Assembly (NCBI GenBank): GCA_022801925.1
Contig: JAAWTG010000017.1
Coordinates: 1 to 49,655 of the forward strand
Reading direction: 5' to 3'
Source of the DNA: Clostridia bacterium
Lineage (GTDB): Bacteria; Bacillota; Clostridia; RUG12999
Length of the DNA stretch: 49,655 nucleotides
How positions within the stretch are numbered: position 1 is the first letter of the stretch; each line of letters begins with the position of its first letter. Positions 1-49,655 of this stretch are shown piece after piece. The notes under the pieces are model-generated. The model saw only the letters and a program-made list of their open reading frames with translations. It was not told where the DNA came from and ran no database searches. A program made the translations under genes and the position numbers.

Positions 1-18
1 AATTGTATCGATACAATT
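1..18. promoter_or_regulatory. 18-bp perfect palindrome, probable MocR/PdxR operator
   Basis: AATTGTATCGATACAATT is a perfect 18-bp inverted repeat at the window edge, 74 bp upstream of the MocR-type regulator start. Its right half, CGATACAATT (9-18), recurs exactly at 108-117 inside codons 6-9 of that gene, and a TATGAT -10-like hexamer (18-23) abuts the palindrome. MocR regulators usually bind repeated ATACAA-type half-sites between themselves and a divergent target. Whether a divergent gene exists lies outside the window. Confidence 0.6.
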
Positions 19-91
19 ATGATAACACTTTCTAATTCATTCAGAATTTTACATGATATCTATTATTTTGTCAATACTAGGGGTGTATTTT

Positions 92-1516
92 ATGTTTAAA
101 ACTGTTTCGATACAATTGGAGAGAGATAGCGTTGAACCATTATACCTGCAACTGTTCAACGCCCTGCGGGACGCCATTATTTCCGGCGCATTGCCGCATG
201 GACAGCGTCTGCCTTCTGTGCGCAAACTGATTCAGATGCTGCACATTAACAACGCGACCGTAACCCACGCGTTCCGGTTGCTGCTGGAGGAAAATTTGGT
301 GCGTTCTGCGCCCGGCAGCGGATATTATGTCACCTACCAACGCACCGCTACACCTGTCTTTGAAAAACCTGTTATCACTGTCCAGACCCGCAATCTTGCC
401 AGCACCACGCCACCAAAACAATTTTTCCCCGCAGCGTCCTTCAGCGCATGTATCAACGAAACGCTGGCGCAAGGTGCGGCAGAGGCATTTTCCTATGGGG
501 AAACATGGGGGTATTACCCGCTGCGCGAAACCTTGTCCGCACTCTGTCAATCCTCCTATGGCATTACCGCGCCGCCGGAACAAATTATGATTGTTTCGGG
601 CGCACAACAGGGTTTGGATGTTATCGCCCGCTGTCTGCTGCGCAGCGGCGATACAGTATTATTGGAAAATCCCTGCTACAACGGCGCGAAGCTGGTGTTT
701 GAAAGCCGTGGTGCACACAGTTATGGCGTGCCGCTGACAGCAGATGGCATGGATTTGGAGGAACTGGAACGATTACTGCGGCTGCACCATCCCAAGCTGC
801 TCTATGTATCGCCAAACTATCAAACGCCTACCACCATTTGTTACAGCCAGACAAACAAAAAGCAGCTACTTACTTTGGCACAGCAATATAATTGCACCAT
901 CGTGGAAGAAGATTCCGTGTCCGATATCCGCTTTACCGGTCGCCGTAATGTGTCCCTCAAGTCCATGGATGTGCAGGACAATGTTGTTTACATCAAAAGT
1001 TTTTCTAAAATCCTTATGCCGGGAGTACGCAGCGGATTTTTAATCGTGCCGCAAACGCTTGTGCCACAAGTGTCGGAATCCAAATTCACGGCGGACGTAA
1101 CCTCGCCCGGACTGTTTTCCCGCGCACTGCATTTATTTCTCACCGGCGGCGAATTTGCGCGCCATTTGGAAACAGTGATTCCCTGCTACCAAAAACGCTA
1201 TACAAGCGCATTACATGCCCTCGCGCAGTTGGAACCGCTTGGTGTGACCTATCACAAGCCGAACGGCGGACTGGCGTTTTGGCTGTCCATTCCGCGCGAT
1301 GTAGGACATATCGCGCTCTATCATAAACTGCTGGCGCAGGACATTGTAACCGCACCCGGCGACCTTTATACCCTGTCCGGCGAAAGCTGTCACCTACGCG
1401 TTTGCTATGCGTCTCTGCCGCCGGAACAGTTTTCCGCCTGCGCAAAGCAAATGGCAGCGGCAATCCGCACACTTCGGCAGCCGGAGCGCAATATTGTTAG
1501 TCCATTTATCATCTGA
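92..1516 (+). CDS. MocR/PdxR-family GntR-type regulator with aminotransferase domain
   Basis: Predicted 474-residue transcription factor of the MocR subfamily. A GntR winged helix occupies about residues 13-80 and is followed by a fold-type I PLP-dependent aminotransferase-like domain. Visible cofactor residues are the EED aspartate near 274 and the SFSK lysine at 306 that would form the internal aldimine. MocR proteins sense PLP or amino-acid/PLP adducts and usually control vitamin B6, GABA or aminotransferase genes. I start at ATG 92 because AGGGGTG lies 7 nt upstream; an in-frame ATG at 53 would add a poor hydrophobic extension without a Shine-Dalgarno. An 18-bp palindrome sits upstream, and an exact copy of its half-site lies inside codons 6-9, which suggests autoregulation. 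The likely target would be a divergent gene left of the window. The exact ligand cannot be read from sequence. Confidence 0.9.
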   Translation: MFKTVSIQLERDSVEPLYLQLFNALRDAIISGALPHGQRLPSVRKLIQMLHINNATVTHAFRLLLEENLVRSAPGSGYYVTYQRTATPVFEKPVITVQTRNLASTTPPKQFFPAASFSACINETLAQGAAEAFSYGETWGYYPLRETLSALCQSSYGITAPPEQIMIVSGAQQGLDVIARCLLRSGDTVLLENPCYNGAKLVFESRGAHSYGVPLTADGMDLEELERLLRLHHPKLLYVSPNYQTPTTICYSQTNKKQLLTLAQQYNCTIVEEDSVSDIRFTGRRNVSLKSMDVQDNVVYIKSFSKILMPGVRSGFLIVPQTLVPQVSESKFTADVTSPGLFSRALHLFLTGGEFARHLETVIPCYQKRYTSALHALAQLEPLGVTYHKPNGGLAFWLSIPRDVGHIALYHKLLAQDIVTAPGDLYTLSGESCHLRVCYASLPPEQFSACAKQMAAAIRTLRQPERNIVSPFII

Positions 1517-1692
1517 TATCAGTCAACTATACTATATAGACCTTCCATGCTTTTTTCTCCTATGCTATATAAAAAAGCGAGTCTGGCATACAGACATCTC
1601 GCTGTACACCAAACTCGTTTTCTAATATTCTTTTATAGACATTATCTATTATTCGGCAGGACGCTCCATGCAACGTTCATTTCCCTTGAATT

Positions 1693-1722
1693 AAAAAAGT
1701 CTCCCACTTGGGAGACTTTTTT
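1693..1722. terminator. Bidirectional rho-independent terminator
   Basis: A 13-bp perfect stem (1693-1705 with 1710-1722, core GTCTCCC/GGGAGAC) has a 4-nt loop and A/T tracts on both sides. It sits between the convergent regulator and tspO-like genes and overlaps the last bases of the latter. A weaker interrupted stem (GCGAG...CTCGC) lies upstream at about 1577-1604. Confidence 0.9.
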
Positions 1723-2185
1723 AATTTAGCCGATAAACCGAAAACGCTAAAATAGCGGCAAACAGCAGCCAAATGAGATACGGTAGCAGCAAGTATCCCG
1801 CCTTTTTATCTACCTGATTGAAGCGATAAATGGTAAAACATACCAGCACAATCAAAAATAGAATCCACAAAAAGGAAAACAGAAACCAATGCAGCCGGAA
1901 AAAGAACAGACTCCATAAACTGTTTACCACAAGCTGCAATGCATATACCTGCAATGCCTCTTTTCTTTGCGGACTGCCGCTGTCATAGACCAAATAGGCG
2001 GCAATCCCCATCAAGACATATAGAATCGTCCAAGCGATGGGAAACACAACCGCCGGCGGCATGAACCATGGACTGGCAATGCCGTCTAAATTGTTCCCGC
2101 CGCCGAGCAGCGCACCTAACGCCCCTGCTAAAAGTGCAATACCAATGGACACAGCAAGCGGTTTTAAACGAATTGTCTGAAACAT
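1721..2185 (-). CDS. tspO: TspO/MBR-family (peripheral benzodiazepine receptor-like) membrane protein
   Basis: 154-residue integral membrane protein of the TspO/MBR (CrtK) family, of normal length. Five hydrophobic segments are visible, with the family hallmark around residues 38-65: SPWFMPPAVVFP followed by an aromatic W-TILY-LMGIAAYLVY stretch. Family members bind tetrapyrroles and cholesterol-like ligands and are linked to porphyrin and stress signalling; the role in anaerobes is unclear. The ATG at 2185 follows a purine-rich GAAAGAAGTGAG site. It is a single gene, convergent with the MocR regulator through a shared terminator. Confidence 0.92.
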   Translation of the reverse strand: MFQTIRLKPLAVSIGIALLAGALGALLGGGNNLDGIASPWFMPPAVVFPIAWTILYVLMGIAAYLVYDSGSPQRKEALQVYALQLVVNSLWSLFFFRLHWFLFSFLWILFLIVLVCFTIYRFNQVDKKAGYLLLPYLIWLLFAAILAFSVYRLN

Positions 2186-2290
2186 ATTTTCTCACTTCTT
2201 TCTATTACTAGTATATGCCAAAAACCATTCTTTTATGACTTGTCCCGCTAGGCAAATCCCTATACAATATTTCCTTTTGTCCGCGCTGGC

Positions 2291-2323
2291 AAAAAAAGAC
2301 GGTATACCGTAAGGGTACACCGT
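2291..2323 (-). terminator. Terminator of the CAP-domain gene
   Basis: ACGGTGTACC/GGTATACCGT stem (10 bp with one G-U pair, 2299-2308 with 2314-2323) followed, on the minus strand, by a run of seven T. It lies 17 nt after the stop codon of the CAP-domain gene. Confidence 0.85.
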
Positions 2324-2339
2324 TTGTATTGTGTGATTT

Positions 2340-3200
2340 TTATGGCGTCATGAAACACTGTGTCCAATAACTGCCATAGCTGCCACCGGCATAGTATCCT
2401 ACGCCAAGATGGGTCAATTGTGGATTCAGGATATTTGCGCGGTGACCGGAGGAATTCATCCAGCCATTTACCACCGCTTCGGGCGATTGCTGTCCCGCTG
2501 CAATATTTTCCGCTGCCCTTCGGTAGGATATTCCTGCATTTTTCATGCGGTCAAAGGGCGAAAGCCCGTCCGGATTTGTATGGTCAAAAAAGCCGCGTAT
2601 TGCCATATCCTTGCTGTGTGCCAGCGCAACAGCTGCCAGCGAATCGCTCCATTCCAGCGGCAATAATCCTGCTTTCACGCGCTCCTGATTGGTCAGTTCA
2701 AAAACGCGGTAGGCAAAACTGCTTTGCGACTGGTTTTGATCCTGGTCCGGCTGCCCACCACCTACTGATGATAGTTCAGTTTTAACAATAACCTTCTGCG
2801 CCGCACCGTCCCAATCTACCTGAGCATCATAGCCTTCACTGACCGCCCGCACCGGAACCAACGTCCGGTCGCCTACTATTTTAGGTGCTACATCGAGCCA
2901 AACGGTTCTCGCATTCTTTTTCATGATATTACTTCCGATTTGCAAAGAGAGAATATCTGTCCCTTTGATGGCAGTCACACGCTGACTTGTCCCATACCAG
3001 CTCACGCTTGCGCCAAGCGCCTCTGCCAATGCGCGAATCGGCACCAACACGCGGTCATTTTCCATGATAGGCGCCTGGTCAAATACCAGCGCTCTGCCAT
3101 CGACTTCGACTTGAATATCTGCCGCCCGGGCAGGAAAGGCTACGCCTACACCCAATACAAACACTGCTGATAATACGATTGAAAGTATTCGTTTATTCAT
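2340..3200 (-). CDS. Secreted CAP-domain (SCP/YkwD-like) protein with stalk domain
   Basis: 286-residue exported protein. Residues 1-26 form a signal peptide ending at FPARA. Residues about 28-140 contain two copies of the copper-amine-oxidase-N 'stalk' unit (VLVPIRALAEALGA-V-W and TLVPVRAVSEGYDAQVDW). After a Q/D-rich linker, residues about 162-286 form a CAP domain with the usual HSKDMA histidine, AENIA glutamate and GHRANILN motif. CAP proteins of this type (YkwD/SafA relatives) are extracellular; their biochemical activity in bacteria is mostly unknown. The stalk domain is commonly used as a cell-wall-proximal spacer in Clostridia and also occurs in the heparinase-like protein at 27882-30941, so both may be displayed at the surface. 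Start supported by AAAGGGGTG. Confidence 0.9.
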   Translation of the reverse strand: MNKRILSIVLSAVFVLGVGVAFPARAADIQVEVDGRALVFDQAPIMENDRVLVPIRALAEALGASVSWYGTSQRVTAIKGTDILSLQIGSNIMKKNARTVWLDVAPKIVGDRTLVPVRAVSEGYDAQVDWDGAAQKVIVKTELSSVGGGQPDQDQNQSQSSFAYRVFELTNQERVKAGLLPLEWSDSLAAVALAHSKDMAIRGFFDHTNPDGLSPFDRMKNAGISYRRAAENIAAGQQSPEAVVNGWMNSSGHRANILNPQLTHLGVGYYAGGSYGSYWTQCFMTP

Positions 3201-3300
3201 ATTGTTTCACCCCTTTCTGCATATCCTAACATATATCCTCCCCCTATACAAGCCATAATATCTTCCAACTATAGCATCTGCTGCCAGAGCTGACCTATAC

Positions 3301-3337
3301 AAAAAAGCAGACATCTTATTTTTAAGATGCCTGCTTT
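3301..3337 (-). terminator. Terminator of the PL8 lyase gene
   Basis: 15-bp stem with one mismatch (3304-3318 with 3323-3337, AAAGCAGNCATCTTA) and TTTT loop, 10 nt beyond the stop of the lyase; reading leftward it ends in a T run. Confidence 0.9.
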
Positions 3338-3347
3338 CTATGATTTG

Positions 3348-5969
3348 TTATTGTACCTCCGTCAGTGTCACTATTGCTGTTTTCCCTTGTTCCAGTCCCT
3401 GCGGCAAGTCCATCGTGACCGTTGTTTTTCCATTTTCTGTCACTGCGCCGCTACCGGATAGTTCTCTGTCAATGGAAATAATGGTGCTTGCCAAACTGGT
3501 ATTCTTTGGATTGGAAACGCACAGTTCCCACTGATTGCCTTTCTTCGTGAGCAACACGATACAGGGGTCTTTTTCCGCTGTTATCGTCAAGTCACTGTCC
3601 ATCCCTGTCACGGCTGCCGGAAGTGTGACGCTTTCTTTATAATTCTGGATTCCCTGACTCCAGAACACAATGCCCGCACTGTTTGCCTGCTTCGACCATA
3701 CCGCCTGACATTTCGCTGTGTTGGACACCTCCACCATATCAGGATTCTGCCGGTATGCCGCCAAACTGTTTGCCGTTGCAGAAGGCAGTACCGTATAAGC
3801 ATAGGTATCATCTTGCGGACCGGTTCCGTGACTGAGAGACAGTGCAAAAATATCCTGTGTAACTGTGGACGCATTTTGAGAAGAGTTAATGGACCGCCAT
3901 GTGCCGGATTTTGTGTTGTTGCCAATCACCGCATTTTGATTTTCTGGGAAATAGTATCCCACGCCGCCATGCAGCACCCATGAAACGCCCTCCACCGTCC
4001 GTTCATCTGCTTTTGCCAATGTCTGTACATTTGTCCCATCACCGGAATATTGTACATTACCATTTAGCAAACACTGGTTCAGCGTTGTGAACACCTCGCT
4101 GCTTCCACTGCCGGTAATTCCTGCCCCCAGTGCTGTGAAGCCCTGGTCAAACACAAAATTCGCTTTTTTCGCTGTCACGCCATTATGAGAATAGTCCATA
4201 GCAGTAACTGCATAAAGCCCATTACTCACACCGCCGACAAACTCTTTTGCGCCTTTTTCCGCCGCCGGAGCCGGAATGTTTGCAAACGGTACATATGCTG
4301 TTGTGGTACCTGGAATTTTGCTCCAATCCCAGCAGGGGAAAATGTTGTAGTATTCCCGACCGGTTTTCATAATCACAGTAGCGCCGTCTGCAATATAATA
4401 CCCTTTGCTGTTCTCACCGTTCATATATTCTGTGTTTTTGTTGCGGCTCGAACTGTTACGAATACCCACATAGAAATCGTTCCGATGTATAGCGGTGAAA
4501 TCCGATGTCCAGAAATGTTTTGCTCCATTAAATCCGGCGTCCGTTCCGCTGAGCCGGTTGTTTTTCAGCGCCAGCAACTCCTGCCGCCGCTCCAAACCAG
4601 GCACGCTCAACAGAATGTTTGCCGCTCCCAGCGAATCGTTACGCACAGAGCCACCCACACCGCCGTTGCGTGAGATAGCACGTCCGAAACAGGCAAAATC
4701 AGATCCGTTTGCACGGAACAGCCAAGAATGTCCGTCTAAGATGAAGTCGGCATAGGCACCCAGCGCGCGCTCTGACACCATAAACTGCGTATCTGCCAAA
4801 TAGCCTAATATCATGTTGACACCGCCGCAAAATACGCTGCCATAGCTGCCGCTGTAGAATAAATCGCCGTGTTGGTGGAAGGTACCGTCTATCATAATAC
4901 CTTCTCCGCCGCCCCCATGACTGAACACGGAAAGCTCATTGTCCAGCAAATATTGCACAATATTCTTCATAGAATCCGCATCATCTGTCGCTGCTGCGAT
5001 TTTGACGGCTATTTGCAGCGCATCCGTCAGATTGCCACCCGTTCCATTGCTGCCGACAGTTTTGTGCGGCTTGCTTTCATCAATCACAGGAAGCCCCTCT
5101 TTTGCCTCCGCCTGCAATGCCGGCAGATAATCGGCATCCTCCGGCAAAGGATAGAGCAAAATGGTAGACATCTTTTTTGGCACGTCAATGGATTGATACC
5201 ACCAGTTTGTGCTATAATATTCATCTTTGTGCTGTGCCCAGTCACGCAGCACCAGTTCACATTTTTCAAATAATTCGCTGTTGTGATACCAACTGTTCCC
5301 TTCAGAATAATATGCCTTCAGCATGGTTGTGACGTTTGTCAGCGCATTTGACACCGTCCACGTCGTTTGTGCATGAGAAGTATAGTCAATGTCGTTAAAC
5401 CGTCCGTCACTGCCCAGTTTATTCAATAAACTTTGCGGATTCGCTGTAGTGGAATAGAGGTTGAAGTCCTTTGCAATCCTCTCGCGGATGGTTTGCATGT
5501 CCCGCGCCGTCTCGTCCACCAATTCGCTAGTCGTATATAACTCCTGTACCTGTGCCAACGGTCTCATAGCCGCCACGCCGTCCCAAAGATAAATCCGTAG
5601 TTTGTCCCGCACTGTTTTCGGCTGTACCCTTTGAAACGTCAATTCATGGATGGTCTTGTCCGCCAGCCGCGCAGAACGGAACACTCTGTCCGTCACATTG
5701 CCGTTTTCGTCCAGCACTTCGCCTATCAGCATGGTACCGTTTACGGGTGCAGCCGCCGTATTTTTTGCCACCTCTACCAACGCCGTTACCGTGCCATAGG
5801 TATCCCCTGCGTGCAGCGCACTGATTTTGTTTGCACTTTGCGCCGCGCCCGCATACCAGCGCACGGAGGATATGTATACCTGCTGCTGCAAACTGATGTC
5901 CGCCGCCGGACACGAGAAAGGTATCATCATGAAAACAGCCGCCATTAGCACCATAAAAATCCGTTTCAT
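3348..5969 (-). CDS. Secreted polysaccharide lyase family 8 (hyaluronate/chondroitin lyase type)
   Basis: 873-residue exported lyase that should cut uronic-acid polysaccharides (hyaluronan, chondroitin sulfate or xanthan-like) by beta-elimination, releasing 4,5-unsaturated oligosaccharides. Signal peptide about 1-22; a beta-rich N-terminal region to about 150; then the alpha/alpha toroid with NWWYQSIDVP (255-264), TGGNLTD (Asn313), DGTFHQHG (His367), FYSGSYG (Tyr376) and FGRAISR (Arg430/434). These match the Asn-His-Tyr-Arg catalytic set of streptococcal hyaluronate lyase, with identical His-Tyr (9) and Tyr-Arg (54) spacing. The C-terminal half is the beta-sandwich of PL8. AAGGTGGG precedes the ATG, and a TTGACG/17/TATAAT promoter lies upstream. 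Transcribed alone, far from the ABC-importer locus but metabolically linked to it. PL8 membership is secure; the precise substrate is not. Confidence 0.93.
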   Translation of the reverse strand: MKRIFMVLMAAVFMMIPFSCPAADISLQQQVYISSVRWYAGAAQSANKISALHAGDTYGTVTALVEVAKNTAAAPVNGTMLIGEVLDENGNVTDRVFRSARLADKTIHELTFQRVQPKTVRDKLRIYLWDGVAAMRPLAQVQELYTTSELVDETARDMQTIRERIAKDFNLYSTTANPQSLLNKLGSDGRFNDIDYTSHAQTTWTVSNALTNVTTMLKAYYSEGNSWYHNSELFEKCELVLRDWAQHKDEYYSTNWWYQSIDVPKKMSTILLYPLPEDADYLPALQAEAKEGLPVIDESKPHKTVGSNGTGGNLTDALQIAVKIAAATDDADSMKNIVQYLLDNELSVFSHGGGGEGIMIDGTFHQHGDLFYSGSYGSVFCGGVNMILGYLADTQFMVSERALGAYADFILDGHSWLFRANGSDFACFGRAISRNGGVGGSVRNDSLGAANILLSVPGLERRQELLALKNNRLSGTDAGFNGAKHFWTSDFTAIHRNDFYVGIRNSSSRNKNTEYMNGENSKGYYIADGATVIMKTGREYYNIFPCWDWSKIPGTTTAYVPFANIPAPAAEKGAKEFVGGVSNGLYAVTAMDYSHNGVTAKKANFVFDQGFTALGAGITGSGSSEVFTTLNQCLLNGNVQYSGDGTNVQTLAKADERTVEGVSWVLHGGVGYYFPENQNAVIGNNTKSGTWRSINSSQNASTVTQDIFALSLSHGTGPQDDTYAYTVLPSATANSLAAYRQNPDMVEVSNTAKCQAVWSKQANSAGIVFWSQGIQNYKESVTLPAAVTGMDSDLTITAEKDPCIVLLTKKGNQWELCVSNPKNTSLASTIISIDRELSGSGAVTENGKTTVTMDLPQGLEQGKTAIVTLTEVQ

Positions 5970-6050
5970 TCCAATCCCACCTTTTTTATTAAATTCTCCT
6001 CAAAACAGTCCTTATTGCAAAATATTTTAACTGTACAAAACGTTACTTTT

Positions 6051-6079
6051 ATTATAATGCAAATCAGCCTTGCCGTCAA
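6051..6079 (-). promoter_or_regulatory. Promoter of the PL8 lyase
   Basis: On the minus strand TTGACG (6079-6074), 17-bp spacer, TATAAT (6056-6051). The predicted leader is about 75 nt. Confidence 0.8.
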
Positions 6080-6092
6080 GAGAATATGCAGC

Positions 6093-6120
6093 AAAAAAGC
6101 CCCTGTCATAAGGGGCTTTT
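6093..6120 (-). terminator. Terminator of the Cys/His-tail membrane protein
   Basis: Perfect AAAAGCCCCT/AGGGGCTTTT stem (6095-6104 with 6111-6120), 6-nt loop, T tract on the minus strand; 10 nt after the stop of the gene at 6131-6604. Confidence 0.88.
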
Positions 6121-6130
6121 GGTAAATCTA

Positions 6131-6604
6131 TTACTCTGCGCAGTGCGAACAGGGACGATATAGTTTTTTTGCTTCCGAGAGAGACAGTGCCGTTACTTCG
6201 CTCTTTCTGATGTGATAACAATTTCTGTCGTCATGATAACACTCTCCGTATTTTGCTACATAGACTGTTATCTCCTGTTTCACTTCCGCTTTAGGCGCTT
6301 CCTGTTTCCGAACAGGTTCTGCTGCTGATTCTTGTTTCATATTTTCTGTTACTGTCGGCTTTGTTTGCGTATGATTCTCTAACGGCGGTTCAGGAGATGG
6401 TGTATCTGTCGGCGCAGGTATCGCTTGCTCTGTTTCCACAGGCGCCGGCTGCTGCGTTATTTCCGGAAGCCGTGTTTCTACAATTTCTTTGATATCCTCC
6501 ACCTGTGATATCGCCACGCCGACTCCTATCACACTGCTAAGCGCAACGACAGCGCATATAATGGGTAAAACGAGAAATAAAATATTCTTTTGCTTCTGTG
6601 TCAT
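6131..6604 (-). CDS. Single-pass membrane protein with Pro/Glu-rich linker and C-terminal Cys/His motif
   Basis: 157-residue protein of unknown function. A short basic N-terminus, one membrane segment (about residues 8-32), a long low-complexity P/T/E/K-rich linker (about 50-110) and a compact C-terminal module: YVAKYGECYHDDRNCYHI, then LSLSEAKKLY, then PCSHCAE. The CYH...CYH...CxxC arrangement with 'SEA' between is a recurrent tail in Firmicute envelope proteins and may bind metal; that is inference. I moved the start to ATG 6604 because AAAGGGAGGGGAC lies just upstream, discarding 19 residues of the longest reading frame. A tail-outside topology is likely. Monocistronic, with its own terminator. 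Confidence 0.75.
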   Translation of the reverse strand: MTQKQKNILFLVLPIICAVVALSSVIGVGVAISQVEDIKEIVETRLPEITQQPAPVETEQAIPAPTDTPSPEPPLENHTQTKPTVTENMKQESAAEPVRKQEAPKAEVKQEITVYVAKYGECYHDDRNCYHIRKSEVTALSLSEAKKLYRPCSHCAE

Positions 6605-6740
6605 TTGGTTGTCCCCTCCCTTTATATGGTACCATATGATACTTTTTTGTTCACTTATCATATTCTATCTATATAGTCACAACCGAGACATTTTAAAACA
6701 CTCCTTTTTCCCCTAAAATCTTATATTTTTAGCTATACTA

Positions 6741-6755
6741 CATATACTGTATATG
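6741..6755. promoter_or_regulatory. Palindrome upstream of first XRE gene, candidate operator
   Basis: CATATACTGTATATG is an inverted repeat (CATATA/TATATG around CTG). A related ATATACTGTTGTAT lies at 6822-6835, between the -10 and the start of the XRE gene. Two similar sites flanking a promoter fit autorepression; this is inference. Confidence 0.4.
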
Positions 6756-6786
6756 AACTTATACTAGATAGTCTACTTTTATTGGG

Positions 6787-6815
6787 TTCCGCAAGGTAAA
6801 AAAAATAGGTATAAT
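6787..6815 (+). promoter_or_regulatory. Candidate promoter of first XRE gene
   Basis: TATAAT at 6810-6815 with a weak TTCCGC 17 bp upstream (6787-6792); the start codon follows 33 nt later. Confidence 0.5.
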
Positions 6816-6848
6816 ATGTAAATATACTGTTGTATGGTGGTGATACCT

Positions 6849-7175
6849 ATGCAAATTGATATTACATTCATCGGCAAACGCATTGCTCAAAAACGTAACC
6901 AGATGAAACTAACACAAAATGAACTTGCCGAGAAAACAAAGTTGACCCCTAAATTTATTTCGAGTATGGAAAATGCTCACTCTGCACCAAGTATCGACTC
7001 TTTGATAAAATTATGTGAAGTTTTAGATACAGACCCTAATTATATCCTCTTTGGAATTACAAAGGAAAAAGTTCTAAATCCCAAGATTAATACAATTATT
7101 GATTATCTATCTTTATGTACATCAGAACAATTGGAAAAAATTTTAGAATATGTAGAACTTTTGACCCGCAAGTAA
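6849..7175 (+). CDS. Small XRE-family helix-turn-helix regulator
   Basis: 108-residue DNA-binding protein. The HTH_3/Cro-CI domain spans about residues 8-65 (FIGKRIAQKRNQMKLTQNEL, then LTPKFISSMENAHSAPSIDS as recognition-helix region, ending DPNYILFGI). The C-terminal 40 residues (YLSLCTSEQLEKILEYVELL) form a short amphipathic helix often found in such regulators and may dimerise. GGTGGTGA supports ATG 6849 rather than the in-frame ATG 6834. It lies in AT-rich DNA unlike its neighbours, with two more XRE genes downstream, consistent with acquired DNA. Target unknown; the flanking palindromes suggest it represses itself. Confidence 0.88.
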   Translation: MQIDITFIGKRIAQKRNQMKLTQNELAEKTKLTPKFISSMENAHSAPSIDSLIKLCEVLDTDPNYILFGITKEKVLNPKINTIIDYLSLCTSEQLEKILEYVELLTRK

Positions 7176-7491
7176 TTTTTTTACTTATCTGCATATAAGA
7201 TATAATATTTTGAATTTGTTCCTTAAAAACTTTTTACCTTTATGATGTATCTGGTATGCTACATAAAACATCATTCACCCCTATGTTGCTTTTAATCAAT
7301 CATTTTAAAAACCTTTAACAAAATTTTTAAAATCTGTATCAGGCTACGTTATGTGGGCGAAATCTAATTCTAAATAGATTTTAAAAAAGTGACCTTTAGG
7401 GTGTTTTTTAATAATTATAACATCACTCCAATGTAATGTCAATAGTGATATAATAAATTTAAGTTTACATTAGAAGGTTAGGGGATGCAGA
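7176..7491. other. AT-rich intergenic region between XRE genes
   Basis: No gene seen. It holds a small stem (AAATCTA/TAGATTT, about 7359-7382), an extended -10 TGATATAAT (about 7447-7455) ahead of the second XRE gene, and AATGTAA/TTACATT arms (about 7430 and 7466) that flank that -10 and could be an operator. Confidence 0.4.
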
Positions 7492-7860
7492 ATGTTTGAT
7501 TTGGGTTTAATGCTAAAAGGGCTAAGAAAAGAAAACAATTATACTCAAAAACAAGTTGCCAAAAAATTAAATGTATCTGTTACCACAGTAGGACGCTGGG
7601 AGAGTAATTATAAACTTCCGTCAACTGAACACCTGATTGATTTATCCGTATTATATAATGTGCCGTTGAATTATTTAGTAGGTCGGGAGAAAAAAAAGGC
7701 AATCGTAATAGAGCATCTCACCAAAAATCAACAAGAATTGATTACAATGCTGGTTTTAGAATTTGAAAGCGCCCATGATAACAAGAGCAGAGAACTAACA
7801 CAACGGCAACAAACTATTATTAACTTAATATTTAAAGAATTTCATAATCAACATGACTGA
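7492..7860 (+). CDS. XRE-family helix-turn-helix regulator
   Basis: 122-residue regulator. An N-terminal Cro/CI-type HTH (residues about 5-62: LKGLRKENNYTQKQVAKKLN, VSVTTVGRWESNYKLPSTEH, VPLNYLVGR) is followed by about 60 residues predicted helical (LTKNQQELITMLVLEFESA...LTQRQQTIINLIFKEF) without a recognised domain. The GRWE/P-xxxxL pattern is typical of plasmid and phage-type repressors. The start follows TTAGGGGATG. It has its own hairpin terminator at about 7982-8030. It is not overlapped by other genes; the neighbouring XRE genes are not close paralogues by eye. Confidence 0.87.
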   Translation: MFDLGLMLKGLRKENNYTQKQVAKKLNVSVTTVGRWESNYKLPSTEHLIDLSVLYNVPLNYLVGREKKKAIVIEHLTKNQQELITMLVLEFESAHDNKSRELTQRQQTIINLIFKEFHNQHD

Positions 7861-7981
7861 AAACCTGGTTTGTACCGATAGACGAAAGCACAAAAATGGG
7901 TAATAAAACCGACGGATTTTTAAAGTTCCCAAATAGGGTATTGAACTACTTTCTAGTTTCAAATTTTAAAAAACAAAAATT

Positions 7982-8030
7982 TACCATGATACAACCATTT
8001 CATACAGTTGGCTATATCATGGTATTATTT
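7982..8030 (+). terminator. Hairpin with T-rich tail after second XRE gene
   Basis: TACCATGATA (7982-7991) pairs perfectly with TATCATGGTA (8015-8024); inner CAAC/GTTG also pair. TTATTTT follows. It probably terminates the second XRE transcript, though it sits 120 nt after the stop. Confidence 0.55.
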
Positions 8031-8117
8031 TATGCGTTGAAATAGCATATAACACAAATCCAGAGTTTCCGCGTTTTTTAGTACCACATAATGCTACCAT
8101 AAAGGTGAGGTGGTAAG

Positions 8118-8324
8118 ATGTATTTCAGACATATTAAAGAATTAAGAATAGATTCAGATAAAACACAACAAGAGCTTGCCGATTATTTACATTGTAATCG
8201 GCAGGTCTATGCCCGTTATGAAAATGGGATTCGTGAAATTCCCATTTCCATGGCGATAAAACTGGCGGATTATTATAACGTGAGTTTGGATTACTTGGTT
8301 GGACTTACGAATCGCAAGGAATGA
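8118..8324 (+). CDS. Minimal XRE-family helix-turn-helix regulator
   Basis: 68-residue protein that is almost only a Cro/CI HTH (IKELRIDSDKTQQELADYLH, RQVYARYENGIREIPI, MAIKLADYYNVSLDYLVGL). AAGGTGAGGTGG is a strong ribosome binding site just upstream. Such minimal HTH proteins are common as repressors in mobile islands or as antitoxin/phage-type switches. It lies 110 bp before the toxin-antitoxin-like locus, but no operon link is visible. Confidence 0.88.
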   Translation: MYFRHIKELRIDSDKTQQELADYLHCNRQVYARYENGIREIPISMAIKLADYYNVSLDYLVGLTNRKE

Positions 8325-8422
8325 TATTTACACAGGAGGATAAAGAATCGGTTGATAAAAAAATATAATATATATGTGTAGTAAAAGGCATAACAAGATA
8401 TCCGTGATTTTCTCTTATATAA

Positions 8423-8506
8423 AATGATTACTCTTGACAATCGCATTCATTTTGTGTATAATAAAATATAGAAAAGGCAAGACCTCAAACGGTTATGCCA
8501 AAACGT
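8423..8506 (+). repeat. Promoter/leader repeat, copy 1 (copy 2 at 8769-8850)
   Basis: A block of about 80 bp covering a consensus promoter and the hairpin GGCAAGACC...GGTTATGCC is nearly identical in two direct copies (8423-8506 and 8769-8850), differing at only a handful of positions. The copies diverge completely right after GCCAAAA. Confidence 0.9.
8434..8462 (+). promoter_or_regulatory. Consensus promoter of the plus-strand small RNA
   Basis: Perfect TTGACA (8434-8439), 17-bp spacer, perfect TATAAT (8457-8462). There is no ORF with a ribosome binding site downstream; a terminator follows within 90 bp. Confidence 0.88.
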
Positions 8507-8551
8507 TATTATTTTAAAATAACACGGCTTTGACGGGGCGTGTTATTTTTT
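8469..8551 (+). ncRNA. Putative antisense antitoxin RNA
   Basis: Predicted RNA of about 80 nt starting near 8469 and ending in the T run at 8545-8552. Its 5' half forms a hairpin (8476-8484 with 8491-8499: GGCAAGACC against GGTTATGCC). Its 3' half is the terminator stem 8516-8526/8539-8549 and is fully complementary to the 3' end of the convergent peptide mRNA. The peptide mRNA leader carries the same hairpin elements (GGTAAGAC and GGTTATGCC), so arms could be exchanged between the two RNAs. This fits an antisense regulator of a type I toxin, like the convergent RNA I/RNA II pair of the Enterococcus par locus. Function is inferred; promoter, hairpins and overlap are seen directly. Confidence 0.65.
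8516..8549. terminator. Shared terminator of the convergent RNA pair
   Basis: 11-bp perfect stem AAAATAACACG/CGTGTTATTTT (8516-8526 with 8539-8549), 12-nt loop. Strong T run on the plus strand; weaker T-rich end on the minus strand. It overlaps the stop codon of the 22-residue ORF. Confidence 0.8.
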
Positions 8552-8611
8552 TATGGAAATTACCAAAAGTAATAGAATTATCATAAACAATATTATGTAT
8601 TCCTTATCCAT
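8543..8611 (-). CDS. 22-residue hydrophobic peptide, putative type I toxin
   Basis: A tiny ORF that standard gene callers miss. The peptide begins MDKEY, continues with about 15 almost uninterrupted I/L/V/F/M residues (IILFMIILLLLVISI) and ends KK: a charged N-terminus, one membrane span and a basic tail, as in Fst-, TxpA- and BsrG-type toxins. The ATG is preceded by AAAGGGGGTGAT with 5-nt spacing, a near-ideal ribosome binding site. The mRNA would start near 8683 from a perfect consensus promoter, giving a leader of about 70 nt, and end in the terminator shared with the opposing small RNA. Length 22 residues fits the small end of Fst-family toxins, but I see no specific sequence match. Toxicity is inferred. 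Confidence 0.7.
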   Translation of the reverse strand: MDKEYIILFMIILLLLVISIKK

Positions 8612-8689
8612 AAGCTATCACCCCCTTTCCCGGAGATGATGGCATAACCGCCCAGCTTTTACACCGTTTTCAGTCTTACCTTAGAATAT

Positions 8690-8718
8690 ATTATATCCGA
8701 ACTTTAAATCCATGTCAA
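8690..8718 (-). promoter_or_regulatory. Consensus promoter of the toxin-like mRNA
   Basis: Minus strand: TTGACA (8718-8713), 17-bp spacer, TATAAT (8695-8690), both hexamers perfect. It is followed by GGTAAGAC, AAAACGGT and GGTTATGCC, the same landmarks as in the opposing RNA. Confidence 0.88.
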
Positions 8719-8779
8719 GATATATACCAAAAAATATTTATACCTTCATTCCTTTCTATTTTTATATAAAATCATAGTC

Positions 8780-8808
8780 TTGACAGTCACATTCATTTTG
8801 TGTATAAT
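8780..8808 (+). promoter_or_regulatory. Consensus promoter of the orphan antitoxin-like RNA
   Basis: Perfect TTGACA (8780-8785), 17-bp spacer, TATAAT (8803-8808), nearly identical to the promoter at 8434-8462. Confidence 0.87.
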
Positions 8809-8814
8809 AGAATA

Positions 8815-8903
8815 TAGAAAAAGGCAAGACCTCAAACGGTTATGCCAAAATCGGGTTTTGTAAGATAGCCCTAACTTTGGTCGGTGGGGGCTATCTTACT
8901 TTT
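8815..8903 (+). ncRNA. Orphan second copy of the antitoxin-like RNA
   Basis: Same promoter, 5' end and GGCAAGACC...GGTTATGCC hairpin (8823-8846) as the RNA at 8469-8551, but a different 3' half. A 12-bp perfect terminator stem GTAAGATAGCCC/GGGCTATCTTAC (8860-8871 with 8888-8899) is followed by TTTTA. The opposite strand shows no hydrophobic ORF with a ribosome binding site: frames there stop after 5-8 codons. It may be an orphan antitoxin, a decoy, or a relic whose toxin was lost. Confidence 0.6.
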
Positions 8904-8934
8904 ATCGCAAGTGTCATCAAAAAATATCAATCAT

Positions 8935-8974
8935 AAAAAATCAGCATATCGCAAATGCGATATGCTGATTTTTT
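8935..8974. terminator. Bidirectional terminator after the HAD gene
   Basis: 19-bp perfect inverted repeat (8935-8953 with 8956-8974; core TCAGCATATCGCA) with A6/T6 ends, directly after the HAD gene stop on the minus strand. Confidence 0.92.
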
Positions 8975-8977
8975 ATA

Positions 8978-9646
8978 TCACAGTCCCAGCAGGGCGGGGA
9001 CTTCCAGCAGCGAATCCACCACTGCGCTCACGCCCGGAACACTGTCAAACAGCGTTCGGTCGTGCATGGAGTTGACGGCAATCACTGTTTGCACGCCTGC
9101 TGCACGCGCGGCTTTCACGCCGGACGCCGCGTCCTCCAGCACCACTGCGTCCTCCGGTTTCACGCCCAGCCGCTTCGCTGCAGCAAGATAGATATCCGGA
9201 TAGGGTTTGCCGCGAAACGACCCGTCCGCATAGACGATATGCTCCGGCGAAAACCAACGGGAAAGCGCGAAATGCTCCAGATAAAACTGCAAATTTTCTG
9301 CGTCGCTGGACGTTGCAATCGCAATCGACCATTTTTCTGCCACTAATCTGTCCAGCAACTCCTCTGCGCCCTCCGCCAAATGAAATGATGCAGGGTCTGC
9401 CAAACACAGCTCCCGATAGAACGCTTCCTTCTCCCGCCCGATTTCGTCCGCCTGCGCCGCCGTATATTTGCCCGGCTGGAGATAGTCCAAAATCAGTTCA
9501 TTGGTTTTGCCCAGCACATGCCGGTGCAGTTCCTCCTCGTCCAGCTTTCTGCCGCACAGTTTTTCCGCAAACACACGCCACGCCTCATGATGTTTTTCTG
9601 TGTCCCAAAACAGCGTGCCGTTAAAATCAAATATGACCGGTTTCAT
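8978..9646 (-). CDS. HAD-family phosphatase (beta-phosphoglucomutase-like subfamily)
   Basis: 222-residue haloacid-dehalogenase superfamily hydrolase, subfamily IA. Motif I is VIFDFNGTL with nucleophile Asp7; the cap domain covers about residues 16-85; motif II is ATSSD (111-115); motif III is the lysine in RGKPYPDIY; motif IV is VVLEDAASG. Motif I reads DxN instead of DxD: the second aspartate, usually the acid/base, is Asn9. A DFNGT version recurs in a Firmicute subgroup of uncharacterised HAD proteins, so it need not be an inactive copy. Substrate unknown, probably a small sugar phosphate. It lies downstream of rqcP, where B. subtilis has yabP/yabQ. Confidence 0.88.
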   Translation of the reverse strand: MKPVIFDFNGTLFWDTEKHHEAWRVFAEKLCGRKLDEEELHRHVLGKTNELILDYLQPGKYTAAQADEIGREKEAFYRELCLADPASFHLAEGAEELLDRLVAEKWSIAIATSSDAENLQFYLEHFALSRWFSPEHIVYADGSFRGKPYPDIYLAAAKRLGVKPEDAVVLEDAASGVKAARAAGVQTVIAVNSMHDRTLFDSVPGVSAVVDSLLEVPALLGL

Positions 9647-9685
9647 GCCCTGTCCCCTTCCTGTTTTCTCCTATTTTGCCCTGTC

Positions 9686-9925
9686 TTACAGCACCTCATA
9701 CAGCGACGACGCCGCGTCCTTGCCCACATGGTCTTCCACTGCCAGCACGCGCACCTTTAGCGTCTTTTCACCCAGCCGAATTTCAATCTCGTCGCCGATT
9801 TTGACCTTATCGCCCGCTTTAGCTGTGTTTCCGTTGATAGAAATTCGTCCGCCGCTGCACGCTTCATTCGCAACGGTGCGGCGTTTAATCAGGCGCGACA
9901 CTTTTAAAAATTTGTCGATTCTCAT
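9686..9925 (-). CDS. rqcP: RqcP (YabO), S4-domain RNA-binding protein of ribosome quality control
   Basis: 79-residue S4-domain protein opening MRIDKFLKVSRLIKRRTVAN and containing GGRISINGNTAKAGDKVKIGDEIEI, which matches YabO/RqcP of Bacillus. Known family role: with RqcH it drives poly-alanine tailing of nascent chains on stalled 50S subunits. I use ATG 9925, preceded by GCAGGAGGAC, rather than the upstream start that adds six residues. Gene order flippase-mazG-hup-rqcP matches the yabM-yabN-yabO region. Length and motifs are complete. Confidence 0.93.
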   Translation of the reverse strand: MRIDKFLKVSRLIKRRTVANEACSGGRISINGNTAKAGDKVKIGDEIEIRLGEKTLKVRVLAVEDHVGKDAASSLYEVL

Positions 9926-9951
9926 GCAATCGTCCTCCTGCAATTGTTCAC

Positions 9952-9995
9952 AAAAAAAGCAAGGGCAAGTTTCTTTTTCAAAAAACTCCCCTTGC
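9952..9995 (-). terminator. Terminator of hup
   Basis: GCAAGGG (9959-9965) pairs with CCCTTGC (9989-9995), with an inner A/T-rich stem; on the minus strand a run of seven T follows. It lies between hup and rqcP, so rqcP must be reached by read-through or its own promoter. Confidence 0.75.
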
Positions 9996-10013
9996 CGTCT
10001 TTTTTGGTTTTAA

Positions 10014-10295
10014 TTATTTGCCTGCTACAGCATCTTTCAGCGCTTTGCTTACTTTGAATGCCGGTACATCAGCAGCCGGAATAGTGATCCGTTTGGAAGG
10101 ATCCTGCGGGTTGATACCCTGTCTTGCTGCTCTATGTTTGGTTTCAAATGTACCGAAACCTACCAGAGAGATTTTGTCTTTTGCTACCAAAGTTTCCTGT
10201 ACGGTTTCAATGAAAGCGTTCAGTACTTTTTCAGCGTCTTTCTTTGTTACTTCAGCTTTATCAGCCATTTTTGCTACCAGTTCTGCCTTATTCAT
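10014..10295 (-). CDS. hup: HU-family nucleoid DNA-binding protein
   Basis: 93-residue HU/IHF-family histone-like protein: MNKAELVAKMADKAEVTKKD start, GFGTFETKHRAARQGINPQD DNA-binding arm, and TIPAADVPAFKVSKALKDAV end. It bends and compacts DNA as a dimer. A TTGAAA/17/TATGAT promoter lies 45 bp upstream and GAGGAGGATG precedes the ATG. Placement between mazG and rqcP is usual in Clostridia. Confidence 0.97.
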   Translation of the reverse strand: MNKAELVAKMADKAEVTKKDAEKVLNAFIETVQETLVAKDKISLVGFGTFETKHRAARQGINPQDPSKRITIPAADVPAFKVSKALKDAVAGK

Positions 10296-10340
10296 GTGTT
10301 ACATCCTCCTCATTTGTGGTAATACTTAAATACTGGATAT

Positions 10341-10369
10341 ATCATAACCTATTTCACCGAATTTTTCAA
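10341..10369 (-). promoter_or_regulatory. Promoter of hup
   Basis: Minus strand TTGAAA (10369-10364), 17-bp spacer, TATGAT (10346-10341). Confidence 0.75.
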
Positions 10370-10446
10370 TATATTTCGCGTAAAATCAGCATTTTGAATG
10401 GTTTCCACGGAAATATTTAGGAAAATTGCATAAAACTTCACAAAGT

Positions 10447-11232
10447 TTACAGCCCTTTTGCCTTGGCTTCGTCCCATATAGCGTCCAGTTCCGCCATTGT
10501 CATCTCCTCTAAATCCCGTCCCGTTTGCTGCATTTTGTCCTCCATATAGCAAAAACGGCGGATAAATTTCGCACTGCTGTCCCGCAAAGCGATTTCAGGA
10601 TTGGTTTTACAAGCGCGGCTGACATTGACTGCAGCAAACAGCACGTCGCCAAATTCCATATCAATATTTTTTTGGTCTCCTTCCGCCACCGCTTCTTCCA
10701 GCTCGTCCACTTCCTCACGCAATTTTTCCAGCATTGCTTTGACAGAATCGAAATCAAAACCAACTTTTGCAGCGCGTTTTTGCACCTTTTCCGCATATAG
10801 CAATGCCGGAAGCGACTGCGCCACGTCCTGCATGAGCTGCGAGGTTTTTGTCTGCCCGCGCTCCTGCTTTTTGATTTCGTCCCAGTTTTTCAGCACTTCC
10901 TCCGCGGTATCCGCCTGTACATCGCCAAACACGTGCGGGTGCCGCCGCACCATTTTTTCACACACCAGACGCAGCACATCGTTTATCGTGAAGTCTCCCT
11001 GTTCCTGTCCAATCTGCGCCATCATTGCCACCTGCAGCAGCAAATCGCCCAGTTCGTCCGCCAAATGCATACCGCCCTCTGCTGCCGCGTCCGTCACTTC
11101 ATAGGCTTCCTCCACCACATAAGGTCGCAGGCTGTCAATGGTCTGTTTTCTGTCCCACGGGCAGCCGCCTTCACCACGCAGCCGCGCCACAATGTCCATC
11201 AAATCCTCCAAGCGATAGGTTTTTTCGCTCAT
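10447..11232 (-). CDS. mazG: MazG nucleoside triphosphate pyrophosphohydrolase
   Basis: 261-residue MazG protein with two tandem MazG units: N-terminal LMDIVARLRGEGGCPWDRKQ...EEAYEV...HLADELGDLLLQV (about 8-75) and C-terminal EEVDELEEAV...DMEFGDVLFAAVNVSR (about 160-215). The E-xx-E/E-xx-D metal ligands are visible in both. It hydrolyses (d)NTPs to monophosphates and pyrophosphate, a house-cleaning function. I start at the second ATG (MSEKT, 11232), spaced 8 nt from AGAGGA; the longer start has the SD directly abutting it. It begins 5 nt after the flippase stop, so the two are co-transcribed. Unlike B. subtilis YabN there is no tetrapyrrole-methylase half. Confidence 0.93.
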   Translation of the reverse strand: MSEKTYRLEDLMDIVARLRGEGGCPWDRKQTIDSLRPYVVEEAYEVTDAAAEGGMHLADELGDLLLQVAMMAQIGQEQGDFTINDVLRLVCEKMVRRHPHVFGDVQADTAEEVLKNWDEIKKQERGQTKTSQLMQDVAQSLPALLYAEKVQKRAAKVGFDFDSVKAMLEKLREEVDELEEAVAEGDQKNIDMEFGDVLFAAVNVSRACKTNPEIALRDSSAKFIRRFCYMEDKMQQTGRDLEEMTMAELDAIWDEAKAKGL

Positions 11233-11237
11233 GTTTC

Positions 11238-12854
11238 TCATCCTCTCAGCAGTTTCATCTTTTGCAGCAACCGCACTATTTTTTCACCCTTGGGCAGGAC
11301 GCCGATTTCCTCTTTGGTAATCGTGCCCATTGCCAGCAGCATCATACCATAGACCAACGCGCCGACGCCGATTGCCGCCACTAATTTTATTCCTGTTTCA
11401 ATGCGTCCGGTTCCTGTGAGCAGCAGGCTGCCGACCCAATACACACCCCATGCGACCGCCCCCATCACCGCCACGGAAACAGCAATGCGCAACAGCCCTT
11501 TCAAGGGGTTTGCTTTGGTAATTTTAATCACGTAAAACAGGTTCAGCGACATATAAATGAAATAACAAACGCTTGTTCCAATGGGCGCGCCGTTGATGTT
11601 CACAGACGGTATCCCTATCAAAATCCAGTTGACGGCTATTTTTGCCACACCCGCTATAAAAATATTGACAACCGGAATCCAGACGTTGCCCGTTGCCTGA
11701 AGCAAAGAATTGCACACCAGCACCATGGATACAAACAAAATTGCCGGACACACCAGTCGCAGCAGTAAGGTTGCGTCTGTGGTGGCAAACATCAATTGTA
11801 AAATAGGGGGAGCGAGTACCGCCATACCCACCGCGCAGGGTGTACCGAACAAAATCGTCATTTTCAGCGCCTGTTCCGCTGTGGATTTCACCTGCCGTTT
11901 ATCCCCCAGCGTATAGGCGCGCGCCACCGCCGGCACCAATGCCAGACACAGCGACATCACCAGCGTGGGCGGCATGTTATACATGGTGACTGCTTTTGCC
12001 GTATAACGTCCATATAGCGTCACACGGTCTTCCGAAAGCAAATGTTCAATGGACGCCAATCGGTTCCCCACCAAGGCAAGGTCCGTTAAGTTGGTTAAGG
12101 TAAGCACAGAGGCGCTGATGGTGATAGGGATTGCAATTTTCACCATATCCCAAAGAATCTTCCTGCGGCTGCGAATGGTTTGCTCTTTGTCCATATCCGC
12201 ATAGATGTCTTTTTTCTTCTTCATGTAAATAGACATGAGTACAATAAAACCGGCAAAAGTACCGAACGTTACGCCTGTTACCGCACCTGTAGCCGCCACT
12301 TGGTCGCTGATCCCCAGAAGCAAATATGCCAATAGATATCCAACCACCAGTTTCCCCAGCGCCTCCACCACTTCACTCACCGCTGTGGGCGCCATGTTGC
12401 TCATACCTTGAAAAAAACCGCGGTATACGCTCATCAGCGACACAAACAACAGCGCCGGCGCAATTGCCTGAATGACCATATAGGTACCCGGAAGATCGGT
12501 TATCGCTTCAATTTGCCGCGCTCCAAAAAACAAAACGCAGCTTCCCAAAATACCAATGACAATAAAAATCAAATAGGCGATAAAAAAAATGCGTTTGGTT
12601 TCTTTCAGTCTGCCGAGCGCCATGCTCTCCGACACCATGCGCGACACTGCCACCGGCAGTCCTGCTGTTGCAATGATAAACACGCCTGCATATACACTGT
12701 AACCGGAATTAAAATATCCCATACCATGGTCGCCAATCAGATTGGTAAGCGGAATTTTAAATCCTGCACCAATGATTTTCACTGCCAAGTTTGCAATCAG
12801 CAAAATCAGCGTTCCCCCTAAAACCGACTGCGACTGTATCTTACTTTTTCCCAT
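11238..12854 (-). CDS. SpoVB/YabM-type polysaccharide flippase (MOP superfamily)
   Basis: 538-residue integral membrane protein with about 14 hydrophobic segments: LGGTLILLIANLAVKIIGAG near the N-terminus, then GMGYFNSGYSVYA and RMVSESMALGR. It belongs to the polysaccharide-transporter branch of the MOP flippases (SpoVB, YabM, MurJ relatives), which flip lipid-linked precursors. Position before mazG-hup-rqcP matches yabM. Start chosen at ATG 12854, 12 nt after AAGGAGG; the longer frame would start with TTG and read through that Shine-Dalgarno. Promoter TTGTCT/17/TATAAT lies at 12961-12933. Whether it acts in sporulation or wall/polysaccharide export is not decidable here. Confidence 0.9.
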   Translation of the reverse strand: MGKSKIQSQSVLGGTLILLIANLAVKIIGAGFKIPLTNLIGDHGMGYFNSGYSVYAGVFIIATAGLPVAVSRMVSESMALGRLKETKRIFFIAYLIFIVIGILGSCVLFFGARQIEAITDLPGTYMVIQAIAPALLFVSLMSVYRGFFQGMSNMAPTAVSEVVEALGKLVVGYLLAYLLLGISDQVAATGAVTGVTFGTFAGFIVLMSIYMKKKKDIYADMDKEQTIRSRRKILWDMVKIAIPITISASVLTLTNLTDLALVGNRLASIEHLLSEDRVTLYGRYTAKAVTMYNMPPTLVMSLCLALVPAVARAYTLGDKRQVKSTAEQALKMTILFGTPCAVGMAVLAPPILQLMFATTDATLLLRLVCPAILFVSMVLVCNSLLQATGNVWIPVVNIFIAGVAKIAVNWILIGIPSVNINGAPIGTSVCYFIYMSLNLFYVIKITKANPLKGLLRIAVSVAVMGAVAWGVYWVGSLLLTGTGRIETGIKLVAAIGVGALVYGMMLLAMGTITKEEIGVLPKGEKIVRLLQKMKLLRG

Positions 12855-12932
12855 CTCCCGCAATTCCTCCTTCTGTTCGTTTGCCAAATTCCAAATCTAT
12901 GCTTTTTCTATGATTTTCTTTTTATCACTACC

Positions 12933-12961
12933 ATTATAACGCGTTTGGTCTTTCAAGACAA
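12933..12961 (-). promoter_or_regulatory. Promoter of flippase-mazG operon
   Basis: Minus strand TTGTCT (12961-12956), 17-bp spacer, TATAAT (12938-12933). Confidence 0.65.
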
Positions 12962-13013
12962 GGAAAACTTTCCTTTTCTATGGAAGATTCACAAATATTT
13001 CATATTTTGCGCA

Positions 13014-13042
13014 TTGACCTTATACTATTATTATGTTACAAT
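13014..13042 (+). promoter_or_regulatory. Promoter of the RelA/SpoT-domain gene
   Basis: TTGACC (13014-13019), 17-bp spacer, TACAAT (13037-13042); start codon 50 nt downstream. Confidence 0.75.
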
Positions 13043-13091
13043 CAAAATGGTAAGAACCGGTCTGCCGGACATACAGAAAGGAATTCTTCTC

Positions 13092-14612
13092 ATGGAACTT
13101 CGTATCTTTGAATTTATCGGCAAAACTGCCGATTACATAGAAAACATGCGCGATGAACTGGAGGCAATCAAACTGGAACTGGAACTCTATTTCAACCAGA
13201 TTCTGGCAGGGTCTGACGAGGGATTCATCAACATTTCCTCACGTATCAAAGAGACTGCCAGCCTCAAGGAAAAAATCATCCGCAACAGCTATTATAAAAA
13301 CTATGACGAACCGCAGCAGCTCATTGACAACCTCTCCGATTTAATCGGTATCCGGCTGGAATGCCGTTTCATTGACGATGAGTACCGGCTCTACAAGTTG
13401 CTGCTGAAATATTTCACCAAAATCAACGAGGACGGGTATTACTATAACCAGTTCAATCCTGCTATCTCCCTTGCGCTGGAGGAAAAACAGCCGCAAACAC
13501 AGCGCAACGGTTTTACCATTTACAAAATCGACGGATTGTATCAAAAAAACGGACGGCGGCTGCGGTTTGAACTGCAAATCAAAAGTCTGGTCAATTTGTT
13601 TTGGAGTGAAATTGAGCACAAAATTATCTATAAAAACGACGCGTATGTGCTGGCGGACGGTTTCCTGAAGGACATTATGGTGACGGTGAAAAACATTTTC
13701 ACCATGCTGGACAACCAGCTTCTCATTTTATATAAACGGTTCAATTCCGGCACCACTATCGGCACGGCGCAGCAGCGGGAAAACATTCGCGCGCTTTTGT
13801 CCAAAAGCATTTTTGACATATTTGCGCACAAGATGCGGCAGGATATTGGATTCATTGTGGAATTCCGTTCCTCCTGCGATTTGATTATTGATTATATTAT
13901 CATGAAAAGCAATGTGGACGACACTGCTTCCTATAATGCGTTGATGGTGGATTTGCTGGAACGGCTGCAAACGATTGCGGCGCGGCAAATTGAATTCAAC
14001 AGCGAAATCACGTTTGAACGTCCCTACCGGCTGGAGAATCCGGTGGAAAAACGGCTGGGCGATACCATCGCTTCCTTAATTAATGTAGACTACCGCTGGC
14101 ACCTATTTTTCACCATTTTGTTTGAACTGGAGCCGGGCAACAATGCGGAGGATTTTGAAAACTTCATCACCTTTCTCACGCAGCGTTTTGCTGCCAGCCG
14201 CCCGTTCCACAAGCTGCACAAACTGTTTCATGAAAACTTGACGCACGACATGGAATCCAGTTTGCTGATGAAAATGGCAGATTGTTTTGAAACGTATCAA
14301 AACATTGATTTCATACACCAAGACCGCATTGACATGATTCAAAAAGTGTTTGGCGACATTGTCAAGTTCATTTGCATGAGCGTGCGCACTGAAAAAGAAT
14401 GGCAGGCGTGCCGCACCATTTTTCTGGACATGTTCGCGCTCCGTCTGGGCGCTATGCTGGACATGAAAACAGACGCGGTACTGCTGGAGGAATGCGTTAA
14501 CGCCATTGAAACAAGCATGTTGCGTCCGCGTATTCGTCTCCATCTGCTGGACTATATCACGGAAAATGTGACCACAATTGACGGCGTGGTGCGGCATTTG
14601 GATAAAAAATAA
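13092..14612 (+). CDS. RelA/SpoT-domain protein with large uncharacterised C-terminal region
   Basis: 506-residue cytosolic protein. Residues about 45-185 resemble the (p)ppGpp synthetase domain: SSRIKETASLKEKIIR (49-64, ATP-side basic residues), LSDLIGIRLECRF (81-93, the D-x-x-G-x-R motif) and RFELQIKSLVNLFWSEIEHK (158-177, with the catalytic-type Glu160 before Gln162). The guanine-binding G-loop is atypical: instead of GYxSIH the best candidate is NGFTIYKIDGLY (139-150). No HD hydrolase, TGS or ACT domain. Residues 200-506 are helical without a recognised domain; small alarmone synthetases normally end near 200-260. ATG 13092 follows AGAAAGGAA. It may make an alarmone, another nucleotide, or only bind one. 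Confidence 0.8.
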   Translation: MELRIFEFIGKTADYIENMRDELEAIKLELELYFNQILAGSDEGFINISSRIKETASLKEKIIRNSYYKNYDEPQQLIDNLSDLIGIRLECRFIDDEYRLYKLLLKYFTKINEDGYYYNQFNPAISLALEEKQPQTQRNGFTIYKIDGLYQKNGRRLRFELQIKSLVNLFWSEIEHKIIYKNDAYVLADGFLKDIMVTVKNIFTMLDNQLLILYKRFNSGTTIGTAQQRENIRALLSKSIFDIFAHKMRQDIGFIVEFRSSCDLIIDYIIMKSNVDDTASYNALMVDLLERLQTIAARQIEFNSEITFERPYRLENPVEKRLGDTIASLINVDYRWHLFFTILFELEPGNNAEDFENFITFLTQRFAASRPFHKLHKLFHENLTHDMESSLLMKMADCFETYQNIDFIHQDRIDMIQKVFGDIVKFICMSVRTEKEWQACRTIFLDMFALRLGAMLDMKTDAVLLEECVNAIETSMLRPRIRLHLLDYITENVTTIDGVVRHLDKK

Positions 14613-14631
14613 TTTCGCTGATTGGGGTTGA

Positions 14632-14661
14632 AGGCAAACAAAAGTCAAATATTGTTTGCCT
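14632..14661. terminator. Weak hairpin after the RelA/SpoT-domain gene
   Basis: AGGCAAAC/GTTTGCCT stem (14632-14639 with 14654-14661), 14-nt loop, no T run. It could be a terminator without a tail or an mRNA-end structure. Confidence 0.35.
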
Positions 14662-14712
14662 AACACCCTTTCCACTAGAACAGAATCAAACAGAAAAGGA
14701 GCGTGAATCAAT

Positions 14713-14967
14713 ATGACATATCACTACAAGCCCAAGGGCGTTTGTTCCAAAGAAATGCAGCTTGATATTCAAGACGGTATTTTAAAGGAAGTGAAAATTG
14801 TTGGCGGCTGCGACGGAAACCGCCAAGGCGTATGCGCTTTGGTCAAAGGTCTTCCTGCAAAAGACGTGATGGAAAAACTGCGCGGTATTGACTGTCGCGG
14901 TCGCGGAACGTCTTGCCCCGACCAGCTTGCAAAAGCCATTGCGGAATATTTGGAAACTTCTGAATAA
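14713..14967 (+). CDS. TSCPD-domain protein (TIGR03905-type)
   Basis: 84-residue protein belonging to the small TSCPD-domain family: MTYHYKPKGVCSKEMQLDI start, GGCDGNRQGVCALVKGL middle, and the name-giving TSCPDQLAKAI near the C-terminus (residues 68-78). Four cysteines (11, 33, 40, 61/70 region) could bind metal. The same domain is fused to the end of some ribonucleotide reductases; the stand-alone function is unknown. GAAAAGGAGCG precedes the ATG. The sulfatase gene starts 38 nt after its stop. Confidence 0.9.
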   Translation: MTYHYKPKGVCSKEMQLDIQDGILKEVKIVGGCDGNRQGVCALVKGLPAKDVMEKLRGIDCRGRGTSCPDQLAKAIAEYLETSE

Positions 14968-15004
14968 TCCGCTGAAACTACTAAAAAAAGGAGATGTTGT
15001 TACA

Positions 15005-16522
15005 TTGGATAAAAAAAGACAAGTTATATTTATCATGACAGATTCTACACGTTTTGATATGGTGGGCTGTTATGGCAACCCTGATATGCATACGCCGAAC
15101 CTTGACCGGCTTGCGGCGGAAGGGATTCGTTTCGAGCGCGCGTATAGCTGCCAGCCGGTATGCGGTCCGGCACGCAGCGCTATTTTCACCGGTCTGTATC
15201 CGCATTCCAATGGCAGTTTCACCAACAGCGTTGCGCTTGGCGACAATGTGAAAACCATCGGACAGCGTCTGCGTGACCACGATATCCACACTGCCTATAT
15301 TGGCAAATGGCATTTGGACGGCGGCGACTATTTCGGGCTGGGGCGCTGCCCCGATGGTTGGGACAGCGATTACTGGTATGATATGAAATGCTATCTGGAC
15401 GAACTCACACCAGAGGAACGTCTCAAATCGCGCGACCCGAACACCAACAAAGAACACATTGACGCGGCGTTTACCTATGGACACCGTGTGACGAACCGCG
15501 CTCTGGATTTTCTGGACAAATTTAATGATGAAGATTTCTTTTTGGTGGCGTCCTATGACGAACCGCATGACCCCTATCTTTGTCCTGAACCGTATGCGTC
15601 CATGTTTGAGGACTATGAATTCCCCAAAGCGCCCAATGTTTGGGATACATTGGAGGGCAAACCGGAATATCAAAAGGCATGGGCGGGCGCACGCCGCAGC
15701 GCAGACCGCGACGCCGTGAAACTCACGCCAAGTTATTTTCTGGGCGCAAACGCCTATATTGACGCGGAAATCGGACGTATTTTAGATAAAGTGAACGAAG
15801 TGGCGCCGGACGCGCTGGTGATTTTCACCTCCGACCACGGCGACGCATTAGAATCGCACTGTCTCTATGCAAAGGGTCCGGCGTTCTATGATGAAATCGC
15901 CCGCATTCCGCTGATTATTAAAGGCGGCGAAGCAGGGAAAGTCAGCAGCGACCCCATTTCCCACATTGATTTGCTGCCGACCGTGATGGACTACATGGGA
16001 TTGCCGCGTCCGCAGTGGATTCAGGGAAACAGTATTTTGCCGACTGTACAGGACGTTTCCACCCGCGTCAATGACGTGGTGTTCACGGAATTCACGCGCT
16101 ACGAAGTAGACCACGACGGATTCGGCGGATTCCAGCCCATGCGCAGCGTGACGGACGGGCGCTACAAACTTTCCATTCATTTGTTAGACCCGATTGACGA
16201 ACTTTACGATTTGCAGAGCGACCCCTATGAAATGAAAAATCTGATTTTCAGTGAAACACACACAGAAATTCGCAACAAGCTGCATGACAAACTACTGAAT
16301 TGGATGAACGAAACGCGCGACCCCTTCCGTGGATACTATTGGGAACGCCGTCCGTGGCGCGATGACGCTGTGACGCCTTCCTGGGACTACACAGGATACA
16401 CTCGTCAGCGGGAGCATGAAGAATATGAACCGCGGCAGCTTGATTACTGTACCGGGCTTGAGATGACGCAGGCGTCACGCCCCAAAGAACGGCTCAAACC
16501 ACTCAGTTCGAGGGAAGACTAG
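15005..16522 (+). CDS. Cytoplasmic sulfatase (formylglycine-dependent, anaerobic-type CxPxR)
   Basis: 505-residue sulfatase of the alkaline-phosphatase superfamily. FIMTDSTRFDMVGCYGNPD (9-27) carries the metal-binding Asp13, and PVCGPARSAIFTG (51-63) the cysteine Cys53 that becomes formylglycine. GKWHLDGG and FTSDHGD provide further active-site and metal residues. Cysteine at this site requires a maturase (radical-SAM anSME type in anaerobes); none is in the window. No signal peptide: the reading frame begins at TTG 15005, 11 nt after AAAGGAG, directly with DKKRQVIFI. Desulfation therefore happens inside the cell, on imported oligosaccharides. Together with the DhuI-type isomerase downstream this fits sulfated glycosaminoglycan breakdown, but the substrate position is unknown. 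Confidence 0.9.
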   Translation: MDKKRQVIFIMTDSTRFDMVGCYGNPDMHTPNLDRLAAEGIRFERAYSCQPVCGPARSAIFTGLYPHSNGSFTNSVALGDNVKTIGQRLRDHDIHTAYIGKWHLDGGDYFGLGRCPDGWDSDYWYDMKCYLDELTPEERLKSRDPNTNKEHIDAAFTYGHRVTNRALDFLDKFNDEDFFLVASYDEPHDPYLCPEPYASMFEDYEFPKAPNVWDTLEGKPEYQKAWAGARRSADRDAVKLTPSYFLGANAYIDAEIGRILDKVNEVAPDALVIFTSDHGDALESHCLYAKGPAFYDEIARIPLIIKGGEAGKVSSDPISHIDLLPTVMDYMGLPRPQWIQGNSILPTVQDVSTRVNDVVFTEFTRYEVDHDGFGGFQPMRSVTDGRYKLSIHLLDPIDELYDLQSDPYEMKNLIFSETHTEIRNKLHDKLLNWMNETRDPFRGYYWERRPWRDDAVTPSWDYTGYTRQREHEEYEPRQLDYCTGLEMTQASRPKERLKPLSSRED

Positions 16523-16566
16523 TTCCTTCGTTTTTGCTGCATCTATTACAAGGAGGAGTAAATAAA

Positions 16567-17061
16567 ATGAACGTGCGAATTGCCACAATAGAAGAGCTGG
16601 CTTCTTGGTGGGACGAAGAAATTGCCGAAAATCCGGATGAGAACTCTTTGCAGGCATATAAAAAAATATTTATCGAAGGAAATGAAAACGGTACAAGAAA
16701 AACTTTTTTTGCTTTTGATAACGGCAAATATATCGGTCAATGCACGTTACTGTTCAAAAATAATGATACAGTGATGACCGGAACCGGTAAAGCCGAAGTC
16801 CTGAAACTCGAATTAATTCCGGAAGAAAGAGGCAAAGGGAAATCTACCAAAATTTACGAAACGGTAAAAACCTATGCAAAAGAAAACGGTATTAAAACGT
16901 TAACAATCGGTGTGGAGCCCTGTGAAATAAAAAATATGCAGATATATTTTCACTGGGGATTTGATACATTTTTGCAATGCATCACTGAAACATGTGAATC
17001 ATCAGACGGAATAACGCCCGGCGAAACCATTACGGTTTTATGCTATTCACAAACTATTTAA
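16567..17061 (+). CDS. GNAT-family N-acetyltransferase
   Basis: 164-residue protein with the Gcn5-related acetyltransferase fold: KTFFAFDNGKYIGQCTLLF (beta-strand region), LKLELIPEERGKGKSTKIYE containing the acetyl-CoA pyrophosphate loop (R-G-K-G-K), and YFHWGFDTFLQC near the C-terminus. ATG 16567 follows CAAGGAGGAGT; an upstream in-frame ATG has no ribosome binding site. It lies 44 nt after the sulfatase stop, perhaps in the same transcript. Acceptor substrate unknown. Confidence 0.82.
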   Translation: MNVRIATIEELASWWDEEIAENPDENSLQAYKKIFIEGNENGTRKTFFAFDNGKYIGQCTLLFKNNDTVMTGTGKAEVLKLELIPEERGKGKSTKIYETVKTYAKENGIKTLTIGVEPCEIKNMQIYFHWGFDTFLQCITETCESSDGITPGETITVLCYSQTI

Positions 17062-17234
17062 GGTGTGTATACAGAGTGGAAAGCACTCCGCCATGAAAAA
17101 GCTATAAAACAATTCCGATTTGTCGGGCATATATGTGCCTATTATAGATACCTTTCTGTTTGAACATTTTGATGAAAATTTGAATTACAAAATGCCGGTG
17201 GCACAGAAAGGAAAAGAAAGACTAAAAATAGGAC

Positions 17235-17264
17235 TTGCAAAGACAGCACCGCATATGATATAAT
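17235..17264 (+). promoter_or_regulatory. Promoter of the DhuI-type isomerase gene
   Basis: TTGCAA (17235-17240), 18-bp spacer, TATAAT (17259-17264). The isomerase ATG lies 70 nt downstream behind AAAGGAGGA. Confidence 0.72.
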
Positions 17265-17333
17265 AAATATATATTCGCTCCGACCTATCAAAGTACGGCG
17301 GAGATAAATACAATTAAAGGAGGACACAGGCAA

Positions 17334-17969
17334 ATGAAAATTGCTTTGATTAACGAAAACAGCCAGGCGGCGAAAAATGTTATTATTGAAGAAACACTGA
17401 AAAAAGTGGCGGAACCCAAAGGACATGAAGTCATCAACTATGGTATGTATTCCGCTGAGGACAGCGCACAGCTGACATATGTGCAGATTGGTATTTTGGC
17501 AGCGACACTGCTGAATTCCGGCGCTGCTGATTTGGTTATCACAGGCTGCGGCACAGGCGAAGGCGCTATGCTGGCTTGTAACGCATTTCCGGGCGTATTG
17601 TGCGGACACGTGGAAGACCCGACGGACGCTTATCAGTTCACGCAGGTCAACAACGGAAACGCAATTGCTCTGCCGTTTGCAAAAGGCTGGGGCTGGGGCG
17701 CTGAACTGAATCTGCAATATATCTTTGAAAAACTGTTCGTGGAAGAATGGGGCGGCGGCTATCCGAAAGAACGCGCTGTTCCGGAACAAAGAAACAAAAA
17801 AATCCTGGATGAAGTGAAAAAAGTAACACACCGCGACCTGCTGGATATCCTGCCGGAACTGGATCAGGATTTGGTGAAAGGCGCATTCGCAGGCGAAAAA
17901 TTCCAGGAACATTTCTTTGCAAATGCAAAATGTGACAAAATCAAAGACTATGTGAAATCTATTCTGTAA
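17334..17969 (+). CDS. dhuI: RpiB/LacA/LacB-family isomerase, DhuI type
   Basis: 211-residue sugar isomerase of the LacAB_RpiB family, clearly longer than the about 150-residue RpiB. It has the long form's landmarks: MKIALINENSQAAKN start, TGCGTGEGAMLACN (Cys72), GVLCGHVEDPTDAYQFTQVN, and a C-terminal extension with GYPKERAVPEQRNKKILDEV. This matches, from memory, streptococcal DhuI, which converts the 4-deoxy-5-ketouronate released from unsaturated glycosaminoglycan disaccharides to 3-deoxy-D-glycero-2,5-hexodiulosonate. DhuD, KdgK and KdgA, which normally follow, are absent here. It has its own promoter and terminator. The DhuI assignment, as opposed to another deoxy-uronate or pentose isomerase, is strong but not proven. 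Confidence 0.82.
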   Translation: MKIALINENSQAAKNVIIEETLKKVAEPKGHEVINYGMYSAEDSAQLTYVQIGILAATLLNSGAADLVITGCGTGEGAMLACNAFPGVLCGHVEDPTDAYQFTQVNNGNAIALPFAKGWGWGAELNLQYIFEKLFVEEWGGGYPKERAVPEQRNKKILDEVKKVTHRDLLDILPELDQDLVKGAFAGEKFQEHFFANAKCDKIKDYVKSIL

Positions 17970-17990
17970 GAATCAGATTTGTATGATAAA

Positions 17991-18022
17991 GCGCGCCGTG
18001 GTAAGTCTGCGGTGCGTTTTTT
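17991..18022 (+). terminator. Terminator of the DhuI-type gene
   Basis: CGCGCCG (17992-17998) pairs with CGGTGCG (18010-18016, one G-U), followed by six T. Confidence 0.8.
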
Positions 18023-18130
18023 ATGTTCCTACGTCATTGATTTTTGAAAAAATTCTGCTATTTTAGGTATTCCGCAAATGGTTCTATTTATATTACGGCA
18101 CTGTCACAGCAAATATTTGTAGATTTCCCC

Positions 18131-18159
18131 TTGACTATTTTCCCATATTGTGCTATTAT
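18131..18159 (+). promoter_or_regulatory. Promoter of tRNA-Ala
   Basis: TTGACT (18131-18136), 17-bp spacer, TATTAT (18154-18159), 12 bp before the tRNA 5' end. Confidence 0.75.
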
Positions 18160-18171
18160 AAATAATGATAT

Positions 18172-18247
18172 GGGGATATAGCTCAGCTGGGAGAGCGCGT
18201 GGTTCGCAATCACGAGGTCAGGGGTTCGATCCCCCTTATCTCCACCA
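18172..18247 (+). tRNA. tRNA-Ala(CGC)
   Basis: 76-nt cloverleaf including encoded CCA. Acceptor GGGGATA/TATCTCC contains the G3:U70 pair that identifies alanine tRNAs; D arm GCTC...GAGC; anticodon stem CGTGG/TCACG with loop TTCGCAA (anticodon CGC, codon GCG); T arm AGGGG-TTCGATC-CCCCT; discriminator A. It has its own promoter and a 15-bp terminator. Confidence 0.97.
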
Positions 18248-18311
18248 AATAAAAAGAACGTGCCATTTTCATGGTGCGTTCTTTTTGCTTTATCAACTAA
18301 GGGGGATCGAA
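18225..18311. repeat. tRNA 3'-end mirrored across its terminator (inverted repeat)
   Basis: The T-loop/acceptor sequence TTCGATCCCCCTTA (18225-18238, inside the tRNA) reappears as an exact 14-bp inverted copy at 18298-18311, with the tRNA terminator in the middle and additional AAAAAGAACG matches. A decayed form of the outer part (TAAGGAGAATCGAA) recurs at 21427-21440 beyond the heparinase gene. Confidence 0.7.
18251..18286 (+). terminator. Terminator of tRNA-Ala
   Basis: 15-bp stem AAAAAGAACGTGCCA/TGGTGCGTTCTTTTT (18251-18265 with 18272-18286; two G-U pairs) ending in a T run. Confidence 0.9.
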
Positions 18312-18429
18312 TTCAGCGAGGGCACACCTCTTTAGAGGTGTGCCGAGGAAATGCCCTTTTAAGGTTGTTATCAATGCCGCATAGACAAAATTTAGTGTTA
18401 AATTTGTTGGTTATGTTGCTTTTTGTAGG

Positions 18430-18458
18430 TTGCATGTGCATCATAATTGCCTTATAAT
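18430..18458 (+). promoter_or_regulatory. Promoter of the first heparinase-family gene
   Basis: TTGCAT (18430-18435), 17-bp spacer, TATAAT (18453-18458); predicted leader about 90 nt. Confidence 0.72.
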
Positions 18459-18552
18459 AGATATGTAAAAATAAAATGGAACGCCAGCGTATAGCAGATA
18501 GTGACCACGGGGCGTAGGGGCAACAATAGTTTGCAATGATTGGAGGAACACA

Positions 18553-21309
18553 ATGAAAAAATGGATTTGTTTATTATGTGCGGCGGCGGTACTTTGCGCT
18601 TGTCTGCCGACTGCAGCGGAATTGAAAGTACAAGCGGCTGTACAGCATCCGATGGGAGAGGCGGTCTATAATGGTATGTTACCCTATAGTGCACGCGATA
18701 TTATTCGTGAAAGAGATATGGCAGTTAAGCGCGCGGCTGTACAGGGCGCTTTAGATATGACTGTGGAGCAGTATGCACAGTCTGTGCAGATGATGCTTCC
18801 GGCGACACCATACAGCCGTCCCGCCTATGAAAAGGATGTGGCGCGGCTGGCACAGATATATGCAGCGGAAGGCGGCGCGGATATAGCCCAGAAAGCAGCG
18901 CATGTCATTGTGCTAAGTGCGAAAAACTATGAGAAAATCTCTGCAGCGGAAAATCAGGGCGGGTTTGGCGATATGTCAAATCTTATTCCGGCTTACTTAG
19001 TGATGGCATATGACTTGATTTATAACAGCAATGTATTTGAGACACTGAACGTGGAATATGAAACGGATACCCGTGCGTTGGTCGAGACTTATTTTAAAAA
19101 AGTTTGTCAGAGAATGTATGACGAAAATAATGGGAAATACATCAATAATTTGGGGGGATATGCCATTAAACATCTGGCAGGGACTGCACATATTTTGCAG
19201 GATCCTGAACTGATACGGTATGCGATTATGTTAACGGACAGTGCACTTGCCCCAAGTCAATGGTATGCCGACGGTATGTGGAGTGAGGGTACCACCTCCT
19301 ATGGACAACAGCTGCTGGGGAATTGTTTGGAGGCAGTGCAATTAATTGAAATATGGAGAGATACGGAGGAATATGTTGACGAACTGCTCGGTTTGAAGCT
19401 ACCGCAAAAGAATTTACGGGAACGTTGGCCGATTATTGCGAAAGCACAAAGTGCCATTGAAAACACCAAATATCCAAATGGGACTGCTATGGCAATGCAT
19501 GATACACATCCCAGCGGTACATCCGATCCGAATAGGGCAATTCAGGCACAGTATTTAAACAATGTGGAGCTAAACCATTTTGGTTTGTATACGATGGTAC
19601 ATGGAACAACAAGAGATGCACAGCAGACAGCGCTTTTGTTTCCGCCTGTGGCAGCTGGTTTGCCGTATAGCGGCGGTCACGGACACGGAAATTATTTGGC
19701 AATGACCTATTGGGCGGGCGGCATGGAATTGCTTCCGGATGGCGGTTATCCGGTAGCAGGAAAGGAGCCCAACCGATTTTTCCATATGAATGTGGTGGCA
19801 CATAATAATGCATGGATTACGGCACAGAACCCACCAAACTATAACACCTTAACGGGGAAATATACCAGACCGGCGCTGATCGCTTATGACGATGGAACAG
19901 CATCTGACGGTATGATACAACTGATAGAGGCACGGCAGCTAATGCCGCAGGAACAAGAAAATGAAGAAAACCGCCGTTTGTTAATGACCGTGAAGCTGGA
20001 CGAGGAACGTTCTTATATGTTGGATGTCCAGCGGCTGCAGGGCGGCGCTGTGCATGAGAATTTTTTGCGCGGCAGTGAAGATGAAGCAATGGAAGTAATA
20101 TCAGACGCACCTGTTGACCGTGAGGCGCAGAATTTGGGGACGGCGTTGCAGTCGGAGGGGAAACAAGGACTGATGCCGGGACAAAAGCTGTTTACCGAAG
20201 CAAAAAGAGGAAGCTTTGAAAACGGCGCGCATATGGTTTGGACAGGACAGACAAGCGGCAGCAGTTTGCAAATGTTTCTCAAAGGTGTACCGGATAGCGA
20301 GTATGCATTATCAAGTATGCCGGGTATGCGTCATAGCGATGTGCAGCCGCCGCACTTATATCAGCGGCGCAGCGTAAATCCTGACGATATAACGGTATTC
20401 GGGGCAGTCTATGAAGGAACGCGCAGGGACCAAACAGCAAAGGTGCAAAATGTGCAGTGGAAAACATTTGCTTCGAATCCTGCTGCGGCATTGGTAATTG
20501 TGGATTTAGGAGATATAGAAGACTGGATTTATGTGTCGGACAGCTTAGCAACACAGCAGTGGCAGGGGATAAAATTCAGTGCGGGAACAGCAGCGCTTCG
20601 AAGGGAGAAAGCGAGCGGTAAAATCCTGTGGGGGTATGTATACGGTGAAGGCAGTATTTCTACGGTTGATGCAGCAATTGTTGCTGCACCGGATGTTGTA
20701 ACAGGGGTGAACGCTGTACAGGGAGATACACTTACGCTTGAAAAAGAATTATCGCAAAGCTTACAGGGATGTTGGTGCATGGAAACATTCGGAGACGGAA
20801 CAAATGTGGGGCATAAACTGACAGAAATACAGGGAAAAGAAGTACGCTTGAACAACGATGCAGGTTATATACTACAAAACGGCAGTGCAGTACGTAATTT
20901 CCATCCAAATTTTGAAATGCCGGGCGCGGTGACACTGCGCGTTCCACAGATTGCCTTTGGAGAACTGAAACTGTTTGCTATGCGCATTTCCAATGAAGAA
21001 ACAGAGCTTACTCCGGGAAAATCCTATACAGTATCAGTCTTTGCGCCAAAGACAGAAAATGCACATCTTATCACAGTAGTACAACAGGATACTACAAAGA
21101 ATATACAAAATATTTCTAAAAGACCAACACTTTTAAAAATGGTTGTGGCACCGCTTGTGCCGGCAGGTGCAGAATTCAGTATAGCGCAGGCGGAGGTGAT
21201 GCTGCCGCAAACAACCGGGCATGTAAATATTAAATCATATCTATGGGATGAAAATATGGTTCCAATTTTGCCGGCTGCGCATTGGGCAGAGAAGGTGCAT
21301 CAGCAATGA
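18553..21309 (+). CDS. Secreted heparinase II/III-family protein (polysaccharide lyase-like)
   Basis: 918-residue exported protein. Signal peptide about 1-29. Residues about 90-360 look like an alpha/alpha toroid with YADGMWSEGTTSYGQQ (238-253; Tyr250 in the position of the catalytic tyrosine). A beta-sandwich starts near 370: LPYSGGHGHGNYLAMTYWAG (370-389), LLPDGGYP, RFFHMNVVAHNNAW (408-421). Histidines 376/378, 411 and 417 are candidates for the catalytic and metal-binding His of heparinase II. It should cleave a uronic-acid glycan by beta-elimination. It is a clear paralogue of the protein at 27882-30941 but lacks the N-terminal stalk domain and any cell-wall anchor, so it is probably secreted free. 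GGAGGAACACA precedes ATG. The PL family number is uncertain. Confidence 0.83.
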   Translation: MKKWICLLCAAAVLCACLPTAAELKVQAAVQHPMGEAVYNGMLPYSARDIIRERDMAVKRAAVQGALDMTVEQYAQSVQMMLPATPYSRPAYEKDVARLAQIYAAEGGADIAQKAAHVIVLSAKNYEKISAAENQGGFGDMSNLIPAYLVMAYDLIYNSNVFETLNVEYETDTRALVETYFKKVCQRMYDENNGKYINNLGGYAIKHLAGTAHILQDPELIRYAIMLTDSALAPSQWYADGMWSEGTTSYGQQLLGNCLEAVQLIEIWRDTEEYVDELLGLKLPQKNLRERWPIIAKAQSAIENTKYPNGTAMAMHDTHPSGTSDPNRAIQAQYLNNVELNHFGLYTMVHGTTRDAQQTALLFPPVAAGLPYSGGHGHGNYLAMTYWAGGMELLPDGGYPVAGKEPNRFFHMNVVAHNNAWITAQNPPNYNTLTGKYTRPALIAYDDGTASDGMIQLIEARQLMPQEQENEENRRLLMTVKLDEERSYMLDVQRLQGGAVHENFLRGSEDEAMEVISDAPVDREAQNLGTALQSEGKQGLMPGQKLFTEAKRGSFENGAHMVWTGQTSGSSLQMFLKGVPDSEYALSSMPGMRHSDVQPPHLYQRRSVNPDDITVFGAVYEGTRRDQTAKVQNVQWKTFASNPAAALVIVDLGDIEDWIYVSDSLATQQWQGIKFSAGTAALRREKASGKILWGYVYGEGSISTVDAAIVAAPDVVTGVNAVQGDTLTLEKELSQSLQGCWCMETFGDGTNVGHKLTEIQGKEVRLNNDAGYILQNGSAVRNFHPNFEMPGAVTLRVPQIAFGELKLFAMRISNEETELTPGKSYTVSVFAPKTENAHLITVVQQDTTKNIQNISKRPTLLKMVVAPLVPAGAEFSIAQAEVMLPQTTGHVNIKSYLWDENMVPILPAAHWAEKVHQQ

Positions 21310-21377
21310 AGCATATAGGAATGAAAGGATGAATATATTAGTTCAAAACAATTGTTAGAAATAGTTGAATCCAATAG

Positions 21378-21416
21378 AAAAAAGAATGCGCCATTTTTTA
21401 GGTAGCATTCTTTTTT
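21378..21416 (+). terminator. Terminator of the first heparinase-family gene
   Basis: AAAAAAGAATGC (21378-21389) pairs with GCATTCTTTTTT (21405-21416). The 75 bp from here resemble the tRNA-Ala downstream flank at 18251-18325. Confidence 0.85.
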
Positions 21417-21454
21417 CTTTATCGGATAAGGAGAATCGAACCCTGTGAGGGCAC
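21379..21454. repeat. Imperfect direct copy of the tRNA-Ala downstream flank
   Basis: About 75 bp (terminator, CTTTATC, TAAGGNGNATCGAA, GNGAGGGCAC) align in the same order with 18251-18325, with roughly three quarters of positions alike by eye. The two copies bracket the first heparinase-family gene. Confidence 0.6.
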
Positions 21455-21466
21455 GCCGCGGGATAT

Positions 21467-21495
21467 TTGACAAAATGCCACAATGGTGCTATAAT
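21467..21495 (+). promoter_or_regulatory. Consensus promoter of the HMGL-like gene
   Basis: Perfect TTGACA (21467-21472), 17-bp spacer, TATAAT (21490-21495). Confidence 0.85.
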
Positions 21496-21584
21496 AAAAA
21501 AACAAAAAACGCATAAGCAAATAAAAACGAAATCCTATGTGGGTTATTCGCTGATTTTTTGCTTTAATCAAAGGAGTCAGGCAA

Positions 21585-22562
21585 ATGGAAGCTAGAAAAG
21601 GAAATTTAATGGAGGTCAGGGACGATATCAAAGTTCTTGACGCAACCATCAGAGACGGTGGGCTTTGTAACAATTTCGAGTTTACAGACGAATTTGTGAC
21701 AGAGCTTTATAAAACAAACATCAAAAGCGGCGTAGACTATATGGAATTTGGCTATAAAGCGAGCAAAAACCTGTTCAATATAGAAGATTTCGGAAAATGG
21801 AAATTTTGCGATGAAGAAGATATCCGCGCGATTGTGGGCGACAACATTTCCGATATGAAAATCGCTGTTATGGCAGACGTTGGCAGATGCGATTTTAAAA
21901 CGGATTTTCTGCCCAGAAGCGAAAGCGTTATTGACATGGTGCGCGTTGCCTGCTATATTCATCAAATGCCCGCCGCCATTGAAATGATTGAATATTTTCA
22001 TCATCTTGGTTACGAGACGTCCTGTAATATTATGGCAATTTCTGGGGCGAATTTAGACCAAGTGGAACAGGCGCTGGAAATGCTGTGTAATTCCAGTGTT
22101 GACGTTATTTATTTGGTGGACAGCTATGGGTCGTTATATCCCGAGAATGCTTCAACGCTCGCCAAAACCTATATTGCCGCAGCGGAAAAAACAGGAAAAA
22201 AAGTGGGATTCCATGCGCATAACAATCAAAATCTGGCGTTTGCAAACACCATCGAAACACTGTCCTACGGCGTTTCCTATCTGGACGCAACAGCGCAGGG
22301 CATGGGACGCGGCGCGGGAAACTGTGCAATGGAACTATTGCTCGGATTCCTAAAAAATCCAAAATATAATCTCTACAGTCTTTTGACGTTTATTGAAAAA
22401 TACATGTTGCCGCTGAAAGAACAAGGCGTTGTTTGGGGCTATGATTTGCAATATATGTTCACCGGTCAGCTAAACCTCCACCCCCGTGAAGCGATGTCCT
22501 TTACGGCAGACGGACGCAACGACTACTGCGAATTTTATAAATCCTTGCTGGACAACTTTTAA
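21585..22562 (+). CDS. HMGL-like TIM-barrel aldolase (4-hydroxy-2-oxovalerate aldolase-related)
   Basis: 325-residue protein with the HMG-CoA-lyase/pyruvate-carboxylase-type catalytic domain. VLDATIRDGG (17-26) contains the metal-binding Asp and catalytic Arg, VYLVDSYGS marks the middle strand, and GFHAHNNQNLAFANTIE has the two metal-binding histidines, followed by GMGRGAGNCAMELLLG. It resembles the aldolase-catalytic-domain proteins next to sugar and cell-surface genes in gut bacteria rather than a leucine-pathway synthase, as no regulatory or dehydrogenase partner is adjacent. Reaction unknown; a pyruvate- or oxo-acid-dependent aldol cleavage or condensation is expected. AAAGGAGTC precedes the ATG. 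Monocistronic with clear promoter and terminator. Confidence 0.82.
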   Translation: MEARKGNLMEVRDDIKVLDATIRDGGLCNNFEFTDEFVTELYKTNIKSGVDYMEFGYKASKNLFNIEDFGKWKFCDEEDIRAIVGDNISDMKIAVMADVGRCDFKTDFLPRSESVIDMVRVACYIHQMPAAIEMIEYFHHLGYETSCNIMAISGANLDQVEQALEMLCNSSVDVIYLVDSYGSLYPENASTLAKTYIAAAEKTGKKVGFHAHNNQNLAFANTIETLSYGVSYLDATAQGMGRGAGNCAMELLLGFLKNPKYNLYSLLTFIEKYMLPLKEQGVVWGYDLQYMFTGQLNLHPREAMSFTADGRNDYCEFYKSLLDNF

Positions 22563-22572
22563 ATCGATACCT

Positions 22573-22611
22573 AAACACCACTATGCACTTTTGCATAGTG
22601 GTGTTTTTTTA
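22573..22611 (+). terminator. Terminator of the HMGL-like gene
   Basis: 15-bp perfect stem AAACACCACTATGCA/TGCATAGTGGTGTTT (22573-22587 with 22592-22606), 4-nt loop, T run. Confidence 0.95.
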
Positions 22612-22766
22612 TAGCAACTGTTTTTGTCCGTCTCGTTTTTTCTTTGTTTCTGCTCGTTTCTATCGTCCGCACACTCACCCATACCTCTGCATATACTGGA
22701 ATCGGAATGAAGCCTTTTGCCCCATGGACGGGCATATGGAGATTTTATCTAAAGGAGGCAACTCAA

Positions 22767-23609
22767 ATGGCAAGCAAAGGGATTGATGTGTCCCACTATG
22801 ACGGCAGCATTTATTGGAACCAAGTAGCAAACAGCGGCGTTTCCTTTGCCATGATTCATGCAGGATTTGGTGAAAGTCTGGAAAATTTAGACCCCACCTT
22901 CCGACAGAATGTGGAAGGCGCACTTGCAGCGGGCGTTCATGTGGGGTTATATTGGTTCAGCTATGCCTACACTGTAGAAATGGCAAGAATTGAAGCGCAG
23001 TGCTTGATGGAAGCCGCCGCACCATACAAAGGACACATTGACTATCCGCTCAGTTTTGATTGGGAATATGCCAGTGACACCTATGCACAGCAGCAAGGCG
23101 TGAATCCATCTAACCAACTGATTACCGACATGGCAATCGCATTTATGACGGAACTGGAACAGGGTGGCTGGTATGCAATGAACTATTCCAATCTGGATTA
23201 TTACTACAATAAATTTCAAATGGACCGTTTGACGAACTTCGATTTATGGTTGGCAGATTATAACGGTTCCGCGGACATTCCCTGCGGCATACAACAGACA
23301 GGAGACAGTGCGCAAATTGCTGGAATTGCAAGTGCCGGCACTGATTCCGACGTTGCATACAAAGATTATCCTACGATTATCAAAGCCGCCGGACTAAATG
23401 GTTATCCAAAACCTGAACCTTCCGGTGGAGGAGGTGATTCCGGTATGATTTATAATACCATTGATGAAGTACCCGATTGGGCGCGTCCGACTGTTCAAAT
23501 GTTGGTGGATAAAGGCTGGCTCAAAGGAAACGGCGATGGACAGCTTGGTTTAAACGACACCATGCTACGTTTGCTGGTGATTAACGACCGTGCGGGCCTC
23601 TACGCATAA
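22767..23609 (+). CDS. GH25 lysozyme (muramidase) with endolysin-type C-terminal tail
   Basis: 280-residue peptidoglycan hydrolase. The glycosyl hydrolase family 25 domain covers about residues 3-205: GIDVSHYDG (Asp7), FAMIHAGFG, GLYWFSYAYT and the catalytic PLSFDWEYA (Asp98, Glu100). After a glycine-rich linker the C-terminal about 50 residues (IDEVPDWARPTVQMLVDKGW, ending RLLVINDRAGLY) match the short wall-binding tail of clostridial phage endolysins. No signal peptide is present, as in phage lysins. I start at ATG 22767 behind AAAGGAGGC; the longer frame upstream has no coding character. No holin or other phage gene is nearby, so it is either a domesticated endolysin or relies on another export route. 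Confidence 0.9.
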   Translation: MASKGIDVSHYDGSIYWNQVANSGVSFAMIHAGFGESLENLDPTFRQNVEGALAAGVHVGLYWFSYAYTVEMARIEAQCLMEAAAPYKGHIDYPLSFDWEYASDTYAQQQGVNPSNQLITDMAIAFMTELEQGGWYAMNYSNLDYYYNKFQMDRLTNFDLWLADYNGSADIPCGIQQTGDSAQIAGIASAGTDSDVAYKDYPTIIKAAGLNGYPKPEPSGGGGDSGMIYNTIDEVPDWARPTVQMLVDKGWLKGNGDGQLGLNDTMLRLLVINDRAGLYA

Positions 23610-23648
23610 ATATTTTTGTTTGCTTGGACGGTCTTTACAAAAAAACAC

Positions 23649-23680
23649 AAAGAAGGCTTTTCCTTAGAAAAGCCTTCTTT
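23649..23680. terminator. Bidirectional terminator between GH25 and feo genes
   Basis: 13-bp perfect stem AAAGAAGGCTTTT/AAAAGCCTTCTTT (23649-23661 with 23668-23680), suitable for both converging transcripts. Confidence 0.9.
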
Positions 23681-23734
23681 GCATAAAAGATAAAAGAGGA
23701 GGTCGGCGAATCTAATAATCCGCCGACTTTGACT

Positions 23735-23911
23735 TTATTCAGGGTCTTTCGATGATTTGCAATGGGGGCAGCTTCCCTGACTGCTGCACCCGCCTGCTTT
23801 ACGCGTCCGCAGCACATGCCGCGCTGCAAAAAAGACTGCCGCTGCAAGCAACAATACAATCACAATCGTTGCCAAATTGGCAGACAACCATGCAAACATA
23901 TTAATATCCAT
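23735..23911 (-). CDS. FeoB-associated Cys-rich membrane protein
   Basis: 58-residue protein typical of the family encoded after feoB: a membrane span (about 10-33), basic RHVLRTRKAG, then a cysteine cluster GGCSSQGSCPHCKSS. Proposed to help ferrous iron uptake; the exact role is unknown. ATG 23911 follows GGAAAGG; an in-frame GTG at 23926 is an alternative. It lies 132 nt after feoB with two hairpins between. Confidence 0.87.
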   Translation of the reverse strand: MDINMFAWLSANLATIVIVLLLAAAVFFAARHVLRTRKAGGCSSQGSCPHCKSSKDPE

Positions 23912-23951
23912 AGCCTTTCCGCCCACAAATTGAAATGAAAAATCCTAACGT

Positions 23952-24027
23952 CCTTATCGTGGGCGGATAAGGCGTATAATGGATATTTAGGCAATCAAAT
24001 CAATTAACGTGATTTTTCACGTTAATT
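23952..24027. other. Two hairpins between feoB and the Cys-rich peptide gene
   Basis: CCTTATC/GATAAGG (23952-23958 with 23966-23972) and AATTAACGTGA/TCACGTTAATT (24002-24012 with 24017-24027, perfect 11 bp). Neither has a good T run; they may attenuate or stabilise the feo mRNA 3' part. Confidence 0.5.
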
Positions 24028-24043
24028 CCTTCTTTCCGGTTTA

Positions 24044-26527
24044 TCACGCCTGTACGCTGCGCACCTGTGTGCGCCGACTCAGCGTTTCTTTATATGGATT
24101 GGGACGGAAAATCAGGTAGATTAAAACTGCCGCCAACACAATTGCAACAACTGTGCCAACGCCGAATCCGCCGCCCGCAAATACGTTTCCAATCTGGTAG
24201 ACGCAAAGTGAAATGACATAGGCGAATATGCACTGATATCCAATGGCAAACCATGTCCATTTCGCGCTGTTCATCTCCCGTTTTATCGCGCCGATTGCCG
24301 CAAAGCACGGTGCGCAAAGCAGATTGAACACAAGGAAGGAATATGCCGCCAGTGCGGAATAACTCGCCGCCAGTGTACCCCAAACCTCTGCGCCGTCCTC
24401 GGCAACTTCCGCAAATCCAAACAGGATACCAAACGTACCAACGACATTTTCTTTTGCAATCAGTCCGGTGACCGCCGCAACCGCCGCTTTCCAGTCGCCC
24501 CAGCCCAGCGGCGCAAACAGGAAGGCAATCACGCTGCCGATATTCGCCAAAACAGAGTTATTCAAATCCTCTACCATGCCAAACGCGCCGTCCTCAACCC
24601 CAAAGCCTTGCAGGAACCACAGCACAATAGTGGAAAGCAAAATGATGGTACCTGCTTTTTTGATGAACGACCAGCCGCGTTCCCACATGCTGCGCAGCAC
24701 GTTGCCGACCGTCGGCAAGTGGTAAGCGGGAAGCTCCATCACAAACGGCGCGGGGTCGCCCGCAAACAATTTTGTTTTTTTCAACATGATACCTGAAACG
24801 ATAATTGCGGCAATGCCTACGAAATAGGCGCTCGGCGACACCCACCATGCGCCGTCAAACAATGCGCCTGCAATCAGCGCAATGATGGGCAGTTTCGCGC
24901 CGCAGGGAATGAAGGTGGTGGTGATGATGGTCATTTTCCGGTCGCGGTCGTTTTCTATCGTCCGCGACGCCATCACACCAGGCACGCCGCACCCCGTCCC
25001 GATTAGAATCGGGATAAAAGATTTACCCGACAGCCCGAATTTTCTGAAAATCCGATCCATAATGAACGCGATTCGCGCCATATATCCACATGCTTCCAAA
25101 AATGCAAGGAAGATGAACAGCACCAGCATTTGCGGCACAAATCCCAGCACTGCGCCAACGCCGCCCACAATACCGTCCAATATCAGGCTATTCAGCCATT
25201 CTGCTGTACCCATCGCCTCCAGTGCATTGCCCAGCAGCACCGGAATGCCCGGTACCCAAACGCCGTAGTCTGCCGGGTTAGGTTCTTCCACGTCAAGCGT
25301 TTCCGCGAAATCAGCGGCAGTCACTGTAAAGGTTTCCTCTACTTCGCCGTCTTCATTCTCTATTTCAGCAGTTGCTGTGATGTCTGCAGCATCTGCCAAG
25401 AAGGTAGCAAGAATGCTTTCGTCCGTTTCTTCGCCTTCTTCCGCCTCCAAAAATGCCGTCACTTCTTCTATATCAACGCCTTCTTCTTCCGCCGCTTCCA
25501 AAAATGCTTCCAGCTTCGCCTGCGCCGTTTCAAATTCGCCCACTTGTTCCTCATAGGCGGCGGAACCAATTCCAAACAAGTGGAATCCGTCGCCGAACAG
25601 ACCGTCGTTTGCCCAGTCCGTCGCCCATGTTCCCACTGTTGTGACAGATACATAGTACACAAGAAACATCACGACTGCAAAAATCGGCAACGCCAGAAAA
25701 CGGTTGGTCACCACGCGGTCAATTTTGTCGGACACGCTTAGCCCTTTGCGTTTTTTGCGCACACACCCACGTACCAGCCCGCTGATATATTCATATCGTT
25801 CGTTTGTGATAATACTTTCCGCATCGTCCTCCAACGTTTCCTCGGTACACCCAATAATTTCTTCCATTTTCGCGGTCAATGAAACGCTTTGCAGCACTTT
25901 TTCGTCCCGTTCAAACAGTTTCACGGCATACCAACGTTTTTGCTCCGGCTTGATATCCGCCGGCAGCAAATCCGCAATAGTATGTAACGCCGCTTCCACC
26001 ACGTCATTGAATGTATGCTGCGGTGGCGTTTGTTTGCCGCTGCTTGCCAGCGCAGCAGCCTTTTTTGCAATTTCTTCCACACCTGTGCCGCGGAGCGCGG
26101 AAATTTCCACAACTTCACAGCCCAGCGCGGCGGACAGTTTTTTCACATCAATAGTATCTCCGTTTTTTCGCACCACGTCCATCATGTTCAGCGCAACAAT
26201 CACCGGAATCCCCAATTCCATAACCTGCGTGGTTAAATACAAGTTTCGTTCAATGTTGCTGCCGTCTACAATATTAATGATAGCATCCGGACGCTCTTTC
26301 GTCAAGTAGTCGCGCGCGACTACCTCCTCCAAGGTATAGGGCGACAGGGAATATACGCCCGGCAAATCTACCAGCCGGACGTCCGCCTGTCCCTTGATTT
26401 TTCCTTCTTTTTTCTCCACCGTCACGCCCGGCCAGTTGCCAACATGCTGGCTGCTGCCCGTCAGGGCGTTAAACAACGTGGTCTTGCCGCTGTTCGGGTT
26501 TCCGGCAAGCGCTATTTTGACTGACAT
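24044..26527 (-). CDS. feoB: FeoB ferrous iron transporter with acidic external insertion
   Basis: 827-residue ferrous-iron permease. N-terminal G domain: GNPNSGKT (9-16), DLPG (54-57), NMMD (114-117), SALRG. Then a helical linker and a membrane domain from about 278 with the GCGVPG and PCGAKLP gate motifs. Between the first two membrane segments, about residues 324-418, is an insertion of some 95 residues very rich in Glu/Asp (EEEGVDIEEVTAFLEAEEGE region and EIENEDGEVEET), absent from typical FeoB. It should face the outside and could gather or bind metal. GGAGGAAGAAC precedes ATG. An 8-bp inverted repeat CCTGCGGT/ACCGCAGG lies in the 128-nt gap after feoA. Operon order is feoA-feoA-feoB-Cys-rich peptide, facing a DtxR-type regulator. 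Confidence 0.96.
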   Translation of the reverse strand: MSVKIALAGNPNSGKTTLFNALTGSSQHVGNWPGVTVEKKEGKIKGQADVRLVDLPGVYSLSPYTLEEVVARDYLTKERPDAIINIVDGSNIERNLYLTTQVMELGIPVIVALNMMDVVRKNGDTIDVKKLSAALGCEVVEISALRGTGVEEIAKKAAALASSGKQTPPQHTFNDVVEAALHTIADLLPADIKPEQKRWYAVKLFERDEKVLQSVSLTAKMEEIIGCTEETLEDDAESIITNERYEYISGLVRGCVRKKRKGLSVSDKIDRVVTNRFLALPIFAVVMFLVYYVSVTTVGTWATDWANDGLFGDGFHLFGIGSAAYEEQVGEFETAQAKLEAFLEAAEEEGVDIEEVTAFLEAEEGEETDESILATFLADAADITATAEIENEDGEVEETFTVTAADFAETLDVEEPNPADYGVWVPGIPVLLGNALEAMGTAEWLNSLILDGIVGGVGAVLGFVPQMLVLFIFLAFLEACGYMARIAFIMDRIFRKFGLSGKSFIPILIGTGCGVPGVMASRTIENDRDRKMTIITTTFIPCGAKLPIIALIAGALFDGAWWVSPSAYFVGIAAIIVSGIMLKKTKLFAGDPAPFVMELPAYHLPTVGNVLRSMWERGWSFIKKAGTIILLSTIVLWFLQGFGVEDGAFGMVEDLNNSVLANIGSVIAFLFAPLGWGDWKAAVAAVTGLIAKENVVGTFGILFGFAEVAEDGAEVWGTLAASYSALAAYSFLVFNLLCAPCFAAIGAIKREMNSAKWTWFAIGYQCIFAYVISLCVYQIGNVFAGGGFGVGTVVAIVLAAVLIYLIFRPNPYKETLSRRTQVRSVQA

Positions 26528-26655
26528 TGTTCTTCCTCCAATCTTTCTGTTTTGTCCAAAATCTCCTGCGGTATACTAAAAATATTGTATTGGGTCTTTT
26601 TCCCCTATTTTCCAGTTTGTCTCCACTAACCGCAGGGCATAAACATTTTTTTGCC

Positions 26656-26877
26656 TTAGCAAATTTCAATCATTTCCGCGTCTGCTTTGCGCAGCGACAG
26701 TTCATAGCCGCGCACCGTTACCTCTACCGGATCTCCCAGCGGCGCCACTTTACGGACATATATCTCGCAGCCGCGCGTGATACCCATGTCCATAATGCGG
26801 CGTTTGACCGCGCCTTCTCCATGCAGCCGCGCAACTCTCACCGTTTGTCCGCATTTCACTTCTTTTAATGTTTTCAA
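26656..26877 (-). CDS. feoA: FeoA-family protein (second copy)
   Basis: 73-residue SH3-like FeoA protein: LKEVKCGQTVRVARLHGEGA, RRIMDMGITRGCEIYVRKVA and PLGDPVEVTVRGYELSLRKA. It assists FeoB-mediated Fe(II) uptake. The start is TTG 26877 behind GGGAGGGAG, with no better in-frame ATG. Lies 47 nt after the first feoA. Confidence 0.92.
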   Translation of the reverse strand: MKTLKEVKCGQTVRVARLHGEGAVKRRIMDMGITRGCEIYVRKVAPLGDPVEVTVRGYELSLRKADAEMIEIC

Positions 26878-26924
26878 GCTTCTCCCTCCCGTTTTTTATA
26901 TGTATTTTTCATTCCAATCTGTTT

Positions 26925-27143
26925 TCACATCGAAATGATAATCTTGTTTGCCATCGCGCGGCTGATTGCCACACGCGAATCTTTTACATTCACAATAACA
27001 TTTCCGCCCATCTCCGAAACAACGGTCACCACTGCACCCTGCACAAATCCCAAATTTTCCAGAAATCGCTTGGTTTCTTCTTTTCCGCCCACTTTTTTCA
27101 CCGAAGCCTCTGTTCCCACTGTCATCATTGTTAAAGGCATCAT
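26925..27143 (-). CDS. feoA: FeoA-family protein (first copy)
   Basis: 72-residue FeoA protein: MMTVGTEASVKKVGGKEETK, FLENLGFVQGAVVTVVSEMG, NVIVNVKDSRVAISRAMANK. It is first in the operon, directly behind the promoter and palindromic operator. GAGGAGGGAATC precedes two consecutive ATG codons; either may be used. It is diverged from the second FeoA, so not a recent duplication. Confidence 0.92.
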   Translation of the reverse strand: MMPLTMMTVGTEASVKKVGGKEETKRFLENLGFVQGAVVTVVSEMGGNVIVNVKDSRVAISRAMANKIIISM

Positions 27144-27201
27144 GATTCCCTCCTCACTGTTTCTATCAAGTTAGTTCCTACAAACCAATACGCGATATTT
27201 T

Positions 27202-27221
27202 TGGTTAGGATTTCCTAACCA
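27202..27221. promoter_or_regulatory. Palindromic operator of the feo operon
   Basis: TGGTTAGGA-TT-TCCTAACCA is a perfect 9-bp inverted repeat between the feo promoter -10 and the first feoA, with extra TTAG/CTAACC half-sites at 27231-27246. It fits a DtxR/MntR-type metalloregulator site; the divergent regulator gene is 180 bp away. Confidence 0.7.
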
Positions 27222-27227
27222 CCATAT

Positions 27228-27256
27228 AGATTAGCACAAACTAACCGATTTGTCAA
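27228..27256 (-). promoter_or_regulatory. Candidate promoter of feoA-feoA-feoB
   Basis: Minus strand TTGACA (27256-27251), 17-bp spacer, TAATCT (27233-27228); the palindromic operator lies immediately downstream, overlapping the expected start of transcription. Confidence 0.65.
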
Positions 27257-27295
27257 GTATTTTTTCACATAAAAATGGAAATTTCACAAAAGAAT

Positions 27296-27324
27296 TTGAA
27301 ATTCATCTCAAAATATGATATGAT
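27296..27324 (+). promoter_or_regulatory. Promoter of the DtxR/MntR-type regulator
   Basis: TTGAAA (27296-27301), 17-bp spacer, TATGAT (27319-27324). Confidence 0.7.
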
Positions 27325-27396
27325 AGAAGAAATCAGAATGTGCAAATAACGATATGTTACCATAGAAACAGGATAACCATAGGGAGGAACACGAAT

Positions 27397-27768
27397 ATGA
27401 AAATTCAGGAATCGGCTGAAAATTATTTGGAATCTATTTTAATTTTAGGACAGCGAAACGGTACTGTTCGTTCCATTGACGTGGCAAACGAGTTGGGATT
27501 CTCCAAGCCCAGCGTGAGTATTGCGATGAAAAACTTGCGGGAAAACGGATATATCACGGTAGACGACAATGGACTGATTTCGCTCACCGACAAAGGGCGA
27601 GACATTGCCGAAACCATTTATGAACGCCACACGCTGCTTTCCAACTGGCTGGTGCGTCTCGGCGTAGATGAAAAAACCGCCGTTGCGGACGCCTGCCGCA
27701 TGGAACATGTGATTAGCGCGGAAAGTTTCGCCGCTATCAAGCGCCATGCCACGCAGCAGGAAAAATAA
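27397..27768 (+). CDS. DtxR/MntR-family metal-dependent transcriptional regulator
   Basis: 123-residue regulator with a winged helix (ESAENYLESILILGQRNGTV, VANELGFSKPSVSIAMKNLR, GYITVDDNGLISLTDKG) followed by the metal-binding dimerisation region (ERHTLLSNWLVRLGVDEKTA, DACRMEHVISAESF). Glu, His and Cys ligands of the family are visible in ERH, CRMEH and E-S. It lacks the SH3-like third domain, as MntR-type members do. Divergent from the feo operon with a palindromic operator between, so it probably represses ferrous iron uptake when Fe(II) or Mn(II) is bound. ATG 27397 follows AGGGAGGAAC. Confidence 0.9.
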   Translation: MKIQESAENYLESILILGQRNGTVRSIDVANELGFSKPSVSIAMKNLRENGYITVDDNGLISLTDKGRDIAETIYERHTLLSNWLVRLGVDEKTAVADACRMEHVISAESFAAIKRHATQQEK

Positions 27769-27822
27769 TTCTAACCGTATTTATTTTGTTATAAAAAGGG
27801 GATTCCCGCATTTTATACCGTA

Positions 27823-27857
27823 AAAGAGGGTGCTGCACAGTGCAGCACCCTCTTTTA
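27823..27857. terminator. Bidirectional terminator
   Basis: 17-bp perfect inverted repeat AAAAGAGGGTGCTGCAC/GTGCAGCACCCTCTTTT (27823-27839 with 27841-27857) between the convergent metalloregulator and heparinase-family genes. Confidence 0.95.
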
Positions 27858-27881
27858 TCAGCATTCATATGATTTGTTTAC

Positions 27882-30800
27882 TTATTGATATGTTTTAAAT
27901 ACCGGCACCTTTAATTCAAACCACGCATCTCCGGCGATAACACGCGGCGTAAATGTACTGTATTTACCTGTTTTGTTCTGAATCTGTCCTGTTTTCGGGT
28001 CTTCATACCGCGGGAAATGCGTCATCTCCGCACCTTTGTCCGTCACAACAAATCCCGGCGGCATTTGCACCGTAACAGTGCTTTGGTCAACATCCAGAAC
28101 CTGATAGCCGAAACCGGAAGTGTCGCCGAACACAGAATGTCCCCACAGACCCTTCACGGATTCCGGCAGACTGCCGCGCACCTTAATCTGATTGGGAACA
28201 CTCACGCCGTCATCGCTGCCCTGCGTTCCCAGCACTTTAAACAAATAATCTGTTCCACCCTGTGCCTGCACTGTTTCTGCATCAATACTGCCCGCGCCAT
28301 AGAAATAAGTCCAAACCACTTTCCCGCTGTCTTTTTCTTTGCGCAAAGCGGCATAGTTTCCTGAAAAGGTCATGCCCTCAAACTGACGCTCTTTGTTGTC
28401 ACCGCTGACATAAACATAGTCCACACTGTCTCCCAAATCCACTTTTGCTACAATGCTCATGGGGTCTTTATCTTCGGGCTGCAACCATTCAATTCCTTTT
28501 ACACGTGCAGTTTCTCCGCTGCGGAACGCTTCATAGACGCCGCCGAACATGGTGGTATCATTTGGGGACACATCCACACGCTGATACATATGCATACCCG
28601 GATATTTATCTTTATCCGCCACCACGTTATTGACGCGCCGCATGGTCGGAAATTCGGAAAATGCTACCGCTGTACCCGGATTTCCTTTCATGAACACATT
28701 CAGCGTTGTACCGCTGTCTTTTCCGCGCCAGCTAAAGGAATAGTCCTCATTTGTTTCTACGCCGCGCGGCGACGTCAGCGCCGAATCCGCCGCCACAATA
28801 CCGCCGGAACGCCCAATGGCTGTCAACCAATTTCCTATTTTGCCGGACGCCGCTTCCGGTAAATTCAAATCTGTAGTGAAATCCACATCTTCTTCCTCTA
28901 CCTGTCTCAGGAAGTTTTCATGGATAGTGCCGCCTTTCATGCGCTGAATGTCCAAAGTATAAGAATGGTTTTCATCCGTTGCAATCATCATCACCAAACG
29001 GCGTTTGAAATCAATTCCCTCCGGCGCCGTCATTGGCTGACTGCCTTCCACAAGCTGAATCTGCTTATCGCTGCGGCTTCCATCGTCATAGCCCAGCAGA
29101 TTCGGTCTGGTGGTACGCGTTCCCAAAGCGCCGTAACTCGGTGTTTGCGGCGAAGATATCCAAGAACAATTATGCAGATAGGCATTCATGTGAATATACC
29201 GGTTCGCTGCCGGTGTAAAGACATAACCGCCGTCCGGCAGAACCTCCATGCCCGCACTCCACATAGAAATTCCCAAAAAATCACCGTGATAATGTCCTGC
29301 ACTATAGGGCAAACCTTCACTCAAAATCGGGAATTTCAAATTGATTTGCTGCGCCTCTTCGGTGTTGCCATGTTTCATATTATAAAATCCGAAATGTCCC
29401 ATTTCCAAATTTTTTAAATATTCCTCTTTAATGGGTGCGTCCACTGTGTTAGCTTTTGTGTAATGCGTGTCATGCAGCGCAACGCTGGAACCGTCCGGAA
29501 ATTTAAAAATCTTGTTCATGTTCATCATTTTTTGCTGTATCGGCCAGCGGTCATGCATATCCACGCTGCCGTCCAACACGAGACCAAGCTGTGTATCCAC
29601 ATAGCCATAGGGGTCTCTGTAGAGGTTAATCACATTGGCAGCCTCCGAACCGTTTCCGGCAAACTGCTGTCCATAGGAGAATGTTCCTTCGCTCCACATA
29701 CCGTCCGCGTGCCATTCGTAGCCGGTCATACAAGTATCCAGCGCACTGATGACCTGCCGCATACGGTCGGGGTCATTGACAATCAGCGCAATCCCCGCCG
29801 CGTTTTTCAGCCAGTAAGCGCCGCGGTTATCATAATAACTGCCGGCATTGAGGTTAATGCTGTAATCAAACGCTTTCAAAAACCATTCTTCCACCGCTTT
29901 GCGCGCATCTGTACCTGTTTGCTCGCTGAGTTCCTCCCAATAAGGAGAATTATAGACACGGTCATAGGCAAAGACGCAAAGACCCGGCAGAGCAGTGGAA
30001 CGTTTCCCGAAATCGGTAAGTTCTATATTCGGAATTTTGTCATAGCCAAGCGCACCATGATACAGCATGGTAATGACGCGCTTGGCAATTTCTTCATCCT
30101 TGCCTTCGCCAACATTACTTTCATCATAATTAATACTCATTACCGCTGCGACCCGTTCATAACCGGGACGTGCCGAATAATCCGCAAGTCCTGCTGTCTG
30201 AGTATCCACCAGCACACCAATGTCTTCTAACTCCATTTTCATATAGGGCTCTGCTTCTGCCGCACGCGCTGCCGCATCTTGACGGACAATCGTACGGTGG
30301 CTGGATACCAGCATCTGCTGGATAGCTGTATAATCAAAGGGATGCACAATATCACTGCTGTTTGGTTTAAAATAACCTTCAGCAAATTCGTCTGCAATTT
30401 CTTTCGGCAGGGTTTCCCGGTTGCCCAGCGTGACCAAACCGCGCGGGTCCCACGTTACCTTTTGTCCCAGCGCTTCCGCTACCGCACGGACAGGCAAAAA
30501 GGTTCTGTTGTCTTTGGTACGCGCCGCCGCGTCTATCGTCTGCACTTTCCCATTTATCCGTATCCGGTCGCTGCCAATGGTAACTTCCACCGTGTCGCCG
30601 TCTTTTTTTACCGTTGCCGTTTGACTGTCTTCGTCCCAGTCCACCTGTGCGCCCAACGCCTCCGCCAGAAAACGCACCGGCAAAAAAGTACGGTCGTCTT
30701 CTTCAAACGGCATCACCGCCGCATTGTCAGGGTCAATCCGTTTTTCTTCTCCTTTAACATACGCGCGCGGGCGTCCGATGTGCAGCAATACAGACTCTGC

Positions 30801-30941
30801 CGCTACTGCTTGTGCCGTCTCTGTTTCCTCAACCCGAATCTCTTCCGAGGATTCCGGCTGAACATCCTCCGCTGCTGATACAGGCAGAATACTCAGGCAA
30901 AGGCAGAGTGCAAATAATATCCATTTATTCCATTTCGCCAC
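27882..30941 (-). CDS. Heparinase II/III-family protein with N-terminal stalk domain
   Basis: 1019-residue exported protein. Signal peptide about 1-24; a Glu/Ala-rich linker; a copper-amine-oxidase-N 'stalk' domain at about 56-173 made of two units (FLPVRFLAEALGAQVDWDED and FLPVRAVAEALGQKVTWDP); then the heparinase-like catalytic region. Catalytic landmarks parallel the first paralogue: WHADGMWSEGTFSYGQQ, LPYSAGHYHGDFLGISMWSA, LPDGGYV and NRYIHMNAYLHNCSW. The likely reaction is beta-elimination of a uronic-acid glycan. The start is GTG (30941) with AGAAAGGA upstream; no in-frame ATG gives an intact signal peptide. It is last in a minus-strand series after two SLH proteins and an oligosaccharide ABC importer, pointing to cell-surface glycan use. 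Substrate not determined. Confidence 0.84.
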   Translation of the reverse strand: MAKWNKWILFALCLCLSILPVSAAEDVQPESSEEIRVEETETAQAVAAESVLLHIGRPRAYVKGEEKRIDPDNAAVMPFEEDDRTFLPVRFLAEALGAQVDWDEDSQTATVKKDGDTVEVTIGSDRIRINGKVQTIDAAARTKDNRTFLPVRAVAEALGQKVTWDPRGLVTLGNRETLPKEIADEFAEGYFKPNSSDIVHPFDYTAIQQMLVSSHRTIVRQDAAARAAEAEPYMKMELEDIGVLVDTQTAGLADYSARPGYERVAAVMSINYDESNVGEGKDEEIAKRVITMLYHGALGYDKIPNIELTDFGKRSTALPGLCVFAYDRVYNSPYWEELSEQTGTDARKAVEEWFLKAFDYSINLNAGSYYDNRGAYWLKNAAGIALIVNDPDRMRQVISALDTCMTGYEWHADGMWSEGTFSYGQQFAGNGSEAANVINLYRDPYGYVDTQLGLVLDGSVDMHDRWPIQQKMMNMNKIFKFPDGSSVALHDTHYTKANTVDAPIKEEYLKNLEMGHFGFYNMKHGNTEEAQQINLKFPILSEGLPYSAGHYHGDFLGISMWSAGMEVLPDGGYVFTPAANRYIHMNAYLHNCSWISSPQTPSYGALGTRTTRPNLLGYDDGSRSDKQIQLVEGSQPMTAPEGIDFKRRLVMMIATDENHSYTLDIQRMKGGTIHENFLRQVEEEDVDFTTDLNLPEAASGKIGNWLTAIGRSGGIVAADSALTSPRGVETNEDYSFSWRGKDSGTTLNVFMKGNPGTAVAFSEFPTMRRVNNVVADKDKYPGMHMYQRVDVSPNDTTMFGGVYEAFRSGETARVKGIEWLQPEDKDPMSIVAKVDLGDSVDYVYVSGDNKERQFEGMTFSGNYAALRKEKDSGKVVWTYFYGAGSIDAETVQAQGGTDYLFKVLGTQGSDDGVSVPNQIKVRGSLPESVKGLWGHSVFGDTSGFGYQVLDVDQSTVTVQMPPGFVVTDKGAEMTHFPRYEDPKTGQIQNKTGKYSTFTPRVIAGDAWFELKVPVFKTYQ

Positions 30942-30997
30942 TATCTGTCATCCTTTCTCCGAATCGACGGGCGCTTTGCGCCCGCCATCCATTTTTT

Positions 30998-33900
30998 CTA
31001 CGCCTGTACCTTTTTCAATACCAAACAGAGAATTTTTGCCGCTTCCGCACGTGTTGCATCATTTGCCGGATTCAATGCGCTTTTGTCATCGCCGCTGATG
31101 ATGCCTGCTTCTGCAAGCTGTGACATTGCTTTATATGCATATTCTGCCACATCTTCTGCATCTGTGAACTGATTCAGATTTCCTGCTTCGCCAATGTTCT
31201 TATCCGCTATTTTTGCTGCGCGGGCGACCAAAACCGCCATATCCTGACGGCTAATCGGTGCGCCTGCTCCAAAACTGCCGTCTCCCATACCCTGTGCCAC
31301 GCCCAGCGCTGCCGCTGTTGCCACATAGGTATAATACCAGTCATTTTCCTGAACATCGGTGAATGCCGCCGCCGGCGTCTCCGTCTGCAATCCGAAAATT
31401 TCGACAATCATCTTCAAAAATTCCGCACGGGTAACAGCCCCTTCCGCGTCAAATACACCGTCTTGTTTTCCGTTGACAATGCCTTTTTCGCCCAGGCTTT
31501 CAATATATTCTTTTGCCCAATATTCATCCGCTACATCCTTAAACAATCCGCTTGGCTCTATCACCGGCGGCGTGACAGGTGTTATCACCGGCATTTGAAC
31601 CGCCGGAACCTGAATGGTACTGGTTTTGTCATTTCGTCCGCCGCCAATACCGCCGCCGCTGCCGCCGGTATTACCGTTGTTTCCTCCGGTACTTTTCAGA
31701 ACAGTAATCGGCGGGAATTCTTTTTGCAGCGATGTTTCTCCGACTGTAACCGTTGCTGTCAACACCGCATTTTGATCTGTGCTGCCGCGATGTACAATTC
31801 CTGTGTCGCTCACCGCCGCCTTGTTGTCAGACTCCCATGTAATCACAGCTCCATGCAATCCCTTTGTCGGCAGCGCCAAATCTTCCGTTACCGCATTTAA
31901 GTTTCCGCCAAGTGTAATGGCTGCCAACGCTTCTTTTGCTCTTCCCAAATCGTCAAATCGGATTTCAAAGGTTGCCATCTTCGGTGCGGCAGAAGCGCCT
32001 GTGAACCGAAGCCGCACATAACGCCCGCTGACCGGTTCAAAATCAACGCTTTGCTGCGCGCCGATTGCAGCGCCTGTATGTGCTGTTTTCCATGTATTTC
32101 CGTCTGTGCTCACTTCAATGACATAGCCTGTTACGGCGTTTCCGTTTTCTATCAGAACAGCATTGGACACCTTTTGTTCGCTGCCCAAATCAATCACAGC
32201 GGAAGACGTTGTGCTGCCCGCCTGCCAATAGGTGAATTTATTTCCATCCACCAGCAACGCTGCATTTTCTCCGTCTGCAGCGACTGTCTTTTCATATGCC
32301 AAATCGCCGTCCGCATGATACCCTTCCGACACAATTACGCGCCGCACTGCCGTAATCGTCTGCGGTCTGCTGTCTGTGACGCTGTAGGTAATTTCATAAG
32401 TACCTACTGTGTCGGAATCAACCGTTCCCACCACTCTCACCTGTTTTGTTAAATCTCCATCTTCTTCGTCTATCGCCGTATAGCCCGGTTCCACATAGGT
32501 TTCGCCGCGCAGCAGCTTCATTTCCGCATCGCCTTTGAGGGTGATAACCGGTGATTTATCCGCCACTGAGAACAATTCAATCTCCTGAAGTCTAATGTTC
32601 GTGTCGCGTGTAAAACCTACTTCGACATATCGTCCCGTCACCGGCGCCGCAAAAGCAACATCTTTACTGTACGTTCCATAGGTAACAATCTCATCGCCGC
32701 TGCCTTCAAACGCCTCTGTATGGATTGGTGTAAACGCATCACCCGTCATGGAAATTCGCAGCGCCACGCCATCCTTTCCGTTTGTACCGCTGCCATAAAC
32801 GCGCGCGCCTTCCAATGTGCGAACCGTTCCCAAGTCGATTATTATTGTCGACATATGCGGAAAAGCAGTTCTTTCATTATAAGTTGTTATACCGCCGCCG
32901 GCGTCTGTATAGGCGCCGTTGGTCAATGCAGTTAACGAAGCGCCCGAATAAGATGCGGCGCTGGTACCGTTTGACTGCATCGGATTGCCGCCCACATAGG
33001 CACGGTATGCCACATTGCCGACACGCGGTAAATTATAGCTTGCCGCTTCTTCTCCTGCCGTGCCGGCGCTGTCTTTTGGCGTCACACGGAATTGCAAATA
33101 TTTTTTCCATTCATTGCTGGTCGGTGTGAAAGTGCGTTTTGTCGCGCCCTCTATGGCAGTAAACGGTCCGTTCGGATTGCTTGCACTATACCACTGGTAC
33201 GTGCTTTCACCCTCCGCCTGCGCTCCCGCATAGAGATAGTCGCCCATCATTGTCTGCGCACTGTCGCAGCCCGCCTTATTGCTGTTTGGTGCAGAAATAA
33301 TTGTAACCGAGGAAGCTGTCGGTACTGCCGGCGCCGCTGCCAAAACAGGTCCTACTGCCATTGTCTTAACACGCGGATTGCCGCTCGCTCCCTCCATCCG
33401 CACTTTTACTGCAATATATTTTCCAACGAGGTTGCTGGGAATGGTATAGGTTGCAGAACCCTGCTGCAGACGTGTTTCCGTTTTATTACCGGGTGAATTT
33501 GCCACTTCCGGCGTATCCTGCTGTAACCAGTCTATCTTGCTGACGATATTGCTTTCTGCATGATTCGGGTCAAACAGGTCATATTCAAAGGTGAGTGTTT
33601 CCCCCACCACCGGCGAACCGGTAATCCGCATTCCAAACAAAGAGGGTTTTACCGTTTTCGCCACTTCCGGTTTTGTAACCGTCACGGCAATTTCAGCAGT
33701 TTTTCCCTCATAAGTCACTGTCACAAGCGCCGTACCGATCTGCGTTGTATCTGCCGCATAGGTCGCCTCCGCGTTTGCAATCGTCTTTTCACTGCCGTCC
33801 GAATAGCTTGCCGTAATCACAATTTTGTCCGCCAACGCGGTTTTCAGTCCTGCCGCGTCCGTCCCTTGCGACACTTTAATGTCGCTCACGCCCTGCGCTT

Positions 33901-36214
33901 TTTCCACTGTAATACCTGTCAAGGTCACTACAGTTTGCACATTGACGGAAACAGTTGCTGTTTTCCCGCCATAGGAAACCGTTACATCTGCCGCACCGGT
34001 TGCAGACGTATCTGCGCTATACGCCGCGTCTGCATTGGCAACGGTCTCCGTAGAACCATCGGAATAGCTTGCCGTAATCACAATTTTGTCCGCCAGCGCA
34101 GTTTTCAGTCCTTCTGCATCTGTGTTCTTCAGCACTCCGATAACGCCTACGCCTTCTGCTTTATCCACTGTGATACCGGTCAATTCTTTTTCTTCCACAA
34201 TCACTTCCACCGTGGCAGACTGTCCGCCATAGGAAACCGTTACATTGACGGTTCCCGCCGCCGAAGTAATCGCGCTGTATTCCGCGTCCGCCCCATCGAT
34301 GGTTTCTGTGGAGCCTCCTTCATAGGTCGCCGTAATCACAATTTTGTCCGCCAGCAGGTCTTTGAGTCCTGCCGCGTTTGTGTTCAGCGGTACTCTGATA
34401 TCGCTCACGCCCTGCGCTTTTTCTACTGTAATGCTCTGCAGTTGCGCCGCTTTGACTTTTACTGAAACTGTAGTTTGTGCGCCGCGGGCAGAAACCGTTG
34501 CTGTCACTGCATCGCCTGCCGTTGAAGTATCCAGTGTATATGTCACTGCATCTGCCGGAACTGTAACCGGGTCTCCGCCATCATAAGCTGCTGTCACTGT
34601 CACATTTTCTGCCAGATATTTCTGCACTTCTGCCGCTGTCGCATCCTTTTCCACTTCCAGTGTTACGCCGTCTTTTGCCGCTGCCGCAAGTGTCGGCGCC
34701 GGTGCTGTTTCCTGTACAAACGCTTGAAGTTCAGCGATATACGGACCTCCTACACGTGTAAAGCGAATTTGTACATAACGTCCCTCTACCGGGCTTTGAA
34801 AGGTTACCGCCTTACCAAGCGGAACTGTTTTTGTTAAAAAGTCCTTCAAAAGAGGCTGTGCTGATTCCGTTGTTTGTGCCGGATACCAATATAGCCCATC
34901 TTGCGAAGTATAGAAATCCACGGTATTTGCAGCATTTCCCTCTTTATTAACCGCCAGCTGTACTCCTGTTATCGTTTGCAACTTGCCAAGGTCAATTGTC
35001 GTTGTATCAACATGATAATCGTGTCTAAAAAGATATATCGCTCCGCCATCACCGACAGCGCCATTACTGATTCCATTGGTCAGAACCTGCATATTTGCTC
35101 CTGACTGCAAAGCATTGTTAGCTTTATCCGTTAATCCTGCCTCAGTTGCCATCGCCAGATAAGCAGCGTTTCCCGCCTTGGGTCTGTTAACAGAATCTGC
35201 CGCAGTTCCTGTCTCACCTGCCTCATCCTTCGGTGTGACGGTAAATTTCAAATATTTCCCGCGGTCTGCTTCTTTCACGGTATATTCCCGCTGTGTTGCA
35301 CCTTCAATCGGTGTAAATCCTGTGGTTTCATTTTCTGAAACAGACCACTGATAAACGCTTTCGCCCTCTGCACCCGCGCCGACATAGTAGTATTCTCCGC
35401 GCAGCGTTTGTCCAATGTTGGCGCCGATGCCGTGTCCGCCATTCTGTGCCACAGAAGAAATGGTGACGGTGTTGACGGACGGCGCTGTTGCTTTTTCTGC
35501 CAGAATCGGTCCGATTGTAACGGTTTTTCTGTCCCAGCCTGCTTTGGAAAGAACGTCCATACCCGGCAGTGCAATTGCCGCGTCAATATATTTACCTGCG
35601 TCATCTGCCTGTACCGTATATTTTACGCCATTGTTCTTTCCCTGCACCGCAAATGCCGCACCATCATAGCTAGCGTAATTGACGCCAAATGCATTGGGAA
35701 CACGATGCCAAACCACTAAATTATCTATAGCGGTCTTTTTCGCCTCTTCTGTCGCCCCCAGCACGTTGTCCGGGTCGTCCAGCGCATAGTGCAATTCCAA
35801 TTCTTGTCCTACCACCGGTGTACCTTCAATCCAAAGTCCGTAAACGATGGGCGGCCGTTTTTTGTCCGATATCTTAATACCTTCAATGCTCGCAGTAGCG
35901 CCGTCATAGGTAATTGTACATGACTGCGCAGCAGCAGCCGCTGTTGTATCCATTGCAACGGTCGCATCTGCCCAGTTCACTGGCGTTACATTTCCGCTGT
36001 CATCGGTCGCTGCAAGGGTATACAGACCACTTAAAACGCTGCGGATTTCATCTTCTGTTGCACCTGTGAATACTGTTAATACTTTATCATAAGCAGTATT
36101 TTTTTTGGTCGCCGCAAGGCTTGCTGTTGCTGCGCTCGCCGGAACCACAAACAGCGTCGCGGTCATCATTACCGCCAGCATAAGCGGCAATAGTTTTTGA
36201 ATTCGGTTTTTCAT
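30998..36214 (-). CDS. Giant S-layer-homology protein with discoidin and Ig-like repeats
   Basis: 1738-residue exported surface protein. Signal peptide about 1-29; two Ig-like modules with GTPVVGQELELHY and ISSV...QTLRGEYYYVGAG...YQWSVSE; discoidin (F5/8 type C) module 1 at about 348-498; four to five 75-80-residue Ig-like repeats (LTGITVEKAQGVSDIKV, KTALADKIVITASYSDGS) at about 515-850; a second copy of the PVVGETLTFEY/YQWYS modules at about 858-1065; discoidin 2 (1066-1213); a DUF5011-type domain (RGETYVEPGYTAIDEEDGDL, 1223-1295); discoidin 3 (1301-1418); an atrophied Ig domain; a Gly-rich linker; and three SLH repeats (about 1556-1738; FKDVADEYWAKEYIES first). SLH repeats bind pyruvylated wall polymer; discoidin domains often bind glycans. 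No catalytic domain seen, so probably a glycan-binding scaffold or adhesin. It starts 21 nt after the previous SLH gene. Confidence 0.9.
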   Translation of the reverse strand: MKNRIQKLLPLMLAVMMTATLFVVPASAATASLAATKKNTAYDKVLTVFTGATEDEIRSVLSGLYTLAATDDSGNVTPVNWADATVAMDTTAAAAAQSCTITYDGATASIEGIKISDKKRPPIVYGLWIEGTPVVGQELELHYALDDPDNVLGATEEAKKTAIDNLVVWHRVPNAFGVNYASYDGAAFAVQGKNNGVKYTVQADDAGKYIDAAIALPGMDVLSKAGWDRKTVTIGPILAEKATAPSVNTVTISSVAQNGGHGIGANIGQTLRGEYYYVGAGAEGESVYQWSVSENETTGFTPIEGATQREYTVKEADRGKYLKFTVTPKDEAGETGTAADSVNRPKAGNAAYLAMATEAGLTDKANNALQSGANMQVLTNGISNGAVGDGGAIYLFRHDYHVDTTTIDLGKLQTITGVQLAVNKEGNAANTVDFYTSQDGLYWYPAQTTESAQPLLKDFLTKTVPLGKAVTFQSPVEGRYVQIRFTRVGGPYIAELQAFVQETAPAPTLAAAAKDGVTLEVEKDATAAEVQKYLAENVTVTAAYDGGDPVTVPADAVTYTLDTSTAGDAVTATVSARGAQTTVSVKVKAAQLQSITVEKAQGVSDIRVPLNTNAAGLKDLLADKIVITATYEGGSTETIDGADAEYSAITSAAGTVNVTVSYGGQSATVEVIVEEKELTGITVDKAEGVGVIGVLKNTDAEGLKTALADKIVITASYSDGSTETVANADAAYSADTSATGAADVTVSYGGKTATVSVNVQTVVTLTGITVEKAQGVSDIKVSQGTDAAGLKTALADKIVITASYSDGSEKTIANAEATYAADTTQIGTALVTVTYEGKTAEIAVTVTKPEVAKTVKPSLFGMRITGSPVVGETLTFEYDLFDPNHAESNIVSKIDWLQQDTPEVANSPGNKTETRLQQGSATYTIPSNLVGKYIAVKVRMEGASGNPRVKTMAVGPVLAAAPAVPTASSVTIISAPNSNKAGCDSAQTMMGDYLYAGAQAEGESTYQWYSASNPNGPFTAIEGATKRTFTPTSNEWKKYLQFRVTPKDSAGTAGEEAASYNLPRVGNVAYRAYVGGNPMQSNGTSAASYSGASLTALTNGAYTDAGGGITTYNERTAFPHMSTIIIDLGTVRTLEGARVYGSGTNGKDGVALRISMTGDAFTPIHTEAFEGSGDEIVTYGTYSKDVAFAAPVTGRYVEVGFTRDTNIRLQEIELFSVADKSPVITLKGDAEMKLLRGETYVEPGYTAIDEEDGDLTKQVRVVGTVDSDTVGTYEITYSVTDSRPQTITAVRRVIVSEGYHADGDLAYEKTVAADGENAALLVDGNKFTYWQAGSTTSSAVIDLGSEQKVSNAVLIENGNAVTGYVIEVSTDGNTWKTAHTGAAIGAQQSVDFEPVSGRYVRLRFTGASAAPKMATFEIRFDDLGRAKEALAAITLGGNLNAVTEDLALPTKGLHGAVITWESDNKAAVSDTGIVHRGSTDQNAVLTATVTVGETSLQKEFPPITVLKSTGGNNGNTGGSGGGIGGGRNDKTSTIQVPAVQMPVITPVTPPVIEPSGLFKDVADEYWAKEYIESLGEKGIVNGKQDGVFDAEGAVTRAEFLKMIVEIFGLQTETPAAAFTDVQENDWYYTYVATAAALGVAQGMGDGSFGAGAPISRQDMAVLVARAAKIADKNIGEAGNLNQFTDAEDVAEYAYKAMSQLAEAGIISGDDKSALNPANDATRAEAAKILCLVLKKVQA
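33665..34670. repeat. Tandem Ig-domain coding repeats
   Basis: The coding DNA repeats at about 230-250-bp intervals: GTAATCACAATTTTGTCCGC occurs four times (about 33813, 34072, 34331 and their surroundings), with TTGACAGGTATTACAGTGGA-like starts on the coding strand. Near-identity in places suggests recent duplication or gene conversion, and copy number may vary between strains. Confidence 0.75.
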
Positions 36215-36235
36215 GATGGGTTTCTCCCCTTTCTC

Positions 36236-38965
36236 TTAGCGATAGATAAAGATTTCACGCACAGAGCCAAAACGTACCCGCACGAACACTTTATCCGCAA
36301 TAGCGTCGTCCTCCGATGCCCGAATGTTGTCAAAGTCTGTTGCCGTTACTGTTTTACTATCTTTATCGACAATGCAGATTTGCGGCGTCTGCAAGGAATT
36401 AATCAGCAAATCCGTGCCGCGGTTTACATCAATTGCAAGCGAATTATCTTTTCTTCTGCGTACACTGCCGAAAATCCATTCCGTATAGCCGCTCATTCCC
36501 TTCACCTGATATTGGGGCGCTGTGTCCTTTGTCATGTCAAACGGATTGAAATCGCTCAGACGATATACAACATTAATACGGCTTTGCGCGTCCGCATCCA
36601 GCATAACAACGTCGCCAAATGTCAAATCTCTGTCCGGCGTCATTTTTCCGCTGCCATCCGGCCGTTGGTCGGTCACACTGCCGTCGCTGCGCACAATCCG
36701 GCTCTTTTCCACATAACTGTATTTTGTTTCTTTCCCGCTTATCCGAATCGAAATATTATAGATTTGTTCTCCACTTTCCGACGCCGCTTTGTTTATTTTC
36801 GTCACAACGCCAACTGCCGAATCGGACGTATTAATGCTGCCCATTCCCGCTGTTGCCGCCGCAACCGTCATACTGATTGCCGCCGGAACGCCATCTTTTA
36901 CATTCCACATGGAGAAATTTTCCCCTGATGATGTTGCTCCATAGTATTTTTCATTTGAAAAATAGCTGCTGCCATAAACCATATATTCATCATCTGAACC
37001 AACCACTTCCGGTATTACAAACACAACACAGTCGTTGCCGATAATATAACGCTGCGGGTCTTGATAGCTGACCAGCATACGCGACTGGCTCTGATAACGC
37101 ATTCCGCTGGTGAATGCAATTTTAGATTCCGTGAGTTCATCAATATCATGGTCGCTGTTGGGCGCTTTGGTATCGAGGAAATTAATTTTTCCGTCGCTGT
37201 TCATACCATAGCGTACCATTGTTGCAACTTTGCCCGGCATTTCGGTATTCGCCAGCATAATCTGATACGCTTCCGCCGCCGAATGACCGGTTCCGTCCAC
37301 AGACAAACGGTCCGCAAGCGGATATATCTCCACGCTGCCCGTCTGTGTCAGCATTTTCACACTGTAGGAAGTGCTGATGCCGCCGTCAGACGCCGATTCC
37401 AAAACATAACCAAAACGTTTGCCGGAGGAACCGCCCTGTTCATAGTAGGCAACTTCTCCCAATGTATCCAGATAGAATGCGCCCTTGAAATCATTGGTGA
37501 TTTCTGTACCGTTTTCGCTGATAAACCGGTCAGACACGCGATATTCTTTTGCTTGTCCCTCTTGGTCTTTTGATGACGTAATGGTGATACCCTCCTCAGA
37601 TATCGCCGTAACGCTTCCGGACAATATATCCGTACAAACGAGGATTTGTATTTTTTTCTTGTCTGCAGTGCTGTCATAGAAATTACGCGACACGGCGACA
37701 GACAACATATCTTTTTTGGAAATATCTCCCAAATTGATTTCCTGTCCGTTTTTCCGAATAGAATAACGAATTCCTGCATCATCCAATTCGATTGGCGCTG
37801 CGCCAAACATCATGCTGATGCGTTTATCCTCTGTACTGACGCCTTCCACTACCACAGTATCCCAATCAGTCAATATCAGCACGTCGATACCGCCGTCATT
37901 ATCGTTATCGATTCCTGTAATCGTTCCATGCAACTCCAGCAGCATCTGTGCCTCTAAATTAATTGCTTTGCCGTCATAACCCAGATTATAAATCACGTCT
38001 GCATTGGATTCAATGGTTTCGTGCTGTCTGCGTCCGCCGTCATAATAACTTATCCGGCTGTTTGTTGTGTCGGGGGCTAAATCGGTACTTTTTATTTCTA
38101 CGACCCGATTACTGCGGGGTGTTGCAAGCAAAATGGTGTTGCGGTCTGCCGTATCGTCCTTTTGGTAATAAAACTCAACGCTTTGTCCCAGATATGCCTG
38201 CACACCACTGTCTCCCGCATCGTATATAACGCCGTCTACTTCCGCTTCTCCCACTTGCAGCGTGGTTTCTCCATTAATTTTCGTATATTGATCCGCTGTG
38301 ACAATACCGCGCGCTTTATAGATATTATGATATTCACTTAAATACGTAACATCCCGTTTTTTCTCCAATTCCGCTGTTTGTCCGAACGACACCTGACGCA
38401 AAATATCCACTTCGGACGCCCGATAGATTAATTCCGCAATCATGCCGCGCGTCATCGGGTCCTCGGCATTTGCCGCCGTACGCAAAATGCCCAGCGAGGA
38501 GGCTTGTGCCAAATATCCCTGCGGATATCCGCCTTGGCTTTCAGCAAAATAGGTATATCCCAGCACGCCAATTACAACGCAAACTGCCTCGCCTACTGTG
38601 ATTTTTTCTTCCGGATAGAAATATCCGTCCGGATATCCTTTCAAAATGCCGGAACCAACCGCACAGCTAATTACGCCGCTCGCCCAATGACCGGTACTCA
38701 CATCCGGAAACGGCGTCTGCGCTTCCGCATTGCCGGCGTCAATCCCCCGCAGCCGAACTGCCAATGCAGCAAATTCTGCACGCGTCATGGTTTCGTCCGC
38801 ATGAAATGTCCCATCCGGATATCCTTCCATGAATCCCATCGCTGATGCGAAGGAAACATATTTTTCATAGCTACTCCCCATTGTGTCGCTATAAGACGGC
38901 ACAGCGCCTACTGCTGCCGGCGCTAAAAGACACAGCGACAACAGCAAGGCAGTTAATTTTTTCAT
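36236..38965 (-). CDS. S-layer-homology protein with large uncharacterised beta-rich region
   Basis: 909-residue exported protein. Signal peptide about 1-20, then three SLH repeats at the N-terminus (about 30-195: YEKYVSFASAMGFMEGYPDG, FPDVSTGHWASGVISCAVGS, YLAQASSLGILRTA). Residues about 200-909 are beta-rich without a recognised domain; they contain repeated short segments such as TVVVEGVSTEDKRISMMFG, GSVTAISEEGITITSSKD and GVVTKINKAASESGEQIYNI that look like strand-turn-strand building blocks. GGGAGAGGTG precedes ATG. It is followed 21 nt later by the giant SLH protein, so the two are probably made together as S-layer components. No enzyme motif seen. Confidence 0.88.
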   Translation of the reverse strand: MKKLTALLLSLCLLAPAAVGAVPSYSDTMGSSYEKYVSFASAMGFMEGYPDGTFHADETMTRAEFAALAVRLRGIDAGNAEAQTPFPDVSTGHWASGVISCAVGSGILKGYPDGYFYPEEKITVGEAVCVVIGVLGYTYFAESQGGYPQGYLAQASSLGILRTAANAEDPMTRGMIAELIYRASEVDILRQVSFGQTAELEKKRDVTYLSEYHNIYKARGIVTADQYTKINGETTLQVGEAEVDGVIYDAGDSGVQAYLGQSVEFYYQKDDTADRNTILLATPRSNRVVEIKSTDLAPDTTNSRISYYDGGRRQHETIESNADVIYNLGYDGKAINLEAQMLLELHGTITGIDNDNDGGIDVLILTDWDTVVVEGVSTEDKRISMMFGAAPIELDDAGIRYSIRKNGQEINLGDISKKDMLSVAVSRNFYDSTADKKKIQILVCTDILSGSVTAISEEGITITSSKDQEGQAKEYRVSDRFISENGTEITNDFKGAFYLDTLGEVAYYEQGGSSGKRFGYVLESASDGGISTSYSVKMLTQTGSVEIYPLADRLSVDGTGHSAAEAYQIMLANTEMPGKVATMVRYGMNSDGKINFLDTKAPNSDHDIDELTESKIAFTSGMRYQSQSRMLVSYQDPQRYIIGNDCVVFVIPEVVGSDDEYMVYGSSYFSNEKYYGATSSGENFSMWNVKDGVPAAISMTVAAATAGMGSINTSDSAVGVVTKINKAASESGEQIYNISIRISGKETKYSYVEKSRIVRSDGSVTDQRPDGSGKMTPDRDLTFGDVVMLDADAQSRINVVYRLSDFNPFDMTKDTAPQYQVKGMSGYTEWIFGSVRRRKDNSLAIDVNRGTDLLINSLQTPQICIVDKDSKTVTATDFDNIRASEDDAIADKVFVRVRFGSVREIFIYR

Positions 38966-39092
38966 AGTTCAACACCTCTCCCTTTTGTTTTACATACGTT
39001 TCCACTTCTCCGTCAAAACGACCGTCATCTACTGCGTCAATCAGCCAATCAATCGTTTCTTTTTCTATCGTCAAAAACAGAAAAAGTTTTGT

Positions 39093-39108
39093 AAAACGCA
39101 TACGTTTT
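39093..39108. promoter_or_regulatory. Palindrome upstream of the SLH operon, candidate operator
   Basis: AAAACG-CATA-CGTTTT is a perfect 6-bp inverted repeat in the 159-bp gap between the permease and SLH genes. The location suits an operator or part of an internal promoter; no clear -10/-35 pair was found next to it. Confidence 0.3.
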
Positions 39109-39124
39109 GTCACAAAAATTTCGG

Positions 39125-40006
39125 TTACTCTTTTACCGCACCTATCATGACGCCATTTACAAAATATTTCTGCAAGAACGGATACAGGCATAAAATCGGT
39201 ACAGTCGAAACAATAATAACTGCATATTTAATCGTTTCACTCACCTGCGCCTGTTCTGCAATGGTTACGTCATCCAACATTTTCGTTGTATCATTCTGAA
39301 TCAGAATTTCACGCAGCACCAATTGCAGCGGATACAGCGACCGTTTTGTAATATAAATAGAAGCGTTAAACCACGCGTTCCAGTATCCTACCGCACTATA
39401 GAGCGCAATTACCGCAATGGTCGGCATCACCAGCGGAACAATAATTTTGCTCAGCACTACAATATGTCCCGCGCCGTCCAGCCTTGCGTTTTCCTCTAGA
39501 CTTTCCGGTATGCCGTACATCGCCGTACGCATAATTAAGATGTTTGTTACAGACAAACAGCCCGGTAAAATCAAAACCAACAAATTGTCCATCATGCCAA
39601 GCTGTTTCATCCATAAATAGGAGGGTACCAGCCCGCCGCTGAAAAACATCGTAAACATCACAATTTTCATCAGCGCTTTTTGATGCATCACATTCTTGCG
39701 GCTGAAAAAGTATGCCGCCATCGTTGTCGCTATTACACTGATAACGGTTCCTATCACCAAAATGATGACGGAATTGGTATAACCTGTTAAAATAAATGAG
39801 TTTCTGAACACCGCTTTATACGATTCAATGTTTGCGCCGAGCGGACGCAGCAACAGCCCGTCATGCGCCATCAACCGGCTCGCATTGGAAAAGGATGCAA
39901 ATGTGACGTAGAGCAGCGGATAAAATGCCGCAACCGCTATCGCCAGCAAAATCAAAGCATTAATTCCCAAAAACACTTTCCGGCTTGCACTTTCTTTGAT
40001 TTGCAT
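39125..40006 (-). CDS. Carbohydrate ABC transporter permease (LplC/AraQ type)
   Basis: 293-residue inner membrane permease with six hydrophobic segments and the MalG-type EAA loop ESLEENARLDGAGHIVVLSK (about residues 180-199), which docks to an MsmX-like ATPase. CUT1 family. It pairs with the permease upstream and the lipoprotein receptor. ATG 40006 follows AGGAGGAAACAG; the longer frame begins with TTG inside the upstream gene. No ATPase gene is in the window, so a shared ATPase elsewhere is likely, as usual for this class. Confidence 0.92.
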   Translation of the reverse strand: MQIKESASRKVFLGINALILLAIAVAAFYPLLYVTFASFSNASRLMAHDGLLLRPLGANIESYKAVFRNSFILTGYTNSVIILVIGTVISVIATTMAAYFFSRKNVMHQKALMKIVMFTMFFSGGLVPSYLWMKQLGMMDNLLVLILPGCLSVTNILIMRTAMYGIPESLEENARLDGAGHIVVLSKIIVPLVMPTIAVIALYSAVGYWNAWFNASIYITKRSLYPLQLVLREILIQNDTTKMLDDVTIAEQAQVSETIKYAVIIVSTVPILCLYPFLQKYFVNGVMIGAVKE

Positions 40007-40020
40007 ATCTGTTTCCTCCT

Positions 40021-40989
40021 TTACCAAATACTTGACTCACCGGCGCGCCGGCTAATCCAGTTTGTAAAAATAATCAGGGCATAATTAACAATTGAATTAA
40101 ACAGTCCCACTGCCGAAGAATAACTGAAGTTGAATTCCATCAATCCGCGCCGGTAGACATAACTGGAAATAACATCCGCTCGTTCATAGGTCAGCGGGTT
40201 ATACAGCAGAATAATTTTCTCAAACCCGACGCCCATGATATGTCCCACACGCAAAATCAACATAATCACAATCGTTGGCATAATGCTGGGAAGCGTGACG
40301 GCAAATAATTGCCGCCAGCGTCCCGCACCGTCAATTGCCGCCGCTTCATATAAATCCATGTTAATACCAGAGAGCGCTGCCAGATAGATGATGGAACCCC
40401 AGCCGATTTCCTGCCAGATTCCTGTGATGACATAAATCGGTACAAAAAGTTCTTTTTTTCCGAGCAAATCTGTTTTCTCTACCAGTCCGACAGAACTCAG
40501 CAGACTTGTAATAAGACCGTTATCTGCCACAAAGTTTTTAATAATACCACAAACCACCACCAATGAAATAAAGTGAGGCATATATGTAATGGTCTGAATG
40601 GTACGTTTAAATATATTGTGTTTCACTTCGTTCAGCATCAACGCCAAAATAATAGGCGCCGGAAATCCGAAAATCAGCGTTGAAAAACTAATGGTCAACG
40701 TGTTGCCCAAAATACGCCCAAAATCCGGACTCGTGAAAAAGTCAACAAAATGTTTAAAGCCTACCCAGTGGCTGCCCCAAATCCCATACTGCGGCGAAAA
40801 ATCTTTGAATGCAATGATTGCGCCATACATGGGAATGTAACTAAAAATGATATAAAATGCCAAAATCGGCAGAAATATCAGATATAGTTTCCAGTTTATA
40901 AAAAAGTCTTTTTTGCAGCGCGCCCCGTAGCTTTCTTTCAAAACCCGCGGTTTTCCCTGTACTGCCGTGCCGCTTGCCATGTTTGCCAT
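40021..40989 (-). CDS. Carbohydrate ABC transporter permease (LplB type)
   Basis: 322-residue permease of the LplB/UgpA type: cytoplasmic N-terminus, FINWKLYLIFLPILAFYIIF first span, GAIIAFKDFSPQYGIWGSHW typical of the family, and EAA loop LYEAAAIDGAGRWRQLFAVT (about residues 232-251). AAGGAGGAGCGAAC precedes ATG 40989. It starts 12 nt after the solute-binding protein stop and ends 14 nt before the partner permease start. Confidence 0.93.
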   Translation of the reverse strand: MANMASGTAVQGKPRVLKESYGARCKKDFFINWKLYLIFLPILAFYIIFSYIPMYGAIIAFKDFSPQYGIWGSHWVGFKHFVDFFTSPDFGRILGNTLTISFSTLIFGFPAPIILALMLNEVKHNIFKRTIQTITYMPHFISLVVVCGIIKNFVADNGLITSLLSSVGLVEKTDLLGKKELFVPIYVITGIWQEIGWGSIIYLAALSGINMDLYEAAAIDGAGRWRQLFAVTLPSIMPTIVIMLILRVGHIMGVGFEKIILLYNPLTYERADVISSYVYRRGLMEFNFSYSSAVGLFNSIVNYALIIFTNWISRRAGESSIW

Positions 40990-41001
40990 GTTCGCTCCTC
41001 C

Positions 41002-42624
41002 TTAGCGTTTCAAATACAAATCATATTCTTTCTGCATAATTTCCTTCAGCTGGTCATAACCGCGGCTGGAAAGCGTTTGCAGATAGGTATCCCAATTGGA
41101 AAGCGGTTCTTCGCCTGTGATAAATTTCAGCATCATCTCTTCCGCATAAGAAGCAATATCCGTACTCAGTCTGCCGTAACTGGTATCCGAAGGCGCCAAT
41201 GTCGGCATATCGAATTTCGGCGCCTGATTCATGCCCCAAATTTCCAACGCTTCTTCCTGCTGCGTATAGTTATATTTCGTTTCCTGAATAAATTCCACGC
41301 CGGACGGCGCTTTATAAGTATGCTGTTTGTAGAGAGGATAGTTTTCAGTGTTGCGGATATAATAGCTGATTGCTTCCGTCTGGCTGAGTCCGTCAGGATT
41401 TTTCGCAATCAAATCTGTATATTTCATTTTACCGTCTTCCACTGTATAAGTTTTTCCCTCTTCGCCAAATTGCAGGAATGTGCTGCCTTCTTCCGAAAAA
41501 CCAAAATCCAACACTTTCATTGCCAATGCCTTATGTGCGCTTTTTCCGCTGATTGCATAGCCGGCCATATATACCATAGCGTCTTTCGTACCAAATTTCG
41601 GAATATCCCCTTTGTTTGCAACCGGGAAACGAACCGCCGTCAAGTCATAGGCCGGGTCAAGTTCCTGTCCCGCCTGCAGCCATTTACCTAAGTTTGCACC
41701 GTTCCATCCAAAGCTTGCGCCGGATTTTCCGTTCAGCATTTTTGCATCGATTCCTTTGGCATCAATCGTTGCCAAATTGCGGTCTATCAAGCCTTCTTCA
41801 TACCACCGATGCATGGTTTCCAAGAAAGCTTTATATTCCGGCTCCGCATAACCATATTTCGCATGTCCTTCTCCATCTGTGTACCAGCCGAGTTTCATGT
41901 CAAATGCACTGGTCAATCCGCGGCTTAAATAAGCTGTATTCAGCGTAAGCGGTGCTTCCGCTCCTTTTTTGTCGCGGAACGCACGCAGCACTTCTTCCCA
42001 TTCTGCAATGGTTTCCGGTTTTTCCAGTCCTAATTCTTTCAGCCAATCCTGACGGAAGATGTAACCTGCCGAAACCGTTCCCGCCGTTTGGTCGTTTGCA
42101 TAAGAAGGTACATAATAATAATTTCCGTTATTGGTACGCAAATCACGTGCCGCCTGTTCATTTTTTTCCAAATATGCCTTAAAATTAGGTGCATAATCAT
42201 CCATATAATCATTCAAAGAACTGATATATCCATCACTGATTGCACGTTCTGCTCCGCCCGGCATATCTGTTGTCCAATACCAGCCCACCAAATCCGGCAA
42301 GTCTCCCGCTGCCAAAAGCAAGTTAAACTGTTGTTTTTCCTGTCCTGCCGTTGGGAATGTCCAGTCGAATTTTACACCTAATTTTTCTTCATAATTTGTA
42401 AGAGACGGATATGTAAGCGGATCGCTGTGCGGTCCGATTGCTCCGCCGCCGCGGTAAGACCAAATTTTTAAGGTGACGTCTGTTTCAATCGGATAACTGC
42501 TCGTCTTCAATTTTTCCAATTCTTCTTTGCTTTCCGCTTGATTCGTTCCGCCTCCGCCGCAGCCTGCCAGCAAAGTCAGTGCCAGCATACCTGCCAGCGC
42601 AGATAAAAATAAATTTCGTTTCAT
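41002..42624 (-). CDS. Extracellular solute-binding lipoprotein (LplA type) of an oligosaccharide ABC importer
   Basis: 540-residue lipoprotein: signal peptide with lipobox LLAGC (Cys22), then a large bilobed type-1 family solute-binding fold (LKIWSYRGGGAIGPHSDPLT, FDWTFPTAGQEKQQFNLLLA, GDLPDLVGWYWT). Length over 500 residues is typical of receptors for complex oligosaccharides. A related arrangement in Streptobacillus imports unsaturated glycosaminoglycan disaccharides, which would fit the lyases here; the ligand is inferred. First gene of the minus-strand importer cluster, behind a TTGAAA/17/TATGAT promoter and facing an AraC-type membrane regulator. TAAGGAGGAAC precedes ATG. Confidence 0.93.
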   Translation of the reverse strand: MKRNLFLSALAGMLALTLLAGCGGGGTNQAESKEELEKLKTSSYPIETDVTLKIWSYRGGGAIGPHSDPLTYPSLTNYEEKLGVKFDWTFPTAGQEKQQFNLLLAAGDLPDLVGWYWTTDMPGGAERAISDGYISSLNDYMDDYAPNFKAYLEKNEQAARDLRTNNGNYYYVPSYANDQTAGTVSAGYIFRQDWLKELGLEKPETIAEWEEVLRAFRDKKGAEAPLTLNTAYLSRGLTSAFDMKLGWYTDGEGHAKYGYAEPEYKAFLETMHRWYEEGLIDRNLATIDAKGIDAKMLNGKSGASFGWNGANLGKWLQAGQELDPAYDLTAVRFPVANKGDIPKFGTKDAMVYMAGYAISGKSAHKALAMKVLDFGFSEEGSTFLQFGEEGKTYTVEDGKMKYTDLIAKNPDGLSQTEAISYYIRNTENYPLYKQHTYKAPSGVEFIQETKYNYTQQEEALEIWGMNQAPKFDMPTLAPSDTSYGRLSTDIASYAEEMMLKFITGEEPLSNWDTYLQTLSSRGYDQLKEIMQKEYDLYLKR

Positions 42625-42721
42625 GTGTTGTTCCTCCTTATTCTTTTTTCATTCATTTTACTTTTTTATTAGCTGCTGCCAATGCCGCAATAGGCACTGA
42701 AAGCCTTTTGGTTGTAGCATC

Positions 42722-42750
42722 ATCATAACGCAAAACATACAAATTTTCAA
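42722..42750 (-). promoter_or_regulatory. Promoter of the ABC importer cluster
   Basis: Minus strand TTGAAA (42750-42745), 17-bp spacer, TATGAT (42727-42722); leader about 90 nt. Confidence 0.7.
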
Positions 42751-42852
42751 CAAACAAAAGAAAAAACGCCGTACAGAATCGCACTTTTTGACGTTTTTTT
42801 AGTTTTTGTTGGTTTATTTCGTTTTTGTATCTTTTTTGCGCCATTTTAGATA

Positions 42853-42881
42853 TTGCCATTTTATATGTTGTATGATATACT
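42853..42881 (+). promoter_or_regulatory. Promoter of the AraC-type regulator
   Basis: TTGCCA (42853-42858), 17-bp spacer, TATACT (42876-42881). The 326-bp gap (42625-42950) to the importer otherwise holds only A/T-rich DNA and the divergent importer promoter. Confidence 0.65.
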
Positions 42882-42950
42882 GTGGATAGTTACTTTATTT
42901 TCCTCTGTCATGCGCACATGTATATTGCAAAAAACGAGGTGAATCGGTTC

Positions 42951-45146
42951 ATGAAACTGTATGCCAAAAATAGTTTTTCCAAAAAACTGACATCAAGCTA
43001 TATTGTTGTGTTTCTCATTCCGCTGTTGCTGAGCGTCGTGGTTTACACCACCGCGGTTTCCTATCTCCATCAATATTCGGAAAACATGCTGGAGAACGAA
43101 CTGCGCAGCAACAAGTCTTTTGTGGAAAATTTATTGAACGATTTGCTCAATGTTTATATCACTACAGAAAGCCATGCCAGTATTCGTGCCGCCATGGCGG
43201 GCGAGTCGCTTTCTTCGTCACAATATAATACGTTAAAAGACCATTTAAGTCTTGCCACTTCGCGCAACGATGGATTATTCAGCAGCGCTTATGTCTATTT
43301 TGAAAATGCAGATTTTGTCATGGGTACATGGGGCGGCGACACCGCTATCAACACTTATGAAGCATATGCGTCGCTCTATCTACAGTCTGCCGGCGAATGG
43401 CAATCTCTGCTGCGCGCCTTTCACACAGGCGACCTTGTTGCTACCGCGGACGGCATTCTGTATCTGAAAAGTCTGCAAAGCAATGCAGATCAACGCGCCG
43501 TCACGCTATGTATTACCATTCCCGCTGCACGCCTTGCAACGCTCAATGATTCTGTCCGGCTCTTTGGAGAAACCAATTTGTTGTTATATGATGAAGGTGG
43601 CAATCTGCTTTTCACCTCCAACGGCGAACTACCCAAAACGTTTGATCTGAACACATTACTGGATACGCTGCCGGAACAAACGCCGCAAAAAATCACACGC
43701 GGCGGCGTGCGTTATATTGCCGCGCATTCTTCTTTCTATCATTTTGGTTATCTTCTTTTAATAAAGGAAGATAGTATTGTTTCCCGCATGAAATTGTTGC
43801 TGCTGATGATTTTCATGGTGACGCTGGCGGCATTTTTCATTGGCGGATTTGTGATTCGCCGCTTTGTGCTCAACCAAATCCGACCGGTTCAGGAGATTTT
43901 GGATTTGCTTGGCACTGCCGATAGTGAGGGAAACGAGTTTGAATTGATTCAGCAAAACATTTCGCGCAATCTCCACTATATCATGCAAAGCCGTTCCTTT
44001 TTGGCAGACAGTTTTATCACCCATATTATCCGCGGCGATGTACGCGCAGCGCATCCGCTGGAGTTTTCCTATGCGAAGTTTCAATTGGTTTTGCTGCGCG
44101 TCGGTAACATGGGTATCTATGCGCCGGAGGAAAGCAATGACGCAAAATCCTTGCGGGATTTAATGCATACGGCAGTGACAAACATTTTTGATGAATTGCT
44201 GGGCAGCGCCGGCAACATCTATCACTCTGTGCAAAGTGAAACGATTGTGTTTTTGCTCAATACGGATACCGAGGTACGGATAGATGACGTTGATCATGCT
44301 TACCGCCAGCTTCAGGACTATCTGGGTATTGATGCCTATATCACGCTAAGCGATGTTTGTCAAAACTTAGATGAAATGCAAACGCTGTGGCAGGAGGCAA
44401 GCCGACAACTGGACAGCGCGGAAATGCGCGGAACGCCCGGTGTTGTGCAGCAGCAAAACACCGCTCCTGCTCCGACAGGCGGCGGGTATCAAAAATATAT
44501 CAATCTGTTTTCCGCCGCTGTGGCAGACGGCAAACCTGCACAGGCACAAGACGTGGTACGCAGCATGATTCAGTTTTGTGCGGAAAACCGCAAAAACATG
44601 AACGACGTCAAGTTTAACCTGCTCACCATGATGAACGACGCGGCGCAGGAGTTGGAACGGCGCGCACAGGCAGATATCAAAAGTAAATTCTATGAATCCA
44701 ACATTGCTTACAAAGTGATTGAGGCAAAATCCACTTCACTGCTGCTGGGCATCACCGATGAATTTTTAACATTGGTCACCACACTGCCCGATGCAGCCGG
44801 CAGCCATGCGCCGCTGGAAGAGCGGATTGCAAACTATATCCGCACGCACTATGACGACAGCAATTTGAATCTGAAGATTTTAGCAGATAAATTTTATAAA
44901 ACACCGGCGTATCTGTCGCGCAAGTTTAAAGAACATTTCGGCGTAGGGATTTTAGACTATCTTGCCAGCACGCGGCTGGACGCCGCCAAACAGAAACTGC
45001 TGGAAACAGACTGGTCTATTGAACAAATCAGCGAACACTGCGGCTATACCAACACCGTCACGTTTTCCAGACAGTTTAAGTCCTACACTGCCATGACGCC
45101 CGGACGGTTCCGGCAAGCGCATAAACTGTTCCCGCCGGAGAGTTAA
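42951..45146 (+). CDS. Membrane-anchored AraC-family transcriptional regulator
   Basis: 731-residue one-component regulator. Membrane span about 15-37, an extracytoplasmic sensor of about 245 residues (Cache-like by layout), a second span about 282-305 (LLLLMIFMVTLAAFFIGGFV), a cytoplasmic linker of 300 residues, and an AraC DNA-binding domain in the last about 108 residues with both HTHs (LKILADKFYKTPAYLSRKFK and SIEQISEHCGYTNTVTFSRQ). Regulators of this shape usually sit beside LplABC-type importers and switch them on when oligosaccharide is sensed. It diverges from the importer cluster. ATG 42951 follows CGAGGTGAA; an upstream in-frame start lacks a site. Confidence 0.92.
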   Translation: MKLYAKNSFSKKLTSSYIVVFLIPLLLSVVVYTTAVSYLHQYSENMLENELRSNKSFVENLLNDLLNVYITTESHASIRAAMAGESLSSSQYNTLKDHLSLATSRNDGLFSSAYVYFENADFVMGTWGGDTAINTYEAYASLYLQSAGEWQSLLRAFHTGDLVATADGILYLKSLQSNADQRAVTLCITIPAARLATLNDSVRLFGETNLLLYDEGGNLLFTSNGELPKTFDLNTLLDTLPEQTPQKITRGGVRYIAAHSSFYHFGYLLLIKEDSIVSRMKLLLLMIFMVTLAAFFIGGFVIRRFVLNQIRPVQEILDLLGTADSEGNEFELIQQNISRNLHYIMQSRSFLADSFITHIIRGDVRAAHPLEFSYAKFQLVLLRVGNMGIYAPEESNDAKSLRDLMHTAVTNIFDELLGSAGNIYHSVQSETIVFLLNTDTEVRIDDVDHAYRQLQDYLGIDAYITLSDVCQNLDEMQTLWQEASRQLDSAEMRGTPGVVQQQNTAPAPTGGGYQKYINLFSAAVADGKPAQAQDVVRSMIQFCAENRKNMNDVKFNLLTMMNDAAQELERRAQADIKSKFYESNIAYKVIEAKSTSLLLGITDEFLTLVTTLPDAAGSHAPLEERIANYIRTHYDDSNLNLKILADKFYKTPAYLSRKFKEHFGVGILDYLASTRLDAAKQKLLETDWSIEQISEHCGYTNTVTFSRQFKSYTAMTPGRFRQAHKLFPPES

Positions 45147-45701
45147 GGGAGTCTCCGGTGGGGAAAAATGCATCAACGAAAAAAATGTCCCCCCAAGGGT
45201 ACGCTACAGCTATATTCCCCTTGAAAATGTCCCCTGAATTTTGATGTAGTCAAAATCCTCCTCCTTTACTTTTTCTAAGACGCATGGGGAATGGGAAACG
45301 CAGCGGCAGCGAGGCTTCCGATTCCCCAGCGGGCAGATTCCGCTAGGAATCTACCCTCCTATTTCTTCTCCGCTCTTCGCCCCCCGTTTTCTTTCCTTTA
45401 CTTTTTCTGAGACGCACACAAGTCCCCTTTTATAAAATCTTCTCTTCCTATTTTTCCTCTGGTAGTTTTTCCCGTCCCTCTCTTTCTTTTCCGTTCTTCC
45501 CTTCCATGAAAAAGGAATTAATAGAAGACTACTCTGGACATTTTTTCCTGCATGTGCTATACTGATAAAAGAAACAAAGAGGTTAGGCATAAGAGAATCA
45601 AATCGCATACAATTTCTGAGACAGATTTTCCCTGTACGGCGCAAAAATATTCGACTTTTGTTTGCCTGCCCTTATCGGTTTGGAAAAGAGGTTCTAAAAG
45701 C
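45147..45701. other. 555-bp gene-free region with repeats and hairpins
   Basis: No credible gene. It contains a 23-bp direct repeat, TCCTTTACTTTTTCT-RAGACGCA, at 45262-45284 and 45394-45416 (one mismatch); an inverted repeat ATTTTGA-TGTAG-TCAAAAT (about 45236-45254); AGATTCC-GCT-AGGAATCT (about 45336-45353); GGGGAAT/ATTCCCC arms (about 45286 and 45322); and two AAAATGTCCCC copies (about 45183 and 45223). The right third is a pyrimidine-rich tract leading to the MATE promoter. Confidence 0.6.
45535..45563 (+). promoter_or_regulatory. Promoter of the MATE transporter gene
   Basis: TGGACA (45535-45540), 17-bp spacer, TATACT (45558-45563); a 138-nt leader follows. Confidence 0.7.
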
Positions 45702-47087
45702 ATGAAACGCACAGCTACGAGGGATCTTCCCGCCAATCCATTGTTTTCCGGCATAGATTTACGGCGGCTTATTTTTCCGCTGGTGATTGAACAAATTCTT
45801 GCGATTACCGTCGGCATGGCGGATACCATGATGATTTCTTCCGTGGGAGAAGCCGCGGTCTCCGGCGTATCGCTGGTGGATATGATAAACGTCGTCATTA
45901 TCAATATCTTTGCCGCCATGGCAACGGGCGGCGCCGTTGTCACCTCACAGCTTATCGGCGCACGGCGGCAGGACGAGGCACGCGCTTCGGCGGGACAGCT
46001 TTTGCTGCTATGCGCGGCGTTGGCGCTGGCTGTCATGGGGCTTACTTTGCTGTTCAAACGTCCGCTTTTGCGGCTGTTTTTCGGCAGCATTGAACAGGAC
46101 GTTATGGACAATGCTTTGACCTATTTGTTCTATTCCGCACTTTCGTTTCCGTTTTTGGCGGTCTATAATGCCTGTGCGGCGTTGTTCCGCTCCAAAGGCA
46201 ATTCCAAAATCTCCATGCAGGTGTCGGCGTTGATGAATCTCCTAAATCTTGCGGGCAATGCGCTGCTGATTTTCGTGTTTCATTTGGGCGTGGCGGGCGC
46301 AGCGATTTCCACGCTGGTTTCGCGCATTGTCGCGGCAGGTTTGATGCTGGTGCTGGTGACACGTCCCACCGACACGCTCTATGTGGAACGCAAATTCCCG
46401 CGTCCCGATTTCAGGCTTATGCGCCGCATTTTACGCATTGGCGTCCCCAGCGGACTGGAAAACAGTTTTTTCCAGCTTGGACGCGTGCTGGTGGTGAGCA
46501 TGATTGCGCTGTTTGGCACTGTCCAAATCGCCGCAAACGCAGTTGCCAACAACATTGACGCACTGGGCTGCATTCCGGGGCAGGCTATGAATCTTGCTAT
46601 TATCACGGTGGTGGGGCGCTGTGTGGGCGCGGGCGACTGGCGGCAAGCAGTTTACTACATCAAAAAACTGCTGAGAATCACCTACCTTTGCACCATTCTT
46701 CTCAACACCACCTTGCTGCTTTCGCTGCCGCTGCTGCTGAACATCTACCAGCTTTCCGGTGAGACGCTGCACCTGGCATATATCCTCATTTTCATTCACA
46801 ACGGCTGCGCCATGCTGCTGTGGCCGCTGTCTTTCACGCTGCCAAACGCCCTGCGCGCGGCAAACGATGTGCGCTTCACCATGGTCGTCTCCATTTTTTC
46901 CATGGCGGCGTTCCGCATTGCGTTCAGCTATGTATTGTGCGTCTTTTGCGGCTGGGGTGCGGTGGGCGTATGGATTGCCATGGTGATGGATTGGCTGTTC
47001 CGCGTGACGCTGTTCACGTGGCGCATGAAATCAGGCAAATGGAAACAGTTCCCGTTGAAAGATGAACCAACCGGCGCGGCGGCATAA
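45702..47087 (+). CDS. MATE-family efflux transporter
   Basis: 461-residue membrane protein with about 12 spans in two pseudo-repeats: FPLVIEQILAITVGMADTMM, ISSVGEAAVSGVSLVDMINV, SQLIGARRQDEARASAGQL in the first half, and IGVPSGLENSFFQLGRVLVV, GCIPGQAMNLAIITVVGRCV in the second. This is the DinF/NorM-like cation or drug:Na+/H+ antiporter fold; the substrate is unknown. ATG 45702 follows AAGAGGTT; the longer frame to 45552 is non-coding in character. Convergent with thrS through three hairpins. Confidence 0.92.
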   Translation: MKRTATRDLPANPLFSGIDLRRLIFPLVIEQILAITVGMADTMMISSVGEAAVSGVSLVDMINVVIINIFAAMATGGAVVTSQLIGARRQDEARASAGQLLLLCAALALAVMGLTLLFKRPLLRLFFGSIEQDVMDNALTYLFYSALSFPFLAVYNACAALFRSKGNSKISMQVSALMNLLNLAGNALLIFVFHLGVAGAAISTLVSRIVAAGLMLVLVTRPTDTLYVERKFPRPDFRLMRRILRIGVPSGLENSFFQLGRVLVVSMIALFGTVQIAANAVANNIDALGCIPGQAMNLAIITVVGRCVGAGDWRQAVYYIKKLLRITYLCTILLNTTLLLSLPLLLNIYQLSGETLHLAYILIFIHNGCAMLLWPLSFTLPNALRAANDVRFTMVVSIFSMAAFRIAFSYVLCVFCGWGAVGVWIAMVMDWLFRVTLFTWRMKSGKWKQFPLKDEPTGAAA

Positions 47088-47094
47088 TCAGGAT

Positions 47095-47226
47095 ATCAAA
47101 AAATGCGCCGTAGGGCGCGCAAAAAAATATATAAGCATAGAAAAACCCGACCCCATGTGACGCATGAGGTCGGGTTTCATACAAAACCGCGTCCCCTCCG
47201 TCAGCAGCGGAGAGGACGCGGTTTTT
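47095..47226. terminator. Cluster of three terminator hairpins between MATE and thrS
   Basis: Stem 1 GCGCC/GGCGC (47105-47109 with 47114-47118) with T run on the minus strand; stem 2 AAACCCGACCCCATG/CATGAGGTCGGGTTT (47143-47157 with 47163-47177); stem 3, 18 bp with one mismatch (47183-47200 with 47208-47225), T run on plus and A run on the other side. They insulate two converging transcripts. Confidence 0.85.
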
Positions 47227-47236
47227 GCCCATATAT

Positions 47237-49000
47237 TTATCTTTTTTGATATATTTCCGCTGTGATGTGCTGCACAAATTCAGCCACTTTCATACCCTGC
47301 GTCTTTTGGCTGTCGCGCTGACGGACGGAAACGGTGTTTTCCTCCTGTTCGCGGTCGCCTACGACCAGCATATACGGAATTTTAGCAAGCTGCGCTTCGC
47401 GGACTTTGAAGCCTGTTTTTTCCTGCCGTTCGTCCACCTCGCAGCGCACGCCCCATTCTTTGAGTTGCTCGCACAGGCTTTCCGCATATTCGTTGTTACG
47501 GTCTGTGATAGGCAGAATTTTTACCTGTACCGGCGCAAGCCATGTCGGGAATTTGCCTGCATAGTGTTCTGTTAAAATACCAATGAACCGTTCAATGGAG
47601 CCGAATACCACGCGGTGAATCATGATGGGACGGTGTTTTTGTCCGTCCGCGCCGGTATATTCCGCTTCAAACCGCTGCGGCAGTTGGAAATCCAACTGAA
47701 TCGTGCCGCACTGCCACGTCCGTCCGATGGAATCTTCCAGATGGAAGTCAATCTTGGGACCGTAGAATGCGCCGTCTCCCTCGTTGACCACATAGTCTAA
47801 CTCCAGTTCCTCCAACGCCTGCCGCAGTGCGTCCGTTGCGTTATTCCAATCCTCGTCGCTGCCCATACTGTCCTCCGGACGCGTGGACAGTTCCACATGA
47901 TATTTGAATCCAAACAAGTTATACACTTCGTCAATCATACGCACAACGCCTTTGATTTCCGATTTGATTTGTTCGGGCGTCATGAAGATGTGCGCGTCGT
48001 CCTGCGTGAAGCAGCGCACACGCATTAAGCCATGCAGCGCGCCGGATTTTTCGTGCCGGTGCACAATCCCCAGTTCGCCAACGCGCATGGGCAGGTCGCG
48101 GTAGGAACGCGGTTCGCTTTTGTAGACCAGCATACCGCCCGGGCAGTTCATGGGTTTGACAGCAAACGTCGTTTCGTCAATTTCCGTGGTATACATATTT
48201 TCTTTGTAGTGATCCCAGTGTCCCGAGGTCTCCCACAGTTCACGGTTGAGCATGATAGGCGTGGAAATCTCCACATATCCCTCCCGCGTGTGAATCTCGC
48301 GCCAATATTCGGTGAGAATGTTTTTCAGCACCATACCCTTAGGCAAAAAGAACGGAAATCCCGGACCTTCTTCCATGATACGGAACAATCCCAGTTCGCG
48401 TCCCAGCTTGCGGTGGTCGCGTTTTTTTGCTTCCTCCAGCCGTTCCAAATGTTCGTTTAAATCTGTTTTATTCGCAAACGCCGTGCCATAGATACGCGTC
48501 AGCATTTTGTTTTTCTCGCTGCCGCGCCAATATGCGCCCGCCACGCTGGTCAATTTGAACGCTTTGACCGCCGAAGTATAGGTCACATGCGGCCCTGCAC
48601 ACAAATCCACAAATTCGCCTTGTTTGAAGAAACTCAATTCTTCCCCTTCCGGCAAGTCTGCAATCAGTTCCAGTTTATAGGGTTCCTGCCGTTCCTCCAT
48701 CAATTTCACCGCTTCCGCGCGCGGCAAGGTGAAACGTTCCAGTTTTAAATTTTCTTTGGCAATGCGCGCCATTTCTGCTTCCAGCCCTTCCAATTCTTCT
48801 TCTGTGAAAGGCGTTTCGCGGTCAAAGTCATAGTAGAATCCGTCCGCAATGGAAGGCCCGATTGCCAGTTTTGTTTCGGGATACAGGCGTTTGACCGCCT
48901 GCGCCAAAATGTGCGACGCGGTATGCCGCAGGGCGTCTCTGCCCAGTTCGTCCTCAAACGTACATTCCTGCACGCTTCCGTCTTTGACAATTACTTTCAT
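47237..49000 (-). CDS. thrS: Threonyl-tRNA synthetase lacking the TGS domain
   Basis: 587-residue class II synthetase that charges tRNA-Thr. The editing domain begins almost at once (HTASHILAQAV at 26-36; FVDLCAGPHV with the zinc-type Cys-His). The catalytic core shows PMNCPGGML (Zn cysteine), GIVHRHEKSGALHGLMRVR (motif 2) and HRVVFGSIERF (motif 3 region). The C-terminal anticodon domain is complete (VQVKILPITDRNNEYAESLC). Usual bacterial ThrRS are about 640 residues with an N-terminal TGS domain; here only about 24 residues precede the editing domain. ATG 49000 lies 12 nt after AAGGAGG; reading further upstream would run through the T-box terminator. Expression is controlled by the T-box leader. 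Confidence 0.97.
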   Translation of the reverse strand: MKVIVKDGSVQECTFEDELGRDALRHTASHILAQAVKRLYPETKLAIGPSIADGFYYDFDRETPFTEEELEGLEAEMARIAKENLKLERFTLPRAEAVKLMEERQEPYKLELIADLPEGEELSFFKQGEFVDLCAGPHVTYTSAVKAFKLTSVAGAYWRGSEKNKMLTRIYGTAFANKTDLNEHLERLEEAKKRDHRKLGRELGLFRIMEEGPGFPFFLPKGMVLKNILTEYWREIHTREGYVEISTPIMLNRELWETSGHWDHYKENMYTTEIDETTFAVKPMNCPGGMLVYKSEPRSYRDLPMRVGELGIVHRHEKSGALHGLMRVRCFTQDDAHIFMTPEQIKSEIKGVVRMIDEVYNLFGFKYHVELSTRPEDSMGSDEDWNNATDALRQALEELELDYVVNEGDGAFYGPKIDFHLEDSIGRTWQCGTIQLDFQLPQRFEAEYTGADGQKHRPIMIHRVVFGSIERFIGILTEHYAGKFPTWLAPVQVKILPITDRNNEYAESLCEQLKEWGVRCEVDERQEKTGFKVREAQLAKIPYMLVVGDREQEENTVSVRQRDSQKTQGMKVAEFVQHITAEIYQKR

Positions 49001-49129
49001 GATTAAAATAGCCTCCTTCTGTGTTTTATCTAAATCGTATTTTTTGGATAGGGGCGCCGCCTGTCTCTTGCGAACGGCAGGGGTCAGACTTCTCGCCGAC
49101 CCGCAGGTGTGTTCGACAAAAACAGACAA

Positions 49130-49389
49130 TATCAAACAAAAAACACCCCTAAACAAGCGAAGCTTCGCCTGTTCAAGGGTGCAAACAATTCTTTTTTGCA
49201 CGGTTCCACCTTGATTTTTCACTTTCGGGTTTTCTGAAGAACCCTATTCCTGTAACGCCGGAGGGCGGCAGTGCTCATCACACGCGGCTCGGGAGTGGTT
49301 TTCACCGAAATCCGCAGGACTGGGGTTCCAGCCTATTCCCCACTCTCTCTGTCTGCTTCTTCTCCGGCTACTCGTTCCGTCAATGCCTT
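49130..49389 (-). promoter_or_regulatory. Threonine T-box riboswitch of thrS
   Basis: Minus-strand leader of about 260 nt. The T-box core AAGGTGGAACCGTGC lies at 49212-49198. The following terminator hairpin (49182-49143: GCACCCTTGAACAGGCGAAG pairing with CTTCGCTTGTTTAGGGGTG) ends in six T. Upstream, the AG-bulge AGAGAG and GCTGGAA elements of stem I are visible, and the specifier loop GGTGAAAACCACTCC presents ACC, a Thr codon, at 49299-49297. Uncharged tRNA-Thr would pair with the specifier and the TGGA side bulge and prevent termination. Confidence 0.92.
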
Positions 49390-49396
49390 TCTTCTA

Positions 49397-49425
49397 TTTA
49401 TATCACAGTTTTCTATATTTGTCAA
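49397..49425 (-). promoter_or_regulatory. Promoter of the T-box-thrS transcript
   Basis: Minus strand TTGACA (49425-49420), 17-bp spacer, TATAAA (49402-49397). Confidence 0.85.
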
Positions 49426-49435
49426 GGCAAACATT

Positions 49436-49614
49436 TCACGAGGGGGATTTTTTCCAGCTCCCTTTGGTCGCTGTCATACTATCCCCCTCGTGAGCACCCC
49501 CTACCGCCGTTCTGCGCTCGTGCGTCGCGCCGCTTAGGCGCAGCACTCCGAACGGCGAGAGGTATGGAATGTCCGGCACACGCGTGCCCCAGAGGGTATG
49601 TCCGGACATTCCAT
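49436..49614. repeat. Three consecutive long inverted repeats at the window edge
   Basis: Arm pairs: TCACGAGGGGGAT (49436-49448) with ATCCCCCTCGTGA (49481-49493), 13 bp perfect; CGCCGTTC (49505-49512) with GAACGGCG (49550-49557), enclosing CTGCGC/GCGCAG; and ATGGAATGTCCGG (49564-49576) with CCGGACATTCCAT (49602-49614), 13 bp perfect. No ORF or T run. The remaining bases to 49655 hold nothing recognisable. Confidence 0.8.
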
Positions 49615-49655
49615 GAATTAGAAAATTTCGGTTGCGGCTGCTATTTCCGCTTCCT

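Follow-up and report, generated by a model that had tools for sequence, protein, structure and literature searches.

A probable orphan antitoxin RNA gene beside an intact type I toxin-antitoxin cassette in a Clostridia bacterium

The par system of pAD1 (Fst, with RNA I and RNA II) combines the mRNA of a short hydrophobic toxin with a convergent small RNA, the two genes sharing a bidirectional terminator, and has a second interacting region near the 5′ ends as well as a 5′ stem-loop which hides the Shine-Dalgarno sequence (PMC7472228). Pairing of the two RNAs begins at the terminator loops and then extends to the 5′ repeats (PMC7472228). In E. coli, the zor/orz system is organized in tandem type I cassettes from which the toxin can be lost while the antitoxin RNA gene persists: it is common for strains to have the orz antitoxin and lack the zor toxin, and in MG1655 one such orphan, OrzP, is expressed (PMC11264685). 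The dinQ locus consists of one membrane peptide gene and two near-identical antisense RNA genes, agrA and agrB, both partly complementary to dinQ (PMC3567139). C. difficile carries convergent Clostridia type I modules, among them CD0956.2-RCd10 and CD2517.1-RCd8, several of which lie on prophages (PMC6563280).

The window analyzed here is a stretch of 49,655 nts from a Clostridia bacterium (GCA_022801925.1, contig JAAWTG010000017.1), in which two antitoxin-like RNA units lie in tandem (Table 1). Convergent genes, a shared bidirectional terminator and a short hydrophobic peptide are found as in par, and in 43 of 43 toxin leaders the Shine-Dalgarno sequence is predicted to be paired within a 5′ stem-loop (a prediction made without a shuffle control). 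In contrast to par, the peptides lack the PXXXG motif and have no Fst match in Pfam, NCBIfam or PHROGs, and the two RNAs share 5′ segments of one sequence in place of plain direct repeats; the repeats that can be read by eye on the + strand, GGCAAGACC/GGCATAACC and GGTTATGCC/GTCTTACC, are imperfect. A par-like U-turn motif was present in 2 of 74 toxin terminator loops. By analogy, the mechanism of the cassette may resemble that of par/Fst, but with peptides that are not Fst-like.

The apparent loss of a toxin from tandem cassettes recalls the orz-only strains, although the sequences are unrelated, the remnant is 27-29 nts of the toxin 5′ UTR in E. coli and the toxin 3′ end here, and a shared bidirectional terminator is not described there (PMC11264685). 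Given this precedent, the orphan-antitoxin phenomenon is already known, whereas the cassette family, as judged from the libraries and papers searched, apparently is not. The arrangement of dinQ, a single peptide gene accompanied by a near-identical pair of antisense RNA genes, is also similar, with the difference that the second RNA here appears to belong to another toxin subtype. The toxins of the C. difficile modules differ in having 34-53 aa and lysine-rich tails, and no family relation to them was found in Pfam, NCBIfam or Rfam.

Two antitoxin RNA units and the cassette of toxin A

The near-identical repeat of about 80 bp, comprising a promoter and a 24-nt hairpin, on which the preliminary description was built is real: positions 8762-8850 (copy 2) and 8415-8503 (copy 1), both on the + strand, are 92% identical, share the 32-mer AAAAGGCAAGACCTCAAACGGTTATGCCAAAA with no mismatch and diverge after the hairpin. 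The promoters of both copies match the consensus hexamers fully, with a spacer of 17 nts, and both RNAs are predicted to fold well below shuffled sequences (z ~ -5). In the window the hairpin has exactly two occurrences, and 100 shuffles, searched with up to 3 mismatches allowed, gave none. The full copies are two, not three as had been described; the sole candidate for a third is CGGTTATGCC, a 10-nt arm in the leader of the peptide mRNA (minus strand, within 8635-8650).

Judged from its sequence, the region 8415-8740 is an intact convergent type I toxin-antitoxin cassette with a putative toxin A. A short hydrophobic ORF with its own promoter and Shine-Dalgarno sequence lies at 8543-8611 and has 49 related peptides, and the antisense RNA gene is complementary to its mRNA through the shared terminator. 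The copy 1 terminator is symmetrical enough to be used on both strands, and the stop codon of the toxin A ORF sits within its stem. Two arms, GGYAAGAC and CGGTTATGCC, are common to antitoxin and toxin leader, which allows the 5′ ends to exchange partners; consistently, the model of the toxin leader also matches antitoxins, at about 15-20 bits. Covariation in the hairpin helix is weak (1 double change), because the hairpin hardly varies.

Table 1. Features of the two units, with positions in the window
Feature	Position	Strand	Basis
Antitoxin RNA copy 1, promoter TTGACA-17-TATAAT	8434..8462	+	12/12 consensus
Antitoxin RNA copy 1, constant 5′ hairpin GGCAAGACCTCAAACGGTTATGCC	8476..8499	+	family model R1, 58.5 bits
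Bidirectional terminator common to antitoxin 1 and toxin A mRNA, AAAATAACACG / CGTGTTATTTT	8516..8549		layout repeated in tens of loci
Toxin-A-like peptide ORF MDKEYIILFMIILLLLVISIKK, 22 aa, hydrophobic	8543..8611	-	peptides of 21-24 aa, near-identical, in the equivalent position of other cassettes
Toxin A mRNA leader, arm GGTAAGAC, arm CGGTTATGCC, predicted Shine-Dalgarno-burying hairpin	8609..8682	-	model R2, 93 bits
Toxin A mRNA promoter TTGACA-17-TATAAT (third perfect promoter)	8690..8718	-	12/12 consensus
Putative orphan antitoxin RNA (copy 2), promoter	8780..8808	+	12/12 consensus; both hexamers the same in the sister species
Putative orphan antitoxin RNA (copy 2), constant 5′ hairpin	8823..8846	+	identical to copy 1; R1, 66.3 bits
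Orphan terminator, that of the toxin-B cassettes (bidirectional), GTAAGATAGCCCT / GGGGCTATCTTAC	8860..8899		matches toxin B gene ends
Putative toxin B remnant, FLMTLAIKVR and stop (last ten codons)	8891..8923	-	alignment and translation against G000:C92 and G001:C112

The second unit and the remnant of toxin B

Downstream of its hairpin, copy 2 continues into a terminator of the form GTAAGATAGCCCT-14 nt-GGGGCTATCTTAC, with a stem of 13 bp rather than the 12 bp first reported. The same terminator ends three genes of toxin subtype B: one lies at the end of contig C92, which belongs to this genome, and two are part of a tandem array that the sister species carries on contig C112. Hence it is neither swapped, as first described, nor foreign, and belongs to the toxin-B type of cassette. 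Positions 8858-8923 are 89% identical over 66 nts to the toxin B gene end on C92 (G000:C92), and C112 (G001:C112) also matches. In all three toxin B copies on C92 and C112, the last codons (...TLTIKVR*) overlap the terminator. The homology to both contigs breaks off at 8923, the start codon, leader and promoter of the toxin being deleted, while on a larger scale 8416-8923 is collinear with two tandem cassettes of C112 (79% over 520 nts).

The toxin-B terminator, the FLMTLAIKVR* tail and the end of homology at 8923 together argue that a second type I cassette (8762-8923) once followed the first head-to-tail, that copy 2 is its antitoxin gene and that its toxin B was deleted, a reading to which a probability of about 0.88 is given. 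The deletion, running from the middle of the ORF outward, took the promoter and leader of toxin B together with its start and first codons, and left the antitoxin promoter, the hairpin, the terminator and the last ten toxin codons. As in the orz-only type of orphan, promoter and terminator are intact, the toxin is lost and a remnant of it is present. The same orphan with the same breakpoint is found in the sister species, so that the deletion predates the split of the two species. The earlier suggestion of a lost second toxin is thus strongly supported, the terminator and C-terminal codons being homologous to those of intact genes. The accompanying statement that no hydrophobic ORF faces copy 2 is correct for the locus as it stands today but overlooked the last ten codons and stop that remain on the minus strand. 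It is hardly credible that a mobile promoter-hairpin repeat without any relation to a toxin landed beside a different terminator: high identity within the window is indeed confined to promoter and hairpin, but copy 2 joins its terminator and toxin tail just as intact B cassettes do, and elsewhere the hairpins are almost always inside cassettes.

From 8924 onward, the + strand is the flank of a HAD-family phosphatase gene with a 21-bp palindromic terminator; the palindrome (8933-8976) is perfect, immediately follows the HAD gene and is terminator-like on the minus strand. The sister species has about 39 nts copied from the 3′ end of the HAD gene immediately upstream of copy 1 (L016:1454-1492), which places HAD fragments on both flanks of the array. 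The DNA at 6097-8420 differs from the upstream flank of the sister species and contains three HTH (Xre-type) regulator genes. Because contig C92 ends at the toxin B cassette of this genome, any antitoxin of its own would fall beyond the assembled sequence. Another decayed antitoxin promoter, without hairpin, is located upstream of the C92 toxin B gene (L010:1920-1990).

Predicted pairing and persistence of the orphan

Pairing was evaluated as predicted cofold gain, in energies that take no account of proteins or kinetics. Cognate pairs reached -36.7 kcal/mol (antitoxin 1 with toxin A) and -34.6 kcal/mol (copy 2 with the C92 toxin B), versus -2.9 kcal/mol for copy 2 with toxin A and -0.7 kcal/mol for antitoxin 1 with toxin B. 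Nearly all the predicted pairing energy of copy 2 comes from its terminator. Over 74 cassettes, the predicted gain of the 3′ region averaged -61.0 kcal/mol for cognate and -9.3 kcal/mol for non-cognate pairs, figures that are larger than those of the locus because the spacer was included and taken as complementary. The terminator is hence predicted to set the pairing specificity of the antitoxin RNA. The proposed recognition site of cognate RNAs would be the shared terminator region, in which they are perfectly complementary, and the constant 5′ hairpin, whose arms are those of the toxin leader, could pair with that leader too. Pairing at terminator and hairpin would then block translation of an mRNA whose Shine-Dalgarno sequence already sits in a hairpin. 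Selection for orthogonal terminators within genomes is not supported: non-cognate pairs are no more distinct within than between genomes, and 1655 of 2000 label permutations lay at or below the observed fraction.

From the conservation of exactly promoter and hairpin, the preliminary description suggested, as one of two alternatives, that the function resides in the hairpin and that the RNA can act in trans on the mRNA of the neighboring peptide. Such a double antitoxin, similar to agrA/agrB-dinQ, is improbable here. The hairpins of the two copies are identical, the toxin leader has arms able to pair with them, and agrA and agrB of E. coli both reduce dinQ mRNA (PMC3567139). However, the terminator and not the hairpin carries the predicted pairing, toxin A already has its cognate antitoxin in the same cassette, and the difference between -34.6 kcal/mol with toxin B and -2.9 kcal/mol with toxin A disfavors action of the whole RNA on the neighbor. 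When the interaction proposed for the hairpin and the peptide mRNA leader was computed, the hairpin alone gained -0.7 kcal/mol on the toxin A mRNA, and the best hairpin-leader duplex beat shuffles modestly, 14 of 200 reaching the same level. In the preferred reading of a deleted toxin B, the orphan probably makes an RNA of about 90 nts which matches a toxin-B mRNA from elsewhere in the genome and not the adjacent toxin A mRNA.

Two explanations accept this lost-toxin origin and differ only in why the orphan persists. In the favored one, a toxin can be lost without harm as long as its antitoxin stays, so that loss of the toxin comes first and drift of the orphan follows. In a draw of genomes, 8 antitoxins at 76 sites were without a facing toxin (6 independent events), versus 2 clear toxins without an antitoxin (L271 and L278), an excess which agrees with the logic that the toxin must go first, the numbers being small. 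With the contig collection added, 12 orphan antitoxin sites were counted, 10 of them independent and in an end state like that of copy 2, in support of the lost-toxin origin, and about one tenth of the antitoxin genes of the family are orphans. Several retain a toxin tail (L211:668, L085, L205, L221 and L232); the closest parallel to copy 2 is L211:668, which has the tail and stands in tandem with an intact cassette having another terminator. A second orphan shared by the two species (G000:C18 / G001:C93) is decaying, with a hairpin mismatch, a duplication of the -10 region and a damaged terminator; the duplication is a tandem one of 14 nts (L009:170-260).

What speaks against drift is copy 2 itself, in which the functional sites are almost unchanged between two species: of 75 such sites, comprising the promoter hexamers, the hairpin and the terminator, 1 differs, versus 12 of 78 other sites (p = 0.002), and the single hairpin change in the sister species preserves a G.U pair. 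Free decay in relatives, named beforehand as evidence against a function, is seen for the C18/C93 orphan and not for copy 2 in the sister species. Accordingly, selection might retain copy 2 as a guard: its RNA would silence, in trans, mRNAs of the toxin-B type made by paralogous cassettes or brought in by phages, and losing such cassettes would then be harmless. Cassettes are present on phage contigs, and 4 orphans have a matching toxin elsewhere in their genome, with predicted gains of -35 to -70 kcal/mol. Retention is nevertheless unlikely: orphans as a group match the other toxins of their own genome no better than paired antitoxins do (p = 0.16), the constraint comes from a comparison of two genomes only and could be mimicked by gene conversion with sister cassettes, and the C18/C93 orphan is in decay. 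Copy 2 is thus more probably a neutral or near-neutral relic, likely still making its RNA. That the orphans of the family are kept in general as trans-acting guards, each combining the constant 5′ module with a type-specific terminator that neutralizes one toxin subtype, is a speculative extension and quite doubtful. If it were true, genomes could shed matching cassettes, or phages bring them in, harmlessly, and the antisense system would be modular, with the terminators as the exchangeable part that confers specificity.

A cassette family of uncultured Clostridia

The layout at copy 1, an antitoxin RNA convergent with the mRNA of a 21-24 aa hydrophobic peptide across one shared bidirectional terminator, recurs widely. 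A pattern with 20 fixed bases found 68 stretches in a bacterial genome collection, all from uncultured Clostridia, Oscillospiraceae or Ruminococcus assemblies and many with gut-sample names, and 4 viral contigs. Nearly all of the 76 distinct pattern sites face a peptide of this kind across a shared terminator. Conservation extends to positions that the pattern did not fix, which argues that it is not merely an artefact of the search. The peptides fall into three main kinds, MDNEYIISFMIILLLLVISIKK, MEYVYIMIYIITLIVLIITIKK and MGKYILRIIFLTIVFLITLTKKVR, with relatives. Of the models, which were trained on the cassette family itself, a covariance model of the hairpin gave 77 sites, spread over 32 of the 391 Clostridia genomes sampled, and a model of the toxin leader gave matches in 35 genomes; these genomes are mostly draft metagenome assemblies, and since cassettes often lie at contig ends the copy numbers are minimum estimates.

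Divergent members (L268-L274, L280 and L281), many of them in G289, keep the layout with hairpin arms altered in both RNAs, for example GGCAAAGCC in place of GGCAAGACC, still able to pair with GGTTATGCC. The array of the sister species (G001:C112:7336-8358; L039, L239) consists of three tandem cassettes, A, B and B, and is apparently located upstream of lepA, like G002:C201 (L034). In L063, L096, L108 and L112, the toxin frame passes its usual stop, reads through the terminator and gains a tail, IKNNA... in the first three, where the A-tract before the stop is shorter, and IKKVTASL... in L112.

Two viral contigs that were examined (L111:13395 and L112:3201) are genuine phage, with cassettes in the tail region beside tape-measure and baseplate genes. 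The exact toxin-leader pattern was not found in viral contigs, and annotated phages and plasmids gave no matches to the cassette. The family has no match in Rfam, Pfam, NCBIfam or PHROGs, Rfam returning sub-threshold matches only (including BsrG, at 17.7 bits versus a cut-off of 55), and the hairpin sequence was not found in the literature. Within the libraries and papers searched, this is hence a large and apparently undescribed family of uncultured gut Clostridia and their phages.

What appeared as an odd repeat would thus be an evolutionary snapshot, in which a toxin gene was lost and its antitoxin kept, with the same breakpoint in two species. Copy 2 leads to a multi-copy type I toxin-antitoxin family of uncultured gut Clostridia that is also found on phages. 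Because its 5′ hairpin is constant while the terminator varies, the family lends itself naturally to testing which part of an antisense RNA determines its target.

Follow-up and report, generated by a model that had tools for sequence, protein, structure and literature searches.

A RelA/SpoT-type gene with two domains

The window, i.e., the whole 49,655-nucleotide stretch of DNA from Clostridia bacterium that was analysed (assembly GCA_022801925.1, contig JAAWTG010000017.1), contains a complete gene for a two-domain synthetase of the RelA/SpoT type (Table 1). The initial annotation had recognised a RelA/SpoT-domain protein at this locus, and Pfam confirmed this with a RelA_SpoT match at an E value of 8.6e-16 and 58.7 bits (cut-off 27). 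Besides RelA_SpoT, no Pfam family scored above its own cut-off in the 506-aa protein; specifically, Pfam detected no HD, TGS, or ACT domain, in agreement with the earlier claim that the accessory domains of Rel are absent. The existence of full-length homologues in many families together with dN/dS values of ~0.03 excludes that the frame is a chance ORF. Upstream of the gene, we noticed consensus matches to a promoter and a ribosome-binding site; the promoter scan that returned the former gave 6 sites compared with 3.4 +/- 1.9 in shuffled sequences.

Table 1. Coordinates in the window of the synthetase gene, its putative upstream signals, and the regions of the encoded protein
Feature	Position	Strand	Basis or remark
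Promoter-like TTGACC-17 nt-TACAAT, with TG ahead of the second hexamer	13014..13042	+	Consensus match only
Putative ribosome-binding site AGAAAGGA, 9 nt ahead of ATG	13075..13082	+	Consensus match only
Two-domain RelA/SpoT-type synthetase gene	13092..14612	+	ATG at 13092, stop codon ends at 14612; complete, 506 aa
SYNTH (RelA_SpoT) domain, residues 50-183	13239..13640	+	Pfam PF04607
ATP-side basic motif R51-x-K53-x3-S57-x2-E60-K61-x2-R64	13242..13283	+	Family alignment
D83-L-I-G-I-R88 (D-x-x-G-x-R; first catalytic Asp)	13338..13355	+	Family alignment
Altered G-loop Q133-P-Q-T-Q-R-N139-G-F-T-I-Y-K145-I-D147	13488..13532	+	HMMER register, family alignment
Catalytic Glu segment E160-L-Q-I-K-S165	13569..13586	+	Family alignment
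Helical stretch, residues 186-225	13647..13766	+	Family profile still aligns RelP C-terminal helices
Predicted all-helical C-terminal domain, residues 226-455	13767..14456	+	Alignment and low-confidence models
C-terminal extension, residues 456-506	14457..14609	+	Among 28 aligned members, common only to the window protein, L035, and L036

Based on Pfam, the gene is flanked upstream by a divergent polysaccharide-transport/MurJ-like gene and MazG and downstream by a TSCPD gene and then a sulfatase gene. The small TSCPD gene (14713-14967, plus strand; E 3.2e-28) lies 100 bases downstream of the synthetase gene and is overlapped by the sulfatase frame (14888-16522) at its mechanically assigned start; the real sulfatase start is probably later. 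Elsewhere in the window, a tRNA-Ala with anticodon CGC (18172-18247, plus strand) is the only RNA family match above the gathering score, and three large genes lie in a row on the minus strand (27882-38965). Two of these genes (1738 and 909 aa) encode S-layer homology domains, which in the 1738-aa protein are accompanied by Ig-like and F5/8 type C domains, while the remaining gene (1019 aa) encodes a copper amine oxidase N-terminal-type domain.

Besides this gene, RelA_SpoT is encoded once more in the window genome (2.9 Mb, 96 contigs), by a 747-codon long Rel gene on a different contig. Long Rel differs from the window protein in having HD, TGS, and ACT domains. The solved structures nearest to the window protein are those of RelP/RelQ enzymes (6ewz, E 4.1e-6; 5f2v, E 1.3e-5), and a profile of the family matched 2be3 in the PDB with an E value of 1.6e-10. 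As in RelP/RelQ (YwaC/YjbM), the family combines a SYNTH domain and the catalytic motifs with stand-alone chromosomal genes; however, RelP/RelQ consist of a single SYNTH domain of ~210-260 aa compared with 506 aa here, and the match of the window protein to the NCBIfam model for YjbM (RelQ) was weak (33.9 bits; cut-off 320). With the family profile, similarity to RelP/RelQ runs to approximately residue 222. Therefore, the C-terminal half of 300 residues that the initial annotation had described as unassigned is better delimited as an extra domain of about 280 residues, for which no convincing Pfam or PDB match was found.

The ATP side is conserved while the acceptor loop is altered

For residue counts, we used all 34 family sequences with a full frame (window, L004, L035-L061, L066, L096, L097, L134, and L135), while the gene of G002, which is split across two contigs (L005 and L032), was excluded. 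The Arg, Lys, Ser, and Lys residues of the ATP-side motif (R-x-K-x3-S-x3-K) are kept in 34/34 sequences, and the last Arg (R64) is Lys in 3 of the 34 (L051, L060, and L096). The catalytic D83 is present in all 34, as is the E160/Q162 pair (E-x-Q), while R88 is replaced in three sequences (L055, L134, and L135). The motifs that had been described as intact in the window protein, i.e., the ATP-side motif, D-x-x-G-x-R, and E-x-Q-I, are indeed so; in the catalytic Glu segment, RelP/RelQ have R-T where the window protein has K-S. In FaRel2, the ATP adenosine is described as stacking on R64 and R95, with the phosphates meeting K66, S70, K74, and R77 (PMC11782079); by analogy, R51, R88, K53, S57, K61, and R64 of the window protein would be the counterparts of these ATP-contact residues.

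The initial annotation also stated that the GYxSIH guanine-binding signature is replaced, and this holds in part. In the HMMER register, which pairs the window loop with G-Y-R-S-Y-H of a RelQ-type PDB enzyme, the positions of G-Y-x-S-x-H read N-G-F-x-I-Y-K/R-x-D in the family, whose overall loop pattern is Q-P-x-x-Q-K-N-G-F-E-I-Y-K-I-D-G. Three positions are changed in the window protein (Y to F, S to I, and H to K), but N-G is retained and Phe fills the aromatic position. The register is supported by the member L097, the loop of which reads N-G-Y-R-S-Y-R-I-D; in the MAFFT alignment of the SYNTH domain, the loop is shifted by a few columns owing to the different length of the next hairpin. Across the 34 sequences, Q133, P134, N139, G140, and D147 are identical; position 141 is Phe in 29, Tyr in 2, Leu in 2, and His in 1, and position 143 is Ile in 27. 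At position 145, where the His would be, we found Lys in 25 and Arg in 9 sequences and His in none. This His is kept in 48/48 synthetases that are neither family members nor one of the two divergent relatives (35 rows of the RelP/RelQ type, of which 3 are PDB pieces, L025, 3 long Rel, 4 PDC-S33-like proteins, 4 of another type, and L021), and the two divergent mobile relatives (L065 and L067) have Lys at this site in an I-Y-K loop. Altogether, these alignments show a remodelled acceptor site that is maintained across the family.

According to the published motif comparison, the syn3 form S-x-H goes with guanosine and G-x-N with adenosine, and guanosine-type enzymes have A-V-R in syn2 and I-R in syn4, compared with R-Y-T and Y-H in adenosine-type enzymes (PMC12226406). 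The syn3 motif of the family is neither S-x-H nor G-x-N, while its syn2 (G-x-R) and syn4 (Q-I-K) are nearer to the guanosine type than to the adenosine type. The altered G-loop could represent a change in specificity, i.e., the protein would be an active pyrophosphokinase that uses an adenine or other nucleotide or an RNA end as acceptor. In line with this alternative, three acceptor-side positions have changed together and are held in 34/34 sequences with the ATP side untouched, an invariant Asp has been gained two residues after the changed His site, and SAS enzymes using adenosine nucleotides or tRNA-CCA are described (PMC11782079, PMC12226406). Nevertheless, we regard a non-guanine acceptor as unlikely because the loop change differs from the adenosine-type G-x-N (PMC12226406), syn2 and syn4 look guanosine-like, and the carrier genomes have neither a second HD_4 hydrolase above the cut-off nor, at 32 loci, a toxin-antitoxin arrangement.

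Phe, the usual residue at the aromatic site of the G-loop in the family, occupies the position at which Y128F is reported as an impairing substitution in FaRel2 (PMC11782079). This change, the replacement of His by Lys or Arg, and the loss of R88 in 3/34 sequences would also fit a catalytically weak or silent member that has been retained as a nucleotide or RNA sensor, and inactivity has been reported for Rv1366, a mycobacterial SAS (PMC7591505). However, D83 and E160, for which a pure sensor would have no use, are kept in 34/34 sequences, and we find this explanation quite improbable.

The family forms a clade outside RelP/RelQ and is patchily distributed

In a tree of SYNTH domains with 84 rows, from which the partial long Rel L126 and L130, which is nearly identical to L067, had been left out, the 34 family rows grouped with support of 89/92. 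Together with L065 and L067, they formed a clade with support of 100/99, apart from the RelP/RelQ clade (98/92). When the G-loop was masked and the four long-branch rows (L065, L067, L021, and L025) were removed, support was 100/100 for the family and 95/93 for RelP/RelQ. Thus, masking the G-loop did not alter the placement of the family as a single clade outside RelP/RelQ. The phylogeny that the initial annotation had proposed as a check places the family, with its conserved alternative G-loop, outside RelP, RelQ, and long Rel. The trees include three long-Rel rows, and deeper placement is limited by long branches and by the lack of toxSAS and DsRel references; in PDB alignments, RelP/RelQ came first and CapRel appeared only at an E value of about 0.06.

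Using the C-terminal half (306 residues) as the query, we identified the family in 32/391 genomes of the class, representing 20/222 genera. The distribution is patchy, since 0/6 genomes (G003-G008) representing the remaining genera of the family to which the window belongs were positive. When genomes were drawn evenly from the phylum, 4/398 were positive, two of them outside the class, and one scan of genome contigs returned 3 loci, all from the same genus as the window. A full-length carrier (38% identity over 88%) is Acetoanaerobium noterae; its 2.6 Mb record (NZ_CP154629.1; L066), the gene table of which has 4 features, is labelled a plasmid but is probably a chromosome. At 29/29 loci first extracted, the SYNTH domain was accompanied by the C-terminal part. 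The 28 members of the main alignment (A1) are 30-43% identical to the window protein, and other full-length aligned members are about 440-510 aa long. Altogether, the gene is a stand-alone chromosomal gene that is present in a minority of Clostridia.

Possibly, the family corresponds to cloRel, which Atkinson et al. 2011 named as a subgroup of SAS in Firmicutes and marked in the Clostridia row of their table 2, with the main text providing neither a sequence nor a length or motif (PMC3153485). We found no other paper on cloRel, and literature searches covering Clostridia, SAS families, and SAS enzymes with two domains listed no description of the family; this comparison did not extend to the 2020 scheme that divides SAS into 30 subfamilies.

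The C-terminal domain is predicted to be helical

The most conserved residues of the C-terminal domain are K238, D242, N331, and W336. Searching its ~230 residues against Pfam gave no family in >2/28 members (best E 0.011), and nothing below an E value of 0.099 was found among PDB sequences. A likeness to Sir2 at residues 377-442 was discarded, being below the cut-off (E 0.097) and absent from other members. The fold prediction that had been proposed for the C-terminal part suggests, together with the alignment, an all-helical fold, at low confidence, as the mean pLDDT of both AlphaFold models is about 45. There was no sign of internal repeats (off-diagonal hhalign probability <=2.5%), and no TPR family was among the Pfam matches shown for the window protein and the 28 C-terminal domains. 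Comparison with the C-terminal domains of seven other synthetases gave hhalign probabilities of <=0.44% each, although these single-sequence comparisons have low power.

In its layout, the window protein resembles DsRel (SAS-TPR), including the 410-aa Tde-SAS of Treponema denticola, in which a SYNTH domain is also followed by a helical C-terminal domain (PMC10434055). This TPR domain is reported to slow synthesis by Tde-SAS (PMC10434055). By contrast, the window protein lacks a TPR match in Pfam, and its family has an altered syn3 motif, while all Syn1-4 motifs are described as conserved in Tde-SAS (PMC10434055).

Both halves are under purifying selection and neighbours are lineage specific

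Between the window gene and that of the same-genus genome G001, 41 codon differences are synonymous and 5 are non-synonymous, giving a dN/dS of 0.027 for the whole gene, 0 for the SYNTH part, and 0.043 for the C-terminal part. The two gene pieces of G002 gave values of 0.029 and 0.043. Both halves of the protein are therefore under purifying selection.

When about 8 kb on either side of 32 loci was surveyed, using frames from a simple script, the commonest neighbour cluster (ABC ATPases by reading) occurred at 13/32 loci in scattered positions. The second cluster occurred at 10 loci and lay directly upstream in 9, all in genomes of one family; by reading, the gene directly upstream at those 9 loci is peptidyl-prolyl-isomerase-like. 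Among the 32 loci, no partner gene was common to all lineages.

All 32 carrier genomes have a long Rel (split over two contigs in G001). In a search for hydrolases with PF13328 alone, the only HD_4 match above the cut-off in the 32 carriers was the HD domain of Rel, and two further matches fell below the cut-off (G070 and G385). A RelP/RelQ-type match of at least 100 bits in a short frame was found in 13/32 carriers compared with 19/40 non-carriers, which were chosen from relatives rather than randomly; based on these numbers, we rejected the idea that the family replaces RelQ.

Relatives on mobile elements and other two-domain synthetases

The divergent relative L065 (locus 7569-10203) is a 508-residue synthetase on a viral contig with a DndB-like (DGQHR) gene directly after it. 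L067 (2857-5044) and L130 (6001-8188) are near-identical loci on Lactococcus plasmids, at which a gene for a 382-residue synthetase is followed by a DndB-like (DGQHR) gene. A divergent synthetase and a DndB-like gene could possibly form a mobile two-gene system, of which these loci represent two independent cases. The L065 and L067 synthetases had no match in PADLOC, and their partners matched DndB/DpdB models weakly. Hhalign detected no relationship between their C-terminal halves and that of the window family; the alignment of the whole window protein with L065, which extends to residue 402 with a probability of 98.4%, is read as driven by the SYNTH domain because the C-terminal part alone gives nothing. 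When 391 genomes of the class were searched with a profile of the DndB-linked synthetases, the best 32 matches listed were the window family.

Matches to PDC-S33, a PADLOC candidate of ~350 aa that resembles the window protein in having a SYNTH and a C-terminal domain, are encoded on plasmids or phages (L128:4941-6380, L129:4794-5858, L131:5001-6011, and L151:2986-4059); these four keep S-x-H, and their C-terminal domains are not detectably related to that of the family. A third type of Clostridial synthetase (L136, L137, L140, and L141; 284-296 codons) forms one clade in the masked tree (100/100) and has the loop G-Y-R-S-V/I-H, with F-W-x-x-I-E-H-x-x-x-Y-K replaced by G-Y-G-E-I-D-H-x-x-x-Y-S or a variant.

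Toxic SAS enzymes (toxSAS: FaRel, FaRel2, PhRel, PhRel2, and CapRel) share with the family the SYNTH fold and changes on the acceptor side, and CapRel has a fused C-terminal domain (PMC11782079). Given this common layout, the window protein might be a fused toxin-antitoxin and phage sensor of the CapRel kind, in which the C-terminal domain would hold a toxic SYNTH domain until infection. The two mobile relatives from the wider clade with an adjacent DndB-like gene (Pfam DndB, E 4.9e-18 and 1.6e-12) and the PDC-S33 matches among other two-domain synthetases in mobile elements (4/8 proteins scanned) point in this direction, and the former make a role in defence possible for the wider clade. For the window family itself, we consider this role doubtful on several grounds. 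The window protein has no PADLOC match even at E 10, and the family profile has no match to solved CapRel or FaRel2 at E 10. Unlike toxSAS, the family has no conserved adjacent partner, and its surroundings are of a housekeeping kind conserved within lineages, as with the one gene directly upstream at 9 loci. Both halves are under purifying selection. In viral contigs, no homologue of the full protein was found and the family profile matched one distant contig only, and 0/17 matched phage records cover 80% of the family protein.

Proposed function and significance

Our best explanation, to which we assign a probability of about 0.5, is that the gene encodes a chromosomal, stand-alone alarmone synthetase that uses a guanine acceptor via an altered site and has a helical C-terminal regulator; activity, acceptor, regulatory role, and removal of the product by Rel are what we infer. 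The SYNTH domain would bind ATP as in other SAS enzymes and move pyrophosphate to the 3'-OH of an acceptor, most likely GMP, GDP, or GTP, in a pocket where Tyr-Ser-His is replaced by Phe-Ile-Lys/Arg followed by the invariant Asp. The helical C-terminal domain may keep the enzyme low until some signal frees it, comparable to the TPR domain of the Treponema SAS-TPR, and the product would join the pool cleared by long Rel.

This explanation is favoured by the RelA_SpoT match above the cut-off, the catalytic residues kept in 34/34 sequences, dN/dS values of 0.027-0.043, and the presence of both domains at 29/29 loci. The guanosine-like syn2 and syn4 and the long Rel in 32/32 carriers, the HD domain of which is the sole HD_4 match above the cut-off, argue against a radically different product. 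Further points in favour are the lineage-specific neighbours, none of which occurs at >13/32 loci, and the helical brake of Tde-SAS as a precedent for a regulatory C-terminal domain (PMC10434055). On the other hand, this explanation is weakened by the replacement of S-x-H by I-x-K/R in most of the family, by the usual Phe at the site of the impairing Y128F substitution in FaRel2 (PMC11782079), by the missing R88 in 3/34 sequences and models with a pLDDT of about 45, and by the two divergent mobile relatives that have the I-Y-K loop and a DndB-like gene next to them. A more far-reaching idea, which we think rather improbable, is that the product is not (pp)pGpp, the loop N-G-F-x-I-Y-K/R-x-D being a third acceptor code in addition to S-x-H for guanosine and G-x-N for adenosine, that a mobile branch working with a DndB-like protein has this code as well, and that one ancestor gave rise both to chromosomal signalling enzymes and to phage-related, DndB-linked enzymes.

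In the RelA/SpoT superfamily, the choice of acceptor divides alarmone makers from toxins, and motif swaps have not converted one into the other (PMC12226406). With an intact ATP side but another acceptor loop, this conserved natural family lends itself directly to tests of acceptor choice. To our knowledge, the stress network of Clostridia has mostly been studied through Rel and RelQ only, and the family adds to it a two-domain synthetase that, in the reading proposed here, would be regulated.
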